A stretch of 64,000 nt of DNA, taken from contig JAJEHQ010000025.1 in the NCBI GenBank assembly GCA_022823625.1, forward strand, positions 62,001 through 126,000. Direction: 5' to 3'. The notes beneath the pieces are model-generated. The model ran no database searches. It was not told where the DNA came from and saw only the letters and a program-made list of their open reading frames with translations. The first letter of the stretch is position 1. Every line of letters begins with the position of its first letter. Below are positions 1 to 64,000 of this stretch, in pieces. The position numbers and the translations under genes are program-made. The stretch is from Gammaproteobacteria bacterium (GTDB lineage Bacteria; Pseudomonadota; Gammaproteobacteria; Arenicellales; JAJDZL01).

Positions 1-1
1 A

Positions 2-379
2 GACGCGGTTGGATTCGGTGCCGCTTGTCAGTTCATGTGGGATATTGGTATTGACGAAATTGCTACACATGAAAAAGAACTACTTGACTACGTGCACAAG
101 TGTGCAGATCGGTACGAAGACATAAGAATTTACGGTAACGCGAAACACAAGGCCGGTGTGTTCGCCTTCACTCTAGACAAAGTTCATGCACACGATCTGG
201 GAACCGTTCTCGACCGACAAGGTGTGGCGATCAGGGTCGGACACCACTGTGCCATGCCGGTCATGAAACACTTTAATGTTGCTGCGACTGCACGTGCTTC
301 GTTTGCAGTCTACAACACGTATGACGAAATCGACCGCATGTTTGAGGCAATCAACTTCGCAAGGGAGCTCTTTGGCTAA
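2..379 (+). CDS. sufS: Cysteine desulfurase SufS, C-terminal part (cut by window start)
   Basis: PLP-dependent cysteine desulfurase that takes sulfur from cysteine and passes the persulfide to the SUF scaffold in the cytoplasm. Only the last 125 or so residues are present; the reading frame is open from base 2. The segment VGHHCAMPVMKHF matches the active-site loop of group II desulfurases, in which the Cys of HHCAMP carries the persulfide. The end also matches SufS (ASFAVYNTYDEIDR). Its stop TAA overlaps the ATG of sufU, so the two are translationally coupled, as expected for an enzyme and its sulfur acceptor. Identity is secure; the N-terminal half and the PLP lysine lie outside the window. 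Confidence 0.95.
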   Translation, partial: DAVGFGAACQFMWDIGIDEIATHEKELLDYVHKCADRYEDIRIYGNAKHKAGVFAFTLDKVHAHDLGTVLDRQGVAIRVGHHCAMPVMKHFNVAATARASFAVYNTYDEIDRMFEAINFARELFG

Positions 380-831
380 TGATGGACGATCTAAAGGCGC
401 TCTATCAAGAGGTCATCATTGACCACAGCCGAAATCCGCGAAACTTCGGTGCGCTGGAGTCAGCCAACTGTTCGGCAGAAGGCGTCAATCCACTCTGCGG
501 TGATGAACTGACACTTCAATGCTGGCTCGATGGTAATGATGTGATTCAGGATGTGAAATTTGTTGGACAAGGCTGTGCAATCTCAATCGCGTCAGCGTCC
601 ATCATGACCGAAATGCTAAAGGGTCTCAAAAAATCAGAAGCTGAGAGTTTGTTTGAAGACTTTCGGGCGCGAGTGACGGGACTGGACGAGTTTCGATCTG
701 CCGACATTGGCAAACTTGAAGTGCTGAGCGGAGTGCGGGAATTTCCAACTCGAGTCAAGTGTGCCACACTCCCCTGGCATACTGCGATTGCAGCGATCAA
801 CCGCAGTGAAGAACAAGTCACAACGGAGTAA
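379..831 (+). CDS. sufU: SUF sulfur acceptor / scaffold SufU
   Basis: Small NifU/IscU-like protein that accepts persulfide sulfur from SufS for Fe-S cluster assembly. Length (150 aa) is normal. The zinc/cluster ligands are visible: Cys40 and Asp42 in NPLCGD, Cys66 in GQGCAIS and Cys128 in RVKCATL. The insertion between the second and third cysteines (about residues 75-120) distinguishes SufU from IscU. The start overlaps the sufS stop by one base and the next gene, sufT, begins 8 bases downstream, so all three form one operon. SufU with zinc acts as a sulfur-transfer partner in Gram-positives; whether this one is transferase or scaffold cannot be read from sequence. Confidence 0.95.
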   Translation: MMDDLKALYQEVIIDHSRNPRNFGALESANCSAEGVNPLCGDELTLQCWLDGNDVIQDVKFVGQGCAISIASASIMTEMLKGLKKSEAESLFEDFRARVTGLDEFRSADIGKLEVLSGVREFPTRVKCATLPWHTAIAAINRSEEQVTTE

Positions 832-838
832 TGAGACA

Positions 839-1276
839 ATGAGTGGCAACAAACCCCCTAGCGAATCAGGTATTACCGCTGACGATTTTTTCACCGACTT
901 CCTGAAGTCAGATCAATCTGATTCTGAGGTTCAGAATCTGCCGGAACTGGATCAGCAAACATCCATTACCGACATGGTATTGGAACAGCAAATTGTTGAT
1001 GCACTGCGCAATGTCTACGATCCGGAAATTCCAATCAATATTTATGACCTTGGCCTGATTTATTCGATAAACATTTCTGACAACCGGTCAGTCAATATTG
1101 AGATGACTCTGACGACTCCCGGTTGTCCCGTTGCACAAACGTTTCCGGGTACTGTCGAGTGTGCTATCAAGTGTGTCGATGGTGTCGAAGATGTTCATGT
1201 CGAACTGGTATGGGACCCGCCCTGGACAAAAGATCGAATGAGCGAGGATGCATTACTGAGCCTGGGGCTGTTATAA
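839..1276 (+). CDS. sufT: SUF assembly protein SufT (MIP18/DUF59 family)
   Basis: Member of the MIP18/DUF59 family, needed for Fe-S protein maturation under high cluster demand. I chose the ATG at 839, just after the sufU stop; a longer in-frame reading from 761 would lie inside sufU and its extra residues do not look like family sequence. The protein is 145 aa: an acidic low-complexity N-terminus of about 45 residues, then the DUF59 core with ALRNVYDPEIPINIYDLGLIY and the conserved TTPGCPVAQTFPG motif containing the key cysteine, ending VELVWDPPW and a short tail. Fits the suf context exactly. Confidence 0.92.
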   Translation: MSGNKPPSESGITADDFFTDFLKSDQSDSEVQNLPELDQQTSITDMVLEQQIVDALRNVYDPEIPINIYDLGLIYSINISDNRSVNIEMTLTTPGCPVAQTFPGTVECAIKCVDGVEDVHVELVWDPPWTKDRMSEDALLSLGLL

Positions 1277-1297
1277 AAATTCTGTACCTGCGGACCC

Positions 1298-2713
1298 GTG
1301 AAAGTCGTTCTGATCAGCCCTTACGAAATCGGGCGTCAGCCGTTTGCGCTGGCTGAACCGGCAGCCTGGCTGAAACAGGAAGATTTTGATGTAGAGTGTA
1401 TTGATCTCGCGAACCAGCCTTTCGAACCGTCAATATTCGCTGACGCGCGTCTGATTGCGATACATCTCATCATGCATGCAGGTGCACGCCTGGCAGCCGA
1501 AATAATTCCACAAATCAGTAAGGAAGCCCCAAATGCGTCCATCTGTGTTTATGGATTGTATGCACCGGTCAATGATGCCTATTTTCGCTCGCTTGGCTGT
1601 GAATACGTCTTCGGTGGCGAAGCAGAATCTGACCTGCGTTCTCTCTGTCAGGCACTTCGCGAAAAACACCCTACCGATGAGTTTAGACTGACCCGAAATT
1701 CACTGGATAAACAGGAATTCATCACGCCTGACCGTTCGAGTCTGCCCGCGCTTGATCAGTACGCGTCGTTAAGGTTAGCCGATGGTCGTGAAAAAACCGT
1801 CGGCTTTGTAGAAACGACCCGCGGATGCAAACACTTATGCCGACACTGCCCTATCGTACCAGTCTATGCCGGCGTATTTCGAGTCGTTTCAATCGACGTG
1901 GTGATGCAAGACATCCGCCAACAGATGGCGGCAGGTGCACAACACATCTCCTTTGGTGATCCTGATTTCTTGAATGGACCGGGACATGCACGTCGCATAA
2001 TTGAGCGATTTCAGAGTGAATTTCCAGGCACAAGCTGGGATGCAACCATCAAGGTTGAGCACCTTCTGGCACATACAAAACACATTGAGTATTTTGCGAC
2101 CAATCATTGCCTTTTTATCACCAGTGCTGTCGAATCCATTGAAAATCAAGTATTGGAAGAGTTGGAAAAGGGCCACGAAGAGGCAGACTTTTACCAGGCT
2201 CTGGAGTTATTGAGATCACTAGGAATTTCAATGTTACCCACTTTTGTCCCATTTACACCGTGGACCACTATTGAAGGCTATTTGCGACTCTTGAAAGCAA
2301 TCGTACGACTGAGGCTAGTCAATTGCGTTGCCCCTGTTCAACTGAGCATTCGCTTGCTGCTGCCGCACGGAACGCGTCTTTTGGAGTCTGAACATCGTCA
2401 CGCCGACTGGCTAGGTGAGTTCGACTCTCAAATGTTGGGGTATCAGTGGACGCACCCAGATCCGCTGGTCGACGAGCTTCAGGTGCGTATTCAGGATTGG
2501 GTGATGGACGCCGAACAAGACGGTCTTGATCGGCAGAAAATTTTTACTGGTGTCTGGAAACTGGCATACAGCATAAACGGATCGCAACCTCCGGCACTGA
2601 TTCAGGGCGTACAACCTCACGCACCGCAAATGTCTGAGCCCTGGTACTGCTGTGCAGAACCGACTGCCCTTCAAATGTCTCAAATCAGTACTGCAACAAT
2701 ACCCGCTGTCTAA
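1298..2713 (+). CDS. CCAEP-tail radical SAM protein with cobalamin-binding-like N-terminus
   Basis: Radical SAM enzyme of unknown substrate, 471 aa. The N-terminal 120 residues look like a Rossmann cobalamin-binding domain (KVVLISPYEIGRQP, then VFGGEAESDL). The radical SAM core follows with Cys177-x3-Cys181-x2-Cys184 in RGCKHLCRHCP, the ligands of the catalytic 4Fe-4S cluster. Near the end, residues 451-455 read CCAEP, the tail motif that names the CUAEP/CCAEP-tail radical SAM family, in which some members have selenocysteine at the second position; here both codons are Cys (TGC TGT). Start is GTG at 1298, 21 bases after sufT, so it belongs to the suf transcript. Reaction unknown; family assignment rests on the tail plus architecture. 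Confidence 0.8.
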   Translation: MKVVLISPYEIGRQPFALAEPAAWLKQEDFDVECIDLANQPFEPSIFADARLIAIHLIMHAGARLAAEIIPQISKEAPNASICVYGLYAPVNDAYFRSLGCEYVFGGEAESDLRSLCQALREKHPTDEFRLTRNSLDKQEFITPDRSSLPALDQYASLRLADGREKTVGFVETTRGCKHLCRHCPIVPVYAGVFRVVSIDVVMQDIRQQMAAGAQHISFGDPDFLNGPGHARRIIERFQSEFPGTSWDATIKVEHLLAHTKHIEYFATNHCLFITSAVESIENQVLEELEKGHEEADFYQALELLRSLGISMLPTFVPFTPWTTIEGYLRLLKAIVRLRLVNCVAPVQLSIRLLLPHGTRLLESEHRHADWLGEFDSQMLGYQWTHPDPLVDELQVRIQDWVMDAEQDGLDRQKIFTGVWKLAYSINGSQPPALIQGVQPHAPQMSEPWYCCAEPTALQMSQISTATIPAV

Positions 2714-2728
2714 TCACTGGCTTGCCAC

Positions 2729-2750
2729 GCGGTATTGACCGCTTTTTGTT
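2729..2750 (+). terminator. Rho-independent terminator of the suf / radical SAM operon
   Basis: GCGGT-attg-ACCGC stem (5 bp, 4-base loop) followed directly by TTTTTGTT, 15 bases after the radical SAM stop. It ends the operon before the convergent quinone oxidoreductase gene. Confidence 0.8.
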
Positions 2751-3743
2751 CTACGGAATTAATACTGTTGCCCCGGTTGTTGTACCGCTTTCTATTGCTC
2801 GGTGTGCCTGGGGGGCATCTTTCAGAGGATATTCGTAATTGATCTGGGCGCTCACGAAGCCACTTCGAATAGCGCTGAAAAGACCGTCGGCAGTCTCCAA
2901 CAGATCTTTGCGTTTGGCGATGTAATGCATGATCGCTGGACGGGTTATGAATAGTGAGCCCCGCTGACCCAAGTCTTTAATGATGTCGACTGGGTCTGGA
3001 GGACCGGAAACGTGACCATAGGCCGCACACATGCCCATCGGCCGCAAACAATCGAGTGAATGCTGCAGGGTATCTTTTCCGATTGATTCATAAACCACTG
3101 CTGCGCCTTCGCCATCTGAAACTTCCATGACTTTATCGACAAAGCTCTCTTTCGAACGCACGATTGGATGTTGGCAGCCTGCCTCGCGAGCCAGTTCAGC
3201 CTTTTCTTCGGTGCTGACCGTGCCGACAATCGCGGCTCCCATTGCATTGGCCCAAGAACACAGAATCAAGCCCATGCCACCTGATGCAGCGTGAACAACA
3301 ATCGTGTCACCTGCTTGTACTGCATAAGTACGGTGCAACAGATAGTGCGCTGTCATACCCTTGAGCAATACTGCAGCCACTTGACGATCTTCCAAGTCAT
3401 CGGGAATTCGCACCAGACTCGCTGCGGGGTAATTTCGATACTGTGAATAACTACCAAGCGGTGGAATTGCGTATCCGACTCGATCACCAACATCAAGGGT
3501 AGTCACTTCACGTCCAACCGCCTCCACAACTCCAACTGCTTCAAATCCGATTACAACTGGGCAAGGCGGTACGAGCCACGGGTGTGGAATCCCCGCTCGA
3601 TGATAGGTATCTGCAAAATTAAGACCGATGGCAGTTTGACGAAGCTGTACTTCTGTCGGTCCGGGTTCAGGAACGGTCCAGTCCTCCCACAGCATGTTCT
3701 CTGGCGGACCTAACTCATGGAGAACTAACGCTTTATTGGACAT
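2751..3743 (-). CDS. NADPH:quinone oxidoreductase family protein (zinc-independent MDR)
   Basis: Medium-chain dehydrogenase/reductase of the quinone oxidoreductase (Qor) branch, cytoplasmic, expected to reduce quinones or similar carbonyl compounds with NADPH. 330 aa, normal length. The N-terminal GroES-like domain has RQTAIGLNFADTYHRAG and PVVIGFEAVGVVEAVG; the Rossmann domain has HAASGGMGLILCSWANAMGA with the nucleotide-binding AxxGxxG. The structural-zinc cysteine cluster of alcohol dehydrogenases is absent. It stands alone between the suf operon (convergent) and ctpA (same strand, 148 bases upstream). Substrate cannot be assigned from sequence. Confidence 0.88.
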   Translation of the reverse strand: MSNKALVLHELGPPENMLWEDWTVPEPGPTEVQLRQTAIGLNFADTYHRAGIPHPWLVPPCPVVIGFEAVGVVEAVGREVTTLDVGDRVGYAIPPLGSYSQYRNYPAASLVRIPDDLEDRQVAAVLLKGMTAHYLLHRTYAVQAGDTIVVHAASGGMGLILCSWANAMGAAIVGTVSTEEKAELAREAGCQHPIVRSKESFVDKVMEVSDGEGAAVVYESIGKDTLQHSLDCLRPMGMCAAYGHVSGPPDPVDIIKDLGQRGSLFITRPAIMHYIAKRKDLLETADGLFSAIRSGFVSAQINYEYPLKDAPQAHRAIESGTTTGATVLIP

Positions 3744-3891
3744 TTCTCACTCCAATTGCATGAAAGAGGTACCCGGCAGCTAGCTGGCAAGTGCTATGGG
3801 GAAATCAACCAGAACAAACACCGCTCAAGGTGACATCCACAACCGCATTTTTTAATTGCAGTTTTTTTAGTAAATCTGCCTTTGTGACGAC

Positions 3892-5184
3892 TCAACCGAT
3901 CTGTCGTCGTGCGATGCTCAATCCCTTCAGTAGATTAAGGGCTTCCTGAAGTTGGTAATCCTCCTTAACTGCTGGATTCAGGCTGGATTCGTTCCCCTCT
4001 TCCACACCATCATCCAGATCCTCGCCATCTAAAGACCCCTCAAGATCAGCTTCACGTAAACGTCCGATCTCTTCCTGCTCAAACGCTGGCAATTCCCTAC
4101 TCTCGATGGTAATATCCGGAACGATACCAAGAGCCTGAATTGAACGATCCGACGGAGTGTAATACAGATGCGTGGTTAATTTGAGCGTCGTTTCTTTGTC
4201 GAGAGACCAAATGGTCTGTACGGAACCTTTTCCGAATGTCTGGGTACCCATGATGATTGCACGGTTATGGTCCTGCAAGGCACCGGCGACAATTTCTGAT
4301 GCTGATGCCGAACCTTCATTAACCAGCACTACAATTGGAATGCCTTTCGCGAGATCGCCTGGTGTGGCGTTAAAGACCTGCTCATTAGTATCGTTTCGAG
4401 CCCTGGTTTTCACGATAACGCCCTGATCAATAAAGAGGTCGGATACACCGACAGCACTCTGCAGTTCTCCACCTGGATTATTTCTGAGATCCAATACCAG
4501 CCCCTCCATCGCATTTGACTCTTTGAACAATTCCTGAATTTGTTCGCGCGCCAATTCCGGCGTCGGAGTTTGAAATTGTGTAACTCGCAGATATCCGAAG
4601 TTGTCATCCAGAAAATAACTTCGGACGCTTCTGATCCTGATCACTGCCCGAGTCAAGGTGAAAACCAGTGGGACATCTGATCCCTGACGGACAATCGTCA
4701 GTTTGATTTTCGTGCCGGGTTCACCGCGCATGATTCCGACTGCATCGGCCAGTGTCATCCGGTTGACTGGTCGGTCATCCAGTCGCACAATCAAATCATT
4801 TGGCAGAATTCCTGCGGCTTGCGCGGGAGTGTCATCTATCGGTGAAATGACTCGGATTCCACCGTTATCCTTGGTAACTTCAATTCCGAGGCCCCCATAT
4901 CGGCCTGATGTCTCGCTTCTAACGTCATCCAGTCTGTTATCTAGCAATGCAGAATGAGGATCAAGTCCGGAAAGCATGCCGCGAACTGCAGCCTGCAGAA
5001 GTTCTTCGTCAGAAATGTCCTCCACATAGTTGTTTTTAATCGTTTCAAACACTTTGGCAAAGGTGGAAATTTCTGCCAATGGCAACGGGTCTTGGGCGGC
5101 CTGGGAATATCGTATAGTAAACGAAGCAATAATCACCAAAGCAAGCGTTGCCGTTAAAAATCGAGGTAGGGGTGAACTGTACAT
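3892..5184 (-). CDS. ctpA: Carboxyl-terminal processing protease CtpA (S41 family)
   Basis: Periplasmic serine protease that trims or degrades proteins from their C-termini; in gammaproteobacteria CtpA acts on peptidoglycan hydrolases. 430 aa. A signal peptide or anchor spans residues 8-29. A PDZ domain (about 92-175, GGLGIEV ... MRGEPGT) precedes the S41 catalytic domain. The Ser-Lys dyad is visible as Ser294 in EGSASASEI and Lys319 in TFGKGSV, 25 residues apart as in the family. The acidic tail (DLEGSLDGEDLDDGVEEG, about residues 383-400) is variable in homologues. The usual upstream envC-like gene is not adjacent here. Confidence 0.95.
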   Translation of the reverse strand: MYSSPLPRFLTATLALVIIASFTIRYSQAAQDPLPLAEISTFAKVFETIKNNYVEDISDEELLQAAVRGMLSGLDPHSALLDNRLDDVRSETSGRYGGLGIEVTKDNGGIRVISPIDDTPAQAAGILPNDLIVRLDDRPVNRMTLADAVGIMRGEPGTKIKLTIVRQGSDVPLVFTLTRAVIRIRSVRSYFLDDNFGYLRVTQFQTPTPELAREQIQELFKESNAMEGLVLDLRNNPGGELQSAVGVSDLFIDQGVIVKTRARNDTNEQVFNATPGDLAKGIPIVVLVNEGSASASEIVAGALQDHNRAIIMGTQTFGKGSVQTIWSLDKETTLKLTTHLYYTPSDRSIQALGIVPDITIESRELPAFEQEEIGRLREADLEGSLDGEDLDDGVEEGNESSLNPAVKEDYQLQEALNLLKGLSIARRQIG

Positions 5185-5401
5185 GCTACTGCCTAAAAAT
5201 TTGATTGATCACGAACTTGCAAAAGGTTCAATCTCTTGCGAATTTCATTTTGGCACGTTCATCTGATAGAAAGGGGAGTAATACTCTGATTATACGTACT
5301 TCAGCCAATCGTAAAATTAACTCAATAATCTGGCGAGCCTTGATTTTCTCTGAAATTTGATCGCGAAATCAAAGTAAGTCCTGTTGACTACAATGTATTA
5401 G

Positions 5402-6997
5402 TCAACATTTGAAATGAACAGTTCCATCTCGAATTGCCTGGTCCATTAACTGAACTTCCCACTCTAGGTAATTTTTCATCCGTTGTTCCTGACCAATTTC
5501 ATTGTCATAGGGGCGTTCCCAGATGTCATCCACCTCAGTGAGGCGCGGTTCCATACCGTCAGTCATCGGATAGCCAGCGGACTGCCATGCCTGGTTGCCG
5601 CCGTTTAGCACCCGTACAATTTGACGGTTATCCGACTTAGTTAAATCAGCGGCAGCTAGATGTGCCAACACCCCGTCTTCTGATGTCAAAACCAAAAGCC
5701 CGATGGGTTGACGTAAAGTCAGTGCGGACTCAAGGCGCTGACGAATGCACCAGATGGCGTTTTCAATATGCCTGATGCGGAAATTCCGGCTTGAAGACAG
5801 ATCGACCAACAACATTGGCTCTCCTGACTGCATGACGGCCTTAAGTTCGCCGGATTCGAGAGTCTCACACTGTTCGTATCCGAGAATAGTACGTTGCTCT
5901 TTTCCGGATTCCAGGTCCAGCCCTTCAAATGGCTCTTCGAGTACATAAACATGGCGATGCCCCATTTGCAGCAACCATGATGCCGTCATTATTGCACGCA
6001 CACGGTGGTCGTCCACCAGAACGATTCGTGCATTTTGAACTGCGACAAACTCGTCGGTCGTCTGTACCAACTGACCGCCTGGTGCATGACGTGATCCAGG
6101 CAGATGCCCGCTTTCAAACTCTTCTGGAGTGCGAACATCAAAGACATAAAGCGTGCGCGATTCATCGCGCTGCCACTCTTCTAGCGTTTCACGATCAATT
6201 GTTTTTACATCGAATCGTCTGGCAACTCGGGCCGCCGCTGCGCTGGACTTCTCATAACTATCCGGTGAAGGTGTCGGAGCGATCCGGGTCTGGGAATGAT
6301 CCAACTTCAAACCGGCGAGGTGCCAGCCCATGGTACCATCTTTGAGTAGCATTACGCGATTGGATATTTCTGCGTTAATCAGTGACATGGCGCCCACAAT
6401 GCTACGCGTCCTACCAGCACAATTGACGACGACATCTGTCTCAGGGTCGGGTGCGATTTCAAACACGCGGTAAACCAATTCTGCGCCGGGTACATCAACG
6501 GCGGTCGGGATACTCATCGCGTGGTATTCATCCATTGGGCGACTGTCCAGTACTACCAGATCATCCTGCCTCTGTAAACGGTCGTACAAATCATTCGCCA
6601 GAATTTCAGGTGGTTTACGCTGCTGGAGCAGATATTCACCGAACGTTTTGCTTGGTACATTGAGTCCCGAGAACAATTCAAAACCTGCATCTTTCCAGCC
6701 AGCGGTGCCACCGATGAGAGTAGATACGTCGGAAAACCCGAGCTCTTCCAACCTTTTGCGCGCCTTGCGCGCGGTCGATTCCTGACCAACGGGGCCACTG
6801 TCATAAACAATAATTGGAACGGTGCGACGAGGCAACAGCGCGTCGACTTCAAGTTCAAACTGACTTAAAGGTATATTTGACGCCCACAGTAGATGACTGT
6901 CATAGTAGATGCCCTCCTCGCGCACATCAAGTATCGCGAGTTCCTGCCGCGCCAGAATCAGGGACTTTAGTTCGGCAGCACTAACTTCCTGCATCAC
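5402..6997 (-). CDS. Four-domain rhodanese-like sulfurtransferase
   Basis: 531-aa cytoplasmic protein made of four rhodanese domains in tandem: about residues 1-112, 128-250, 270-385 and 393-497, followed by a short helical C-terminus. Only the second has a catalytic cysteine (Cys193 in NCAGRTRS); the matching loops in domains 1, 3 and 4 read YDSGPV, VDDHRVR and LTSEDGV without Cys, so they are probably structural or binding modules. Rhodaneses transfer sulfane sulfur via a Cys persulfide. The start overlaps the stop of the cupin thiol dioxygenase by 4 bases (ATGA), indicating coupled translation and a shared pathway. Inference: it hands or receives sulfane sulfur for that dioxygenase. Confidence 0.9.
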   Translation of the reverse strand: MMQEVSAAELKSLILARQELAILDVREEGIYYDSHLLWASNIPLSQFELEVDALLPRRTVPIIVYDSGPVGQESTARKARKRLEELGFSDVSTLIGGTAGWKDAGFELFSGLNVPSKTFGEYLLQQRKPPEILANDLYDRLQRQDDLVVLDSRPMDEYHAMSIPTAVDVPGAELVYRVFEIAPDPETDVVVNCAGRTRSIVGAMSLINAEISNRVMLLKDGTMGWHLAGLKLDHSQTRIAPTPSPDSYEKSSAAAARVARRFDVKTIDRETLEEWQRDESRTLYVFDVRTPEEFESGHLPGSRHAPGGQLVQTTDEFVAVQNARIVLVDDHRVRAIMTASWLLQMGHRHVYVLEEPFEGLDLESGKEQRTILGYEQCETLESGELKAVMQSGEPMLLVDLSSSRNFRIRHIENAIWCIRQRLESALTLRQPIGLLVLTSEDGVLAHLAAADLTKSDNRQIVRVLNGGNQAWQSAGYPMTDGMEPRLTEVDDIWERPYDNEIGQEQRMKNYLEWEVQLMDQAIRDGTVHFKC

Positions 6998-7596
6998 TGA
7001 ACTATGTGAGATGCATCAATGATGTTGCTGTCGGATTCAAAAATCTTCCAGTCGTTATTCTTGCGGTCGTAGTAGACCCGTTCAGTCAGACACTCTAGGG
7101 CAAGACCATACATGTGAAAGTTGATGACGGCTTGTTCATCTTTGATATGAATGGAATGCAGATCATCAGGCAACAGGGTAACACCCGTTCCCGGCTGAAC
7201 CATGTGTGAACCGGTCTGTTCCACTCCATTCTCCGTTCGTCGATAAAACCTATTCAGTTCATCTCCCCGAATTCCCGTGATTACAGCCCAAGTGTCATGA
7301 TTGTGCGGTGGTGTATCGGTTGGTGATCGAGCAACCTGTACATAAAGCGCAAACCGATTATCTACAGCATCCTGCGAAATGCGATAGACGCGGGAGGTAT
7401 CTTTCGAGTCTTCTGGTGCGGGGAAGTCGGACTCGGTAAACCATTCGGTATTTGCAGCAAGTTGAATCAACTGCAACTTTATTTGTCCTAGCGCTTTCAT
7501 TGTTATACCGTGAGCCGCTTCAATATTGCGAATCGCTTCAATGGTGTTTCTCACTGCATTGCTTCGTTCTTCGTTAAGTGTCATGGCTATTTCCAT
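6994..7596 (-). CDS. Cupin thiol dioxygenase, cysteine dioxygenase-like
   Basis: 200-aa cupin of the cysteine dioxygenase-like group of predicted metal-dependent enzymes. The iron ligands of the family are visible: His98 and His100 in TPPHNHDTW, and His147 in DDLHSIHI. Family members oxidise a thiol such as cysteine or 3-mercaptopropionate to the sulfinate with O2. ATG codons at 7596 and 7584 are both possible starts; the second reduces the overlap with the upstream gene from 23 to 11 bases. The 3' end overlaps the rhodanese gene by 4 bases. A thiol or persulfide substrate is likely given the partner; the exact one is unknown. Confidence 0.85.
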   Translation of the reverse strand: MEIAMTLNEERSNAVRNTIEAIRNIEAAHGITMKALGQIKLQLIQLAANTEWFTESDFPAPEDSKDTSRVYRISQDAVDNRFALYVQVARSPTDTPPHNHDTWAVITGIRGDELNRFYRRTENGVEQTGSHMVQPGTGVTLLPDDLHSIHIKDEQAVINFHMYGLALECLTERVYYDRKNNDWKIFESDSNIIDASHIVQ

Positions 7597-8527
7597 TGGA
7601 ATTTTTAAATATCAGTTTGTACTGCTCACACTGCTTCATGAACCGCTTGGTTGTTTCAGGCATCGGTACCCTCGCACCTGAGATGTGTCTGATCAGGTTT
7701 TTTCCATCTTCAATGAGTTTACAGCCCGCGATGATGAATGAGCGAGAGTCAGAATCGACAGAGTCCTGCAACTGCGAGATCAGCGCTTCAATATTTTCGG
7801 AGTTGGTAACGAACTTTGGCCAGATTGCATACCATCGGGGGTCGCGTTTGATGGTTTCACTATTCAATTTTGCGTAATTTGAGAACTCGTCCAAAATTGG
7901 CCATAACGGTTTGAAGTCGGGGTAATCTGACAGACATTCGCGTAATTCGGCGACAATACGGTCAATGTCCCGCATGGTGTTGCTGATTTTGACATAGCGA
8001 GTTTCGTAGAACATTTCAAGCGGCATTGTGAATGCCTTGAGCGGCTCGCCCCACAACTCGTCAATGCCCTCTACCCCGCTGACATGACGCACCATTTTTC
8101 CAAGCTTCATGGCTTCAAGCAGACATTCGTTACACTCCTGCATCAGTTCGTTTTCAAGACTGAGATGCACACCTTTGTCCTCAAGTTCTACAATGATCTT
8201 GAAGATGTCCGTTGCGCGGTTGAACAGTGCACCAGCGAGCATCGCACCATTCACTCGCTTTTCCTGTTCGTTAGATGCCTCTTCGTAGCATTTTCTCGCG
8301 AGGTCGAGTTTGTCACCCGGTGTATTGATCCCCGCCTCTGTGTGATGAAAGGTTCTGCGAGTCAGCCCTTCGATCAGCCTTATTCTCGCAGTCCATGTTT
8401 CGGCAGGCGGTTCGTAATAAAGAATCCAGTAACCGTAATAATAGATTCGCTGTTCACCGTCAATAATCGATAGCGTGCCATTTACTACGTCATCGATACC
8501 GGACTCGACTTCAGCCATGTCATTCAT
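7574..8527 (-). CDS. Unknown mostly helical protein, first gene of the thiol dioxygenase operon
   Basis: 317-aa protein that I do not recognise. It begins with a short aromatic-rich segment (IYYYGYWILYYEPPAETW, about residues 28-45) and is otherwise predicted helical, with no signal peptide, membrane segment or metal-binding motif. Cysteines are few (about five). It is the promoter-proximal gene of a three-gene operon: its stop overlaps the start of the cupin dioxygenase, whose stop overlaps the rhodanese start. The tight coupling suggests a role in the same sulfur step, perhaps as a partner or substrate-binding subunit, but this is inference only. Confidence 0.75.
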   Translation of the reverse strand: MNDMAEVESGIDDVVNGTLSIIDGEQRIYYYGYWILYYEPPAETWTARIRLIEGLTRRTFHHTEAGINTPGDKLDLARKCYEEASNEQEKRVNGAMLAGALFNRATDIFKIIVELEDKGVHLSLENELMQECNECLLEAMKLGKMVRHVSGVEGIDELWGEPLKAFTMPLEMFYETRYVKISNTMRDIDRIVAELRECLSDYPDFKPLWPILDEFSNYAKLNSETIKRDPRWYAIWPKFVTNSENIEALISQLQDSVDSDSRSFIIAGCKLIEDGKNLIRHISGARVPMPETTKRFMKQCEQYKLIFKNSNGNSHDT

Positions 8528-8717
8528 CTCTAACCACAGAAGTGTGAAGAATTCTAATTTTACCCAAATTCGGCCTTGGTCGGCAAATTTGAGAAATCTT
8601 GGATATTTAAGGCCGCTGCGACCTTAGAAGGTGGATTTTTGGGAACAATTTGCAAAATCGGAACAAATACACTTAAAATGCTATTCAGACACAAATTTGT
8701 ACAACAAGAAGTTATGT

Positions 8718-9371
8718 ATGAATCTAACACTGGTTGAAGAGATACTTCTGCTCCTGCTGGACGACGAAAAAGGGACTTTGCCCCCTGTACCACAGTTGAC
8801 ACTACACTTTGTACTGGCAGGCGGAGTGTTGATGGAACTCGCGATCAACAATCGCATTGACAGTCACATTGAAACACTCGATATCATTGATTCAGCGCCA
8901 CTAAACGATCCAATTTTGGATCAGTATCTCGAAAAAATCTGTGCACATCCCGAGCATCAAGATGTAAAGTACTGGATTAACTCCATTGCTGATGACGGAG
9001 CCGAAATAGTTGATCAAGGCTTCAAACGTTTAGTCGAACGGGGGATTCTGGGGGAATCTGAAAAGCGGTTTCTCTGGGTCATGAAAACACGCTCCTATCC
9101 CATGATTGATGGTTCGGTCGAGCGGGAAGTCAAGCTCAGAATTATGAATATTCTGTACAGTGATGAAATTCCCGACCAGAGGGATGTGGTTATATTCTGC
9201 CTGATGGATGCCTGTGACATGTTCCGCACTCTACTGGGGCCAGTCGAACTCAATCGCATGCGACCCAGAATTTCTGACATTTCTAAACTTGACTTGATCG
9301 GTCAGGCAACAACCAAACTGATCCGTGAAATTCAGGTTGCCCTGGTCGCAACCCACGCACCACTCTTCTGA
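8718..9371 (+). CDS. GPP34 (GOLPH3-like) family protein
   Basis: About 217 aa, related to Golgi phosphoprotein 3, a phosphoinositide- and membrane-binding fold also found in some bacteria. The N-terminus has the family pattern LVEEILLLLLDDEKG then LHFVLAGGVLMELAINNRID. I chose ATG 8718, where that pattern starts; upstream in-frame codons to 8631 give family-unlike sequence. It is divergent from the dioxygenase operon with a 190-bp shared promoter region. Function in bacteria is not established; there is no adjacent glycosyltransferase or lipid gene. Assignment to GPP34 is by pattern memory and moderately sure. Confidence 0.7.
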   Translation: MNLTLVEEILLLLLDDEKGTLPPVPQLTLHFVLAGGVLMELAINNRIDSHIETLDIIDSAPLNDPILDQYLEKICAHPEHQDVKYWINSIADDGAEIVDQGFKRLVERGILGESEKRFLWVMKTRSYPMIDGSVEREVKLRIMNILYSDEIPDQRDVVIFCLMDACDMFRTLLGPVELNRMRPRISDISKLDLIGQATTKLIREIQVALVATHAPLF

Positions 9372-9602
9372 AGACCTCGGACCATTCCCGGTCCTCACAA
9401 ATTCGATTTACAACTTGACGCGTTCGGCTTAACGCTGATGGTGTAATTGATTAGTAGACCAAATTATTCCATACCGGAAGCTTTGCTGCATCAATCTGTG
9501 TACTTCATTCATAAAATCAACAGGTCAAAAAACAATTTCAATCTTGACAAGTCCTTTAGTTCTTCAAGAGAACGGTAAGTTGAAATGCGACTCTGTAACA
9601 CC

Positions 9603-9747
9603 GTGTGAGTCTCCACACCAGTGGCAGACTACAGTGGTGAACTACCACTAGCATAGTTGAAATTTTGGAGTGTTTACCTCCTGTTATAGCGGTGCAAAGC
9701 ATCAGCGATTGTTGCTCTGATTTGGCTGTAAATCAGAGATTTTTTAT
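9603..9747 (+). ncRNA. Candidate small RNA ending in a terminator
   Basis: Two hairpins precede a rho-independent terminator: GTGTG-agtctc-CACAC from 9603, then AGTGGT-gaact-ACCACT (about 9632-9648), then the 9-bp terminator stem at 9715. No gene ends close upstream on this strand (the GPP34 stop is about 345 bases before), so the terminator is unexplained unless a short transcript begins here or GPP34 has a long trailer. The 5' end given is the first hairpin, not a mapped start. No known RNA family recognised. Confidence 0.3.
9715..9747 (+). terminator. Rho-independent terminator
   Basis: Perfect 9-bp stem CTCTGATTT / AAATCAGAG with loop ggctgt, followed by ATTTTTTAT. Plus-strand orientation. 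Confidence 0.75.
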
Positions 9748-9944
9748 CCAGCGATGGGAGGTTCTAAGAGATAAACGAATTTTGGCTCGGGAGGCGATGT
9801 CGGCAAATGCAGCTTTAGCCTTGGATATGTCGAAACTATGTTGTGAATTCAAGCTTTTCGACTCTGATGTCAAATTTTTGTAAAAGAACTGTGTCGGACT
9901 GGTATTCACCCGAGAGTAGGTAATAGACCCGAAGTGACGAGCGC

Positions 9945-10595
9945 TCACTTCAACACTTCAGCCGACTCTATATCAGACTGCACACGCGGTGTTTCTCTGT
10001 GGGCGGTGGGCGGTGGCCACAAATCACCGAGATTGAATTGTATTGCGTCAAACGGCGGTAGCGATACCGTGACCTCCCCGTAAAGCCGATCAATCAGTAC
10101 CCACTCAGTACCGCGCAATACATAAGCCTCCAGCAACCGGGTATCAGGATCGACAAACCAGTGGAAACAAACACCGGCACGGGCATAGACTGCCCACTTG
10201 TCACCAAGATCAAGCTTGCGCGTGGAGGGAGACAGCACTTCACATACCCAATCTGGAGCCAGTGTACAGAATGCTCCAGTTGGAAACTCAGGCATCCGCT
10301 TACGCCGCCAACCTGCAATATCAGGCACCACGATATCTTCACCAAAGTGGAGCTCAGGTTCATTAAGAATCCACCAGCCACCTGGTCCCCCGCGGCCGAA
10401 CTGAAATGACGGGTTAATAATGCCCCCGAGAACCGAACTGGCAATCGCATGAGTCATTGCAGGTCTTGGAAAAGTGTAGAGTGTGCCATCAACGACTTCT
10501 GCGACCATGTGTGGAGGCGCATCCAGCACGTCTTGATAAGTTGCTCGACGTGAACTTGTCTCAACTTTAGACGTCTGCATTTTGTTCATAGCCAT
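9945..10595 (-). CDS. Uma2 family putative endonuclease (DUF820)
   Basis: 216-aa protein of the Uma2/DUF820 family, a restriction-endonuclease-like PD-(D/E)xK fold that is abundant in cyanobacteria and scattered elsewhere. Visible motifs are VVPDIAGWR (Asp92) and CEVLSPSTRKLDLGDKW (Glu119), followed by YARAGVCFHWFVDPD and LLEAYVL. Function is not established for the family. It stands alone in a gene-poor segment with unexplained terminators on both sides, consistent with an acquired gene, but no repeats or integrase were seen at its ends. Confidence 0.88.
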   Translation of the reverse strand: MAMNKMQTSKVETSSRRATYQDVLDAPPHMVAEVVDGTLYTFPRPAMTHAIASSVLGGIINPSFQFGRGGPGGWWILNEPELHFGEDIVVPDIAGWRRKRMPEFPTGAFCTLAPDWVCEVLSPSTRKLDLGDKWAVYARAGVCFHWFVDPDTRLLEAYVLRGTEWVLIDRLYGEVTVSLPPFDAIQFNLGDLWPPPTAHRETPRVQSDIESAEVLK

Positions 10596-10756
10596 CTCAC
10601 CCGAAAAATCTTTCCTGAATCAAATATAGCGCATTGCCAGGTAGTATATCGGTCAAAAAAATCTACTGAAATTAGCACATTCAACCTGACAAAATTATCT
10701 GCAGAATTCGGACTTACTAGACAAATTTCGCACAATACTAATAGATATTAATCCCG

Positions 10757-10806
10757 CCAGCGCTAGTACTGCTGGTCCGACGCCCCGTAAGGGGCGTTTC
10801 TTTTCT
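10757..10806 (+). ncRNA. Candidate very short RNA (two hairpins plus terminator)
   Basis: A CCAGC/GCTGG hairpin (10757-10775) is followed at once by ACGCCCC-gtaa-GGGGCGT (10780-10797) and a T-rich tail. Upstream, TAGACA (about 10718) and an AT-rich stretch (TAGATATTAAT) could serve as a promoter, which would give an RNA of only 50-60 nt. There is no plus-strand gene upstream for the terminator to serve. Speculative. Confidence 0.25.
10780..10806 (+). terminator. Strong rho-independent terminator
   Basis: 7-bp G+C-rich stem ACGCCCC/GGGGCGT with GTAA loop followed by TTCTTTTCTT. No plus-strand coding sequence precedes it, so its transcript is unidentified. Confidence 0.8.
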
Positions 10807-10942
10807 TGTGCCAGAGCATAACACCACTCTAGCACACGTGGTAGTTGGATGACTTGGAGGGGAGTGCCCTACCGACCTGACAAGGGTGTCCACTGCAGAG
10901 CGAAATTCCTAGAAATTGGACTAACTTCAAAATAGGAAATTA

Positions 10943-11041
10943 GTGCTCAACAAAACCAGAGCAGTAGAACTCATAGAAGCCCTACTCAAAGAAATTCTAG
11001 TGTCTACAGCTCAGGTAGACACCGTTCTTGAAGACCTATGA
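10943..11041 (+). CDS. Possible 32-residue small ORF
   Basis: GTG-started frame of 33 codons ending TGA. The product is hydrophilic and amphipathic (VELIEALLKEIL, then TAQVDTVLEDL), more protein-like than chance sequence, with a weak purine-rich stretch (AGGAAA) before the GTG. It could be a small protein or the remnant of a decayed gene. No family recognised. Confidence 0.2.
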   Translation: MLNKTRAVELIEALLKEILVSTAQVDTVLEDL

Positions 11042-11130
11042 AAAATTTTAACGTAGATGACAGCCTTGCTTGATGTAAAACAATCCAATACATCCATCAA
11101 CTGAGCATTAGCAGGTTGAGAACTTCACCC

Positions 11131-12759
11131 TTATGGCCCATAGATGGCTTGAGGCAACCAAGTGGCTAATTCAGGAATGAACCACAGCACCACCAGCATG
11201 AGCAACTGAATGCACACAAAGGGTATGACGCCTTTGTAAATTTCAATCGTGTGAATTGATTTCGGCGCGACACCGCGCAGATAAAACAGTGAAAATCCGA
11301 AAGGTGGTGTCAGAAATGAAGTCTGCAAATTAACCGCCATCATGATTCCGAGCCAGACTGGACTCATCGGAACACCAGGTGCAATTTCCAGTTGAAGCAG
11401 CACTGGACCGACAATTGGAACGACTATAAAGATGATTTCCAGAAAGTCAAGAATAAATCCAAGCAGAAACATGACCAACATGATCAACAGTAATGCAGTT
11501 AATGTGCCGCCCGGTAAATTGTGTAACACGTTTTCAACAACGGCATCGCCATGAAGTCCGCGAAACACCAGAGAAAACATCGATGCACCAATCAATATGA
11601 CGAAAACCATGGTCGAAACCAGGAGTGTTTGACGCATAATCTGCGGTAGAATCGATTCGCCGCTAGAATCTTGAGCCGAATACACCCGAAGAATTGCTGT
11701 TGCAATGCCATACACCAACCCGATTGCACTTACCAAAGCCACAAAAATTGCTGCCCACTCAATTGTTGAGATTTCATCGCGCTGCATACGAAGGTCAAAC
11801 AAAGACGTAATTGCCAGCATCACGACAAGGCATACGAGTCCGATCACAATGGGCCGTCCGCGATCGGGACTGACGCGATAACCAGCCATCATCAAAGCCC
11901 CTGTCCCTCCCATCGCTGCCGATTCAGTCGGTGACGCTAGCCCAGCAAGTATTGACCCAAGCACAGCAACAATCAGAGCAAGCGGTGCAAACAACGTGGA
12001 AATCATGGTCCAAACAAAAGATCGCCCATCCTCCCGCAGATCCTCTTCATTCTTCGGAATAGCAGGACTTGCGTCGGGCCGAATGATCGCAATCACGACC
12101 TGATAGAGGATATACATGCCTACCAACACCAATCCGGGAATCAGCGCGCCAGCAAAAAGATCGTTCACCGATACCGCATCAGGTGAAAAATTACCCATCG
12201 CAAACTGTGCCTGCTGGAAGGCGGTGGATAGTTGATCACCCAGCAAGATCAGCACAATCGACGGAGGAATGACCTGACCCAGAGTCCCGGATGCACAGAT
12301 CGATCCACAGGCCAAAGCCGGGTTGTAACCGCGGCGTAACATGGTTGGAAGCGATAACAGACCCATGGTAACGACCGTGGCACCGACAATGCCTGTTGAT
12401 GCTGCCAGCAGCGCACCCACGATACAGACCGAATAACCCAATCCTCCCCGAATCCGACCAAACAGTTTACCCATGTTGTCGAGCAGCTCCTCGGCGATCT
12501 TGGAACGCTCCAGTGTCACACCCATAAAGACAAACAGCGGGACTGCAACCAAGACTTCGTTTCGCATAATTGAAAATATCCGCTGCGGCAGGGCTGACAG
12601 GAATGCCACTTCAAACAGGCCAAACGCACTCGCAACAATAGCGAACACCAGAGAACTTCCAGCTAGTGTGAAGGCGACTGGAAATCCAAACATCAGCAGG
12701 ACAATAACTGACACAAAAAGTGCAGCGCAGAGAAATTCGGGAGTGGCTACGAATTCCAT
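11131..12759 (-). CDS. TRAP transporter large permease (DctM family)
   Basis: 12-TM-type large membrane subunit of a tripartite ATP-independent periplasmic transporter for organic acids or similar solutes. 542 aa, about 100 longer than the common DctM: the extra residues (roughly 290-400) add membrane segments in the middle, a feature of one DctM subfamily. Typical motifs are LLDNMGKLFGRIRGGLGYSVCIVGALLAASTGIVGATVVTMG (about 90-132) and LASPTESAAMGGTGALMM. The small permease lies immediately upstream (4 bp gap). The periplasmic binding protein is not in this cluster; the DctP at 62608 sits with another DctM. Confidence 0.93.
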   Translation of the reverse strand: MEFVATPEFLCAALFVSVIVLLMFGFPVAFTLAGSSLVFAIVASAFGLFEVAFLSALPQRIFSIMRNEVLVAVPLFVFMGVTLERSKIAEELLDNMGKLFGRIRGGLGYSVCIVGALLAASTGIVGATVVTMGLLSLPTMLRRGYNPALACGSICASGTLGQVIPPSIVLILLGDQLSTAFQQAQFAMGNFSPDAVSVNDLFAGALIPGLVLVGMYILYQVVIAIIRPDASPAIPKNEEDLREDGRSFVWTMISTLFAPLALIVAVLGSILAGLASPTESAAMGGTGALMMAGYRVSPDRGRPIVIGLVCLVVMLAITSLFDLRMQRDEISTIEWAAIFVALVSAIGLVYGIATAILRVYSAQDSSGESILPQIMRQTLLVSTMVFVILIGASMFSLVFRGLHGDAVVENVLHNLPGGTLTALLLIMLVMFLLGFILDFLEIIFIVVPIVGPVLLQLEIAPGVPMSPVWLGIMMAVNLQTSFLTPPFGFSLFYLRGVAPKSIHTIEIYKGVIPFVCIQLLMLVVLWFIPELATWLPQAIYGP

Positions 12760-12763
12760 GCCA

Positions 12764-13498
12764 CTATGTCTCGGCCGTTGTGCCTGACTGGCTGCGTTCA
12801 GTTAAGGTTAACAGACTTCGAATGGCCAGTGCGAGACCTTCCATTACAACCAGAATCGAAAATACCAGAATAACTGTCTTGAACAAATAAATATATGGTA
12901 GACCCGTGGTTTCAATTGACCCCTCCCGAACTGCCCAGGAATTGAGCACCAGCGACCATGCAAATTCGAAATTAACGATACAGAACGGAAGCAGAAATAC
13001 CAAAGAGCCGATCAGATTAATCCATGCCTTTGTCCTCTCAGATGCCTCGCGGTAAAACACATCCAGTCTGACATGACCTTCTTTCACCAGGGTATAGCCA
13101 GCACCAAGCATGAACAGCAACCCATGCATATACCAGATAGACTCCTGCATCTGAATCGAGCCGTACGAAAATACGTAGCGCATGATAACCACGACGAATT
13201 GCATGAGTATCATATAGAGTATCAGCCATGCCACAACTCGACCGATCACTGAGTTAAATACAGTGAGCCAATTTGCGATGAGATTCAGTGATCTTCGCCA
13301 ACCGGAACGGCCAGACAATTCATTCAATTGAGTCCGAGTTGACTTCAGAATCTGCCGCGGTTCAGAAACAAACAGCAGTACGGTGGGTAAAACAAAAAAA
13401 GCGAGGACTGTAAGAACTACCAGACCAAATATAGTAAGACTGAACAGAAAAGGTAGTCGCTCAAGGGAATGCCACAGCCCGATAAAGTCAATGTTCAT
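12764..13498 (-). CDS. TRAP transporter small permease (DctQ family)
   Basis: Four-TM small membrane subunit of the TRAP importer, 244 aa. An N-terminal hydrophobic segment (about residues 16-45) is extra; the DctQ core starts near residue 80 with WLILYMILMQFVVVIMRYVF, then IQMQESIWYMHGLLFMLGAGYTL and the hallmark VKEGHVRLDVFY. Located 4 bp upstream of the large permease, same strand. With no binding protein here, the substrate is unknown. The 288 bp upstream hold no gene and presumably the promoter. Confidence 0.92.
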   Translation of the reverse strand: MNIDFIGLWHSLERLPFLFSLTIFGLVVLTVLAFFVLPTVLLFVSEPRQILKSTRTQLNELSGRSGWRRSLNLIANWLTVFNSVIGRVVAWLILYMILMQFVVVIMRYVFSYGSIQMQESIWYMHGLLFMLGAGYTLVKEGHVRLDVFYREASERTKAWINLIGSLVFLLPFCIVNFEFAWSLVLNSWAVREGSIETTGLPYIYLFKTVILVFSILVVMEGLALAIRSLLTLTERSQSGTTAET

Positions 13499-13786
13499 AA
13501 GCTGATAGCTGCAATGTTTCCGAGAGGCTGGACGTAATTGGGTGCGAGGTCTGGGGCAGTACTGATTACGAGGCGAAAAGACAGTTCAATTAGTGGGGCT
13601 TAGCTCCGGCTAATAAGCAACTGAGCTACCGCTAGGGATGTGGCTGTCGATACACTTTAACGAACAGCGTCATACTGTAGTTGGTTAACCAGACTCTCAG
13701 TGTAATTTAACGACTGGGAAATCCGCTTTTTGACAAACTTTTCCACAAAAGCGAAAAAGTTGACAATTGTCTAATGACCCAATAAC

Positions 13787-14746
13787 TCAGGCTGTCTCGA
13801 TCATCGCTTTTAGAACTTCGCACCAGCCAAGTGCAATATTTCTACGGTTGTAGCCGCCACCGCCCGTAGCGATAAATCTGCCATTACAAAACTCTTCAGC
13901 CATATTGCAAAGTTGGGTGGCAGCATGTCCGTGTGCCTGAGGTGAAAATCGCATGTGGGTGATTGGATCACCATCTATGCTGTCAGCACCGGCCTGAAGA
14001 ATAATGAACTCCGGCTTAAACGACCGAATAAACTCTTCCAATCTTGGCCAAATCGCAAAGAAAACGGCATCACCACTCTCAGGCATCACCGGAAAATTCA
14101 TTTTTGTGCCCCTTGCATCACCCCTTCCGGTTTCTTGAACAAATCCGGTGCCCGGATAAAGAAATCTGCCATCTTCATGAATGTCAGCAATGATTACATC
14201 AGGGTCTGATTCAAAGGCATAAAACACACCGTCTCCGTGATGTGCATCAATGTCAACGTAGGCTACCCGTTTAACGCCATACCGTTCTCTTACGGTCTCG
14301 ATCAGTACACCGAGATCACTGACCGCACAAAACCCGGCAGCGCGCTGGCGACCAGCATGATGAAGCCCAGCAATCGGAATGAAAATCCGGCTCAGTTCAC
14401 CACGATATATTCGGTCGAGCGCATCAAGATCAGAACCGACTACAAATGACGACGCTTCATAAACACCCGGTACCGCTGGAGTGTCTCCGCCATCCAGATA
14501 ACCAGATCCGTCGCGCGATTTCTCCTTTAAGAACTGAATGTAGTCTTCATCATGGAAGCGGGAAAGATCGTTGTCCAGACAGGATACGGGGTCCAGCACC
14601 TGTACCTCTTTTGCCAAATCGGTCTTGATCGCTTCATTCCAGAATGCATCAAGTCGATCTGTTCCGAATGGGTGTCCGTCACCAAATCCATACTGACGCA
14701 ACCCATCTCCAATATAGACGCCAACGCCGGAACTCACACCACTCAT
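13787..14746 (-). CDS. Histone deacetylase family (AcuC/HDAC-like) amidohydrolase
   Basis: 319-aa zinc amidohydrolase of the arginase/deacetylase fold. All key residues are present: the His129-His130 dyad in GLHHAGRQRAAGFC, zinc ligands Asp167 and His169 in YVDIDAHHGDGV and Asp255 in QAGADSIDGDP, and catalytic Tyr299 in TGGGGYN. Bacterial members deacetylate acetoin-pathway proteins, acetyl-lysine or acetylpolyamines; the substrate here is unclear. It starts 4 bp after the DUF2782 gene stop, so it is probably the last gene of the ABC ATPase - DUF2782 - HDAC operon. Confidence 0.9.
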   Translation of the reverse strand: MSGVSSGVGVYIGDGLRQYGFGDGHPFGTDRLDAFWNEAIKTDLAKEVQVLDPVSCLDNDLSRFHDEDYIQFLKEKSRDGSGYLDGGDTPAVPGVYEASSFVVGSDLDALDRIYRGELSRIFIPIAGLHHAGRQRAAGFCAVSDLGVLIETVRERYGVKRVAYVDIDAHHGDGVFYAFESDPDVIIADIHEDGRFLYPGTGFVQETGRGDARGTKMNFPVMPESGDAVFFAIWPRLEEFIRSFKPEFIILQAGADSIDGDPITHMRFSPQAHGHAATQLCNMAEEFCNGRFIATGGGGYNRRNIALGWCEVLKAMIETA

Positions 14747-14750
14747 CGGA

Positions 14751-15188
14751 TTACCATGTGGAAACGAGAACGCCGGAGCGCGAGTTGCTTTCAGTGGATG
14801 TGGAAAGACGGTTGTGATCTACGATGTAAATTGCACCAGAGGCATCAATGACTTCTACATGCTGCAATTGCTTGCCCACGTGATACTCCCGGACTGTTTT
14901 GGCGCCGAGTCTATATTCTTTGATTCCAGGTTTTGGAAGTTGCTCCGATTGAACTTCCAAATCAATCACAATCGCACGTCGAACTGCTTCCCCCAATTCC
15001 GAAATAGGGACCCCCGATTGTAATACGACGGGTTTTGGCAACTCAACTTCTTCTACCAAAGTCTGAGCACTGATATTGGGACAGGCAAGAATCAACAGTA
15101 CAGCGCCAATAGTCGCAATACAGCTTCTGCCTAGCGAACACGACACAAATTCAGTTTTTATTACGCGTGAGTTGTCGAAATACATCAT
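14751..15188 (-). CDS. DUF2782 family exported protein
   Basis: About 145-aa protein with a hydrophobic export signal (IATIGAVLLILACPNISAQ, roughly residues 25-43) and a compact C-terminal domain (IKEYRLGAKTVREYHVGKQLQHVEVIDASGAIYIVDHN) matching the DUF2782 family, often found near polA in gammaproteobacteria, as here. The start is uncertain: the frame is open to 15233, and I chose the ATG pair near 15188. Either way it overlaps the 3' end of the ABC ATPase gene by about 40-80 bases. Function unknown; periplasmic location inferred. Confidence 0.75.
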   Translation of the reverse strand: MMYFDNSRVIKTEFVSCSLGRSCIATIGAVLLILACPNISAQTLVEEVELPKPVVLQSGVPISELGEAVRRAIVIDLEVQSEQLPKPGIKEYRLGAKTVREYHVGKQLQHVEVIDASGAIYIVDHNRLSTSTESNSRSGVLVSTW

Positions 15189-16080
15189 CCAATCGTCCTC
15201 CCTGCTCCGAAATGGTCTTGACTTTCCAACCATTTGAAGTCATCTTCTGCCATACGGAATGGACGATGCTTTGACCGTCCATCGGGATGAGTTCAAAGGA
15301 ATTTTCCTTTTCCTTATATTGTACGCATCTGATACCTTCAATTTGGCGCAGTTGCGATTTGGCGGTTTCAGGGTCAATATCAAACAGACTGAGATGTACC
15401 GTATTGTGTTTGCTGGAACGTGTCGCAAGTGTGCTCGGTTCACTGTCTACCACGATTTCACCGCGATTAATGATGATGACACGGGAACAAACAGCTTCCA
15501 CCTCATCCAATATGTGAGTTGACAGAATGATAGCCTTGCTTCGCGCGATGTTTTCAATCAGACTGCGCACCTGGTCCTTTTGATTGGGATCCAGTCCGTC
15601 TGTCGGCTCATCAAGCACCAAAGCCGGTGGATCGTGAAGCAGCGCCTGAGCAATTCCGACACGCCGCTTGTAACCCTTTGACAGACTGGCAATTGATTCA
15701 GTCAGCACATCGCCTAACTGCACAACCTCAACCACTGCGGCGATACGAGCAGCAAGGTCTGATGGCCGAATAGATCTTATTCTGCCAACAAATGCGAGAA
15801 AACTGTGAACTGGCATATCACCATAAAGCGGCATGCCCTCTGGCAAATAACCCAAGCAGGATTTTGCTTTGATCGGTTCATGCTCGATGTCGATACCATT
15901 AATCTTCACTATGCCATGATCCGGGGTGAGAAAGCCGGATATCATTTTCATTGTGGTTGACTTGCCGGCACCATTTGGGCCCAAAAAACCCAACACTTCG
16001 CCCTTATTGACAGCAAATGAGAGATTGTTGACAGCGACGGTGTCACCGAAGCGCTTGGTCAGTCCTGAAACTTCGATCAT
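15151..16080 (-). CDS. ABC transporter ATP-binding protein, GldA-like
   Basis: 309-aa cytoplasmic ABC ATPase. Walker A GPNGAGKST (about 35-43), signature LSKGYKRRVGIAQAL, Walker B LVLDEPTDGLD and the H-loop LSTHILDEVEA are all intact; a C-terminal domain of about 85 residues follows. The family (GldA/NatA/CcmA-like) normally works with an ABC-2 permease encoded next to it. None is present: downstream come DUF2782 and an HDAC-like gene, upstream the divergent polA 115 bp away. The partner must be elsewhere or missing. Confidence 0.9.
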   Translation of the reverse strand: MIEVSGLTKRFGDTVAVNNLSFAVNKGEVLGFLGPNGAGKSTTMKMISGFLTPDHGIVKINGIDIEHEPIKAKSCLGYLPEGMPLYGDMPVHSFLAFVGRIRSIRPSDLAARIAAVVEVVQLGDVLTESIASLSKGYKRRVGIAQALLHDPPALVLDEPTDGLDPNQKDQVRSLIENIARSKAIILSTHILDEVEAVCSRVIIINRGEIVVDSEPSTLATRSSKHNTVHLSLFDIDPETAKSQLRQIEGIRCVQYKEKENSFELIPMDGQSIVHSVWQKMTSNGWKVKTISEQGGRLDDVFRQLTRNKN

Positions 16081-16194
16081 TGGTGTTTAATTCTGCAGCC
16101 GCAATTACCAGTGAATGTGAATGAGTTCAATTTTATCGTCTCTCTGAATATAGAATTTGACATTGCCTAACTTGAAACTGTTGAACTGTTCCAT

Positions 16195-18885
16195 ATGAGC
16201 ACACCTAGTAAATCCCTTTACCTGATCGATGGCACTGCGTATGTCTACCGTGCCTTCCACTCCACCAATCTTTCGACTTCTAGCGGTGAACCTACGGGCG
16301 CAGTCTATGGTGTTGGCAATATGCTCAGGCGAATCATTCGGGAGCACGAACCAGATTATCTAGTCGCAGTTTTCGATGCCAAAGGTAAGACGTTCCGTCA
16401 TGACCTTTATGAGGAATACAAGGCAAATCGCCCACCCATGCCGGATGAATTGAGGAGCCAGTACGATCTGATCAGAGATATGGTTGTGGCGATGGGAATC
16501 AAGTCCATCTCCATCCCCGGCGTTGAAGCAGACGATGTTATTGGCACACTTGCAACCGCGGCGTGTGAGGCTGGTTTGACGACCTACATATCGAGCAGTG
16601 ATAAAGACCTGACTCAACTTGTAAACGAACGAGTTACTGTGATCGACGACTTGCGCGGCACCGAGCTGGGGCCCAGCCAGGTTAAGGAAAAGTTTGGAGT
16701 GCGACCGGATCAGATAATTGACTACCTTTCGCTCGTTGGGGATACTTCCGATAACATTCCAGGGGTTCCGCTGGTTGGTCCGAAAACAGCTGCAAAGTGG
16801 TTATCCGCACATGATTCAGTTGACAACATCATTGATATTGCAGACACATTGCCAGGGAAAGCCGGAGAGAACTTCAGGAACGCGATTCCTCAACTTCAGA
16901 TGGCAAAAGATCTGGTTTCTCTCAAACTGGATGTTAATGTTGAGCTTGATCTTGAGGACTTTAAAATTACACCGCCCAAGGTAGGCGAACTGCGTGAACT
17001 CTACACTCGGCTTGAATTTTTCAGCTGGATCAATGCACTGGAAGGCGAAGAATCCGAATCGCAAGTCGAGCCTCTGAAATACTCGACGATTACCGAAGAA
17101 TCCGATCTAGATGTTCTGATTGAGCGAATACAAGCCTGTGGCTTCGTCGCATTTGATACTGAAACTACCGGTCTGGATGTTCGAAAAGACCACCTGGTTG
17201 GAATTTCAATCAGCATCCAGGAGAGGGAGGCGTTTTACATTCCACTAGCACATCGGTACCTGGGCGTACCACAACAATTGGACGGGGACCTGGTTTTCGC
17301 AAAGTTGAAGTCTGTAATGGAAGACTTTCAGATTAGCAAGATTGCCCACAATCTTAAGTTCGATGCCAGCATTTTGTCTAAAGTCGGCATCGAAATCACC
17401 GGTCCGATATTCGATACCATGCTGGAGTCTTACGTGCTGAACAGTTCCGCCGTACCGCAGCATGGGCTAGACAGACTGGCGCTCAAATACCTGAACACTG
17501 CTACCACAAAATACGAAGAAGTTGTAGGTAAGGGCAAGAATCAGATCACTTTCGATCTCGTTGACATCGATAATGCAACTGAATACGCTGCCGAAGACGC
17601 TGATGTGGCTCTGGCTTTGCATAACACATTATGGCCACAAATTGAGCAGGAAGAGCAGTTGCGGGATGTATTTGAGAATATTGATATGCCACTGGTGCCG
17701 GTGTTGATGCGGGTTGAGGACAATGGCGTACTACTAGACGAAACCGCTCTCAGACAACATAGCGCTGAATTGCAGGAAAGGATTGAAAAGATTGAAGACG
17801 CGATATACCAAAGCTCCGGGTGTGTATTCAATTTGTCTTCACCCAAGCAGATTCGAGAGGTTTTATTCGACCAGCTTGGTCTCACTACATCAACTAAAAC
17901 CGCCTCAGGTGTGATGTCGACTTCCGAATCGGTGTTGACTGAACTCGCGATTCATCACGAAGTCCCTAGAATGCTGCTTGAGCATCGTAGTCTGTTCAAA
18001 ATCAAATCCACCTACAGTGACAAGCTGCCGGATTTAATCAACAGTAGTACAGGCCGAGTGCACACTTCGTTCAATCAGGCAGTCGCTTCGACTGGGCGCC
18101 TTTCCTCAGCAGATCCTAACTTGCAGAATATCCCGATTCGCACTGCAGAAGGAAAACGAATTCGTGAGGCGTTCATACCAGATTCTGGTTCAACATTAGT
18201 TTCGATTGACTATTCTCAAATCGAACTTCGCCTTATGGCCCATCTGTCCAGCGACCCTGGTCTTCTTGATGCTTTCTCCAGAGGTGAAGATGTACATCGT
18301 TTCACCGCATCAGAGGTATTCAACTGCTCTCCAGACGAAGTAACATCCGATCAGAGACGGCATGCCAAAGCAATCAATTTTGGTTTGATGTACGGTATGT
18401 CTGCATTTGGATTGGCTCGAACGCTGCAAATTGAAGTTCATCAGGCCCGTGATTACATCGAACAGTATTTCACCCGCTATCCCAGTGTTCGGGATTTCAT
18501 GGATAACGTACGCGAACAGGCGCGTGAACACAAGTATGTCGATACCATTTTTGGGAGACGCGTGTTTCTGCCTGATATCAACTCCAGTCACTACGGCCGA
18601 AGACAGCACTCAGAAAGAGCTGCAATCAACGCACCACTTCAGGGGTCAGCTGCCGACATTATGAAGCTCGCAATGATTGGTGTCGATGCATGGCTGGCAA
18701 ACTCAGACAGCGGCGCGCGTATGATTTTACAGGTTCACGATGAACTGGTTCTGGAAGTCCCGCACGGGGAAACCGACCGGGTTCTGGACAACGTCAAACG
18801 CCTAATGGAGAACGCCGCAAAGCTCTATGTTCCGTTGGTAGCTGACGCGGGAACAGGCACCAACTGGGCACTTGCTCACGATTGA
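16195..18885 (+). CDS. polA: DNA polymerase I
   Basis: 896-aa replication and repair polymerase with all three domains. The 5'-nuclease/flap domain occupies residues 1-290 (LYLIDGTAYVYRAFH, GVEADDVIGTLA). The 3'-5' exonuclease (about 300-500) is intact, with FDTETTGLD near residue 320 and later YAAEDADV. The polymerase domain has motif A SIDYSQIELR (about 670), motif B RRHAKAINFGLMYG (about 720) and motif C QVHDELVLEVP (about 845). Its 3' end overlaps the convergent engB by 10 bases. Proximity to engB and cytochrome c4 is the gammaproteobacterial arrangement. Confidence 0.97.
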   Translation: MSTPSKSLYLIDGTAYVYRAFHSTNLSTSSGEPTGAVYGVGNMLRRIIREHEPDYLVAVFDAKGKTFRHDLYEEYKANRPPMPDELRSQYDLIRDMVVAMGIKSISIPGVEADDVIGTLATAACEAGLTTYISSSDKDLTQLVNERVTVIDDLRGTELGPSQVKEKFGVRPDQIIDYLSLVGDTSDNIPGVPLVGPKTAAKWLSAHDSVDNIIDIADTLPGKAGENFRNAIPQLQMAKDLVSLKLDVNVELDLEDFKITPPKVGELRELYTRLEFFSWINALEGEESESQVEPLKYSTITEESDLDVLIERIQACGFVAFDTETTGLDVRKDHLVGISISIQEREAFYIPLAHRYLGVPQQLDGDLVFAKLKSVMEDFQISKIAHNLKFDASILSKVGIEITGPIFDTMLESYVLNSSAVPQHGLDRLALKYLNTATTKYEEVVGKGKNQITFDLVDIDNATEYAAEDADVALALHNTLWPQIEQEEQLRDVFENIDMPLVPVLMRVEDNGVLLDETALRQHSAELQERIEKIEDAIYQSSGCVFNLSSPKQIREVLFDQLGLTTSTKTASGVMSTSESVLTELAIHHEVPRMLLEHRSLFKIKSTYSDKLPDLINSSTGRVHTSFNQAVASTGRLSSADPNLQNIPIRTAEGKRIREAFIPDSGSTLVSIDYSQIELRLMAHLSSDPGLLDAFSRGEDVHRFTASEVFNCSPDEVTSDQRRHAKAINFGLMYGMSAFGLARTLQIEVHQARDYIEQYFTRYPSVRDFMDNVREQAREHKYVDTIFGRRVFLPDINSSHYGRRQHSERAAINAPLQGSAADIMKLAMIGVDAWLANSDSGARMILQVHDELVLEVPHGETDRVLDNVKRLMENAAKLYVPLVADAGTGTNWALAHD

Positions 18886-19472
18886 TTGAGCAGTTCAATA
18901 ACGCGTTGTCGGGCATCAGCCACGCCCAAGCCTGAAAGCGCAGAAAAAGTCTGAATAGACAGCTTATCCCGATTAGCGAGATCTTTCTTTACCGCTGCCA
19001 TTGTTGCCAGAGATTTAGATTTTGAAATTTTGTCCGACTTGGTCAACAGAATGTGTGAATGAAGGGCACTTTTTTGGCACCAGTCAAGCAACTGCTGGTC
19101 GAGTGGTTTGAGCGGATGGCGAATGTCCATCATCAGAACCAATGCACGCAGACATTCACGGGTTTCAAAATACTGTTCGATGACATTTGACCAGTGAATC
19201 CGCAACTGCTTCGGAACTTTGGAGTATCCGTAACCGGGTAAATCAACCAGTCTGATTTCTGGTGTAACCTCAAAAAAAACGATTTGCTGGGTACGACCTG
19301 GTGTCTTGCTGGCAATCGCCAGCCCTTTTCTTCCGGTAATTGCGTTGATTGCGCTTGACTTGCCACTGTTAGAACGGCCAGCAAACGCGATTTCACTCCC
19401 TTGATCGGGCAACCACTGTGAGGGTTTGTGGGCCGCAACAATGAACTGTGCGCTGTTAAGTTGAATACTCAC
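18876..19472 (-). CDS. engB: Ribosome biogenesis GTP-binding protein EngB/YihA
   Basis: 198-aa essential GTPase needed for ribosome large-subunit assembly or division. Motifs are complete: G1 GRSNSGKSSAIN, G3 DLPGYG, G4 LTKSDK and the G2-region Thr in TPGRTQQ. Length and sequence are typical. Convergent with polA (10-base 3' overlap), and divergent from cytochrome c4 with a 337-bp spacer. Confidence 0.97.
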   Translation of the reverse strand: MSIQLNSAQFIVAAHKPSQWLPDQGSEIAFAGRSNSGKSSAINAITGRKGLAIASKTPGRTQQIVFFEVTPEIRLVDLPGYGYSKVPKQLRIHWSNVIEQYFETRECLRALVLMMDIRHPLKPLDQQLLDWCQKSALHSHILLTKSDKISKSKSLATMAAVKKDLANRDKLSIQTFSALSGLGVADARQRVIELLNQS

Positions 19473-19809
19473 TCAATTATTCCGTGTGACTCATCAAATC
19501 TGTCATTCCAGGCTTTGACGCTATATCGTACATATGTTATTGATTTTATTAAATGGCTACCTCAATTTTGACACTATACTCCTTTGACCTAGCATGTGCA
19601 TCAGCAACAGAACAACTACTAACATTGAGCACTCGATGCATACAGGCCCTGCCTCAAAATTTGTAGTCACATCAATTTGTGTTTCCATAGATTTGTGCTG
19701 CGAACAGATTTAGATTACCTTTCCAAATCTGATATATTAGCGTTTTCTTGACCAACTCGGTCAGATCGATTCAGGTCACTTTTTCTGCGATTCATTTGGA
19801 TAGTAAACA
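19473..19809. other. 337-bp spacer between divergent engB and cytochrome c4
   Basis: No gene seen. AT-rich, probably carrying both promoters. It holds a perfect inverted repeat CAGATTT / AAATCTG (19705-19731) about 80 bp before the cytochrome start, and a short hairpin TGACC/GGTCA near 19750; either could be regulatory, without further support. Confidence 0.45.
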
Positions 19810-20436
19810 ATGGAAATTTCGACTATTCGGAAAATTATGACTTTCGGTCTCATATTGGGACTCTGTATAACAATTTTCGGAAAACCTGCTTTCGGTGCAG
19901 GCAACGCTGAAGCTGGCAAATCAAAAGCGGCCGTCTGTACCGCCTGCCACGGTGCAGATGGGAACAGCACAATTCCCGATTTTCCAAAAATTGCCGGCCA
20001 AATTCCTGGCTACGTCGCTAAACAGCTTGCCGCTTACAAATCCGGCGAACGGGCCAACGCCATTATGGCTGGGCTGGTACTGAGTATGACCGAACAGGAT
20101 TTTCTGGACATTGACGCTTACTACGCACAATTTGACGGCAGTAAAGCCTCGGTCGATGAATCCGAACTTGTCGCTGCAAATCGCGGTCAGGAAATTTACC
20201 GCCGTGGACTGAGTCAGTTTTCAGTTCCTGCGTGTATGGCCTGCCACGGACCTGCAGGCAATGGAATCCCTTCCCGTTACCCCAAAGTTTCCGGGCAGTT
20301 CAAGGAATATCTCGTCACCGCTCTGTCAGAGTTTAAGTCTGGCATTCGGGTAAACGAAGAAATGAACACCATTGCGTTCCGACTATCTGCACAACAGATT
20401 GAGGACCTGGCCCTCTATATGCAAGCACTGGATTAA
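19810..20436 (+). CDS. Cytochrome c4 (periplasmic diheme)
   Basis: 208-aa exported diheme cytochrome. A signal peptide is visible (residues 1-30, ending PAFGA). Two similar heme domains follow: Cys43-Cys46-His47 (CTACH) and Cys142-Cys145-His146 (CMACH), with methionine ligand candidates near residue 86 (NAIMAGL) and in NEEMNTI. It carries electrons to terminal oxidases or other reductases in the periplasm. The polA-engB-c4 neighbourhood is conserved in pseudomonads and relatives. Convergent with the isomerase gene, 5-bp gap. Confidence 0.95.
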   Translation: MEISTIRKIMTFGLILGLCITIFGKPAFGAGNAEAGKSKAAVCTACHGADGNSTIPDFPKIAGQIPGYVAKQLAAYKSGERANAIMAGLVLSMTEQDFLDIDAYYAQFDGSKASVDESELVAANRGQEIYRRGLSQFSVPACMACHGPAGNGIPSRYPKVSGQFKEYLVTALSEFKSGIRVNEEMNTIAFRLSAQQIEDLALYMQALD

Positions 20437-20441
20437 TTCAG

Positions 20442-22139
20442 TCAGTTAACCTTCCGCAAGCTACGAAACACTGAACCTAACTGTTGCAGACTGTCTACGA
20501 CGTCAGTACTGCACTTGACAAGACTCGGCGTCGCCCGCTCAAATTGATCTGGGTGAGACAGTGCCTTGGCGTCAAGTTGTGCCTGTCGCTTAATCAACCA
20601 CCCAAACGTATATGGGTGCCCAGGGATATCAAAGTCACAGGTGTCATCTGCCGTAATGAACAGAAAGTGACCTGTTTTTTGTGATTTTTCACCGGACGAC
20701 GAGTCAGTTAATTGGTTCTCTGACCTTAACCAATCCAACCGATTGACTTTTTCCTCTGTTACCGAATCCCTTAAAAATCTTGCGTTGACTTTCGCCTTGT
20801 GAAATTGACCCGTGGAATGAAGATACTGGGGGCCAAAATTAAACACAACGCGAACCCGATACCCGCTAAACAGGGATTCCAGCAACTGCGCCAGATTGGC
20901 AAGTTCTCCTTCCGTTTCGTCCGTTGGATTGACATAGGCAAAGAGCACAATGTAGTCGTTGAATCGAAGCGAAGACTTCAGATCCACTACAAAATCTGCA
21001 ACCATCTGAAAGCAATGCTCTGAATCTATTTCAATTACATTTTGAAATGGCAGTCTCGTATCAGTGGCCAAACTGACTGCACCACAAATTTCACAATCAA
21101 GTCCATTCAATTTGGACTTCTCGAGTTCAGGTTGACTGTATGGGTCAACTCCAATCAAATACGCAGCCATTGAAACGGCAGTCTGCCAGGTGAGGAAAAT
21201 TCTGGCTAGACTTGCCGAACATATCCCTCTTTCCCGGTACTCAAAACCAAACTCCCGTTCAGTGGCAGGCACACAAACTCGAATCTCCCCAGATCGGTCC
21301 AGTTCTCCATCTCTACAGTTGACGGTCGGCAGTACGCCTAGGCCAGCCTTACCCAGGCTTTCAGCAACAATCTGCTCAATCCATCTCGCAACCGGCAACA
21401 GTCTGCGTGGTGCATCGATTTGCAACTCACCTCCAGTCAAGGATGCCAACGCTAATTCTGCTGCCAGTCTATGGACCTGTTTCGCAACTTCTCCAGTATC
21501 CACAATTACCGAGTTGACAAAATAATTTCTTGTGGACTTTAGTGTTGCCAGGTCGATGCCCAACATTGCTGTCGGTATCAACGTCAAACTACAAACACCA
21601 GAGAATCTACCGAGTACGCCCGGATCTGAATTGAGAGTCCGAATCCCTTTCGAAAATGCCCATTCGCGTAGCGTACTTTGTCCTGGGTCCGTAATTACAG
21701 TGAACTTTTGTGCCGAGTTTTCATGTTCGAATAATGACTCTGCCATAACCAAAGTCTCCAGAGTTTCCCCTGATTTACTCGCAATCACAAAGTGACAATC
21801 TTCCCGCGGCGGGACCGCGAGAAAGTACGCCAGTGACTCAGGTGCTGTACTGCTTAGTTGGTGAAGGGAGGGCCGGGACGAATGGCGGGAAACGCATTCA
21901 TATGCAGTAGCGGAGAGTGTCGCACCACCCATCCCAACAAGCACCAACGTCGAAGCGTTGGGTGGCAGATGTAAAGTATCGTTGGTGTCTGGTAAGGAAA
22001 ATCGCGTCCAATCAAAACACCGCTCTCCAAGGACGGTATCGACACCCACCTCGGACCAAAGATCAAAGGAGTTTTCGAAGATTCTCGAGCAAACCCGACG
22101 GTCGATCAGCAGCCGTTCGAATTGTGTTACCCGAATCAA
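20442..22139 (-). CDS. Glucose-6-phosphate isomerase-like protein (Tal/Pgi-type)
   Basis: 565-aa sugar-isomerase (SIS) protein. N-terminal SIS domain has VLVGMGGATLSA and SKSGETLETLVMAE; later GRFSGVCSLTLIPTAMLG and WQTAVSMAAYLIGVDPYSQPELEKSK; the C-terminus has FGPQYLHSTGQFHKAKVN, the pattern of the isomerase domain found in fused transaldolase/glucose-6-phosphate isomerases. It is clearly divergent from classical Pgi, so it may be a stand-alone version of that domain. Expected to interconvert glucose-6-P and fructose-6-P in the cytoplasm; activity not provable here. The small zinc-finger gene is 5 bp upstream. Confidence 0.8.
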   Translation of the reverse strand: MIRVTQFERLLIDRRVCSRIFENSFDLWSEVGVDTVLGERCFDWTRFSLPDTNDTLHLPPNASTLVLVGMGGATLSATAYECVSRHSSRPSLHQLSSTAPESLAYFLAVPPREDCHFVIASKSGETLETLVMAESLFEHENSAQKFTVITDPGQSTLREWAFSKGIRTLNSDPGVLGRFSGVCSLTLIPTAMLGIDLATLKSTRNYFVNSVIVDTGEVAKQVHRLAAELALASLTGGELQIDAPRRLLPVARWIEQIVAESLGKAGLGVLPTVNCRDGELDRSGEIRVCVPATEREFGFEYRERGICSASLARIFLTWQTAVSMAAYLIGVDPYSQPELEKSKLNGLDCEICGAVSLATDTRLPFQNVIEIDSEHCFQMVADFVVDLKSSLRFNDYIVLFAYVNPTDETEGELANLAQLLESLFSGYRVRVVFNFGPQYLHSTGQFHKAKVNARFLRDSVTEEKVNRLDWLRSENQLTDSSSGEKSQKTGHFLFITADDTCDFDIPGHPYTFGWLIKRQAQLDAKALSHPDQFERATPSLVKCSTDVVDSLQQLGSVFRSLRKVN

Positions 22140-22144
22140 GCGCT

Positions 22145-22357
22145 CTACAAATTCTCAACCAAAACAAATAGAGTACCGCAATAGGGACACCTTACCGTAC
22201 CATCCTTTTCCAGCGGCAAGTAGACGCGCGGGTGAGAGTCCCAAAGTCGCATTCGATCAAGTGGGCAATGCAACGGGAGATCATCCTTTGTCACATTGAC
22301 ATAAGCCTGATCATTGGGCGTATCGCCATGTTTGGGCTGATAAACTTGCTCACTCAT
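22145..22357 (-). CDS. CHCC-type zinc-finger protein
   Basis: 70-aa protein with a zf-CHCC domain: ligands Cys in LHCPLD, His in DSHPRVYL, and the pair CPYC in TVRCPYCGTLF. The domain is related to the zinc-binding mitochondrial complex I accessory subunit NDUFS6. Bacterial members commonly sit beside ilvE, as here (9 bp downstream of ilvE, same strand). Molecular role in bacteria unknown. Confidence 0.88.
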   Translation of the reverse strand: MSEQVYQPKHGDTPNDQAYVNVTKDDLPLHCPLDRMRLWDSHPRVYLPLEKDGTVRCPYCGTLFVLVENL

Positions 22358-22366
22358 CGTTTAAGT

Positions 22367-23293
22367 TCACACAAATGTCAGCCAATCCATGTGGGCTTCA
22401 CTGCGTCCTTCCACAACATCAAAGTACTTGGATTGCAGTTCTCTGGTAATTGGACCCGGGGTGCCATCCCCAATTAAACGGCTGTCCAATTCGCGAATCG
22501 GGGTTACTTCAGCTGCGGTACCGGTGAAAAATGCTTCATCGGAAATGTAAATTTCATCCCGGGTGATGACTCTCTCCTGCACCTCGTAACCCATTTCAGC
22601 GAGCAGTTCGAACACCGTCCGCCGCGTGATTCCATCTAGGGCGGAAGTTAGATTGGGGGTAATTACCTTACCATTTTGCACCACAAAAATGTTCTCCCCG
22701 GAACCTTCCATGACATAACCATTGGTATCAAGGAGAAGAGCTTCATCAGCACCGTTGTCAAGTGCTTCCTGAAGTGCAAGTATGGAGTTTGTGTAGTGAC
22801 CACATGCCTTTGCACGGCACATGGCCACATTAACATGAAGTCGAGAAAATGATGAAGTTTTGACCTTAATACCGTTCTTGATGCCGTCCGCACCAAGATA
22901 AGCACCCCAGTCCCAGGCAGCAATCATGATATGTGTCGACAGATTATCAGCCCGCAGACCCATCCCTTCTGAACCATAAAAGATGATCGGACGAATATAG
23001 CCGCTCACAAGTTTGTTCGCGCGCAGAACTTCACACTGCGCCTGATTGATCGTGTCGCGATCAAATGTCGGCTTCATGCGCAAAATGTGAGCGGATTCAA
23101 ATAGTCGGTTTGTGTGTTCCTGAAGACGAAAAATAGCGGGACCCTTATCAGTCTTGTAGGCGCGTAAGCCTTCAAATGCTGCCAGACCATAGTGAAGCGA
23201 ATGCGTGAGAATATGAACAGTGGCCTCTCGCCACGGCACAAGTTCACCATCATTCCAGATAAATCCGTCTCTGTCGCTAAAGGATGTTGTCAT
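22367..23293 (-). CDS. ilvE: Branched-chain amino acid aminotransferase
   Basis: 308-aa PLP enzyme of fold type IV catalysing the last step of Ile, Leu and Val synthesis (2-oxo acid plus glutamate). The PLP lysine is Lys162 in RAKACGHYTNS; other family signatures are HYGLAAFEGLRAY and EGSGENIFVV with the GITRRTVFEL loop. Length and all motifs are normal. Probably operonic with the downstream zinc-finger and isomerase genes. Confidence 0.96.
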   Translation of the reverse strand: MTTSFSDRDGFIWNDGELVPWREATVHILTHSLHYGLAAFEGLRAYKTDKGPAIFRLQEHTNRLFESAHILRMKPTFDRDTINQAQCEVLRANKLVSGYIRPIIFYGSEGMGLRADNLSTHIMIAAWDWGAYLGADGIKNGIKVKTSSFSRLHVNVAMCRAKACGHYTNSILALQEALDNGADEALLLDTNGYVMEGSGENIFVVQNGKVITPNLTSALDGITRRTVFELLAEMGYEVQERVITRDEIYISDEAFFTGTAAEVTPIRELDSRLIGDGTPGPITRELQSKYFDVVEGRSEAHMDWLTFV

Positions 23294-23355
23294 GTTTTGA
23301 AGTGTTGTAAATGAAAAATGGAAGAAATATCAATGAGTTTTGTATCTGAGGCCGA

Positions 23356-23931
23356 TCAGGTTGTATGCGGTCCGAAAGGTTCACGATCAAATATTCTGCG
23401 GACCATGGGATCGAAGAACTCAAGCGGCAATGTATCGTATTCAGGATCAAATGCAGACTGATCCCACTTCTCGCAGAAATCAACACAGGCCTGATAGTGT
23501 TCGGATGTGCGATACTGCTCGCGGGCGTTACGGTCCCCGCCCATATGGTGGAAAAAATAATATCCCTGAAAAACTCCATGATGCTTGAGCACCCAGTAAG
23601 TCTTTTCTGATACATAAGGCCGCAATACTGCCGCCGCCAGTTCACCATGATTTTCAGGCGCCAGGTGGTCTCCAATATCATGTAGTAAGGCTGCAACCGT
23701 CATCTCTTCTCCCGCTCCGTCTCGCCAAGCGCGGGTTGCGCACTGTAAAGCGTGTTCCAAGCGACTGACTTTGTACCCGCCCATACTGTTCTCCAGGCTT
23801 AGCAAATGGCTGAGAACGCGATCAGCCGTCCCTGCAATAAATTCGTCTTCATATTGCTGGAGCAACTGGTAGTCTTCGTAAGTTCCATCCTTCATCTGGA
23901 TGAACTCAACTGTTTTGTCTGATGTATCCAT
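23356..23931 (-). CDS. HD-domain protein
   Basis: 191-aa HD-fold protein, a predicted metal-dependent phosphohydrolase or oxygenase. Metal-binding pattern: LEHALQCA (His), AALLHDIGDHL (HD), then LKHHGVFQGYYFFHH. The LEHALQCA-x(n)-AALLHDIG arrangement resembles the HD diiron oxygenases PhnZ/TmpB, but the Tyr and Glu of their YxxE lid are not in register here (Met and Tyr align), so I do not assign that activity. Same strand as ilvE with a 62-bp gap; functional link unclear. Confidence 0.8.
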   Translation of the reverse strand: MDTSDKTVEFIQMKDGTYEDYQLLQQYEDEFIAGTADRVLSHLLSLENSMGGYKVSRLEHALQCATRAWRDGAGEEMTVAALLHDIGDHLAPENHGELAAAVLRPYVSEKTYWVLKHHGVFQGYYFFHHMGGDRNAREQYRTSEHYQACVDFCEKWDQSAFDPEYDTLPLEFFDPMVRRIFDREPFGPHTT

Positions 23932-24101
23932 ATCTGATTAAAACTGGAATTCAGATCGTCTAAATCCGCCCAAAACCTAATATGTTAATGCACAACATGC
24001 GATATTCACGCTGAATTTGTGTAATTGTGCCAGCCAATTTCATGCTGATTAAAGACCGATTGAATTGCGAACTTAATCACACTGCAAGACTATGTTGGGT
24101 G

Positions 24102-26282
24102 CTAGGAATCAATACTGACAAATTCCGAAAGAATGACTTTTGTACCCACAGTTTCGAAATCAATGGTCAAGTAAAGGATGCCAACATTTGCTTCGACATC
24201 GGTCACAACTCCCTCTCCAAATTTCCTGTGTGAAACAGACTTTCCAAGCCAATCAACGTGTTCGGCATCATTAATAACGGTTGGCTCAGGAACTTCTGTA
24301 GAGCGAACAAGTTCAATTAGATCTCTTGGAACCTCCTGAACAAATCTTGATTGGTGGTAATTCTCCCACTGCCCTCTGAGCATTCGTCGATTAGCGCGCG
24401 TGAAATAAAGTGTCTCTTTTGCCCGCGTCATTCCAACATAACATAACCGCCGCTCTTCCTGCATTTCCTCCTGTTCCTTACTTTTTCTGAAAGTAGATGA
24501 CTGCCAACTTCCAAATGAATGGAAATGTGGCAGAATCGTTTCGTCAAGTCCCGTTAAAAATACAATCGGAAATTCCAGTCCTTTCGCTGTATGCAGCGTC
24601 ATCATCTGAACTTTTTCCTCGGGATCATCATCGTGTGTATCACCGGGATCCAGTACGACAGAATCCAGATACCTGTCAAGAATGTCAGCACTGCCGGTGG
24701 ACTCTTGTGATTGCTCAAATCCAGCCGCAGCATTGATGAGTTCTTCCAGATTTACGACTCTATTCTGCTCGGTAGGATCAGTATGCTGCTCGTAATGCTC
24801 ACGTAAACCACTCAATTCAATTGTCAACTCCATTAATTCACTCAGCGAATACGTAGCGTGCAGGCTTTGAAGATTGTTGATCAATTTGATAAACGGCCTC
24901 ACCTTCGCCCATCTGCGACCTGTATCTGCGAGCGCGCAGGTTGCTTCCCAGTAAGAAATTTCCTGATCAGCTGCCATTTCAGCTATTGATCGCCTTGCAA
25001 CTTCACCAATTCCACGTGGTGGGCAGTTAATTGCCTTCACCAAAGAAGCATCATTTGAATTTGGATTGGCAACCAGCCTTAAATAACTCAGAGTCTCCTT
25101 CACCTCTTTTCGCTGGTAGAATCGAACCCCGCCGTAGACCCTGAAGGGAATTCCTTCAGCTCCAAAAGCTTCTTCAAAATTTCGGGATTGGGCATTGGTT
25201 CGATACAGTACTGCGAACTCAGAAAGAGATCTTCCCTTATCAGCAAATGCTCTAATCTGATCCACAATGAACTCAGCTTCTTCGTTACTATCTCCTGCAC
25301 TCATGTACTTGATTCGACTTCCTCCAGAGTTTCCTGTCCAGAGTTTTTTCTCGAATCTGTTGGTATTTTGCTTAATCAGTGCGTTAGCGGCATCCAGTAT
25401 CGGTTTCGTGGATCGGTAGTTTTGCTCCAGTCGGACTACCAGCGAGTCGTCATACTGCCTCTCGAATCGCTTTAGATTGCCGGAAAGAGCACCTCGCCAA
25501 CTGTAAATTGACTGATCTTCGTCACCGACGGCAGAGATGTTGCGGCGCCATCCTCCGAAAAATTCCATCCACTGATACTGCAGTTCGTTTGTATCCTGAA
25601 ACTCGTCAATCAGAACATGCAGGATTCGTTGTTGAATTCGCTCTCGGACTTCGGCATTGTGTTCCATCACTTCCACGGTTCTGAGAATCAATTCAGCGAA
25701 ATCGACTTGTCCCTGTTCTTCACATTCTCGCTCGTAAATCTCATACATGTGTTCAAGCAGTTCTGAACGGTGGTTATAAACTTCGCTTTCTCCGGCGCGC
25801 TTCTTAGACTCTTTACACTTATTGATATAGGATTGGACTCCTGATGGCGTCAATTCTGTGTAGCGCAGATTGCGCTCTTTCATCAGATTTGATATGAGCG
25901 ATTTCTGATCGTCCTGATCCATGATGTTGAAGTATCGATCCAAGCCAGCGGCTTGATGGCGCGTGCGAAGGAACTGATTACACAATCCATGGAAGGTGCC
26001 GACGACTGGATTGACTTCTTCGCCCTGAAGTATTTCCTGCACCCGTCGTTTCATTTCTCGTGCCGCCTTGTTGGTAAAAGTGACGGCAATGATGCGATTA
26101 GCCGGAACAGACTTAACGCCGATCAGCCAGGCGATGCGATTGACCAGCACTGCGGTTTTTCCGCTCCCAGCGCCTGCCGTGACCAGCAACGGTCCATCCG
26201 GTGCAGTAACCGCCTCCCTCTGATGAGGATTTAGTGCGGCAAGACGTTCTTCAATACCATTCAAAATCAGGTCGCTCCGCAA
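24102..26282 (-). CDS. uvrD: DNA helicase II UvrD (superfamily 1A)
   Basis: 726-aa ATP-dependent 3'-5' DNA helicase of nucleotide excision and mismatch repair. Walker A is GAGSGKT (residues 37-43); also LNPHQREAV (Q motif), VTFTNKAAREM (Ia), FLRTRH, IDEFQDTNELQ (II), VGDEDQSIYSWRGA (III), LEQNYRST (IV), MTLHTAKGLEF (V) and EERRLCYVGMTRA (VI). The C-terminal segment (KFGEGVVTDVEA) is typical of UvrD rather than Rep. Divergent from hspQ. Confidence 0.96.
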   Translation of the reverse strand: MRSDLILNGIEERLAALNPHQREAVTAPDGPLLVTAGAGSGKTAVLVNRIAWLIGVKSVPANRIIAVTFTNKAAREMKRRVQEILQGEEVNPVVGTFHGLCNQFLRTRHQAAGLDRYFNIMDQDDQKSLISNLMKERNLRYTELTPSGVQSYINKCKESKKRAGESEVYNHRSELLEHMYEIYERECEEQGQVDFAELILRTVEVMEHNAEVRERIQQRILHVLIDEFQDTNELQYQWMEFFGGWRRNISAVGDEDQSIYSWRGALSGNLKRFERQYDDSLVVRLEQNYRSTKPILDAANALIKQNTNRFEKKLWTGNSGGSRIKYMSAGDSNEEAEFIVDQIRAFADKGRSLSEFAVLYRTNAQSRNFEEAFGAEGIPFRVYGGVRFYQRKEVKETLSYLRLVANPNSNDASLVKAINCPPRGIGEVARRSIAEMAADQEISYWEATCALADTGRRWAKVRPFIKLINNLQSLHATYSLSELMELTIELSGLREHYEQHTDPTEQNRVVNLEELINAAAGFEQSQESTGSADILDRYLDSVVLDPGDTHDDDPEEKVQMMTLHTAKGLEFPIVFLTGLDETILPHFHSFGSWQSSTFRKSKEQEEMQEERRLCYVGMTRAKETLYFTRANRRMLRGQWENYHQSRFVQEVPRDLIELVRSTEVPEPTVINDAEHVDWLGKSVSHRKFGEGVVTDVEANVGILYLTIDFETVGTKVILSEFVSIDS

Positions 26283-26360
26283 TCTATAATCAAAGACAAT
26301 TACCCATGCAACTCAGCGTTAGATGAAGGAGAAAATTCGCTTCATTGCACTTGAAAACTG

Positions 26361-26384
26361 ATCAAAAAAAGACTATTTTTTGAT
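26361..26384. promoter_or_regulatory. AT-rich inverted repeat between uvrD and hspQ
   Basis: Perfect 9-bp arms ATCAAAAAA / TTTTTTGAT separated by 6 bases, in the 133-bp divergent promoter region. Could be an operator or a transcript hairpin for uvrD or hspQ; it does not match a LexA box. Confidence 0.35.
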
Positions 26385-26415
26385 TGAAGTCATTATCCAG
26401 TAAATTTGAAGTGTT

Positions 26416-26742
26416 ATGTCGATAATAGCCAAGTACAAAATTGGTCAGATTGTGCGTCATCGTTTTTTTCCGTTTCGTGGTGTTGTGTTTGACGTCGATC
26501 CTGAATTCAACAATACTGAGGAATGGTATGAGTCCATTCCGGAAGATATTCGACCGCGAAAGGACCAGCCGTTTTACCATCTGCTTGCAGAAAACGAGAA
26601 AAGCAGTTATGTGGCCTATGTCTCGGAACAGAATTTAGTCCCAGACGGAGGTGGCGGTCCGGTGGAGCACCCTGCACTGAATGAAATGTTCGACGACATG
26701 CAGGACGGGGAATACACGATACGATCACACCGCGTTCACTAA
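26416..26742 (+). CDS. hspQ: Heat shock protein HspQ
   Basis: 108-aa small protein of the HspQ/YccV family, which in E. coli binds hemimethylated DNA and acts as a specificity enhancer of Lon protease. Family features: KYKIGQIVRHRFFPFRGVVFDVDPEF at the N-terminus (residues 6-31), then WYESIP, QPFYHLLAE and YVAYVSEQNLV. Length is normal. Followed by a 431-bp region with a repeat. Confidence 0.93.
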   Translation: MSIIAKYKIGQIVRHRFFPFRGVVFDVDPEFNNTEEWYESIPEDIRPRKDQPFYHLLAENEKSSYVAYVSEQNLVPDGGGGPVEHPALNEMFDDMQDGEYTIRSHRVH

Positions 26743-26760
26743 GACAGCACTCTAACTAGC

Positions 26761-26830
26761 TCGATTAGGAGCCAGTTGGCTCCCCTCCCGGAGTGGTGTC
26801 AACCACCCTTTATATATAGTTCTAATGCAG
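26761..26830. repeat. 70-bp direct repeat, copy A (left of the AbiE-like cassette)
   Basis: Aligns without gaps to 29296-29365 with 60 of 70 positions identical, including an unbroken 20-bp block starting GAGTGGTGTCAACC. Contains the hairpin GGAGCC-agtt-GGCTCC (26768-26783) and GTGGT-gtca-ACCAC (26793-26806). Lies 18 bp after the hspQ stop, so it may also act as the hspQ trailer. Together with copy B it brackets exactly the two-gene toxin-antitoxin insert. Confidence 0.85.
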
Positions 26831-27087
26831 GCTCAATTTGAGTGTTTGAGCATTTATGCAATGTGAAGAGTATTGGTACATTGGAGGCCATGTCTTACAC
26901 AACTTATGGAATGACCTTGAATGTAACCCTACAGAGTTTAACCTCGAATGACCGGAATACAATTCTACATCTCCAACTGAGTGTTAGCAACTAGACCTCA
27001 TCGATTGCGAAGGGCACCTATGTCACGTGCTCCAATGCGACTTCTCAGCACAATCAGCCACGAACCATTGCTGAAGTAATTTGAGTA

Positions 27088-27159
27088 ATTCACTGCGCAG
27101 TAAATATAGCATTTATCTTGTATATACGCTATAATCAAGTTATTTACTGCACAGCAAAT
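27088..27159 (+). promoter_or_regulatory. Promoter with twin operator palindromes for the AbiE-like pair
   Basis: Two related 18-bp palindromes, ATTCACTGCGCAGTAAAT (27088-27105) and ATTTACTGCACAGCAAAT (27142-27159), share 15 of 18 positions and are 54 bp apart centre to centre, about five helical turns. A TATAAT -10 box lies between them (27130-27135); the -35 is weak. Known AbiEi antitoxins bind inverted repeats in their own promoter, so these are likely autoregulatory operators. Confidence 0.65.
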
Positions 27160-27173
27160 AAATAAAAAACACT

Positions 27174-28250
27174 ATGCTTGACTCAATCACTACGGAAGAA
27201 CATTTGCTTGACGGTTTGCTCGAAACCTTACAGGAGTTGCCCGAGGCACAGGCTAAATTGAGTGGGACCGAACAGTTGGGGAACTCAGCCCGGAGATATG
27301 ATGCCCAGATTGACTTGTGGGTAGGTAGTAATGAAGCTAAATTGCTCATTGAAATAAAGAAAACCTTGTATCCTCGTGATGTGCAACAGACACTTTGGCA
27401 AATTCGGAATTTTGCAGATCAAACACCGCAATCGGTCTTCTTCTTGGTTGCTCAATCAATTTCACCTGGAGCAAAAGATCTGCTGAGGGAGGAGCAGGTC
27501 GGATACTATGACAGCGGCGGCAGCCTGTTTCTGTATGCCAACAACATCTACGTATACATGGACAAGCCGCCCCCAAAGAGCATGTCGAAATCCATTCGTT
27601 CCTTGTATTCAGGTCGTCGTGCACAAGTTCTGCAAGCGATATTGATGCGTCAGGGCGACTGGTTCAGAGTAAAGGATCTTGCCCAACGAGCGAGGGTATC
27701 ACCAGCGACTGCCTCGCAGGTGCTAATGAAACTGGAAAGGTTCGATTGGGTGGCTTCGCGTGGGCAGGGGCCAAACAAGAAACGCCAACTGCGAGACCCT
27801 AGTGCTTTGCTTGATGCTTGGGTGAATCAACTGGCGATGATGCGGCCTCTTGCTATGCGGAGATACTTTGTGCCCTCGATGCACGCTGAAGGACTGGTGG
27901 AGAAGTTTGCCGAGGTCTGTGCTGAGAAAAATGCCGAGTATGCGATCACTCACGAGGCAGCAGGTCAACGGTACGCGCCCTTTCTGTCGACTATCTCTCA
28001 GGTTCGTTGTCGTATGTTGGCCGGTCCAGCAACGGATGAGGCCCTCAGCGCACTCGATGTTCGATTAGTTGTTCGAGGTGCGAACCTAGCGATTATCGAA
28101 GTCGAGTCGTCTAACGAATTGCTGTTTCGACAGCTCGACAATCGGATCTGGCTTGCAAACCCCGTACAGGTGTATCTCGATCTGATGCGAAGCGAAGGCC
28201 GCGCTAAGGAAATGGCCAGACACCTGCGTAATGAAACGCTTCGATTCTGA
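27174..28250 (+). CDS. AbiEi-like type IV antitoxin / transcriptional regulator
   Basis: 358-aa protein. N-terminal domain (about 35-130) has Asp47 in QIDLW and Glu60-x-Lys62 in LLIEIKKT, the spacing of a PD-(D/E)xK nuclease-like core. A winged helix-turn-helix (about 150-205: FRVKDLAQRARVSPATASQ, then RFDWVASRG) follows, then a C-terminal domain of about 150 residues (LVVRGANLAIIEVESS). This arrangement fits the AbiEi_2 group of type IV antitoxins, which repress their own operon and counteract a nucleotidyltransferase toxin. The next gene starts within its stop codon (TGATG). Flanked by the 70-bp repeats. Family assignment fairly sure; nuclease activity is not. Confidence 0.75.
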   Translation: MLDSITTEEHLLDGLLETLQELPEAQAKLSGTEQLGNSARRYDAQIDLWVGSNEAKLLIEIKKTLYPRDVQQTLWQIRNFADQTPQSVFFLVAQSISPGAKDLLREEQVGYYDSGGSLFLYANNIYVYMDKPPPKSMSKSIRSLYSGRRAQVLQAILMRQGDWFRVKDLAQRARVSPATASQVLMKLERFDWVASRGQGPNKKRQLRDPSALLDAWVNQLAMMRPLAMRRYFVPSMHAEGLVEKFAEVCAEKNAEYAITHEAAGQRYAPFLSTISQVRCRMLAGPATDEALSALDVRLVVRGANLAIIEVESSNELLFRQLDNRIWLANPVQVYLDLMRSEGRAKEMARHLRNETLRF

Positions 28251-29146
28251 TGACGAAACCCACGGCGTTCGACGGTTACAGCAATCAACATACAGTCGAC
28301 TGCGAGCGTGTTCTTGTTACACTCTTGCGCGGACTTGGCCCGTGGAAGAAATCAGTATATCTGGTTGGTGGCTTGGCACCCAGATACCTAGTGGCGGCTA
28401 AGCCACCGGTAGTACCAGCACACACCGGCACGCTGGATGTGGACATCGTTATCGATCTTCAAGTTCTGACTGATACCAAAGGCTATTACACGCTCGAGGA
28501 AAACTTACGGAAAATGAAGTTTGAGCGATCAATAAACAAAAGTGGCCAGAAGCTTTCTTGGCGGTGGCAAACCCGCACGGAACATGGCGCGCCGATCGTG
28601 CTCGACTTCCTCACCGATTCTCCTGAATATTCTGGAGGAAAAGTCGAGCCGTTACCCACGAAAGGCAGGATCTCGGCGCTCAACATTCCACATTCGTCCA
28701 TCGTCTTCGACCTGCACCAAATTTTGGAGATTAAAGCAGAACTTCTTGGAGGCGTAGGTACCGCCACCGAATTTGTGAAACACGCCAATCTAGTGAGCTT
28801 CACTTGCTTGAAAGCGTTCGCTTATGATCAGCGTTTCGAACCAAAGGACGCGTACGACTTAATTTACTGCATTGAGCACGCGGAAGAGGGATTGGACGGT
28901 GCGGCGCAGATGTTCCGCGAAGCTTTGGAGGGCAACCACAGCACTGTAATTCAGGATAGTTTGTCAATTCTTCAAAATCGTTTTGCAGGGGACGAAAAAG
29001 TCGAGGGATATCGAAAAGATGGTCCGGTAGCAGTTGCTCGTTTCGAAATTCCTGAGAGTAACGAGGCTGATCAGAGCGAGCTCCGGATTCTGAGACAGCG
29101 GGAGGTTAATAGCATAATCGAACAACTGTTGGCTCTGATCTTTTAG
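28250..29146 (+). CDS. AbiEii-like nucleotidyltransferase toxin
   Basis: 298-aa protein with the DNA polymerase beta-like nucleotidyltransferase core: Gly40-Gly41 in YLVGGLAPRYL, Asp63 and Asp65 in GTLDVDIVID, and the third acidic residue Asp119 in APIVLDF. The catalytic set is complete, so the enzyme is probably active. Type IV toxins of the AbiEii/MenT kind transfer nucleotides to tRNA or use NTPs to stop growth, often as phage defence. Its start overlaps the antitoxin stop by one base, as expected for a toxin-antitoxin pair. Substrate is not predictable here. Confidence 0.78.
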   Translation: MTKPTAFDGYSNQHTVDCERVLVTLLRGLGPWKKSVYLVGGLAPRYLVAAKPPVVPAHTGTLDVDIVIDLQVLTDTKGYYTLEENLRKMKFERSINKSGQKLSWRWQTRTEHGAPIVLDFLTDSPEYSGGKVEPLPTKGRISALNIPHSSIVFDLHQILEIKAELLGGVGTATEFVKHANLVSFTCLKAFAYDQRFEPKDAYDLIYCIEHAEEGLDGAAQMFREALEGNHSTVIQDSLSILQNRFAGDEKVEGYRKDGPVAVARFEIPESNEADQSELRILRQREVNSIIEQLLALIF

Positions 29147-29463
29147 AAAAGAGCATCGCGCTAAGAGCGGTTTTAGTCGGTATCAACATATATATAGTTC
29201 AAGATTTGGGAGAAATGTGGCTCACGACGCGATACCACGGTGGCGCACGCTTTGTATACCGACACCATTGGAGTGCTGTGGCATGGCGAATCCTGTCGAT
29301 TAGGAACCAGTTAGCTCCCTTCCTAGAGTGGTGTCAACCACCCTTAGTTTAAATTTCTAATGCAGACTTAGTTGATTATCTAAACACCCAAGAATTTTCT
29401 TTGTTTGGAAAATTTTAAACCTTCGTCTGTCGGTTTCACTTGGTTGCCCGTTCAACTGATCAC
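29147..29463. other. 317-bp downstream flank of the AbiE-like cassette
   Basis: Holds repeat copy B and, at about 29183-29200, an AT-rich ATATATAGTTC stretch that also occurs in copy A but not copy B. No gene or clear terminator seen. Confidence 0.55.
29296..29365. repeat. 70-bp direct repeat, copy B (right of the AbiE-like cassette)
   Basis: Same orientation and length as copy A, 86% identical. Differences cluster at positions 51-60 of the repeat. Ends about 100 bp before the stop of the acyl-CoA synthetase gene. The two copies could be an attachment-site duplication, or a dispersed intergenic repeat that mediated gain of the cassette by recombination. Confidence 0.85.
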
Positions 29464-31284
29464 TTAAGCAGTCGCAGTCTCGTCACAATTCAGCTCCTCC
29501 ATCATTTCTTCCCGCATCTTAAATTTTTGCGCCTTGCCGGAAACTGTCATCGGCAACTCGCGTTTGATTCGGATATAGCGAGGAATCTTGTAGTGAGCGA
29601 TTTGATCATTGCAAAAGCTCCTTAGTTCTTCTTCGGTTAATTTACAACCCTCTTTGGGTACAACCCACGCACAAATTTCTTCTCCAAATTTTTTGTCCGG
29701 TACTCCAAATACCTGAACATCTTTAATCTTTTGATTTTTGTAGAAAAAGTCTTCAATTTCTTTTGGATAGACATTCTCACCACCACGAATAACCATATCC
29801 TTAACGCGACCCACCACATTACAGAAGCCTTCGTCATCGAGCACTGCCAAATCTCCGGAGTGCATCCATCCGTGGGAATCTATTGACTCACTCGTTCGTT
29901 CTTCGTCTCCCCAGTATCCCTGCATCACAGAATACCCACGCGTACAGAGTTCGCCAGTTTGCCCAATGGGTACAACATCGCCTTCACTATCTTGAATACA
30001 GCACTCAACATGGGGATGAACCCGTCCAACTGTGGAAACTCGTTTCTCCAATGAATCATCTAAATTGCTTTGAAAAGATACTGGGCTCGTCTCCGTCATC
30101 CCGTAGGCAATCGTTACGTCCTTCATATGCATTTCATTCACGACGCTATTCATCGTTTCAATGGGACAGGGTGCTCCTGCCATGACACCTGTCCTCAGTG
30201 AAGCCAGATCGAAATCAGAGAACGTTTTTTCTGCCAGGATTGCATTGAACATAGTCGGCACACCGTAGAGTGCGGTACACTTTTCCTTTTCGATTGCTGT
30301 TAATGTTTGAACTGGATCAAAACCCTCACCCGGAAATACCATCGTTGCACCTTTGGTTACGCAGCCCAGAGTACCCATTACCATGCCAAAGCAATGGTAA
30401 AGCGGTACGGGAATGCAGAGTCGATCAAGATGCGAAAATTCCATAGTTGCGGTCGTGAAGTGAGCATTGTTCAAAATATTCCTGTGTGTCAGCGTAGCAC
30501 CTTTTGGTGCACCAGTCGTGCCACTGGTGAATTGAATATTTATGGCATCATCAGGGTTCAATCCAGCACTGATGACATCAAGCCGACTCTGATGTGCTGG
30601 CCCTGCCATGGACATTATCTCGTTGAATTTCAGCAGTTTATCAGGAACAGGATTGTCTGTATCTGTTGCCATGCAAGCAACAATTTTTAACGCCGGCACT
30701 CGATCAGAACGAATATTCAAAGTACCTGCTCCCTCACTACTTTGAATGAGTGAGAGAACCATGTCCAGGTAATTGCTGGATTTAAACTCTTGTGCGGTAA
30801 TCAGGGCAACGCATCCCGATGAATTTAGAACATGTTCAAGTTCAGCCAGTCTGTAAGCTGGATTTATCGTGACCAAGATTGCTCCAATTCGGGCTGTAGC
30901 AAACTGAGTGAGAAGCCATTCAGGTCGATTGGGAGACCAAATGCCAATTCGATCACCGCGTTTTAGTCCAATTGCAAGTAAACCCGCCGCCAGGGCATCA
31001 ATTTTCTCTGAAAGAGTTCGCCAGCTCCAGTGAATGCCACAAGCAGGAAATGCCACGGCATCAAGATGAGAATACTTATCAACAGTTTCAGAGAAGAAAA
31101 CTGGGATAGTGGTTTCAATCAGCGGCTGTCGTTTGTCCCCTACAACATGAGAAACTCCCGGTTCTACAAAATGTCGTTCTAAATACTGTTGTGAATTTTC
31201 AGTATTCAGGTCAGGACTCAGAGCAAATTTCGAGTCGAATAATGACTCATTCAGATCTGTAATCGGTGTATCAAGTCCACCCAT
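29464..31284 (-). CDS. Acyl-CoA synthetase (AMP-forming, ACSF2-like)
   Basis: 606-aa adenylate-forming ligase that activates a carboxylic acid to its CoA thioester with ATP. Motifs: P-loop-like FTSGTTGAPKGATLTH, then YGMTETSPVSFQ, GWMHSGDLAVLDDEG, VIRGGENVYPKEIE and C-terminal SGKAQKFKMRE with the catalytic lysine. It most resembles the medium-chain ACSF2-type group. It is the last gene of the ABC importer/amidase operon, 34 bp after the fused ATPase-amidase gene. Amidase followed by acyl-CoA synthetase also occurs in the Pseudomonas aldoxime/nitrile clusters, so the acid freed by the amidase is its likely substrate. Confidence 0.9.
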   Translation of the reverse strand: MGGLDTPITDLNESLFDSKFALSPDLNTENSQQYLERHFVEPGVSHVVGDKRQPLIETTIPVFFSETVDKYSHLDAVAFPACGIHWSWRTLSEKIDALAAGLLAIGLKRGDRIGIWSPNRPEWLLTQFATARIGAILVTINPAYRLAELEHVLNSSGCVALITAQEFKSSNYLDMVLSLIQSSEGAGTLNIRSDRVPALKIVACMATDTDNPVPDKLLKFNEIMSMAGPAHQSRLDVISAGLNPDDAINIQFTSGTTGAPKGATLTHRNILNNAHFTTATMEFSHLDRLCIPVPLYHCFGMVMGTLGCVTKGATMVFPGEGFDPVQTLTAIEKEKCTALYGVPTMFNAILAEKTFSDFDLASLRTGVMAGAPCPIETMNSVVNEMHMKDVTIAYGMTETSPVSFQSNLDDSLEKRVSTVGRVHPHVECCIQDSEGDVVPIGQTGELCTRGYSVMQGYWGDEERTSESIDSHGWMHSGDLAVLDDEGFCNVVGRVKDMVIRGGENVYPKEIEDFFYKNQKIKDVQVFGVPDKKFGEEICAWVVPKEGCKLTEEELRSFCNDQIAHYKIPRYIRIKRELPMTVSGKAQKFKMREEMMEELNCDETATA

Positions 31285-31318
31285 ATTTTCTCTACCTCAT
31301 TGGTTCAAATTAACCGCA

Positions 31319-33649
31319 TTACCGATCTTTCCAGTCTTTCTGTTGCTCGAATGCATACGCGGCGCGATAAATCGTTGATTCTTCGAAGTGTCTGCCAATC
31401 AACATCATTCCAATTGGCAAACCTTCTCGCAGTGCACACGGCACATTCATTGCTGGATGTCCAGTGCAACTAAATGGCGTAGTATTCGGAATCATTTCGA
31501 AGGCGCGTTGAATGTAGAGTGAAAGTGGTGCATCCGGCGGAGGGAGCAGAGTCGCTTTCATCGGTAGGGTAGGCATCAACAACAGGTCATACCGTTGCAG
31601 TTCAATATCGTAGGCACGTCTGAGTCTTCGGGAAATATTCTGTGCCTTTCCATAGTATCGACCGCGGTAGTGTTTCTGAAAATATTCTCCGATAAGCATA
31701 TTTATTTTCAGGCTTGGGGAAAGTTCGTCTGCTCTAGATCTCCAGTTCCCATAAAAATCGATTAAGCTCGTAATAAAAAGCCCGCGGTAGTTGGTACCGA
31801 ATGAATTTCCATGCATCATGAAGTCCGTTAAACCTTCAACAGCAATTGGAGTCCATATTGCACTGCCAAGTTTGTGAATAGGTATGGAAATCTCATCGAC
31901 TTCAGCGCCTAAATTCTTTAATGATTCTCCGGCCAGGCGAACAGCATCGCTGACATCCCTCTCACTTGTGGGCCAATCAAACGCTTCCGAAACAATTCCG
32001 ATTCGCAAGTCTGATATTCCTCGCGAAATCTGACCGGTGTAGTTATCCGTCCGAGGAGCATATTGACGTGGGTCGAGCAAGTCATCACAGCCTGCTATTG
32101 CTTCAAGTAACAGGGCGTTGTCTAAAACGGTTCCCGTCATTGGACCAATGGTGTCAATTGTCGCTTCTATCGACATGACACCGGTATAAGGTACAAGTCC
32201 GTGCGTTGGTTTAATTCCATAACACCCCGACCAAGATGATGGGATACGAATGGATCCCCCTTGATCACCCCCAATTGCCATGGGAACCTCTCCTGAACCG
32301 ACCAGTGCACCGCATCCTGATGAAGAGCCACCTGACGAATGTGTAGGTTTCCAAGGATTTCGAACCGGCCCCGTCGAATTCGTATGACTTCCTCCGGACA
32401 GGCAAAGACTCTCACAGTGTGCCTTTCCTACAATTGTGCCGCCAGCGTTAAGAATTCTCGAAACCACCGTCGCATCAACGTCAGGAACGTATCCTTCAAG
32501 AACTGAGGTACCGTTCATCATGCGTACACCAGCAAGACAAATGGTATCTTTCAAGACTACCTCTTTGCCCGCGAGCGGTCCACTGGGTTCTCCACGCACC
32601 TCACATTTCATATACCAGGCATTTAAAGGGTTGTCAGTTGCATCAGGCTGGTAACCACCGGTTCTTGGATATTGCACATTGGGAAGTTCATCAGGTAAGG
32701 AATCGACAATATCGTAGGCATCGAGTGTACCCTGCATCAGTTTCAGATAATCTTCAACTTCAGAATCATCCATGTGCATGTGGAGTTCACTCGCTATGGT
32801 ACGAACTTGATTAAAAGTAGGACGTTTTACTGTCATTGACTTCTCCGTGGACTCTGGCTCTTGAATTTCAGAGAGAGCGCTTATCGTGGGATTTAGATTA
32901 GGGTGTTGCGATCTTTGTGAGTCTGAAGCATCCGGCATTGCAGTTGGTTTTGCACGCACTGGATTTCCCTTATTCTCCTGCTCAACAATTGCACCGTTTT
33001 CGATGCGGATTACTTGATCAGCCAAAGAACGAATGAAATCAGAATTTTGCTCAACGAGAACTATGGTGAGTCCTGTATCAGCACGAATTTCGGAAAGGAT
33101 TTCTGAAATTTGTTTCACGAGCGATGGCTGAATTCCTTCAGTAGGTTCATCCAGCAGGAGTAACACCGGTTCAGCGATTAACGCTCGCGCGAGTGCTAGT
33201 ATCTGTTGTTCACCACCACTGAGTGTGCCGCCGGTTTTTTTCAGCAAAGGATCCAGAATCGGAAATCGATAAATTGCGTTTTTTACAGCGCCTTGCTCAC
33301 TACTATCTGATGTATCCGGATTGTGCGCCATACAAAGGTTGTCCTGCACTGTCAAGTCACTGAAAATTCCCCGTCCCTGCGGTAAATAGCCAATTCCCAA
33401 TCGGGCTCTCTGCCACGGTTCAAGATTTGATATGTCCCTGTCGTCAAATCGAACTGAACCACTAAACAGTGGAATGAATCCCATCAACGTTCGCAGCAAC
33501 GTTGTTTTTCCCATTCCATTAAGTCCAAGTATTCCGATACATGCTCCTTCTTCGACTTGAAGGTTGACATCGTGCAAGACCGGGACACCGTGGTAACCTG
33601 CTCTGACGCCTTGAGCCGATAGTATGTAGTTTGCGTTAACTTCAGTCAT
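31319..33649 (-). CDS. Fusion: LivF/UrtE-type ABC ATPase + amidase-signature hydrolase
   Basis: 776-aa single reading frame. Residues 1-232 are a complete LivF/UrtE ATPase: Walker A GLNGMGKT (42-49), PQGRGIF, signature LSGGEQQ (143-149), Walker B LLLLDEP (163-169). A polar linker (about 233-271) leads to a full amidase (272-776). Its Ser-cisSer-Lys triad is intact: Lys367 in VVLKD, Ser442 in HSSGGSSSG, Ser466 in GGDQGGSIRIP, with the 75- and 24-residue spacings of Rhodococcus nitrile-cluster amidases. Residue 272 is a Met codon (32836) preceded by GGAGAA 4 bases away, so free amidase could also be made. Starts 5 bp after the livG-type gene. ATPase and hydrolase in one chain is highly unusual; an assembly-made lost stop is the alternative. 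Confidence 0.88.
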   Translation of the reverse strand: MTEVNANYILSAQGVRAGYHGVPVLHDVNLQVEEGACIGILGLNGMGKTTLLRTLMGFIPLFSGSVRFDDRDISNLEPWQRARLGIGYLPQGRGIFSDLTVQDNLCMAHNPDTSDSSEQGAVKNAIYRFPILDPLLKKTGGTLSGGEQQILALARALIAEPVLLLLDEPTEGIQPSLVKQISEILSEIRADTGLTIVLVEQNSDFIRSLADQVIRIENGAIVEQENKGNPVRAKPTAMPDASDSQRSQHPNLNPTISALSEIQEPESTEKSMTVKRPTFNQVRTIASELHMHMDDSEVEDYLKLMQGTLDAYDIVDSLPDELPNVQYPRTGGYQPDATDNPLNAWYMKCEVRGEPSGPLAGKEVVLKDTICLAGVRMMNGTSVLEGYVPDVDATVVSRILNAGGTIVGKAHCESLCLSGGSHTNSTGPVRNPWKPTHSSGGSSSGCGALVGSGEVPMAIGGDQGGSIRIPSSWSGCYGIKPTHGLVPYTGVMSIEATIDTIGPMTGTVLDNALLLEAIAGCDDLLDPRQYAPRTDNYTGQISRGISDLRIGIVSEAFDWPTSERDVSDAVRLAGESLKNLGAEVDEISIPIHKLGSAIWTPIAVEGLTDFMMHGNSFGTNYRGLFITSLIDFYGNWRSRADELSPSLKINMLIGEYFQKHYRGRYYGKAQNISRRLRRAYDIELQRYDLLLMPTLPMKATLLPPPDAPLSLYIQRAFEMIPNTTPFSCTGHPAMNVPCALREGLPIGMMLIGRHFEESTIYRAAYAFEQQKDWKDR

Positions 33650-33654
33650 CGCAC

Positions 33655-34368
33655 TTAATTGCTGCCGAGATATACCTTTTTTACACTCTCGTTCTGAAAT
33701 ACCTGATCAGGCGAACCCACTGCCAAAATACGTCCCTTGTGAAACACAGTTACGGATTCGGCAATCATTCGTACAAAACGCGTGTTGTGCTCAACGACAA
33801 GAATTGCTGTTTGGTTTTTGAGTTGCTGCAAAATCGAACTGAGTTCATCCACTTCTGTTTCAGATAACCCGGCAGCTGGTTCGTCCAACAACAAAATAGA
33901 AGGCTTGGTCGCCAAAGCGGAAGCAAGTTCGACATACTGTCGATGTCCATGTGCCAGATCTGAAACCAAAGAAATTCGATTTTTTTCAATTCCAGTGAGA
34001 TTCATCAGCGTTTCAACAATGTCCTCTGCTTCTCTAGCCGAGTGACGACATCGAGCGGCTATCCACAGATTTTCTTCAACACTTAGGCCTTCAAGTAGAT
34101 TGGGCACCTGCATTTTGATTCCTACACCGAGACGCGCAACTCGGTGGGCAGGGAGCCGTGTCGCTTCGTAACCGTTAATCCACACCCGACCTGAAGAAGG
34201 GCGAACAACACCAGATATTGCTTTGAAAAAAGTGCTTTTCCCAGCACCATTGGGTCCGATTAGACAATGCAATTCTTGACGTTTCAACGAAAAACTTACA
34301 TTGTCTACAGCCAATACTCCACCGAAACTGACGTTAAGCCCCTCTACTGATAGTACTGTCTCAACCAC
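33655..34368 (-). CDS. ABC transporter ATPase, LivG/UrtD family
   Basis: 237-aa ATPase of a branched-chain amino acid/urea/amide-type (HAAT) importer. Walker A GPNGAGKST, the LivG-type Q-loop region GVGIKMQVPNLLEGLSVEENL, signature-like LAHGHRQYVELA (LAHGH replaces the usual LSGGQ, as in UrtD-type proteins) and Walker B ILLLDEPAAGLSE are visible. It pairs with the LivF-type domain of the next gene to form the ATPase dimer. 22 bp after the LivM-type permease, which is frameshifted. Confidence 0.9.
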   Translation of the reverse strand: MVETVLSVEGLNVSFGGVLAVDNVSFSLKRQELHCLIGPNGAGKSTFFKAISGVVRPSSGRVWINGYEATRLPAHRVARLGVGIKMQVPNLLEGLSVEENLWIAARCRHSAREAEDIVETLMNLTGIEKNRISLVSDLAHGHRQYVELASALATKPSILLLDEPAAGLSETEVDELSSILQQLKNQTAILVVEHNTRFVRMIAESVTVFHKGRILAVGSPDQVFQNESVKKVYLGSN

Positions 34369-34390
34369 CGTAAGATTCTCGATATATGAG

Positions 34391-35457
34391 TTAATCGTTA
34401 CTCAGTTTTTCTTGGGTACGATTGGACCGGGTCTGCCATTTACCTTTCTTTTTTGAACTGAGAAATGAAACTCGACGTCCCATAAAAGCACCGGCTATGC
34501 CCCTTGGGAATACCAGAACTGCTGTAATCAGTAAAATTCCCATGACAAAGAAATTGTCAACCACCGTTTGATGGCCCAACCCGAGCTTCAGCGCTGTTAG
34601 TACGGCCGACCCTATCATTGGACCAAATAGTGTGCCGAGCCCACCAACCACCGTCCAGATGATGATTTCTGCTGATACAGTCAAGCTGAAAAGATTGGGA
34701 GTGACGATACCAGCCCAGTTTGCGTAGAGCACACCTGCCATTGCGGCAAGTCCTCCTGAAATCGAGAATGCAGCCGTCTTGTAGAGCCGAACGTCATATC
34801 CCGTCAGTTCGACGCGTTCTTCATTTTCTCGAATGGCGACCAACACCCGACCAAAGTGGGAACGTAAGATCCAACGACAGAACACCCACGATATTACCAA
34901 GACGACGCAACATAGTATGTAAAACACCATGTCTGAAAGAAAAGCCGCGTCGCTCCATGGAAAATTTAAGGTTGGAAAGCCTGGTATACCATTGAAGCCC
35001 CCAAGCGCGCTGACCCGATTTGATACTCCGGCCCTGCGGTTGAATTCAAGAATCGATTCAAGATCAAAGTGAATACAAGCGTAACTACTGCCAGATACAC
35101 ATCGCCCAATCGGCCATAAAACATGGCCGCTCCAAAGCAGGTGGTGACCAGTACAGTAAAAACGATGGCAAATAAAACAGATGTCCACGGTAGTCCAAAA
35201 TTGATTGAGAAAATTACGTAACTGTAGGCACCGATTCCAAAAAAAGCGCCTTGTCCGAAACAGAGAATGCCTCCGAATCCCCAAATCAGTCCCAGGCTGA
35301 TTGCAAGCAATGCATAAACACACAAAAGTGAAAGCGTATAGGTACTGGCGAATACTGGAGCGAATAGAAATACCGGTGTACCACATACTATTGGTACAAA
35401 AAAGACGTGAGTAAACCCGCCTGTGTGTTGAGACGTCACTTCCCACTCCTTTGCCAT
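34391..35457 (-). pseudogene. LivM/UrtC-type permease with an apparent one-base frameshift
   Basis: Membrane permease of the importer, split over two frames. The first frame (35457 to about 35000) gives the N-terminal half with membrane segments (LSLLCVYALLAISLGLIWGF; VVTLVFTLILNRFLNSTAGP). The second (from about 35002 to 34391) gives LGGFNGIPGFPTLNF, then the C-terminal half ending with GGLGTLFGPMIGSAVL and MGILLITAVLVFPRGIAG. The join lies in a run of five G on the coding strand (34998-35002); six G would read SARLGGFNGIPG without interruption. Both halves are otherwise undamaged, so this is a recent mutation, a consensus/assembly error, phase variation, or a -1 slip. The other genes of the operon are intact. 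Confidence 0.85.
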
Positions 35458-36302
35458 ATGCTTGAAATTCCTAATGGAAACAGGCGAAGCAAAATGAGTG
35501 CTGCAATTAATAGTGCAATACCTCCGGCAGCGGAACTGAAGATCAAAACAGTTGATGTCGATACAACCCCGAGAATTCCAGCACTTGCCAAGGTTCCCAG
35601 CAACGGAGCGGTGCCTCCAGTGATTACTGTGATGAACGCATCAGCTATCCAGGTGGCTCCACTGAATGGTGAGACACCAGTTGTTGGGGCCAATATTCCG
35701 CCTGCCAACCCCGCGAGCATACCACCGACGACGAATGTCACCATGGAGATACGTTTAACTGGATAGCCAAATGCTTGGGTCATATCGCGATTTTGCATCG
35801 CGGCTCTGGCAATACGACCATAAACAGTTCCATAGAGTACCCAAGCAACCAAGATTGATGTTACTGCCGCCGAAAAAATAAGAAATAAGTTGTATCCATT
35901 GACCTGATAAACTCCTATGGGTATTGAACCTATATCGAGAGCAACTCCTTCAGTTGTATTGCCAAATATCATGGTCAAACCACCAGTCATCGCAAGGCTT
36001 AATCCCCACGTTGCCAGCATGGTATAGATTAGCCTTCCATACAGAAATCGGATTATCACTCGCTCAATCAAGAGACTCCAGACACCCACTACAAGTGGTG
36101 CCATCACCAGCATTGCAACCCAAATGTTGAACCCCGCTTTGGTTGCCATAATCGTCGCATAACCCCCGAGTGTTATGAATTCACCATGAGCGAGATTAAT
36201 GATTCGCATCATGCCGAATACCAGCGCGAGACCGAGCGAGATCAACGTCAATACCGCCACCGCATAGATAATTTGAATTGCAAAAATGAATGCAATATCC
36301 AC
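35436..36302 (-). CDS. ABC transporter permease, LivH/UrtB family
   Basis: 288-aa inner-membrane permease with about eight hydrophobic segments. Family signatures are LALVFGMMRIINLAHGEFITLGGY near the start, RAAMQNRDMTQAFGYPVKRISMVTFVVGGMLAGLAGGILA in the middle (about 165-205), and GGTAPLLGTLASAGILGV. Its 3' end overlaps the LivM-type gene by 22 bases. With the LivM-type protein it forms the membrane channel of the importer. The 196-bp gap after the binding-protein gene contains a stable hairpin. Confidence 0.93.
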   Translation of the reverse strand: MDIAFIFAIQIIYAVAVLTLISLGLALVFGMMRIINLAHGEFITLGGYATIMATKAGFNIWVAMLVMAPLVVGVWSLLIERVIIRFLYGRLIYTMLATWGLSLAMTGGLTMIFGNTTEGVALDIGSIPIGVYQVNGYNLFLIFSAAVTSILVAWVLYGTVYGRIARAAMQNRDMTQAFGYPVKRISMVTFVVGGMLAGLAGGILAPTTGVSPFSGATWIADAFITVITGGTAPLLGTLASAGILGVVSTSTVLIFSSAAGGIALLIAALILLRLFPLGISSIWQRSGK

Positions 36303-36459
36303 AGTAAAAACCTGAAAATTCAGAACGTCTGATTACACTTTTAACGTTTGGGTATTGAGAAAAACTTCACCGAAAACAAATTCTGGTGGAGCATTGGTTT
36401 GATGAAACACCCGGGAATGGCGTCGCAAGAATTACACTCTTTAATTCGATCAACGAGTT

Positions 36460-36484
36460 GAAGGCGGCGTAAGTCGCCGCCTTC
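36460..36484 (-). promoter_or_regulatory. Intercistronic stem-loop after the binding-protein gene
   Basis: Perfect 10-bp stem GAAGGCGGCG / CGCCGCCTTC with a 5-base loop, 15 bp beyond the stop of the binding-protein gene. No T run follows on the minus strand, so it is more likely an mRNA 3'-end stabiliser or partial terminator that keeps binding protein in excess over the membrane subunits, as in other ABC operons. Confidence 0.6.
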
Positions 36485-36498
36485 TTCACCCAATCGTG

Positions 36499-37734
36499 TT
36501 AGAGAGTTATTTCGTATTGCACATTTGAGTCAGGATTTTCAGTCAGATTGCAGACACTTTGGGTATCCACCGGCTCTCTTTGCGCAAAACTCTTAACAAT
36601 ATTCATCTGCTGGTTTTGGATCTCCATGACATGAATGTCCAGTTTACAGTGGTGAGTGGCGGGGTCCATTTCCACTCTTCCAGATGGCCCGACAATTGAA
36701 GCGCCACTTTCCAGTACTGTGGTAATGGCCGAACGTTCAACAGATCCAGCTTGTTCGACTGCATGCGCCCATAACAATATGCCCTGGTATTGAGATACAG
36801 CGATTTCGTGGATGTCATCCGTGTTTCCGTGTTTGGCTGTCCATGCCTCAAGAAACGCTTTGTTTTCAGCAGAATCAATTTGCGGAGCCCAGTTATTGGC
36901 AACAAGCATGCCATTACTTTGTACCGCTGGCAGTACCTTATGTTCGTTGCCAACACCAAATGTAGTCGAAATCAAGTGAACATCAGGGTTAGCATGCATA
37001 CCCGAGCCTAACCACTCGCTGTAGAAACTCAGTTGAGCAGCACCTACCAGGACCGATACAACCAGTTCACTCCCTGACTCCTGAATTTTTGCAATTGCAG
37101 CAGGGCCAAATTCACCATCGCTTAAATCGAAAAACTCTACCTCAACATCAGTTGCACCGTTTTGTTCTGCATACCTCTTGACCCAGGCCGCAGTAATTTG
37201 GCCATAGTTGTAGTTTGCTGCGAGCACGTACAGTTTTTTTGCTCCATAAGCATTCATGGCGTGAGGGATTAAGGCTTCAACCTGCTGAGCTGGCGTTGTA
37301 CCGGTCACAAATGTGTTTCCGTCACAAACTCCACCTTCATACAGAACGTTATAGAAGTAAGGAATCTCTCGCTGCCGTAGTGTCTGTCGTATAGCCTCAC
37401 GGGAAGCAGACAGAATTCCACCATGAAATACGTCCAACCCCTGTCTCACCATTTGATTGGCGAATGTCGTATAGTTGGCCATATCTGACTGAGTGTCTCG
37501 AAATACGATTTCTACTTCCCTTCCCAGCAGTCCACCGCCCTCATTAATGGATTCGACAGCCAATTGAGATGCCTTTTCCATCGGAATGCCATATGCACTG
37601 AATGGCCCGGAAGTGTCAAGCAGCATTCCCAACCGGATAGGTTTGGATTGTGCATGAGAAATATACGGTACTGCCATCAATGCACCAACCGCTGAGCCAG
37701 TGCCGATCAAGAAATTTCGTCGATTAATATTCAT
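36499..37734 (-). CDS. Periplasmic substrate-binding protein, amide/urea type (FmdD/UrtA/AmiC-like)
   Basis: 411-aa periplasmic-binding-protein of the HAAT importer. N-terminal MNINRRNFLIGTGSAVGALMAVPYISHAQS has a twin-arginine-like RRNFL motif and a cleavable signal. The mature part begins KPIRLGMLLDTSGPFSAYG and includes NVLYEGGVCDG and VLAANYNYGQ, matching the amide/urea-binding subgroup (Peripla_BP_5) rather than leucine-binding LivK. It decides the substrate of the importer: short amides, urea-like or related compounds. 39 bp after the flotillin gene and upstream of the permease genes. Confidence 0.9.
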   Translation of the reverse strand: MNINRRNFLIGTGSAVGALMAVPYISHAQSKPIRLGMLLDTSGPFSAYGIPMEKASQLAVESINEGGGLLGREVEIVFRDTQSDMANYTTFANQMVRQGLDVFHGGILSASREAIRQTLRQREIPYFYNVLYEGGVCDGNTFVTGTTPAQQVEALIPHAMNAYGAKKLYVLAANYNYGQITAAWVKRYAEQNGATDVEVEFFDLSDGEFGPAAIAKIQESGSELVVSVLVGAAQLSFYSEWLGSGMHANPDVHLISTTFGVGNEHKVLPAVQSNGMLVANNWAPQIDSAENKAFLEAWTAKHGNTDDIHEIAVSQYQGILLWAHAVEQAGSVERSAITTVLESGASIVGPSGRVEMDPATHHCKLDIHVMEIQNQQMNIVKSFAQREPVDTQSVCNLTENPDSNVQYEITL

Positions 37735-37773
37735 CGTTCCTCCGAAATGTGTAAATGATTGGTTAAGAATGAT

Positions 37774-39342
37774 TTAGGATTGATCCTTCTCGTCGCTATC
37801 AGATTCTTCTGGTAGATCAGTTGAAATTTCAGTTCCAACGGCCTTACCTAGTTTGCGAATTGCCGGCATACGGAAAGCCAGGTCCAATACATCGTCAACG
37901 GCTGAACCTAATCCGCCGGTACGGTCTCCACCTGACGATTCCCTTGAGAGACCAGAAATCTGGTTGATGTTTATTTTTCCGATCTTTTCAAGAGGCTGGG
38001 CCATCCGTGCGGCCATCTCTGGTAAGATTTGCAGACGCTGTTCCTCTAACTTCATAGCCTGCAGAGGAGCGCTAATTGCATTTTCAGCTGCAATCATTGC
38101 ACTACGCTTCTCAACTTGTACCTGTGTTTTCTTTCTCTCCCTTTCAGTCTGGAGGTCAGCGATTCTGTCCTGATTTTCCGCTGTAATCATTGCTGCTGCT
38201 GCACTGGATTTAGCGCGTTCAATTTCAACTTCAGCTTCCTGTTCAGCTTTCAGTGCTTCAATGATTCCTTCACTTTCAGTGGCTAGTCTGCGTCTCTCAC
38301 GCTTAGTCTCCTCTTCCGCGGCAACAACAGCTCTTTTGCTGACTTCTGTCTGCGCTAGTGCCGCTGATTCTTCACTACGACGGGTAGCCAATTCGATCTG
38401 GCTGTTGATTCTGTTCTCTTCCACAACCTTAAGAGAAAGAATTTCTTCTGTTCTCAGTTCACGGTCCCGTTCAATCTCTGCGCGTCGCACCTCTGATTCC
38501 CTGGTCAGACGAGCGAGTCCAGCCGCCGATTGGGCGCGTTCTCGCTCTTCTGCGGTACGACGTGAATTTTCAGAACTCAATTGTTCCGACTTGATCGATT
38601 TTTCAGACTCCGCCTGCTCCTGTTCCAGTTCCAAAGCCAAGCGGGTTTTGGTGGTTTCCAGTTCGGTACGTCGAATCGCCGTCTCCGCATTTGCTTCGAT
38701 CTCCTTACGCTTACGACGGTTTGTAGTGATTATTTCAGCGAGCCGCCGCATTCCAACGGCATTGAACGCGTTGTTTTCATCCAAAGCTGCAAATGGGGTT
38801 TGGTCTAGTTCCGTTACAGATACAGATTCAAGCTGTAGGCCTATGTTTTCAATACCAGACCGCAGCAATTCCGCCACTTCACTGGCAAATAAAGGCCGAT
38901 TTTCATGAAGTTCGTCCATCGTCCGCGTCGCTGCAACGGCCTGCATGGCATCAAAGAAACGCCCACGCAGAAATTCGCTAAGACGCTCTGTTGAAAGTGA
39001 CCGAGCACCAATGGTTTGAGCAGCTGTCGCAATTCCATCCTTGGTAGGAATCACCCGCACATGGAATGCAACATTGACATCGACTCTTAGTCGGTCGCTA
39101 GTCAATAGGGATTGCTCACCCCGCCTGGAAACATCGACATAAAATGTACGCATGTCTACTACTTCTACCTGATGAAGAAACGGTAGAACCAAGCATCCCG
39201 CGTCCATCACTGTCTTCTGACCACCCGCGCCCGTTCGAATCAATGCACGGTCTCGCGATCCTTTGTGATAGAACCGATTCAGAATAACGATTCCTATCGC
39301 AACAAAGAGTAAAGTCAGAACAACAGCAATTACCCACTCCAT
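37774..39342 (-). CDS. Flotillin-like SPFH-domain membrane protein
   Basis: 522-aa flotillin. One N-terminal membrane segment (VIAVVLTLLFVAIGIVILNRFY, residues 4-25), an SPFH/band 7 domain (about 30-200), a long charged coiled coil rich in Glu, Arg and Ala (about 210-430) and a C-terminal region (KIGKININQISGL, then an acidic tail). Flotillins organise membrane microdomains and scaffold complexes. The usual NfeD partner is not adjacent; instead the gene lies 39 bp upstream of the amide-binding protein gene on the same strand, so it is probably co-transcribed with the importer. A role in assembling the transporter is inference. Confidence 0.9.
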   Translation of the reverse strand: MEWVIAVVLTLLFVAIGIVILNRFYHKGSRDRALIRTGAGGQKTVMDAGCLVLPFLHQVEVVDMRTFYVDVSRRGEQSLLTSDRLRVDVNVAFHVRVIPTKDGIATAAQTIGARSLSTERLSEFLRGRFFDAMQAVAATRTMDELHENRPLFASEVAELLRSGIENIGLQLESVSVTELDQTPFAALDENNAFNAVGMRRLAEIITTNRRKRKEIEANAETAIRRTELETTKTRLALELEQEQAESEKSIKSEQLSSENSRRTAEERERAQSAAGLARLTRESEVRRAEIERDRELRTEEILSLKVVEENRINSQIELATRRSEESAALAQTEVSKRAVVAAEEETKRERRRLATESEGIIEALKAEQEAEVEIERAKSSAAAAMITAENQDRIADLQTERERKKTQVQVEKRSAMIAAENAISAPLQAMKLEEQRLQILPEMAARMAQPLEKIGKININQISGLSRESSGGDRTGGLGSAVDDVLDLAFRMPAIRKLGKAVGTEISTDLPEESDSDEKDQS

Positions 39343-40056
39343 ATTTGTTTTCCTCCCGCCACTCGGAATAAACCGTCCGAAGAATTGGTGCCGACTGTGA
39401 ATATCAACCCATGCAAAACAGTTCGAACAGATTGATCTTCATCATGAATTAGTATCTGAACATATTAGTTGCTTTATATATTATTTCCATTTCAATTAAT
39501 ATTTGATTTAATTTTTCAGCAATTACTGGTTGCTCAATTTCCCATTGAAACAATGAAGAACCAATGAACGTATAGCGGAAGCTTGTAATGTACTCGTGCA
39601 GACTGGGTTGACTGTCAGTACAGCAACTTATGACTGAATCTAGCGCAGCGAAAGGCCATTGCCTTCGGCCTTAAGGTCATCCGACCTAATCTCTAGATTC
39701 TCTTCTTCAGCCTATGTCGGCGTCAGAACTGTCGTAGTGGAGAGTAGGCGACATTTGACGGTTACCGGTGCCACAGTTTTCGAAACTCGAAAGTGAAAAC
39801 TGCTTGTAAAAGCACGGCTTTTATATTCTGAAGTTGTTCAGTGTGGAACGAGGGCTCCTCAGAATCTGAATGCTGCTGTCAAAATTAGTTTGAGTTTGTA
39901 CCGAGAATCGGTTGGGGTTGGGGAGTTAAGGTAAGGAAAATTTTATTGACAGATTCCTCTTCAAACAGGGTCGCCAAACTTCAGCCTCTTGAAGGGCGTA
40001 TCTGCCACGCGCCGACTGAACTTCACTTTGAATCGGACTCTGCAACCGATACAAAA
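39343..40056. other. 714-bp structured spacer between the AmiC-like and flotillin genes
   Basis: No gene seen. In 39652-39823 five hairpins follow one another: AAGGCC/GGCCTT (39652-39672, with AAGGC-catt-GCCTT as a competing fold), AGGTC/GACCT (39674-39687), CGTCA..TGTCG / CGACA..TGACG (39721-39760), CAGTTTTC/GAAAACTG (39774-39802) and TAAAAGC/GCTTTTA (39807-39823). On the minus strand this would be a long leader of the flotillin-importer operon, 310-480 bases ahead of its first gene, or the trailer of the AmiC-like gene. The AT-rich part nearer flotillin (39440-39540) probably holds a promoter. Confidence 0.55.
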
Positions 40057-41199
40057 TTATGGATTCAGCACCTCCTGTACTGCAAACTCATAACCTTCGG
40101 CTTCAGCAAGGTAAACAGGGCAAGTTACTGACCTCTTCTGACTCTGCCAGCGTGCCTGCCTTGGTCCGGGTACTGAAAGCTCATGCAGGGAATCAGAATC
40201 TGAACCTGTAGTCTGTCGTGTGTTAATTTGGTATCTACCATCCTGAATACATTTGGCGAGGAAATGGGCACCTTCGTAAACTGATTCAGCAAGTGCATTC
40301 AGAGTCGGGGCGGATTCTCCGAAATGCTGATGATAAGACTCTTTGAATTTTTCATTGGCCGAGGAAGGAATCTGATTGAAATATCCAGATGAACAGAACA
40401 ATCTCTCTGTATGGTCTGCGCCAATTCCAAGCAGCATATTCTCTTCAACAGCGCACGATAGACGGATCGTATGTGCTGCCAAACCAGCACGAGAGAATTC
40501 TCGATTAAATCTTACGCTATCGTCGCCCACGAGAGACAAAAGCACAACGTCGGGTCGATGTTCTTCCAGTCCTTGAAGAGATTTCTCAAATTTTTTGGTG
40601 CCTAAGGGATGGTACGTTTCAAATACTACACTCGCTCCAAATAACTCAAGAAGACGATGAGTGAGTTTATGGCTGCGATGTGGCCAAACATAATCGTTGC
40701 CAATTAAGGCCCAACGTTGCGAATGATGTTGGGTCATAAACCATGAAACGGCCGGAAACAGTTGAGTTTGCGGCGTTTCGCCAATACAACAAACGTGGCT
40801 GGAATTCACACCGCCTTCATATAGCGGGGTATAGATATATGGAATGCGTCCTTTCAAACTTTCTACGATCGCTTCCCTCACGTCCGAGGTATGCATGCCA
40901 ACGATCGCGTCAATTACATTTGTATTGGCAAGAACTTTAGCCAATCTCGCCACATTTTGCGGATTCCCACCAGAATCGACGATGTGGGGAACCACCTCCA
41001 TACCCAGAATCCCTCCCGTGGTATTGATCTCATGAACAGCTAGTTCTCCACATGCTCGACAGGAAGGTCCCCAAATTCCGGCCGGACCACTTTGAGGAAC
41101 AAATAAACCAAGTACGAATATCTTTCGCTCTACTGGCAGAGCGAACTGCTGGCCTGTTAATCTACTAGCCTTATTGCGACTGGCCGAATATGTACTCAT
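40057..41199 (-). CDS. AmiC-like amide sensor (binding-protein fold, no signal peptide)
   Basis: 380-aa protein of the same fold as the amide-binding protein at 36499 (IPYIYTPLYEGG here, IPYFYNVLYEGG there). It lacks an N-terminal signal peptide: the first 28 residues are polar and basic (MSTYSASRNKASRLTGQQ) before IFVLGLFVPQSGPAG. This matches AmiC of Pseudomonas, a cytoplasmic amide sensor that controls the amidase operon by sequestering the antiterminator AmiR. No AmiR (ANTAR) gene is visible nearby; a MarR-type regulator lies 109-110 bp upstream instead. The binding-protein paralogue with a different job is the alternative. Confidence 0.75.
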   Translation of the reverse strand: MSTYSASRNKASRLTGQQFALPVERKIFVLGLFVPQSGPAGIWGPSCRACGELAVHEINTTGGILGMEVVPHIVDSGGNPQNVARLAKVLANTNVIDAIVGMHTSDVREAIVESLKGRIPYIYTPLYEGGVNSSHVCCIGETPQTQLFPAVSWFMTQHHSQRWALIGNDYVWPHRSHKLTHRLLELFGASVVFETYHPLGTKKFEKSLQGLEEHRPDVVLLSLVGDDSVRFNREFSRAGLAAHTIRLSCAVEENMLLGIGADHTERLFCSSGYFNQIPSSANEKFKESYHQHFGESAPTLNALAESVYEGAHFLAKCIQDGRYQINTRQTTGSDSDSLHELSVPGPRQARWQSQKRSVTCPVYLAEAEGYEFAVQEVLNP

Positions 41200-41308
41200 A
41201 CGAAAATTTACATCGCCAATAGTTAACGCAGGATTCCAATTGGTCTAATTCAATTAACGAATATTGATTCATACATTGGGAACTTCGTTGAAATTTACCT
41301 CGACTCGC

Positions 41309-41743
41309 TCACTCCTGAGAAGACGGGGTGATTACAACGGGCTTCTGATCAATTCGTTCCAGTTTTTCAAGCACCACGCGCGTATGCGAATCCAACACTT
41401 CTGAAATCAATGCTCGAAAAGCCCGTACTTCAGGAAGGCATTTTTCCAAGGTATCCTTGCCGTGATCAGAAATGAATAACTGAATACTACGCCGGTCTAC
41501 ATTACTTTGTTTGCGATGAATCAGCGCGTTTCGGACCAACCGGTCCACCAGTTTGGATAGTGCGGGAATCTTGATATCGGTCTGCTGGGAAAGTTCTTTT
41601 AAAGTGAGCCCAGGATTTTCGTTGAGTGTCTCAATAACCCGCCAAGTGCTCGGAGTTGTTCCCTTAACTTTCAGACACTCCTCAAACTTTGTTGCTACCG
41701 CATGGTAGGCAGATTCGATAACTTTTTCCGGTTTGTTGAGCAT
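41309..41743 (-). CDS. MarR-family transcriptional regulator
   Basis: About 144 aa from ATG 41743; the frame is open to a GTG at 41806, which would add 21 residues. Neither start has a clear ribosome-binding site. The winged helix is evident: STWRVIETLNENPGLTLKELSQQTDIKIPALSKLVDRLVRNALIHRKQSNVDRRSIQLFISDHG (about residues 31-95), with the DxR wing typical of MarR. Dimeric repressors of this family usually respond to small aromatic or acidic ligands. Its position upstream of the AmiC-like gene suggests control of the amide operon. A 12-bp palindrome lies just upstream. Confidence 0.85.
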   Translation of the reverse strand: MLNKPEKVIESAYHAVATKFEECLKVKGTTPSTWRVIETLNENPGLTLKELSQQTDIKIPALSKLVDRLVRNALIHRKQSNVDRRSIQLFISDHGKDTLEKCLPEVRAFRALISEVLDSHTRVVLEKLERIDQKPVVITPSSQE

Positions 41744-41806
41744 TTTGATTTTTGATAAATATCTTGTGTTGAAACCGTGCAGTATCCGATTAATTGCAAA
41801 CTTCAC

Positions 41807-41818
41807 TATACTCGTATA
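41807..41818. promoter_or_regulatory. Possible MarR operator
   Basis: Palindrome TATACTCGTATA immediately upstream of the longest possible marR frame; a plausible autoregulatory site of a MarR dimer, but short and in AT-rich sequence. Confidence 0.3.
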
Positions 41819-42155
41819 TTCGGATTCATTTCCAGTTCGTTCTATTTTCGCATTTTACTCTTACGGAATTTTTCAATACTACTATAGCCGAAAGTGACGT
41901 TCGTACCTAAACCTGAATTCGCGTTCGGCTCTATGCTGTAATTGTGATACGTGATCGGTTTCAATTTCTTCAGGCAAATATTTCGAATCTTCGATTTGGT
42001 CTTCTTCTGCGTTGTCATTCAATCAGTTGTCTTAGGAATGCTTCATGTGAATGCGCAATCAGGTGACAATCAATTCTGTAGCATTCCTACTTGGTTATCG
42101 AATTAAAATTTGTCTGAATATCCCAAAATTCTATTGGCACTCCTTCCGATTGATC
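41819..42155. other. 337-bp spacer between divergent marR and pcm-like genes
   Basis: No gene or known element recognised. Presumably holds the promoters for both directions. A reading frame enters from 42051 but only extends the methyltransferase upstream with family-unlike residues. Confidence 0.5.
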
Positions 42156-42809
42156 ATGGACCTGGACCTCGCAAAATTCAATATGGTCGAACAGCAGATT
42201 CGACCTTGGAATGTTTTAAGTTCGCAGATTCTCGAAACGATCGCGGCTGTGCCGCGTGAAAACTTCGTTCCTGAACAGCATCGCCATCTAGCGTTTGCTG
42301 ACATGCAGGTTCCTATTGGCGATGGCCAAGTCATGATGCAACCGAAAGTGGAGGCCCGGCTTCTGCAGGAAATTGCGCCAGAACGGGATGATTTTGCGCT
42401 TGAAATTGGTGCAGGTACCGGTTATGTTGCTGCACTCTTAGCACAAACAGCGTTGGAGGTGCATACCATTGAATCCCGAGAATCGCTGGTTGAACTCGCA
42501 GCCTTGAACCTTCTGACCAACAACATTAAAAACGTTGATGTGATTCATGGCGATGCGGGGCGAGGTTGGAAATCGGATATCGAATACCAGACGATTTTTG
42601 TCTCAGGATCCGTCATTCAATTGCCGCAAAGCTATCTCGATTTGTTGTGCATAGGCGGAAGATTGGTCGCAGTGGTGGGCGATGGGCCTGTAATGAACGC
42701 CATTCGAGTCAGAAGAATCGACGCAGAAAGTTGGCATACCGATTACCTGTTTGAGACAGTCCTTCCACCACTAGACAATATTGAACAGCCCAATCGCTTC
42801 GTGTTTTGA
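42156..42809 (+). CDS. Protein-L-isoaspartate O-methyltransferase family protein
   Basis: 217 aa from ATG 42156, where family sequence begins (MDLDLAKFNMVEQQIRPWNVL); the upstream extension to 42051 is unlikely. SAM-binding motif LEIGAGTGYVAALLA and post-motif HTIESRESLVELA are present. The family repairs isoaspartyl residues using S-adenosylmethionine; the branch found beside tolC is shorter and divergent from classical Pcm, so activity is uncertain. Its stop overlaps a possible TTG start of tolC, an arrangement conserved in pseudomonads and relatives. Confidence 0.88.
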   Translation: MDLDLAKFNMVEQQIRPWNVLSSQILETIAAVPRENFVPEQHRHLAFADMQVPIGDGQVMMQPKVEARLLQEIAPERDDFALEIGAGTGYVAALLAQTALEVHTIESRESLVELAALNLLTNNIKNVDVIHGDAGRGWKSDIEYQTIFVSGSVIQLPQSYLDLLCIGGRLVAVVGDGPVMNAIRVRRIDAESWHTDYLFETVLPPLDNIEQPNRFVF

Positions 42810-42811
42810 CT

Positions 42812-44119
42812 ATGCGGAGAAATTCAACGCAAAGATCAACCTCACTTCTTTGTGCGCTACTGACTGCGTTAATCATGCTGTTCGCTGGACCCGCCTTTCC
42901 CATCGATCTTATTGAGAGTTATGAATTGGCAGTCGAAAACAGCTCTGAGCTTGCCGCAGCAAAAATCGAATCACAAGCTGGCGAACTCAATCTTGACATT
43001 ACCAAAGCCATCAGCGTTTTTCCGACTGTAACGATCGGCGCAATGTCAGAGAGAAAAAACAAGTTCGTCGGCGCCGACACCAGAATAGACAGGGCTAATG
43101 TGACGCTATCTCAAACTCTTTGGAGAGAGAGTCTTGGAGCCGGACTGAAATTCTCGGAACAACAAGAAATTCTCGCCGGCCTGATTTACAAGAAAGCACA
43201 GATCAACCTATTCAAGCAAGTCGTCGATGCGTATTTCAATGTCCTCGCCGCCCAGGATACACTCGAAACAAATCGAAGCGAAATTACATCCATACGAGTT
43301 TTGCTTGATCATGCAGTGGTGCGACGAGATGCTGGGGTCGGTACCGAAACTGATGTCAGAATTGCTGAATCACGACTCGCGTTGGCGAATGCCGGTGTCA
43401 TCATGGCAGAAACTGCGGTTGAAAATGCCATTCTGGCACTATCCGAATTAATCGGGCACCGTGCAACCGACATTGATCAGCTGAATGAAAATGCCCCCAC
43501 GCCAAGTATGAAATCCGGGCAGGTGGAAGATTGGACTGAACTGGCTCTAAAGAACAATATCGACCTCGAAATTCAGCAGGTTCAGGTCAATATTGCCGAG
43601 CGGTCAATCCAATTGGCTACTTCCGATTATGATTTTGCAGCTCATCTGAATGTCCGCGTCAATGACAGACTCGGCGGCACTGAATCGTTAATGGACCATT
43701 CGGTTGCATCGATAACAATTTCAAAGTCATTCTCCACAGCTGGTGCGGAATCAAGGCTGAAAAAGCAAGCCACACTGCAGTATGAAGCGGAACTGCAAAG
43801 ACTCAAGGCACTTAGAACTCGAACCGCTACACTCACATCGAGCACATTTCGCAGTGCAGCCAGTCTTATCGAACAAATTGATGCCCTGGAAGTTGCGGTC
43901 AATGCGGTGCAAAGCTCGTATGATCTGACGCAAAGCAACTACGATGTTGGACTGGTCACTTCGCTGGAAGTGCTGGATGCGCAACAGGATTTGTTTGAAG
44001 CCAGGCGAGCATTGCTTGAAGCTCGCTATGCATATCTGCGCAGCCTGATTGCGCTGGAACTAGTTGCCGGTACACTCGATCTCAGCGACCTGCAGGCACT
44101 GAACAATCTGCTACTTTAA
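42812..44119 (+). CDS. tolC: TolC-family outer membrane channel protein
   Basis: 435-aa outer-membrane efflux duct. I use ATG 42812; a TTG at 42806 is also possible. Signal peptide about residues 1-30 (LLCALLTALIMLFAGPAFP). The mature protein has the two-fold repeated TolC pattern, LIESYELAVENSSELAAAKI at the start of repeat 1 and WTELALKNNIDLEIQQVQVNI in repeat 2, with long helices and YDVGLVTSLEVLDAQQDLFEARRALLEARYAYLRSL near the end. Partners with inner-membrane exporters or type I secretion systems encoded elsewhere. Convergent overlap of 9 bases with waaA. Confidence 0.92.
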   Translation: MRRNSTQRSTSLLCALLTALIMLFAGPAFPIDLIESYELAVENSSELAAAKIESQAGELNLDITKAISVFPTVTIGAMSERKNKFVGADTRIDRANVTLSQTLWRESLGAGLKFSEQQEILAGLIYKKAQINLFKQVVDAYFNVLAAQDTLETNRSEITSIRVLLDHAVVRRDAGVGTETDVRIAESRLALANAGVIMAETAVENAILALSELIGHRATDIDQLNENAPTPSMKSGQVEDWTELALKNNIDLEIQQVQVNIAERSIQLATSDYDFAAHLNVRVNDRLGGTESLMDHSVASITISKSFSTAGAESRLKKQATLQYEAELQRLKALRTRTATLTSSTFRSAASLIEQIDALEVAVNAVQSSYDLTQSNYDVGLVTSLEVLDAQQDLFEARRALLEARYAYLRSLIALELVAGTLDLSDLQALNNLLL

Positions 44120-45406
44120 AGTTTCATTCAGATTCAAGAAGCTTTCCAAGTGGTAAGTCGTTCGCTGAAGTGCACCTCGGTTTTTTTCAAGCAAACGACC
44201 TCCATTATTGACCCGTAGTTCCCTCAAGTCCGAATCTTGTAATAGTCGACTCAGGGCTGGCTTTAGTGCCGCAAAGTCATCCACCCGTTCTCCAGCACCA
44301 TTCTCGAGCACCAGTCGCGAAATTTCGCGAAAGTTCGACATGTCAGGGCCAAACACCACAGGCGTTCCAACCAGAATGGGTTCCAGCACGTTGTGACCCC
44401 CAAAGGCTGCAAAGCTGCCACCCACGATCGCGATATCTGATGCGGCATAAAACTCCAGCAACTTTCCCATGGAGTCCACTAGGATCACATCCGAGTTAAC
44501 TTTGGTATCACTCTGCCACTCACTAACCCGCGAAACGGAAAACCCACAGTCAGAAATTTGCCGAAACACTCGATTGAAGCGTTCTGGATGCCGCGGCACA
44601 ATCACTGCAATCAGTTCTGAAATATCCACTCGCAGTTCAATCATTAACTTTAAAAATTGATTTTCTTCACCTTCATGTGAACTACCAAGCACCACCGTCG
44701 GTCGACCTGTGCCACCCCAGCGTTCTCTCAATGCAACCCCGGTTTCTTGAATACCATCGGGCGCTTTCATGTCAAATTTGAGATTACCGGTTACGTGTAC
44801 CAAATCGCTGTTTGCACCAAGCGCGGTGATTCGCTCGGCGTCCACTTTAGTTTGAACGCAAAACGCTGATACGTTTTTGAGTGCATGTCGGCATAAAGGC
44901 AAAAAGGACTTCGCCCTGCTGAAGGTGGTATCGGAAAGTCTGAGATTAACAAAAGCAACAGGAATTTTTCGGGCTCTCGACACACACAGAAAATTGGGCC
45001 ACAACTCCGTTTCAGCAATGATGATCGCGCAAGGTTTCACCGCACCGAGTGCCCGATTGACAATAATTCCGCTATCAACTGGCGCATAGACCTGTGAAAC
45101 ACGACTTCCAAAAAGCCTTGTAATTTGTGCTGACCCAGTTGGTGTAACGCAACTGAGAAGTATTGGTACATCGGAATTTTCAAGCAGGTATTCAACTAGT
45201 GGCCGGATAGCATTGACCTCTCCGACCGATACGGCGTGAATCCATATAGGCCCGGAACTCAAGTGCGAAGGAAGGTACCCGAATCGTTCAGACAAACGTT
45301 GCCAGTATTCCCGACGGGTAGCACCCCGGATCAGAAAACGGACCAGTACAACAGGTACCAGCAGATTAATCAGAACCCGATAGAAGAGTGAGTAAATTTG
45401 TCCCAT
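44111..45406 (-). CDS. waaA: Kdo transferase WaaA
   Basis: 431-aa membrane-anchored glycosyltransferase (GT30) adding 3-deoxy-D-manno-octulosonate to lipid IVA in lipopolysaccharide synthesis, so the cell has an LPS outer membrane. N-terminal anchor LYSLFYRVLINLLVPVVLVRFL, then the conserved IWIHAVSVGEVNA (with the catalytic Glu in GEV), ETELWPNFL, TGNLKFD, GSSHEGEE and GGSFAAFGGHNVLEPILVGTPVVFGP. Starts 1 bp after the hemF stop and is the last gene of the fis-pur operon. Confidence 0.95.
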   Translation of the reverse strand: MGQIYSLFYRVLINLLVPVVLVRFLIRGATRREYWQRLSERFGYLPSHLSSGPIWIHAVSVGEVNAIRPLVEYLLENSDVPILLSCVTPTGSAQITRLFGSRVSQVYAPVDSGIIVNRALGAVKPCAIIIAETELWPNFLCVSRARKIPVAFVNLRLSDTTFSRAKSFLPLCRHALKNVSAFCVQTKVDAERITALGANSDLVHVTGNLKFDMKAPDGIQETGVALRERWGGTGRPTVVLGSSHEGEENQFLKLMIELRVDISELIAVIVPRHPERFNRVFRQISDCGFSVSRVSEWQSDTKVNSDVILVDSMGKLLEFYAASDIAIVGGSFAAFGGHNVLEPILVGTPVVFGPDMSNFREISRLVLENGAGERVDDFAALKPALSRLLQDSDLRELRVNNGGRLLEKNRGALQRTTYHLESFLNLNETLK

Positions 45407-45407
45407 C

Positions 45408-46337
45408 TTACCCGGATTGAACTGAAATCCAATCGCGCGGGGTAAGAAAGTCGTGAATCAAGCGGTGTTCTTCGCTTCCGGGTTCAGCTTTCCAGTCATA
45501 TCTCCAGGTAACTGCAGGTGGCAGAGACATCAGTATCGACTCGGTTCGACCGCCAGACTGCAACCCGAAAAGCGTACCCCGATCATAAACCAGGTTGAAT
45601 TCTACATAACGCCCGCGACGCATGCATTGAAATTCCCGCTCCCGGTCGCCAAAGGATAAACTGCGCCGCCGCTCAACGATGGGAACGTAAGCCTTTAGGA
45701 AATGGTCTCCAACACTTTGCATGAAGCGGAAGGCATTCTCAAATCCACCGTCCGTGTAGTCATCAAAAAAGATTCCGCCAATACCACGTGCTTCTTCCCG
45801 GTGTTTCAGGTAAAAGTACTCGTCACACCAGGATTTCAACCGCAGGTACAACCCTTCACCGAAACCCTCACAGGCATCAGCTGCCGTTTGATGCCAGTGT
45901 ACAGCGTCTTCGACAAATCCATAGTATGGCGTCAGGTCAAATCCGCCGCCAAACCACCATTTTCGTTTGTCGACGTGAATGAACCGGACATTCATGTGAG
46001 TGGTGGGTACGTAAGGGTTCAAAGGATGGAGCACCAACGAAACCCCCATGGCTGAAAACGGCCTGTCTTTGAGGTCAGTTCGCTTTACAGTTGCAGCCTT
46101 CGGTAATTTGACACCGTGGATGGAGGAAAAATTTACACCCGCTTTTTCAAAAATCTCACCTCCCTCAAGCACCCGGCTTGTACCACCTCCGCCGCCTGAG
46201 TACTCCCATCGGTCTTCATAAAATCGATCCGATTCACTTAAAGATTCAAGCGTCTGACAAATATTATTCTGGAGTGAGCGCAGGTAAGACTCGACGCGCT
46301 CTACATTAATCGAGCCCAATTCTACAGAATCATCCAC
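45408..46337 (-). CDS. hemF: Coproporphyrinogen III oxidase, aerobic
   Basis: 309-aa oxygen-dependent enzyme that decarboxylates coproporphyrinogen III to protoporphyrinogen IX in heme synthesis. Signatures: [49 protein letters not shown], and [50 protein letters not shown]. Length typical. 15 bp downstream of tsaC. Use of O2 indicates heme synthesis under at least microaerobic conditions even though the organism respires nitrate. Confidence 0.97.
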
Positions 46338-46352
46338 CAGTCAGTACTCCGC

Positions 46353-46910
46353 TCAGCCAGCTCGCAACACCTTTCCGCTCATGGCATCCGTAATTTGAGT
46401 TGGATTTTTTTGATGACCCAACGGGCCGCGCACCACAAAATCCAGGGATTCACCAAGACACCGAGCGACTTCTCGGTGTACGCGAATCGGTATCTGACCA
46501 TGTCGATTGGCACTGGTTGAGACAATCGCGCAACCAGCCAGCCGGCTGAGGTGTGCAGATGCTGGATGCGCAGTCACACGAACAGCGACAGTGTGTGTGG
46601 ATGTACGAAGTGAGATCGGCATTCTCCTGCTGGCTGGAAAAATCCAGGTGTAGGGCCCCGGCCAACTGGCGACGGCCGGGTCCATCATCGACTCCTGAGG
46701 CAGTTCAATAAATGGCAGTAGCTTATTCACATGATCGGCAATCAGGATCAAACCCATTCCTCGCGGCCGGTTCTTGATCCGAACCACACGTCGAACTGCA
46801 ATTTCATTGAACGGGTCGCAGCCAATTCCGAAACATGCTTCCGTAGGGTAGGCAATGACTGCCCCCCTAGAGATGAGTTTGGCTCCGGTTGCAACATCAA
46901 TCAGGTTCAA
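46353..46910 (-). CDS. tsaC: Threonylcarbamoyl-AMP synthase TsaC/YrdC
   Basis: 185-aa single-domain YrdC protein making the threonylcarbamoyl-AMP intermediate for t6A37 modification of tRNA. Conserved AYPTEACFGIGCDPFN, RIKNRPRGMGLILI (the KNRP motif), TWIFPAS, VAVRVTAHP and STSANRHG. It lacks the extra C-terminal domain of Sua5, hence TsaC. tsaC next to hemF is a common proteobacterial pairing. Confidence 0.95.
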   Translation of the reverse strand: MNLIDVATGAKLISRGAVIAYPTEACFGIGCDPFNEIAVRRVVRIKNRPRGMGLILIADHVNKLLPFIELPQESMMDPAVASWPGPYTWIFPASRRMPISLRTSTHTVAVRVTAHPASAHLSRLAGCAIVSTSANRHGQIPIRVHREVARCLGESLDFVVRGPLGHQKNPTQITDAMSGKVLRAG

Positions 46911-46919
46911 TTGTGTTTG

Positions 46920-47426
46920 TTAGCCCCCACCGGCCTGAGGTAAATTTTCGTTCTTTGCGAGTACCGATGCGCGGTTTGTATCTCGATAATTCACGAGTGC
47001 TGCAGCGATATTTTCGTCACTTAGAGCCAAAATTCGTGCTGCTAGAAACGCAGCGTTCTTTGCACCAGCACTTCCAATTGCAACACAGGCGACAGGCACA
47101 CCGCCTGGCATCTGAACTGTTGCCAATAGTGCATCCATACCGCCCAAAGAGCCAGCGTCCAATGGTACGCCAATCACAGGCTTAAGTGTGTGTGCAGCAA
47201 CTGCTCCAGCGAGATGTGCAGCTAGACCGGCTGCAGCAATATAGACCGTGCAACCCCGTGCACCAGAGTCCTCTAGATATTGACGTACCTCGTCGGGTGT
47301 GCGATGTGCTGACAGAATTCGAATCTCCCAATGGACTCCAAGACTGTCCAGCGTGTCAAGCGTTGACTGCATCACTTTCAGGTCCGAATCGGATCCAAGC
47401 ATTACTGCAACAAAATTCTTACTCAA
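46920..47426 (-). CDS. purE: N5-carboxyaminoimidazole ribonucleotide mutase PurE (class I-like)
   Basis: 168-aa purine-synthesis enzyme moving the carboxyl group from N5 to C4 of the imidazole. Motifs: [70 protein letters not shown] and [12 protein letters not shown]. It looks like class I, which needs PurK to make N5-CAIR; the usual neighbour purK is not here. Between purD (12 bp) and tsaC (9 bp) in one operon. Confidence 0.94.
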
Positions 47427-47438
47427 TGTTTACCTCCT

Positions 47439-48737
47439 TTATACGGTTGAAGTAGTCGTACCATGTAAAGCACGTGCACCAATGTCGGTTCGAAAATGCA
47501 TATCCTCAAAATAGATAGTTTTGATTGAATCGTAAGCTGCGTGCCGTGATGCGGCAATTTTCTCTCCGAGTGCTGTAACACACAATACGCGGCCGCCGCT
47601 CACAGTAAACTCGTCAGCCTCATTCATCGCAGTTCCTGCATGGAACACCTTGACCTGATCGCTGCCCGAACCCTCAAGCCCCGAAATTATTGCACCTTTT
47701 CTATAGCTTCCGGGATAACCACCTGACGCTATCACAACTCCAAGCGCAGCGCGGGAGTCCCACTTTGCACTAACGCAGCCTAGATTTCCATTCAGTGCTG
47801 CACTCAACAAGTCGACCAAGTCGGATTTCAGACGCACCATAATTGGCTGTGTTTCCGGGTCTCCCATTCGGCAATTGAATTCAAGAACCTGCGGAACTCC
47901 TTCTGGACTAATCATAAGTCCGGCATACAAAAACCCTGTATAGCGTATACCCTCTCGCAAAAGACCAGCAACCGTTGGCTGAATGATTCTTGTCATTATG
48001 GTGTATTCCATTTTGGCATCAATGATGGGGGCTGGTGAATATGCACCCATGCCGCCGGTATTTGGTCCAAGGTCACCGTCTAATGCGCGTTTATGATCCT
48101 GTGATGTGGCAAGTGGCAGCACATCTTCACCATCGACAATGCAAATGAAACTGGCTTCTTCTCCTTCCAAGCATTGCTCAATCACCACCCGATTGCCAGC
48201 TGTACCAAAACGATTGTGTTCAAGCATATCGCTAACTGCCTGTTTGGCTTGTTCCACGCTTTCAGCAACGATGACACCCTTACCCGCGGCAAGCCCATCC
48301 GCCTTGACTACAATCGGGGCGCCAACCTCCTCAATATATCGATTGGCTTCGATGATTGACTCGAAGGTCTGGTAACTAGCCGTTGGAATTTGGTTGCGGA
48401 CGAGAAACTGCTTGGTGAAATCTTTGGACCCTTCAAGTTGCGCAGCCTCTTTGGATGGGCCAAAGCAGCGCAGCCCCTGCTCTTGAAAGCGATTAACAAT
48501 GCCCTCTGTCAGTGGCGCTTCCGGTCCCACAACGGTCAATTCGATCTGCTCCTCAAGAGCAAAGTCAAGCAACGCATCAATTTCTTCTGCACCAATATTT
48601 ATGTTTGAGACTTTCGGTTCGTTCGCGGTACCAGCATTGCCTGGCGCGACAAACACCTCATTCACTTGTAATGATTCTGCAACCTTCCAGGCCAGGGCGT
48701 GTTCCCTGCCACCCCCGCCAACGATTAGGACCTTCAT
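47439..48737 (-). CDS. purD: Phosphoribosylamine-glycine ligase PurD
   Basis: 432-aa ATP-grasp enzyme joining glycine to phosphoribosylamine in purine synthesis. MKVLIVGGGGREHALAWKV at the N-terminus, GPEAPLTEGI, the ATP-grasp segment PIVVKADGLAAGKGVIVAES, the substrate loop GDLGPNTGGMGAYSPAP and LEFNCRMGDPETQPIM with metal ligands. Full length. 15 bp after purH; the purH-purD order is typical. Confidence 0.97.
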   Translation of the reverse strand: MKVLIVGGGGREHALAWKVAESLQVNEVFVAPGNAGTANEPKVSNINIGAEEIDALLDFALEEQIELTVVGPEAPLTEGIVNRFQEQGLRCFGPSKEAAQLEGSKDFTKQFLVRNQIPTASYQTFESIIEANRYIEEVGAPIVVKADGLAAGKGVIVAESVEQAKQAVSDMLEHNRFGTAGNRVVIEQCLEGEEASFICIVDGEDVLPLATSQDHKRALDGDLGPNTGGMGAYSPAPIIDAKMEYTIMTRIIQPTVAGLLREGIRYTGFLYAGLMISPEGVPQVLEFNCRMGDPETQPIMVRLKSDLVDLLSAALNGNLGCVSAKWDSRAALGVVIASGGYPGSYRKGAIISGLEGSGSDQVKVFHAGTAMNEADEFTVSGGRVLCVTALGEKIAASRHAAYDSIKTIYFEDMHFRTDIGARALHGTTTSTV

Positions 48738-48752
48738 GTGAATTCGCTCTTG

Positions 48753-50312
48753 TTAGTGACGAAAGTGTCGCATTCCGGTGAATAGCATAGCAATCCCATG
48801 ATCATTAACTGCTTCAATCACTTCCGAATCTCGCAGTGACCCACCAGGTTGAATGATGGCTGTTATTCCAGATTCTGCTGCTGTATCGATACTGTCTCTA
48901 AACGGAAAAAATGCATCTGACGCCATCACGGCACCAGAGATTTCAAGTCCGGCATCGGCCGCTTTTAAAGCAGCGATTTTCGCAGAGTCGACCCGACTCA
49001 TCTGTCCGGCACCAATACCTATGGTTGATTGACCTTTTGCGTACACAATCGCGTTTGACTTGACGTGCTTGGCTACTGTCCAGGCAAACATAAGGTCACT
49101 CCGTTCTTCATTGCCGGGCATTCGATGCGAAACAACTTCCGGTTCGATTCCTGCCAGCAGTCGGGTATCTGGCGACTGTACGAGCAACCCTCCGCAAGCG
49201 GTACTGAGACGATGATCTGGCGGTTCACTATAGACCTTTGCGTGCTCCAGCATCCGAATATTCGGTTTGTTTTGCAAGGCCGTCAGTGCTTGCTCGGTTA
49301 CACCAGGGGCTAATATGACTTCAACAAATTGGTTTTGCAAAATCAATTCAGCGGTCGGTCCATCAAGCGGGCGATTGATCGCAATGACTCCGCCAAACGC
49401 AGATGTCGGGTCGGTCTGGTAGGCTAGTTCGTACGCTTTGGTGACGTCAATTGCGGTTGCTACACCGCATGGCGTTGCATGTTTGATGATGACACATGCC
49501 GGCTCGGTAAACTCTGCCACGCAATTGTAGGCGGCATCGACATCTGCAATATTGTTGAACGACAGTGGTTTACCCTGATGCATTTTTGCCTGTTGGAGCC
49601 AATTGCTTTCATCGTTGGTTGCTAGGTAGAATACGGCAGACTGGTGAGGATTCTCGCCATAGCGCATTTCCATCTGCTTCGTGAATGACAGATTCAGGGT
49701 ACTAGGAAAAAACTCGCTGCCAAAGTTGACGCCAGAAAGATAGTTCGAGATGACTGCATCATATTGCGAGGTTCTCAGGTAGGCTTTTAATGCCAGCTGC
49801 ATGCGAGTTTCGCTACGTATCCCATCAAATTCTTCCATTTCCGTCAAAACTGCGTTGTAATCGTTTGGATCAACAATAACAGCGGTATGAGCGCTGTTTT
49901 TGGCGGCCGCCCGAATCATGGCTGGTCCACCGATATCTATATTCTCGATCGCTGTCTCAAGCGAGGTATCGGGATTGGCAGTGACGCTTTCGAAAGGATA
50001 AAGGTTCGCCACAACCAGGTCGATTAGGTGTATGTCATTGTTCTGCATTTCATCCCTGTCCACATCCGGTCTGCCAAGTATTCCGCCGTGAATTTTCGGA
50101 TGCAGCGTCTTCAGTCTGCCGCCCATCAATTCCGGAAACCCGGTGTAGTCAGAAACTGCTATGACATCGATTCCGTTCTCGGCCAGCAGCGACGCGGTGC
50201 CACCCGTGGAAAGAATCTGGACACCTTTTGCCGTCAGCGCGCTGGAAAATTCAACAATTCCCTGCTTGTCCGACACACTGATCAGGGCGCGCCGCGGTTT
50301 GAGTACAGTCAT
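48753..50312 (-). CDS. purH: Bifunctional AICAR formyltransferase / IMP cyclohydrolase PurH
   Basis: 519-aa enzyme of the last two steps of IMP synthesis. N-terminal cyclohydrolase domain (about 1-200) with ALISVSDKQGIVEF, LSTGGTASLL, FPELMGGRLKTLHPKIHGGIL; C-terminal transformylase domain with RYGENPHQSAVFY, IIKHATPCGVATA, SAFGGVIAINRPLD, SNAIVYAKGQSTIGIGAGQMSRVDS and SDAFFPFRDSIDTAAESGITAIIQPGGS. Full length. 45 bp downstream of fis. Confidence 0.97.
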   Translation of the reverse strand: MTVLKPRRALISVSDKQGIVEFSSALTAKGVQILSTGGTASLLAENGIDVIAVSDYTGFPELMGGRLKTLHPKIHGGILGRPDVDRDEMQNNDIHLIDLVVANLYPFESVTANPDTSLETAIENIDIGGPAMIRAAAKNSAHTAVIVDPNDYNAVLTEMEEFDGIRSETRMQLALKAYLRTSQYDAVISNYLSGVNFGSEFFPSTLNLSFTKQMEMRYGENPHQSAVFYLATNDESNWLQQAKMHQGKPLSFNNIADVDAAYNCVAEFTEPACVIIKHATPCGVATAIDVTKAYELAYQTDPTSAFGGVIAINRPLDGPTAELILQNQFVEVILAPGVTEQALTALQNKPNIRMLEHAKVYSEPPDHRLSTACGGLLVQSPDTRLLAGIEPEVVSHRMPGNEERSDLMFAWTVAKHVKSNAIVYAKGQSTIGIGAGQMSRVDSAKIAALKAADAGLEISGAVMASDAFFPFRDSIDTAAESGITAIIQPGGSLRDSEVIEAVNDHGIAMLFTGMRHFRH

Positions 50313-50357
50313 TGAGATCTGATGTAGTCGGGACGCAATAACCAGGGGCGGTGCGAC

Positions 50358-50618
50358 TTACTGCTCCCTAGGAATGCCATAATAGTCAAGTTTCTTTCTT
50401 AAAGTTGCGCGGGAAATGCCCAATATGTTTGCGGTGCGTGTAATGTTCCCTTTCGTGTGCGACATCACATATTCGAAAAGATGACGTTCCAACTCTTCAA
50501 CCATCTGCTGGTACAGCTCTGTGGGTTCCGTCCCCTTGAGATCAGAAAAATAGCGCTTGAGCGAGCGCTTGATGTATCGGCCGAATGACTTGATATTTTT
50601 GACTTTTTTTCTGGCCAT
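50358..50618 (-). CDS. fis: Nucleoid-associated regulator Fis
   Basis: 86-aa Fis protein, a dimeric DNA-bending regulator of stable RNA synthesis and recombination. The C-terminal helix-turn-helix (GNITRTANILGISRATLRKKLDYYG, residues 58-82) is characteristic. The N-terminus is basic (MARKKVKNIKSFGRYIKRSLKR), a little different from the enterobacterial protein. fis as the gene before purH-purD is the pseudomonad-like arrangement; dusB, the enterobacterial partner, is not adjacent. Confidence 0.92.
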   Translation of the reverse strand: MARKKVKNIKSFGRYIKRSLKRYFSDLKGTEPTELYQQMVEELERHLFEYVMSHTKGNITRTANILGISRATLRKKLDYYGIPREQ

Positions 50619-50869
50619 TCGATAAATAGCTTCCCTGACATCCTCAAACAGTCAATTCGATACACAGTCAGATACAACCTGACCATATCAAAAAAATTAG
50701 GTCCAGCGGCGTACAGGTAACAGAACTTAGTGAGACCGCCCGAAAACAATATAATTAACGATACGTTGCAATGGAAGCGATGGCGTATCGGCAACTACAC
50801 AACATGGACAGTGCTGCCGGACACCATTTCATTTTACCTATCTTTTGACAAGGGACAGTACATTTTCAA

Positions 50870-51544
50870 ATGGGTTTGTCAATAGATCGCCTCAAGGACC
50901 CCGAAGTACTAAAAGATAAGGCCTATCGGTCTTTGAGGGACGCGATTTCCTCACTGGATGTGTATGACCCTGAAATCGATTTGCGTCTGGATGAACGAAC
51001 ACTGGCTCAACAGCTTGGTGTCAGTCGCACGCCTATACGGGAGAGTCTGATTCGACTGGAAAACGAGGGTTTTGTCAAAACGATCCCGCACAAAGGTGCA
51101 TTTGTGGTGCGCAAAACGCTTGAACAGGTCATTGACATGGTGCATGTTTGGGCTGCACTTGAATCAATGGCAGCCAGATTGCTAACGGTTCGGGCGAGTG
51201 ACGAGAACATCTCCAAACTCAGGGAGCTATTTTCGACTTATGACGGCTCGAAGTCGCAGGCGAAAATAAACGAGTACTCTGAAACGAACATTGAGTTTCA
51301 CCGAACCATCATTGAAATGAGCCGTTGTAAACCGCTCATGGAAATTTCCGAAAATCTGTTTTTGCATCTGAAAATGATTCGTCTGCGAAGCATCACCGAT
51401 CCAGACCGTGCCAAGCATTCTATCATTGACCACATTCACATTATTGAGGCTCTTGAGTCTCGCGATGCAGACACGGCGGAAACACTAGTCCGAAATCATA
51501 CACTTCGGCTAGCTGAGCAGATTGAGAAACACTGGAATTTTTAG
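50870..51544 (+). CDS. GntR-family regulator, FCD (FadR/VanR-like) subfamily
   Basis: 224-aa transcriptional regulator. N-terminal winged helix: AYRSLRDAISSLDVYD, LDERTLAQQLGVSRTPIRESLIRLENEGFVKTIPHKGAFV (about residues 43-82). C-terminal FCD ligand domain, all helical, with the metal-binding pattern NIEFHRTIIEMS (Asn/His), later DHIHIIEALESRDADTAETLVRNHTLRL. Ligands of this subfamily are usually organic acids. It precedes the nitrate respiration genes by 541 bp on the same strand; whether it regulates them is unknown. Confidence 0.9.
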   Translation: MGLSIDRLKDPEVLKDKAYRSLRDAISSLDVYDPEIDLRLDERTLAQQLGVSRTPIRESLIRLENEGFVKTIPHKGAFVVRKTLEQVIDMVHVWAALESMAARLLTVRASDENISKLRELFSTYDGSKSQAKINEYSETNIEFHRTIIEMSRCKPLMEISENLFLHLKMIRLRSITDPDRAKHSIIDHIHIIEALESRDADTAETLVRNHTLRLAEQIEKHWNF

Positions 51545-52085
51545 GGAGTACGAAAACCTTTCAATCAGCTGTTTCTAACTGACGAAAAGTTGAGTAGAAC
51601 TCAACAAATTAACCTGCCTCTGCATACGATCAAGTAATGTAGTACAACGATTACTCCATTACACATATCTTATTGAAATTGCGAAAGAAAGACGTCAATA
51701 CAACAACCTACGCATTTTCTGAGTTCTGCGAAAATTCCACACGCATGAAGTTGATTAATGGCTGTTTTCAGTTCAATTCGTGATCAGTAGATTCTAAAAG
51801 TTTGCCAGGGAGACTTTTCAGGGTGTGTCGCACAAGTATCTGTAAGAACCCGTAGACGTGTTCGGGTTCCGGTTCATTCATCGATATTGGGAAAATCAGT
51901 TGCCAACGAATCCGATAAAAGCGACCATCTCCCGTGCCCTAATTCGGCTCCAGACTTAAACTATTGTTGATGACATGAAAGATAATTACCTACAATTAAT
52001 ATGGAAATGCAGGATTGAATACACACAATCCGAATTCGACATCTCAATGAGATTAATCATGGATTGCTAAGGAGGCTATCTTAAG
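51545..52085. other. 541-bp spacer upstream of narK
   Basis: No gene seen. A GTTGAG-tagaa-CTCAAC inverted repeat (51589-51605) lies 45 bp after the gntR stop. No convincing FNR/Anr box found; TTGATGACATGAAA near 51967 has only one good half-site. The narK start at 52086 has a strong AAGGAGG ribosome-binding site 10 bases upstream. Confidence 0.5.
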
Positions 52086-54794
52086 ATGCAGGAGCCGTCA
52101 GATGTCACTCGTGGCGATCAAAATCGCGCACTTGGGCTCAGCACCACTGCGTTCACCGTATGTTTTGCGGTTTGGACCATCTTTTCAATTATTGGTGTTC
52201 AGATCAAAGCCGATTTGGGGCTATCTGACACCCAGTTCGGACTGCTAGTTGGTACACCGATCCTCACCGGGTCACTTAGCCGGATATTCCTAGGAATTTG
52301 GTCTGACCAGTATGGCGGGCGCGTAGTTTATCTGTGTGTGATGATTGCCGCTGCGATCGCCACATTTTTACTTAGCTACGCGAACACCTATGAAATGATG
52401 CTGGTCGCAGCACTTGGAGTCGGCTTGGCGGGTGGCTCGTTCGCAGTCGGAATTGCCTATGTCTCCAGGTGGTACCCTTCACAAAAACAGGGTTCAGCAC
52501 TCGGTATTTTCGGCGTTGGAAACGTTGGTGCGGCAGTCACCAAGTTCACTGCTCCTTTTGTCATGGTGGCATTCGGTTGGAAGACTGTCGCGGTAGTCTG
52601 GGCCGCCGCCTTGGTGATCATTGCGATAATTTTCTGGTTCACGACAAAAGATGATCCGGTTTTGGTGGCAAGACGCAAGGAGGGGAAGAAACCACGTTCC
52701 ACTCTGATGGAAATTGAGCCACTGAAGAACATTCAAGTGTGGCGATTTTCGCTGTACTACTTTTTCGTGTTCGGTGCCTTTGTCGCACTTGCTTTGTGGC
52801 TTCCGCGCTACCTTGTTGGTGTTTATGAACTCGATATCAAAACCGCGGGTTTGCTGGCTGCACTTTACTCGATTCCAGCGAGTATCTTTCGAGCTTATGG
52901 GGGTAAACTGTCGGACCGCTATGGCGCCCGCCGGGTAATGTATTGGACATTCGGGGTTTCAGTAGCCTGCACATTCCTGCTCTCTTACCCGAATACCGAA
53001 TACGTGGTGCAAGGTATTGAAGGCCCAATTTCATTTTCCGTCTCAATGGGATTGGTGCCATTTGTCATTCTCGTGTTCATACTAGGATTTTTCATGTCGC
53101 TTGGAAAAGCGGCCGTATACAAACATATACCGGTCTATTACCCAGGCCACGTTGGTGCGGTTGGTGGACTGGTGGGAATGATCGGTGGACTAGGCGGATT
53201 CATTTTGCCGTTGGCGTTTGGCGTAATGAATGACGTCACCGGAATCTGGACCAGTAACTTTATGCTGCTATTTGTCCTGGTGTTTATTGCTTTGATGTGG
53301 ATGCATCTATCGATTTTGCGAATGGAGAGGGAGGTTTTGCCAGACGATGTGAGGGAACTTCCGCAATTGCCTGAGATGGAGGAGATTCACGAACCGGAGC
53401 ATACCAAGGCGATGTCGCCGGCAACGATCGAAGACTGGCGACCAGAAGATGAAGAATTCTGGAAGACAACGGGGCAGCGAATCGCAAGGCGGAATCTTTG
53501 GATTTCAATACCGTGTTTGCTACTGGCGTTTTCGGTATGGCTGGTTTGGAGTGTTGTCGTTGCCAAATTGCCATCAATTGGATTCAAGTACACGACTGAC
53601 CAGCTATTTTGGCTGGCAGCGCTCCCAGGTTTATCGGGTGCAACACTGCGAATTTTCTATTCGTTTATGGTGCCAATCTTTGGCGGTCGGTTGTGGACTA
53701 CTTTATCTACCGCTACTTTGCTGGTGCCGGCGATCGGAATTGGTTATGCGGTACAGGATCCAAGCACACCATATGCCATTTTCTTGGGACTGGCGTTGCT
53801 TTGCGGTCTTGGAGGCGGTAACTTTGCTTCATCCATGTCGAATATCAGTTTCTTCTTTCCCCGATCACAGAAAGGTCAGGCATTGGCGATGAACGCAGGG
53901 CTGGGAAACGCCGGTGTCAGCGTGATGCAATTTGCCGTTCCGCTAGTCATCACTGCAGGTGTTTTTGGTGCATTAGGTGGTTCCCCACAAACGACCGATA
54001 CAGGCACTCAAATCTGGCTGCAGAACGCCGGATTTGTATGGGTTCCATTCCTACTAGTGTCAGTCGCTGCAGCCTGGTTCGGGATGAACGACATCGAATC
54101 TGCGAAAGCTTCATTTCGTGATCAATCCATTATCTTCCGACGCGCACACAACTGGATTATGTGTTGGCTCTACACCGGAACGTTTGGTTCATTTATTGGA
54201 TTTTCAGCGGGATTTCCATTACTGGCCAAGACCCAGTTTCCAGCTGTTGATTCGCTCAAGTTCGTATTTCTTGGCCCACTAGTCGGCGCATTATCGCGCG
54301 CCGCGACAGGCTGGTTATCTGATCGCTACGGTGGCGGGCGAATAACGTTTTGGACTTTCAGTTTTATGATCGCAGCAGTGGCTGGTGTGATTTACTTCAT
54401 CACCATCAAGGATCAACCCGGTGCATTCTGGGGATTCTTTGCGATGTTCATGCTATTGTTTTTCGCAACAGGGGTCGGGAATGCATCAACATTCCAGATG
54501 ATCCCTGTCATCATGCGTCTCGAAGTCGGACGGCTCATGCCTTCATTGTCCGTGGGTGAAAGCCGCCGACAGTCAGAAAAAGAATCAGCCGCGATCATCG
54601 GGTTTACATCGGCAATCGCTGCATACGGTGCATTTTTCATACCAAAATCATACGGTACGTCGATCGCCATGACGGGTGAACCGCTCGTGGCATTGTGGGG
54701 GTTTCTGATCTTCTACGTGACTTGTGCCCTATTGACATGGCGAGTTTACACTTGTAGAAACGGTTTGTTGTATGATGTTGAACGAAAGACGTAG
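52086..54794 (+). CDS. narK: Fused NarK1-NarK2 nitrate/nitrite transporter
   Basis: 902-aa membrane protein of two complete 12-TM major facilitator domains in one chain (about 1-415 and 470-895) joined by a polar linker (EIHEPEHTKAMSPATIEDWRPEDEEFW). Each half has MFS loop 2-3 motifs (GIWSDQYGGR; SDRYGGGR) and Gly-rich nitrate-transporter helices (GIFGVGNVGAAVTKF; MNAGLGNAGVSVMQF). In Paracoccus such a fusion combines a NarK1 nitrate/proton symporter with a NarK2 nitrate/nitrite exchanger. First gene of the nar operon; ATG with AAGGAGG. Confidence 0.93.
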   Translation: MQEPSDVTRGDQNRALGLSTTAFTVCFAVWTIFSIIGVQIKADLGLSDTQFGLLVGTPILTGSLSRIFLGIWSDQYGGRVVYLCVMIAAAIATFLLSYANTYEMMLVAALGVGLAGGSFAVGIAYVSRWYPSQKQGSALGIFGVGNVGAAVTKFTAPFVMVAFGWKTVAVVWAAALVIIAIIFWFTTKDDPVLVARRKEGKKPRSTLMEIEPLKNIQVWRFSLYYFFVFGAFVALALWLPRYLVGVYELDIKTAGLLAALYSIPASIFRAYGGKLSDRYGARRVMYWTFGVSVACTFLLSYPNTEYVVQGIEGPISFSVSMGLVPFVILVFILGFFMSLGKAAVYKHIPVYYPGHVGAVGGLVGMIGGLGGFILPLAFGVMNDVTGIWTSNFMLLFVLVFIALMWMHLSILRMEREVLPDDVRELPQLPEMEEIHEPEHTKAMSPATIEDWRPEDEEFWKTTGQRIARRNLWISIPCLLLAFSVWLVWSVVVAKLPSIGFKYTTDQLFWLAALPGLSGATLRIFYSFMVPIFGGRLWTTLSTATLLVPAIGIGYAVQDPSTPYAIFLGLALLCGLGGGNFASSMSNISFFFPRSQKGQALAMNAGLGNAGVSVMQFAVPLVITAGVFGALGGSPQTTDTGTQIWLQNAGFVWVPFLLVSVAAAWFGMNDIESAKASFRDQSIIFRRAHNWIMCWLYTGTFGSFIGFSAGFPLLAKTQFPAVDSLKFVFLGPLVGALSRAATGWLSDRYGGGRITFWTFSFMIAAVAGVIYFITIKDQPGAFWGFFAMFMLLFFATGVGNASTFQMIPVIMRLEVGRLMPSLSVGESRRQSEKESAAIIGFTSAIAAYGAFFIPKSYGTSIAMTGEPLVALWGFLIFYVTCALLTWRVYTCRNGLLYDVERKT

Positions 54795-54854
54795 AAACCG
54801 CCGTATGCTACCTAAGACATCAATTAATGAATTCATATTCAAGCGGAGGATGGG

Positions 54855-57800
54855 ATGAGCTTTCTCCTTGATCGACTGAACTTTTTCAGCAAGCAATCTG
54901 ATCCGTTTTCGGAAGGACATGGAGTTACCACTGACGAAAATCGTGATTGGGAGACGACATATCGAAATCGCTGGCAGCACGACAAAATCGTCCGCTCAAC
55001 ACACGGGGTCAACTGTACTGGTTCCTGTTCCTGGAAAATCTTTGTGAAGGGAGGCATTGTTACCTGGGAAACACAGCAAACTGATTACCCGCGTACGCGG
55101 CCTGATCTGCCGAATCATGAACCGCGCGGCTGCTCCCGTGGTGCAAGCTACAGTTGGTATCTGTATTCAGGCAGTCGACTCAAGTATCCGCTGATTCGTT
55201 CGCGCTTGCTAAAACTTTGGCGTGAAGCAAGAAAAACGATGGAACCTGTGGCAGCGTGGAAATCCATTGTTGAAAATCCCGAAAAGCGTTCAGACTACAC
55301 CAAGGTGCGTGGGCTTGGTGGTTTCATTCGCGCAAATTGGGATGAAGCGTCAGAATTGGTTGCATCAGCCAACGCATATACCGTCAAGACATACGGACCT
55401 GACAGGATTAACGGATTTTCACCAATTCCGGCGATGTCAATGGTGTCCTATGCAGCGGGTTCACGTTATCTCTCACTGCTGGGCGGCGTAAGCATGTCGT
55501 TCTATGATTGGTACTGCGATCTGCCGCCATCCTCACCTCAGACCTGGGGTGAGCAGACTGATGTGCCCGAATCGGCAGACTGGTACAACTCAGGATTTTT
55601 GATGTTGTGGGGGTCGAATGTTCCGCAAACCCGTACACCCGACGCGCATTTTTATACCGAAGCACGTTATCGCGGCGCAAAATCAGTTGTTGTTACACCT
55701 GACTACAGTGAAGCCGCAAAGTTTGCTGATATTTGGTTGAATCCGAAGCAAGGTACAGACTCGGCTTTGGCGATGGCGCTCGGACATGTAATTTTGCGAG
55801 AATATCACATTGATCGACAGAGTGAGTATTTCACTGACTATTGTCGCCGGTATACCGACATGCCGATGCTGGTGCGGCTGGTCGAAAAGAATGGTAGTCT
55901 CATACCCGAGAGGCTTGTAAGAGCCTCAGATTTCGAAGACTCGATGGGAGAAGAAAACAACTCCGACTGGAAGACCATTGCAATTGACGAAATCTCCGGG
56001 AAATTTGTTGTACCGCTCGGTGCGGTCGGATTCCGCTGGGGTGAAAAGGGCAAATGGAATCTTGAGACCAAAGACTCGTCAGGATCTGAGGTTCAGTTGC
56101 GACTGTCAAATATTGAACAGTCTGCACGAGACGATGTCGTTGAGGTCGGATTTCCATATTTCGGCAATCGAAAACATGATTACTTTAAAGGTTCAGATCA
56201 TCCTGACGTGCTGATGCGGCGCGTGCCGGTCAAACGTTTGAAACTCAAAGATGGTGAGTTTTGGGTCGCTACGGTTTTTGACCTGTTCGTGACCAACTAC
56301 GGCCTTGATCGCGGGCTTGGGGGAGACAACGTTGCCAATTCGTATGATGAAAATGTTCCCTACACACCTGCCTGGGCTGAAACAATCACCGGTGTTCGCG
56401 CTGATGCGATTGCAACTGTTGCTCGAGAGTTCGCCCGTAATGCCGAAAAGACAGAAGGCCGTTCAATGGTCATACTTGGTGCCGCGTTAAACCACTGGTA
56501 TCACATGGACATGAACTACCGGGGCATCATCAACATGCTGGTAATGTGTGGTTGCGTCGGCAAGTCCGGTGGCGGATGGTCTCATTACGTCGGCCAGGAA
56601 AAACTGAGGCCTCAGACCGGCTGGCTGCCACTCGCATTTGCTTTGGACTGGGGACGTCCACCGCGACAAATGAACTCAACCTCGTTCTGGTATGCCCATA
56701 CTGATCAGTGGCGCTACGAAACACTAGGCATTGACGAAATCATCTCACCGACTGCTCCTGAAGGCCCCTGGGATGGCGCATTAATTGACTACAACGTCCG
56801 TGCTGAACGTATGGGGTGGCTGCCTTCAGCGCCGCAACTCGCAATGAACCCATTGACAATCAGCGAAAAGGCAAAAGATGCTGGATTGGAGGTTCCGGCA
56901 TATTTGGTGGAGAAATTGAAGAGTGGTGAAATCACCATGTCGTGTGAAGACCCGGACAATCCGATAAATTGGCCGCGAAATCTGTTCGTTTGGCGATCAA
57001 ATTTGCTCGGTTCTTCGGGCAAGGGACACGAGTACTTTCTGAAGCACTTGCTGGGTACAAACCATGGTGTGCAGGGTAAAGAACTCGGTGACGACGCTAC
57101 CAACAAACCGCTTGAAGTTGCTTGGCATGAATTGGCTCCACAAGGCAAACTTGATCTTGTGGTTACACTGGATTTTCGAATGTCCACTACCTGCATGTAT
57201 TCGGATGTAGTGTTGCCGACTGCGACCTGGTACGAAAAAAATGATCTGAATACTTCCGACATGCATCCATTCATTCATCCATTATCTTCCGCTGTTGATC
57301 CAGTATGGGAGTGTCGAAGCGACTGGGAGATCTACAAAACGATTGCAAAGAAGTTCTCAGAAGTTGCACCGGAAGTATTGGGTGTCGAGACGGATGTTGT
57401 TCTGGTCCCCATTCTGCATGACACTCCTGCAGAAATTGCCCAAGCGACCGATGTCAAGGATTGGAAAAGTGGAGAAACAGATCCGATACCGGGTAAAACC
57501 ATGCCTGGAATTGCGGTGGTTGAGCGCGATTATCCGAATGTATACAAACGTTTTACAGCGTTGGGTCCCTTGATGGATAAACTTGGAAACGGCGGTAAAG
57601 GCATCGCCTGGAACACGCAACATGAAGTGGAATACCTAGCGCGCCTTAACGGTGTAGTTACCGAAGAGGGTCCGACCAAGGGCATGCCTCGAATCGACAG
57701 TGATATAGATGCGACTGAGGTAATTCTTTCGCTTGCACCTGAAACCAATGGGGAGGTTGCTGTCAAAGCCTGGTCTGCCCTGTCTGAAAATACCGGTCGC

Positions 57801-58598
57801 GATCACGCGCATTTAGCGGCAAGCAAGGAGGAAGAAAAAATTCGCTTTCGGGATGTCGTAGCACAGCCGCGTAAGATCATCTCTTCGCCAACCTGGTCGG
57901 GAATTGAATCGGAAAGCGTGTGCTACAACGCCGGGTATACAAACGTACATGAATTGATTCCGTGGCGGACGCTCAGTGGACGTCAGCAACTTTATCAGGA
58001 TCATCTGTGGATGCGGGTTTTTGGCGAGAGTCTTTGTGTTTACCGTCCGCCTATCGATACGAAAACCATTAAACCGATCATTGATGCCAAGGATGACGGA
58101 ATGCCACAGCTGGTGCTGAATTTCATAACCCCTCACCAAAAATGGGGGATTCATTCAACCTACACCGACAATCTTCACATGCTGACGCTCTCGCGTGGCG
58201 GACCAATTGTCTGGATTTCAGAAATTGACGCCCAGAAAGCGAAAATATCCGACAACGACTGGGTCGAGGCCTATAACACGAATGGTGCCCTAGTAGCTCG
58301 GGCAGTGGTGTCGCAGCGTATACGTGAAGGAACCATGTATATGTACCATGCACAGGAAAAAATTGTTAACGTACCTGGTTCGCAGGTAACCGGGCAACGT
58401 GGCGGGATTCACAATTCTGTTACACGTGCCGTGGTGAAACCGACGCACATGATCGGTGGATACGCACAGCAATCCTATGGATTCAATTACTACGGTACCG
58501 TCGGTTCAAACCGAGATGAGTTCGTTATCGTACGCAAGGTCAAAAAGGTTGATTGGATGGAAGAACCGATTTCTAGGAAGATGGAGGTAACACAATGA
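54855..58598 (+). CDS. narG: Respiratory nitrate reductase alpha subunit NarG
   Basis: 1247-aa catalytic subunit of membrane-bound nitrate reductase, facing the cytoplasm, reducing nitrate to nitrite with quinol electrons. The FS0 4Fe-4S cluster ligands are His50, Cys54, Cys58 (HGVNCTGSC) and Cys93 (RGCSRG). The molybdenum-ligand Asp lies in SFYDWYCDLPPSSP (about 215-228). Other signatures: WGSNVPQTRTPDAHF, NHWYHMDMNYRGIINMLVMCGCVGKSGGGW, and C-terminal HQKWGIHSTYTDNLHMLTLSRGGP. Length normal. RBS GGAGG ahead of ATG 54855; 60 bp after narK; its stop overlaps the narH start by 4 bases. Confidence 0.97.
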   Translation: MSFLLDRLNFFSKQSDPFSEGHGVTTDENRDWETTYRNRWQHDKIVRSTHGVNCTGSCSWKIFVKGGIVTWETQQTDYPRTRPDLPNHEPRGCSRGASYSWYLYSGSRLKYPLIRSRLLKLWREARKTMEPVAAWKSIVENPEKRSDYTKVRGLGGFIRANWDEASELVASANAYTVKTYGPDRINGFSPIPAMSMVSYAAGSRYLSLLGGVSMSFYDWYCDLPPSSPQTWGEQTDVPESADWYNSGFLMLWGSNVPQTRTPDAHFYTEARYRGAKSVVVTPDYSEAAKFADIWLNPKQGTDSALAMALGHVILREYHIDRQSEYFTDYCRRYTDMPMLVRLVEKNGSLIPERLVRASDFEDSMGEENNSDWKTIAIDEISGKFVVPLGAVGFRWGEKGKWNLETKDSSGSEVQLRLSNIEQSARDDVVEVGFPYFGNRKHDYFKGSDHPDVLMRRVPVKRLKLKDGEFWVATVFDLFVTNYGLDRGLGGDNVANSYDENVPYTPAWAETITGVRADAIATVAREFARNAEKTEGRSMVILGAALNHWYHMDMNYRGIINMLVMCGCVGKSGGGWSHYVGQEKLRPQTGWLPLAFALDWGRPPRQMNSTSFWYAHTDQWRYETLGIDEIISPTAPEGPWDGALIDYNVRAERMGWLPSAPQLAMNPLTISEKAKDAGLEVPAYLVEKLKSGEITMSCEDPDNPINWPRNLFVWRSNLLGSSGKGHEYFLKHLLGTNHGVQGKELGDDATNKPLEVAWHELAPQGKLDLVVTLDFRMSTTCMYSDVVLPTATWYEKNDLNTSDMHPFIHPLSSAVDPVWECRSDWEIYKTIAKKFSEVAPEVLGVETDVVLVPILHDTPAEIAQATDVKDWKSGETDPIPGKTMPGIAVVERDYPNVYKRFTALGPLMDKLGNGGKGIAWNTQHEVEYLARLNGVVTEEGPTKGMPRIDSDIDATEVILSLAPETNGEVAVKAWSALSENTGRDHAHLAASKEEEKIRFRDVVAQPRKIISSPTWSGIESESVCYNAGYTNVHELIPWRTLSGRQQLYQDHLWMRVFGESLCVYRPPIDTKTIKPIIDAKDDGMPQLVLNFITPHQKWGIHSTYTDNLHMLTLSRGGPIVWISEIDAQKAKISDNDWVEAYNTNGALVARAVVSQRIREGTMYMYHAQEKIVNVPGSQVTGQRGGIHNSVTRAVVKPTHMIGGYAQQSYGFNYYGTVGSNRDEFVIVRKVKKVDWMEEPISRKMEVTQ

Positions 58599-60124
58599 AG
58601 ATTCGTGCACAAATTGGCATGGTTCTTAACCTCGACAAGTGTATCGGGTGCCATACCTGCTCGGTCACTTGCAAGAACGTTTGGACGAGCCGGGAAGGAA
58701 TGGAATATGCCTGGTTTAACAACGTAGAGACAAAACCCGGCATCGGATACCCGAAAGACTGGGAAAATCAAAACCGCTGGAAAGGTGGCTGGACGCGTAA
58801 AAAATCCGGTGATATCGAACCCCGTATGGGCGCCAAGTGGCGTATTCTGGCGAATATCTTTGCCAATCCTGATCTGCCTGAAATAGACGATTATTACGAA
58901 CCGTTTACTTTCGACTACGAGCACCTGCAGACGGCTGGGGAAAGTCAGACGATGCCGACCGCTCGCCCGCGATCGCTGATCACCGGTGAGCGTATGGAAA
59001 AAATTGAATGGGGACCAAATTGGGAGGAAATTTTAGGCGGCGAATTTTCCAAGCGGTCACAGGATTACAACTTTGAAGGTGTTGAAAAACAGATTTATGG
59101 TGAGTTTGAAAACACCTTCATGATGTACTTACCGCGACTTTGTGAGCACTGTCTGAATCCGTCTTGCGTTGCAGCTTGCCCATCTGGTGCAATCTACAAG
59201 AGGGAGGAAGATGGAATTGTTCTGATCGATCAGGAGAAATGCCGCGGTTGGAGAATGTGCGTGTCCGGATGTCCCTACAAAAAAATCTATTACAACTGGT
59301 CATCTGGAAAATCGGAAAAGTGTATTTTCTGTTATCCCAGAATTGAAGCAGGTGAGCCGACGGTTTGTTCGGAAACCTGCGTTGGTCGAATTCGATACCT
59401 GGGCGTTGTGCTTTACGATGCTGACCGGATCAAGGAGGCAGCCTCGGTCGAAGACGAACACGACTTATATGAGGCACAACTCGGAATTTTTCTAGATCCA
59501 AATGATCCGGATGTCATCGCGCAGGCTCGCGCGGATATGGTTCCCGATGCATGGCTTGAGGCTGCAACTCGTTCACCAATTTGGAAACTGGCAATGGAGT
59601 GGAAAGTTGCATTTCCGCTTCATCCCGAATATCGCACGTTACCGATGGTTTGGTACGTACCACCACTGTCACCGATTCAATCAGCAGCGGAAGCGGGCAA
59701 GATCGGGATTGACAACGAAATGCCGGATGTACGTTCGCTTCGCATCCCGATTCGTTACCTGGCAAACCTGCTGACAGCAGGTAAGGAAGAACCGGTCGCA
59801 CAGGCACTTGAGCGCATGTTGGCGATGCGTGGATATATGCGGGCGAAGACTGTCGATGGTGTAATTGATATTGGAATCGCCAAGAAGGTTGGACTGACAC
59901 CCGGCCAAGTCGAAGACATGTATCAATTGATGGCAATTGCAAATTACGAAGATCGATTTGTGATTCCAACCTCGCACCGTGAAACGAGTGAGGATGCCTA
60001 TGACATACGCGGTGGGTGTGGGTTCAGTTTCGGCAATCAATGCTCCGGCGGTACGTCGAAAACCAACCTGTTTTCAACGACACCACGCAAGAGTGTTCGT
60101 ACACCAACCGAGTTGATCAAGTGA
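58595..60124 (+). CDS. narH: Respiratory nitrate reductase beta subunit NarH
   Basis: 509-aa Fe-S electron-transfer subunit. Four cysteine groups for one 3Fe-4S and three 4Fe-4S clusters: CIGCHTCSVTCKNVW, CEHCLNPSCVAACPSG, CRGWRMCVSGCPYKK (Trp replacing Cys as in the 3Fe-4S cluster) and CIFCYPRIEAGEPTVCSETC. Followed by the typical GRIRYLGVVLYDADRI segment. Full length. The narJ GTG overlaps its stop. Confidence 0.97.
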   Translation: MKIRAQIGMVLNLDKCIGCHTCSVTCKNVWTSREGMEYAWFNNVETKPGIGYPKDWENQNRWKGGWTRKKSGDIEPRMGAKWRILANIFANPDLPEIDDYYEPFTFDYEHLQTAGESQTMPTARPRSLITGERMEKIEWGPNWEEILGGEFSKRSQDYNFEGVEKQIYGEFENTFMMYLPRLCEHCLNPSCVAACPSGAIYKREEDGIVLIDQEKCRGWRMCVSGCPYKKIYYNWSSGKSEKCIFCYPRIEAGEPTVCSETCVGRIRYLGVVLYDADRIKEAASVEDEHDLYEAQLGIFLDPNDPDVIAQARADMVPDAWLEAATRSPIWKLAMEWKVAFPLHPEYRTLPMVWYVPPLSPIQSAAEAGKIGIDNEMPDVRSLRIPIRYLANLLTAGKEEPVAQALERMLAMRGYMRAKTVDGVIDIGIAKKVGLTPGQVEDMYQLMAIANYEDRFVIPTSHRETSEDAYDIRGGCGFSFGNQCSGGTSKTNLFSTTPRKSVRTPTELIK

Positions 60125-60840
60125 CCAAGACATTCAAAGTACTGTCGGCGGTTTTGTCTTATCCGACAGTGGAGATGCAAGCCGCGGTAGACGAAATGCG
60201 CGCGGCTGTGACCGATGAGGCGTTGCTTTCGGAAAATCAGCAACTCGCGCTATTTCAACTTTTGGATGACTTCGCGAAACAAGATCTGTACGAATTGCAG
60301 GAACGCTTTGTACTGTTGTTTGATCGTACCCGGAGTCTGTCTTTGCACCTGTTTGAACATGTTCATGGTGAAAGTCGGGAAAGAGGTCAAGCCATGGTCG
60401 ATTTAGCGACACTATACAGAGAGAAAGGGCTTGAAATCTCAGATCGGGAACTGCCGGATTACCTACCGCTGTTCCTTGAATTTCTGTCGACTCTGCCATT
60501 AGATGAGGCACTATCGACGCTGTCGCAGCCGCTTCACATCATTTCTGCACTCTCGGCTCGCTTGGAGCGACGCAAAAGCGTATACGCAGCACCATTCAGT
60601 GCGTTGGAAAGCCTAGCATTAAATGAACCCGAATCCGATGCGGTTCATGCAATTCTCGAAAAACCGGAAGATGATCCCAATGACTTTGATCAGCTGGACC
60701 GCTTGTGGAAAGATTCTGAAGTTGTATTCGGACCTGGCAGCGGTCAGAATGATGGCTGTACCCAGAGTATGCCAGGTTCGAACGGCGTTCGGGTCGCTCC
60801 GCCCACTCAGTTGAACAATCCAGATTTATCCGGACGTTAG
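60121..60840 (+). CDS. narJ: Nitrate reductase assembly chaperone NarJ
   Basis: 239-aa system-specific chaperone that holds NarGH for molybdenum cofactor insertion before membrane attachment. I chose GTG 60121, overlapping the narH stop (GTGA), because family sequence starts there (TKTFKVLSAVLSYP); the longer frame from 60016 lies inside narH. The helical core contains LYELQERFVLLFDRTRSLSLHLFEHVHGESRERGQAMVDL (about residues 55-95) and DYLPLFLEFLSTLP, diagnostic for the TorD/NarJ family. Confidence 0.93.
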   Translation: MTKTFKVLSAVLSYPTVEMQAAVDEMRAAVTDEALLSENQQLALFQLLDDFAKQDLYELQERFVLLFDRTRSLSLHLFEHVHGESRERGQAMVDLATLYREKGLEISDRELPDYLPLFLEFLSTLPLDEALSTLSQPLHIISALSARLERRKSVYAAPFSALESLALNEPESDAVHAILEKPEDDPNDFDQLDRLWKDSEVVFGPGSGQNDGCTQSMPGSNGVRVAPPTQLNNPDLSGR

Positions 60841-60844
60841 TACC

Positions 60845-61549
60845 ATGGACAGTTATATCCATATCTTGATATTCGGCTACTATCCTTATGTAGCTTTGAT
60901 TGTGCTGCTAGTTGGCAGTATCGTGCGTTATGATCGAGAACCATATACGTGGCGTTCAGGGTCCAGCCAGCTATTGCGGCGTAAACAGTTGATAGCTGGT
61001 TCGGTGCTCTTCCACGTCGGCGTGTTAATTGTGTTCTTTGGTCACCTTGTCGGCCTGTTGACACCCATTGAGGTTTTTGACATGATGGGTATCAGTCATG
61101 GATTCAAACAGCTTGCCGCAATAATTGTCGGCGGTATTGCTGGGGTTATGGCTTTAATTGGTGCGACATTGTTGCTTCACAGACGGCTTTTTGATTCCAG
61201 AATTCGAGCGACATCGAGCTTTTCAGATACCGCAGTCCTGGTTTTGCTTTACCTTCAACTTCTGTTGGGACTCGCTACCATTCTGATTTCTGTTGATCAT
61301 CTGGATGGTGAAGAAATGGTCAGGTTTATGGAATGGTCACAGGGTATCTTCACTTTCCAAAGTGGCACTGCGGACATCATTAAGGACGTGCACTGGATTT
61401 TTAAACTGCATCTATTCCTCGGGCTGACGATATTTCTGATCTTTCCGTTTACCCGACTTGTACACATGTTTAGCGTGCCTGTTCGATACCTATGGCGTCC
61501 CGGATACCAGATTACCCGGACCAAGCAGAAGACGCGTACCGCTGCCTGA
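60845..61549 (+). CDS. narI: Respiratory nitrate reductase gamma subunit NarI (cytochrome b)
   Basis: 234-aa integral membrane diheme b subunit that oxidises quinol and passes electrons to NarH. Five membrane segments. Heme-ligating histidines are visible in LFHVGVLIVFFGHLVGL and in HWIFKLHLFLGLTIFLIFPFTRLVHMF. Starts 4 bp after narJ. Its end overlaps the start region of the prolyl isomerase gene. Together with NarGHJ this is a complete nitrate reductase, so nitrate respiration is functional on paper. Confidence 0.96.
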   Translation: MDSYIHILIFGYYPYVALIVLLVGSIVRYDREPYTWRSGSSQLLRRKQLIAGSVLFHVGVLIVFFGHLVGLLTPIEVFDMMGISHGFKQLAAIIVGGIAGVMALIGATLLLHRRLFDSRIRATSSFSDTAVLVLLYLQLLLGLATILISVDHLDGEEMVRFMEWSQGIFTFQSGTADIIKDVHWIFKLHLFLGLTIFLIFPFTRLVHMFSVPVRYLWRPGYQITRTKQKTRTAA

Positions 61550-61562
61550 ACTGAATCATCCT

Positions 61563-62354
61563 GTGTTGCCGGATTCCATCCGTGTCAACGGCGTCGTAAT
61601 CCCAAGCAAATCGATTGCTGCGGAAAGCCAGAATCATCCCGCGAGTAACCCGATAGACGCACAGAAAGCCGCAGTTCGCGCTTTAGTTGTACGTGAACTT
61701 CTGTTGCAGGAAGCGCGTCGACTCGATTTAATCCCTGATCCCGTATCTGATGGTGAAGATCGAACAGAAACTGACGAAGAAGCTTTAGTCAGGCAGCTTC
61801 TGGACATCGAAATCAATGTCCCCAAAGCAAAGGAAGCGGAGTGTTATCGGTACTACGAAAACAATCTCACTCGTTTTCGAACCTCTGACACATATGAACC
61901 TAAACACATTTTAATTGCTGCTAATGAGAGCGATAAGGATGAGTACGCTGCAGCGGTCGCAAAAGCCAGACAGCTAATTGAAGATCTGAAAGAAGTCCCT
62001 AGCCGCTTCGACGAGCTAGCACGCAAGCATTCGAACTGTAAATCAAGCGAAAATGGCGGACTTTTGGGAAGAGTAACGCACGGGCAGACATCGTACGAAT
62101 TTGAGAAATGTATGAGAAAACTCGATGAGGGCCAACTCCATCCAGACCCGATTGAGGCTCCTTATGGTGTGCACGTTCTTTATCTGATACGGAAGCACCC
62201 CGGACATGCTGTGCCATTCAATTTGGTGCGGGAAAAGATTGAAGAATATTTGAAAGAAGCGAGTTGGCGTCAGGCGGTAACCCAGTACATTGAGATTCTG
62301 TTTGGAGAGGCCAAAGTCGAAGGCATCACATTCCAGGAAATTGCAAACGAATAG
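61563..62354 (+). CDS. Peptidyl-prolyl cis-trans isomerase, PpiC/parvulin type (NifM-like)
   Basis: About 263 aa. The frame is open to 61458 inside narI; I chose GTG 61563 (TTG 61566 also possible), where the family-like start SIRVNGVVIPSKSIAAESQNH follows. The parvulin domain lies at about 110-215: YEPKHILIAANESDKDEYAAA, FDELARKHSNCKSSENGGLLG, then LDEGQLHPDPIEAPYGVHVLYL. No signal peptide, so cytoplasmic, as for NifM. A ppiC gene after narI is a known arrangement in pseudomonads and halomonads; it probably helps fold the nitrate reductase. Confidence 0.9.
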   Translation: MLPDSIRVNGVVIPSKSIAAESQNHPASNPIDAQKAAVRALVVRELLLQEARRLDLIPDPVSDGEDRTETDEEALVRQLLDIEINVPKAKEAECYRYYENNLTRFRTSDTYEPKHILIAANESDKDEYAAAVAKARQLIEDLKEVPSRFDELARKHSNCKSSENGGLLGRVTHGQTSYEFEKCMRKLDEGQLHPDPIEAPYGVHVLYLIRKHPGHAVPFNLVREKIEEYLKEASWRQAVTQYIEILFGEAKVEGITFQEIANE

Positions 62355-62533
62355 ATTGGGTGAACCCCAGTTCCGAATTCATCCAATCTGGACTACTGCC
62401 TGTCTCTATCCATAGGTGCGGCCACCAGCATAGTCAGCTACACTATTCGCCGTAAAGGAGCGATGTTCTAACGTTGGTACCGCATACCAATTAGAGAACG
62501 TCAAACGTCATAGACAAGACACCTGCAAAAAAT

Positions 62534-62566
62534 CAGCCCCGGGAACGAGTCCCCGGAGCTTTTTTA
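62534..62566. terminator. Bidirectional terminator between nar operon and TRAP genes
   Basis: Stem AGC-c-CCGGGA / TCCCcGG-a-GCT (one mismatch, one bulge) with TTTTTT on the plus strand and, read on the minus strand, a TGATTTTTT tail. It ends ppiC (plus) and dctP (minus). Confidence 0.8.
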
Positions 62567-62607
62567 AATCAGAATTTAAATATAAATCTTGATTTTCAGA
62601 TTTGGAA

Positions 62608-63690
62608 TCAGCTGTAGCGATAGGGAACGCCAACCTTCTCCATAACATCAGAATACTGACGGAAAGCATCCACCACCTTGCGGGTACGTGGGCTGATTGA
62701 TGCCAAATCTTCCCAGAACTCCTTGGAATCTTCGACAACCTGGTCCCATTCCTCTGCTGGAATGGTGGTCAACTCCATCTTCTCACCTTCTACTCTTAAC
62801 TGGGCCTCGCCGCCCCAGTACCAAACCTGACGATAGTAGTGTGAGTCATTGCATGACATTCGGAATAGCTCCTGAAGATGTGGCGGGAGTGCATTCCAGC
62901 TGTTTGTATTGGCAAAGTAGGAGCCACACCACGCACCGGTTACGTTGTTGAGCAGGGCGTAATTGCATACATCGGCCCACCCGACTTCATAGGCTTCAGT
63001 GAATCCGCACCAGGCCACACCGTCCAGTTCACCAGTACCGATAGCGACTTCAATGTCATCCCAAGGCAGAGTGACTGGCACTAGCCCATAGCGTGACAGG
63101 AATCTGCCAGCGGTCGGGACACCGAATACACGTTTGCCGCGCATATCGGCAAGCGAACGAATCGGATCCCTAGTGAAAATGTGCAGCGGGTCCCAAGCGC
63201 CAGCGCTGATCCACTCTACACCTTCTACCTCACCATACGCTTCAGCCCATATTTCATCCAATCCGTAATACTTGAACAGCACTGGCAAGTCCAAACTGTA
63301 ACGGGTGGAAAACGGGAAGTACCCGCCAAAAACACTGATATCGACTGGTGAAGCCATCGTGGCATCATCACTTTGCACTGCGTCTAGCGCACCCGACTGC
63401 ATGGCTCGAAACAGCTCGTCCGTTGGAACCAACTGATCAGCATAGAACAGTTCGATTTCCATCTGGCCGTGCGCGACTTTGTTGAATGCCTCAATCTGAG
63501 GTAATACCACATGTGCACCGAGCGGAGCACCGGAATACGATTGCAATCGCCATTTAATTGGATTGCTCTGTGAGAACGCGTAAGGCGCTGTTCCTGCAGC
63601 GAGGATACCTGCAGTACCTGCACCGACCTTCTTTACAAATTCCCGACGTTCGTTATTTGTCGGTTGAACAAGTTCTTTTTTGTCTGTCAT
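62608..63690 (-). CDS. TRAP transporter substrate-binding protein DctP
   Basis: 360-aa periplasmic solute receptor. The N-terminus has a twin-arginine signal (ERREFVKK, then GAGTAGILAAGTAPYAFSQ). Mature part: WRLQSYSGAPLGAHVVLPQIEAFNKVAHGQMEIELFYADQLVPTDELFRAMQSGALDA (about 47-105), DMRGKRVFGVPTAGRFLSRYG with the conserved Arg region that binds the ligand carboxylate, and LDGVAWCGFTEAYEVGW. It matches the DctP/FcbT1-like group for 2-oxo or aromatic acids. Follows a DctM gene on the same strand (49 bp). Confidence 0.93.
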   Translation of the reverse strand: MTDKKELVQPTNNERREFVKKVGAGTAGILAAGTAPYAFSQSNPIKWRLQSYSGAPLGAHVVLPQIEAFNKVAHGQMEIELFYADQLVPTDELFRAMQSGALDAVQSDDATMASPVDISVFGGYFPFSTRYSLDLPVLFKYYGLDEIWAEAYGEVEGVEWISAGAWDPLHIFTRDPIRSLADMRGKRVFGVPTAGRFLSRYGLVPVTLPWDDIEVAIGTGELDGVAWCGFTEAYEVGWADVCNYALLNNVTGAWCGSYFANTNSWNALPPHLQELFRMSCNDSHYYRQVWYWGGEAQLRVEGEKMELTTIPAEEWDQVVEDSKEFWEDLASISPRTRKVVDAFRQYSDVMEKVGVPYRYS

Positions 63691-63739
63691 AGTCTACCTC
63701 TCTATCAATTGAAGGTGATTGACCTTAAGAAATGGAGAA

Positions 63740-64000
63740 TCACCTGGTGTATATCTGGCCCGGCAACCACAGAGCGATCTGAGGGAATGCCATGACCAAA
63801 ATCAATGCAACGATCATGACCAGCACGAATGGTGTAATGGAACGATAAATATCCATCAACGAAATTTCCGGCGGCGCCATGGCGCGCATTAGAAAAAGAT
63901 TGTATCCGAATGGCGGAGTCATGTAGGCGATCTGACAAGTGATGGTGTAGAGCACACCGTACCAGACAGGATCGAATCCCAATATTTTCACCAGCGGGAC
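63740..64000 (-). CDS. TRAP transporter large permease DctM, C-terminal end (cut by window end)
   Basis: Last 86 or so residues of a large TRAP permease; the frame runs off the window. PVWYGVLYTITCQIAYMTPPFGYNLFLMRAMAPPEISLMDIYRSITPFVLVMIVALILVMAFPQIALWLP (starting near the window edge) is the standard DctM ending, similar to that of the 11131 permease (TSFLTPPFGFSLFYLRGVAP). Paired with the DctP downstream, forming a second TRAP system whose small permease should lie beyond the window. Confidence 0.92.
   Translation of the reverse strand, partial: VPLVKILGFDPVWYGVLYTITCQIAYMTPPFGYNLFLMRAMAPPEISLMDIYRSITPFVLVMIVALILVMAFPQIALWLPGQIYTR

Follow-up and report, generated by a model that had tools for sequence, protein, structure and literature searches.

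An AbiE-Type Toxin–Antitoxin Operon between 78-bp Direct Repeats beside hspQ: Probably a Single Acquisition with Duplication of the Target Spacer

Introduction

How does a toxin–antitoxin (TA) operon that carries neither an integrase nor a transposase come to lie between two long direct repeats on a bacterial chromosome? This question is raised by a locus in a 64,000-nucleotide stretch of gammaproteobacterial DNA, the whole of which is referred to here as the window. An earlier note had described the locus as a defence cassette that entered by repeat-mediated or trans-acting recombination. The present analysis locates the repeat in the target instead: a single acquisition of an AbiE-type operon, with duplication of about 78 bp of the target and with the repeats as its scar, is regarded here as the probable history. 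The locus documents the settlement on a chromosome of a type IV TA operon that has no integrase or transposase of its own, and a sister genome shows the site unoccupied.

Direct Repeats and the Insert between Them

The two repeats, R1 (26761–26838, + strand) and its direct-repeat partner R2 (29296–29373, + strand), had been noticed as a gap-free pair of 70 bp in the same orientation with 60/70 identities. This is correct, and the likeness extends further, to 78 bp, over which the two copies lie on the same strand without gaps, are identical at 65/78 positions and share an identical run of at most 20 bp. In the comparison of one flank with the other, the match has a blastn E value of 9e-19, and the 18-mer in the repeat core occurs twice in the window, where 0.05 matches would be expected. 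The 78-mer has no third copy in the 3.18-Mb genome (44 contigs); the repeat is not spread through intergenic regions, and a genome-wide intergenic family, with two copies only, is ruled out. Moreover, no third or degenerate copy over the full length is present inside the insert, and no other long repeats are found between hspQ and pcm.

Between R1 and R2 lies an insert of 2,457 bp with the two-gene operon inside. The earlier note had the repeats fitting the two genes and their promoter exactly, which needs a small correction, as there are a further 250 bp upstream (26839–27088), with no recognised homologue, and 149 bp past the toxin gene (29147–29295), with no recognised content. The part with homologues elsewhere, i.e., operator, promoter and operon, runs from the first operator to the toxin stop codon (27089–29146). 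As had been stated before, no integrase or transposase is found among the ORFs of the insert, and its ends carry no inverted pairs. Insertion by a transposon was considered and rejected on these two grounds (no transposase-like ORF and no inverted pairs at the ends) and because the repeats measure 78 bp instead of forming a short duplication; we know of no transposon that leaves target duplications as long as this. The GC content of the cassette (0.50–0.51, against 0.48 for the window) does not mark it as foreign by composition.

The repeat begins directly past hspQ and lies between convergent genes. R1 is part of the 3′ spacer of hspQ and contains a terminator-like hairpin, GTGGT-GTCA-ACCAC, at 26793–26806. 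The best conserved part of the repeat is GTGGTGTCAACCAC, after which comes a weak run of T, and it is scored as terminator-like in both R1 and R2, such sites being no commoner here than in shuffled sequence. An Rfam scan of the window gave no match, and the repeat therefore does not belong to any catalogued RNA. The simplest reading is that the repeat holds a terminator inside a spacer that is otherwise unconstrained. A 12-bp match, TATATATAGTTC, also exists between R1 (26811–26822) and about 29187–29200, downstream of the toxin gene; it is AT-rich and too simple to weigh, R1 departs from both R2 and the copy of the nearest congener at these positions, and the match may be due to chance in AT repeats.

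The Empty Site in the Nearest Congener

The left neighbour of the insert is hspQ (YccV-like; 26416–26742, + strand; PF08755, E 2.5e-31), and the right neighbour is an AMP-binding acyl-CoA ligase-like gene (29464–31284, − strand; PF00501), which is convergent with hspQ. The genome of the window (G000) was compared with its five congeners (G001–G005). In G005, the nearest of them, hspQ is 95% identical in nucleotides (96% in protein) and adjoins the ligase gene, and the hspQ-side and ligase-side flanks meet in one single copy of the repeat without any insert (L027 1429–1479). This copy lies about 20 bp downstream of the G005 hspQ, is the best match to the repeat among 100 relatives, and can still form the hairpin. 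At the DNA level, the insert was not found in any of the five congeners, and in G001–G004 hspQ adjoins pcm. The proposed insertion at this place, with hspQ on one side and an unrelated operon on the other, is thus borne out by an unoccupied site that holds exactly one copy of the repeat. Since G005 has the empty site and the other four congeners have no insert, the TA insertion is specific to the lineage of the window among the genomes available, one of which, G005, shows the empty site.

A ligase/ABC operon of about 13 kb (acyl-CoA ligase, ABC transporter genes and amidase; 29464–42050) lies between hspQ and pcm. It includes a 776-aa ORF (31319–33649) in which a LivF/UrtE-like ABC ATPase is fused to an amidase, and which aligns without gaps in G005 at 93% amino acid identity. 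This operon is present at hspQ in G000 and, over the part of the contig read, in G005. The hspQ–pcm junction has therefore received two separate additions, and the TA insertion is the later one, because the ligase/ABC operon is found in both genomes and the TA pair only in G000.

The same comparison decides to which side the repeat belongs. The 78-mer was not found in any of 45 related TA loci, and both it and its core are absent from viral contigs, phages and plasmid collections. Because G005 has the repeat without cargo and no related TA locus has it, the repeats are native target sequence; that they are the ends of the TA element is rejected on account of their absence from all related loci, and a cassette moved by its own repeats is not supported.

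The Toxin–Antitoxin Gene Pair

The operon is bicistronic with the antitoxin gene first, and the stop codon of the antitoxin overlaps the start codon of the toxin at 28250; this order and spacing are the same in intact relatives. Its assignment to the AbiE-type type IV TA systems of the AbiEi_2 kind, an already known kind, is supported by sequence motifs and fold, in agreement with the earlier note.

The AbiEii-like nucleotidyltransferase (NTase) toxin (28250–29146, + strand) has 298 aa. The residues G40, G41, D63, D65, K188, R195, K199, D200 and D203 are invariant in all 27 family sequences, and these nine match motifs I–IV of AbiEii (pattern GG..DhD, KxxAxxxR, +DxxD) according to Dy et al. 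2014 (PMC3985639). PF08843 is detected in 7 of the 27 toxin members (best 5e-4), the toxin of the window itself being below the cut-off. A search of the PDB by sequence gave no informative match for the toxin, and Foldseek alone gave weak matches, while a second aligner placed MenT toxins first. In the latter comparison, the AlphaFold model of the toxin (pLDDT 78.5) matches MenT1 best (Z 11.7 over 179 residues, 3.9 Å), followed by NTase-like proteins of Paracoccidioides and Helicobacter and by TglT (Z about 10.5). Judged from the model, the toxin is predicted to have the AbiEii/MenT NTase fold.

The AbiEi-like antitoxin and putative autoregulator (27174–28250, + strand; 358 aa) is recognised by PF09952 in the family, by its model and by fold matches. 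PF09952 (AbiEi_2) is detected in 18 of the 28 antitoxin members, and the antitoxin of the window alone scores 18.3 bits against a cut-off of 21. In its model (pLDDT 89.3), three domains can be distinguished: a PD-(D/E)XK-like domain (about residues 1–130), which resembles the nuclease domain of NucS/EndoMS (Z 8.4–8.6), a winged helix-turn-helix (wHTH) domain (about 145–210), which is supported by fold matches, and a C-terminal domain (about 236–358) with an NTase-like fold (MenT1, Z about 10.6). In the subgroup, the first domain corresponds to 27174–27563, and its catalytic-type residues are not strictly kept: D43, E60 and K62 are retained in 26, 23 and 23 of 28 members, with K replaced by R in five, and P67-R68-D69 beside them is invariant. 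The nuclease-like domain may thus serve binding or structure, and would not be required as a nuclease.

Ahead of the antitoxin start codon are two dyads, TTCACTGCGCAGTAAA (27089–27104, 85 nt before the start codon and conserved in relatives) and TTTACTGCACAGCAAA (27143–27158, 31 nt before it), which are 54 bp apart. Two copies of their element, TTYRCTGNNCAGYRAA, occur at this place in the window and in most relatives, at a distance of 54 bp in most, and the upstream homology among relatives starts at this element. It has been reported that both AbiEi (PMC3985639) and Rv2827c (PMC7319586) repress their own operons via paired operators; therefore, autorepression by the antitoxin at the two dyads is to be expected by analogy.

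Spread of the Operon

The TA pair is found in 7 of 369 genomes of the class and is otherwise scattered among Proteobacteria and single Verrucomicrobiota, Latescibacterota and other MAGs. In addition, it is present on 85 plasmid records, 45 of which are typed as conjugative; viral contigs gave no relatives of the toxin. In the tree of both proteins, the window groups with alphaproteobacterial, Pseudomonadales and Latescibacterota MAG loci (support 99/95 and 100/99). Horizontal acquisition of the operon is well supported by its rarity in the class, its presence on plasmids and its place in the tree.

Among the related loci, long flanking direct repeats occur in two only, each with a repeat of its own. 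In L103 (Allofranklinella), the relative lies after dxs and is preceded by a 75-bp copy, 91% identical, of the 3′ end of its own toxin gene (L103:4618–4692 and 6835–6909); the toxin gene there is frameshifted, and the locus looks like a decayed tandem duplication. In L105, a direct repeat of 805 bp with 71% identity lies 1.7 kb to either side of the TA pair (about 2400–3200 and 8600–9400), and its copies are probably paralogous genes.

Divergence of the Repeats and the Mode of Entry

R1 and R2 differ at 13/78 sites (17%), and the fourfold-site divergence between G000 and G005 is 281/1694, i.e., 16.6%. Since the two values are equal, the insertion is not recent but old. The same equality suits the reading that the cassette was ancestral to G000 and G005 and was lost in G005 by recombination between the repeats, as the duplication could match the age of the split, and a deletion of this type leaves exactly one copy. 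The product of such a deletion should, however, match R1 or R2 about as well as the flanks match, whereas the G005 copy differs from them at 22–25 sites (28–32%), which is above the fourfold sites (p 0.013 and 0.001). The other four congeners are also without the insert, though with a different right neighbour. Ancestral presence with loss is accordingly held to be distinctly improbable.

The high divergence from G005 is itself in need of explanation: within the 12 kb compared between G000 and G005, no 60-bp stretch is less conserved than the element. The private changes number 8 in R1, 5 in R2 and 17 in G005, and three equal branches are rejected (p 0.02). R1 and R2, together with the 18-bp spacer beside hspQ, are 61–76% identical to G005, against 87–95% for the flanks. 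This fits a fast-evolving spacer, and it also fits an import of R1, insert and R2 as a block, that is to say, the arrangement hspQ–repeat–TA–repeat would already have existed in another congener and would have been carried over by homologous recombination between flanking sequences. Should the spacer accumulate changes more quickly than fourfold sites do, the duplication postdates the split of G000 and G005; if it does not, the duplication is of about the age of the split, and the block may have been imported. The 20 bp of unbroken identity that remain between R1 and R2 would probably not suffice for efficient excision by homologous recombination. We regard block import as unlikely: constraint in any case ends at the hspQ stop codon, which is where the divergence begins, a search for a donor genome found none, and the reading merely shifts the first insertion to another species.

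A further reading would have a circular cassette integrated by a tyrosine recombinase acting in trans; the two copies of the 78-bp element would then represent attL and attR, and crossover would take place in the hairpin core. The empty site is single-copy, R1 and R2 have the same orientation, and a 13-bp core with a 5-bp dyad is identical in R1, R2 and G005. Besides, the host has an integrase pair on another contig (C22:73592–74745) and two strong recombinases of XerC/XerD size. Entry of this kind, on the other hand, predicts host-like outer arms and foreign inner arms, and of the 30 variable sites there are 17, spread over both arms, at which R1 and R2 agree with each other and differ from G005. 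Because this agreement covers the whole length, site-specific entry is disfavoured and duplication of the target is favoured. The site is also absent from other loci and collections, the insert has no integrase, and the hairpin is equally explained as the hspQ terminator, so that this mode of entry is quite unlikely. The broader proposal that a recombinase acting in trans uses the 78-bp element as a genuine recombination site, at which TA or defence cassettes without an integrase are loaded beside hspQ in this genus, must be considered very improbable; if true, such a site would constitute a minimal system of integration distinct from integrons and from elements that exploit Xer.

The course of events under a single acquisition with target duplication can then be proposed. 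A horizontally spreading AbiE-type operon of the AbiEi_2 kind would have been acquired once by the lineage of the window and would have settled in the spacer that separates the convergent hspQ and acyl-CoA ligase genes. As a result of integration, the 2.46-kb insert would have come to be flanked on each side by about 78 bp of the target spacer; the route may have been break repair with re-synthesis, template switching, or a single crossover with a circle in which that stretch was present. Both copies, each with the terminator-like hairpin of hspQ, would afterwards have diverged to 83% identity, and the repeats would be the scar of this event, not the ends of a self-mobile cassette. As in AbiE, the antitoxin would bind the two promoter dyads and repress the promoter, and it would neutralise a nucleotide-transferring toxin whose target is probably tRNA. 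The outcome may be addiction and possibly growth arrest induced by phage. Toxicity, antitoxicity and the RNA target are presumed here, and a role in defence is suggested by the family.

Comparison with Known Systems

Integron cassettes and integrase-less Xer-exploiting elements resemble the insert as small TA-bearing units with direct repeats and without an integrase of their own. Unlike these elements, the insert does not form part of an array, and by inspection the repeat shows neither an attC-like core nor a dif-like site; the repeat of the window is native to one chromosomal spot.

The second system to be compared is MenAT of Mycobacterium tuberculosis, since the model of the toxin aligns with MenT1 (Z 11.7) and with TglT/Rv1045 (Z about 10.5). 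Sequence identity to the MenAT toxins is low (12–22%), and MenA1 is a short antitoxin unrelated to that of the window (PMC11375011).

The closest likeness in kind is to AbiE (AbiEi_2, or COG4861–COG4849), with which the operon shares the two-gene arrangement with the antitoxin first, a wHTH antitoxin with an AbiEi-type C-terminus, an NTase toxin with motifs I–IV, paired candidate operators ahead of the operon and occurrence on plasmids. The likeness of the antitoxin to COG4861, of which Rv0837c is a putative antitoxin member in M. tuberculosis (PMC7319586), is itself putative and one of kind only. There are some differences within this frame: compared with AbiEii of S. agalactiae, the spacing from motif I to DxD is longer; compared with the two-domain AbiEi of COG5340, an additional PD-(D/E)XK-like domain is present at the N-terminus of the antitoxin; and compared with AbiE, each operator is itself a dyad. 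The operon delimits a large plasmid-borne subgroup of AbiE, which stands out by an operator of two dyads and an antitoxin of three domains.
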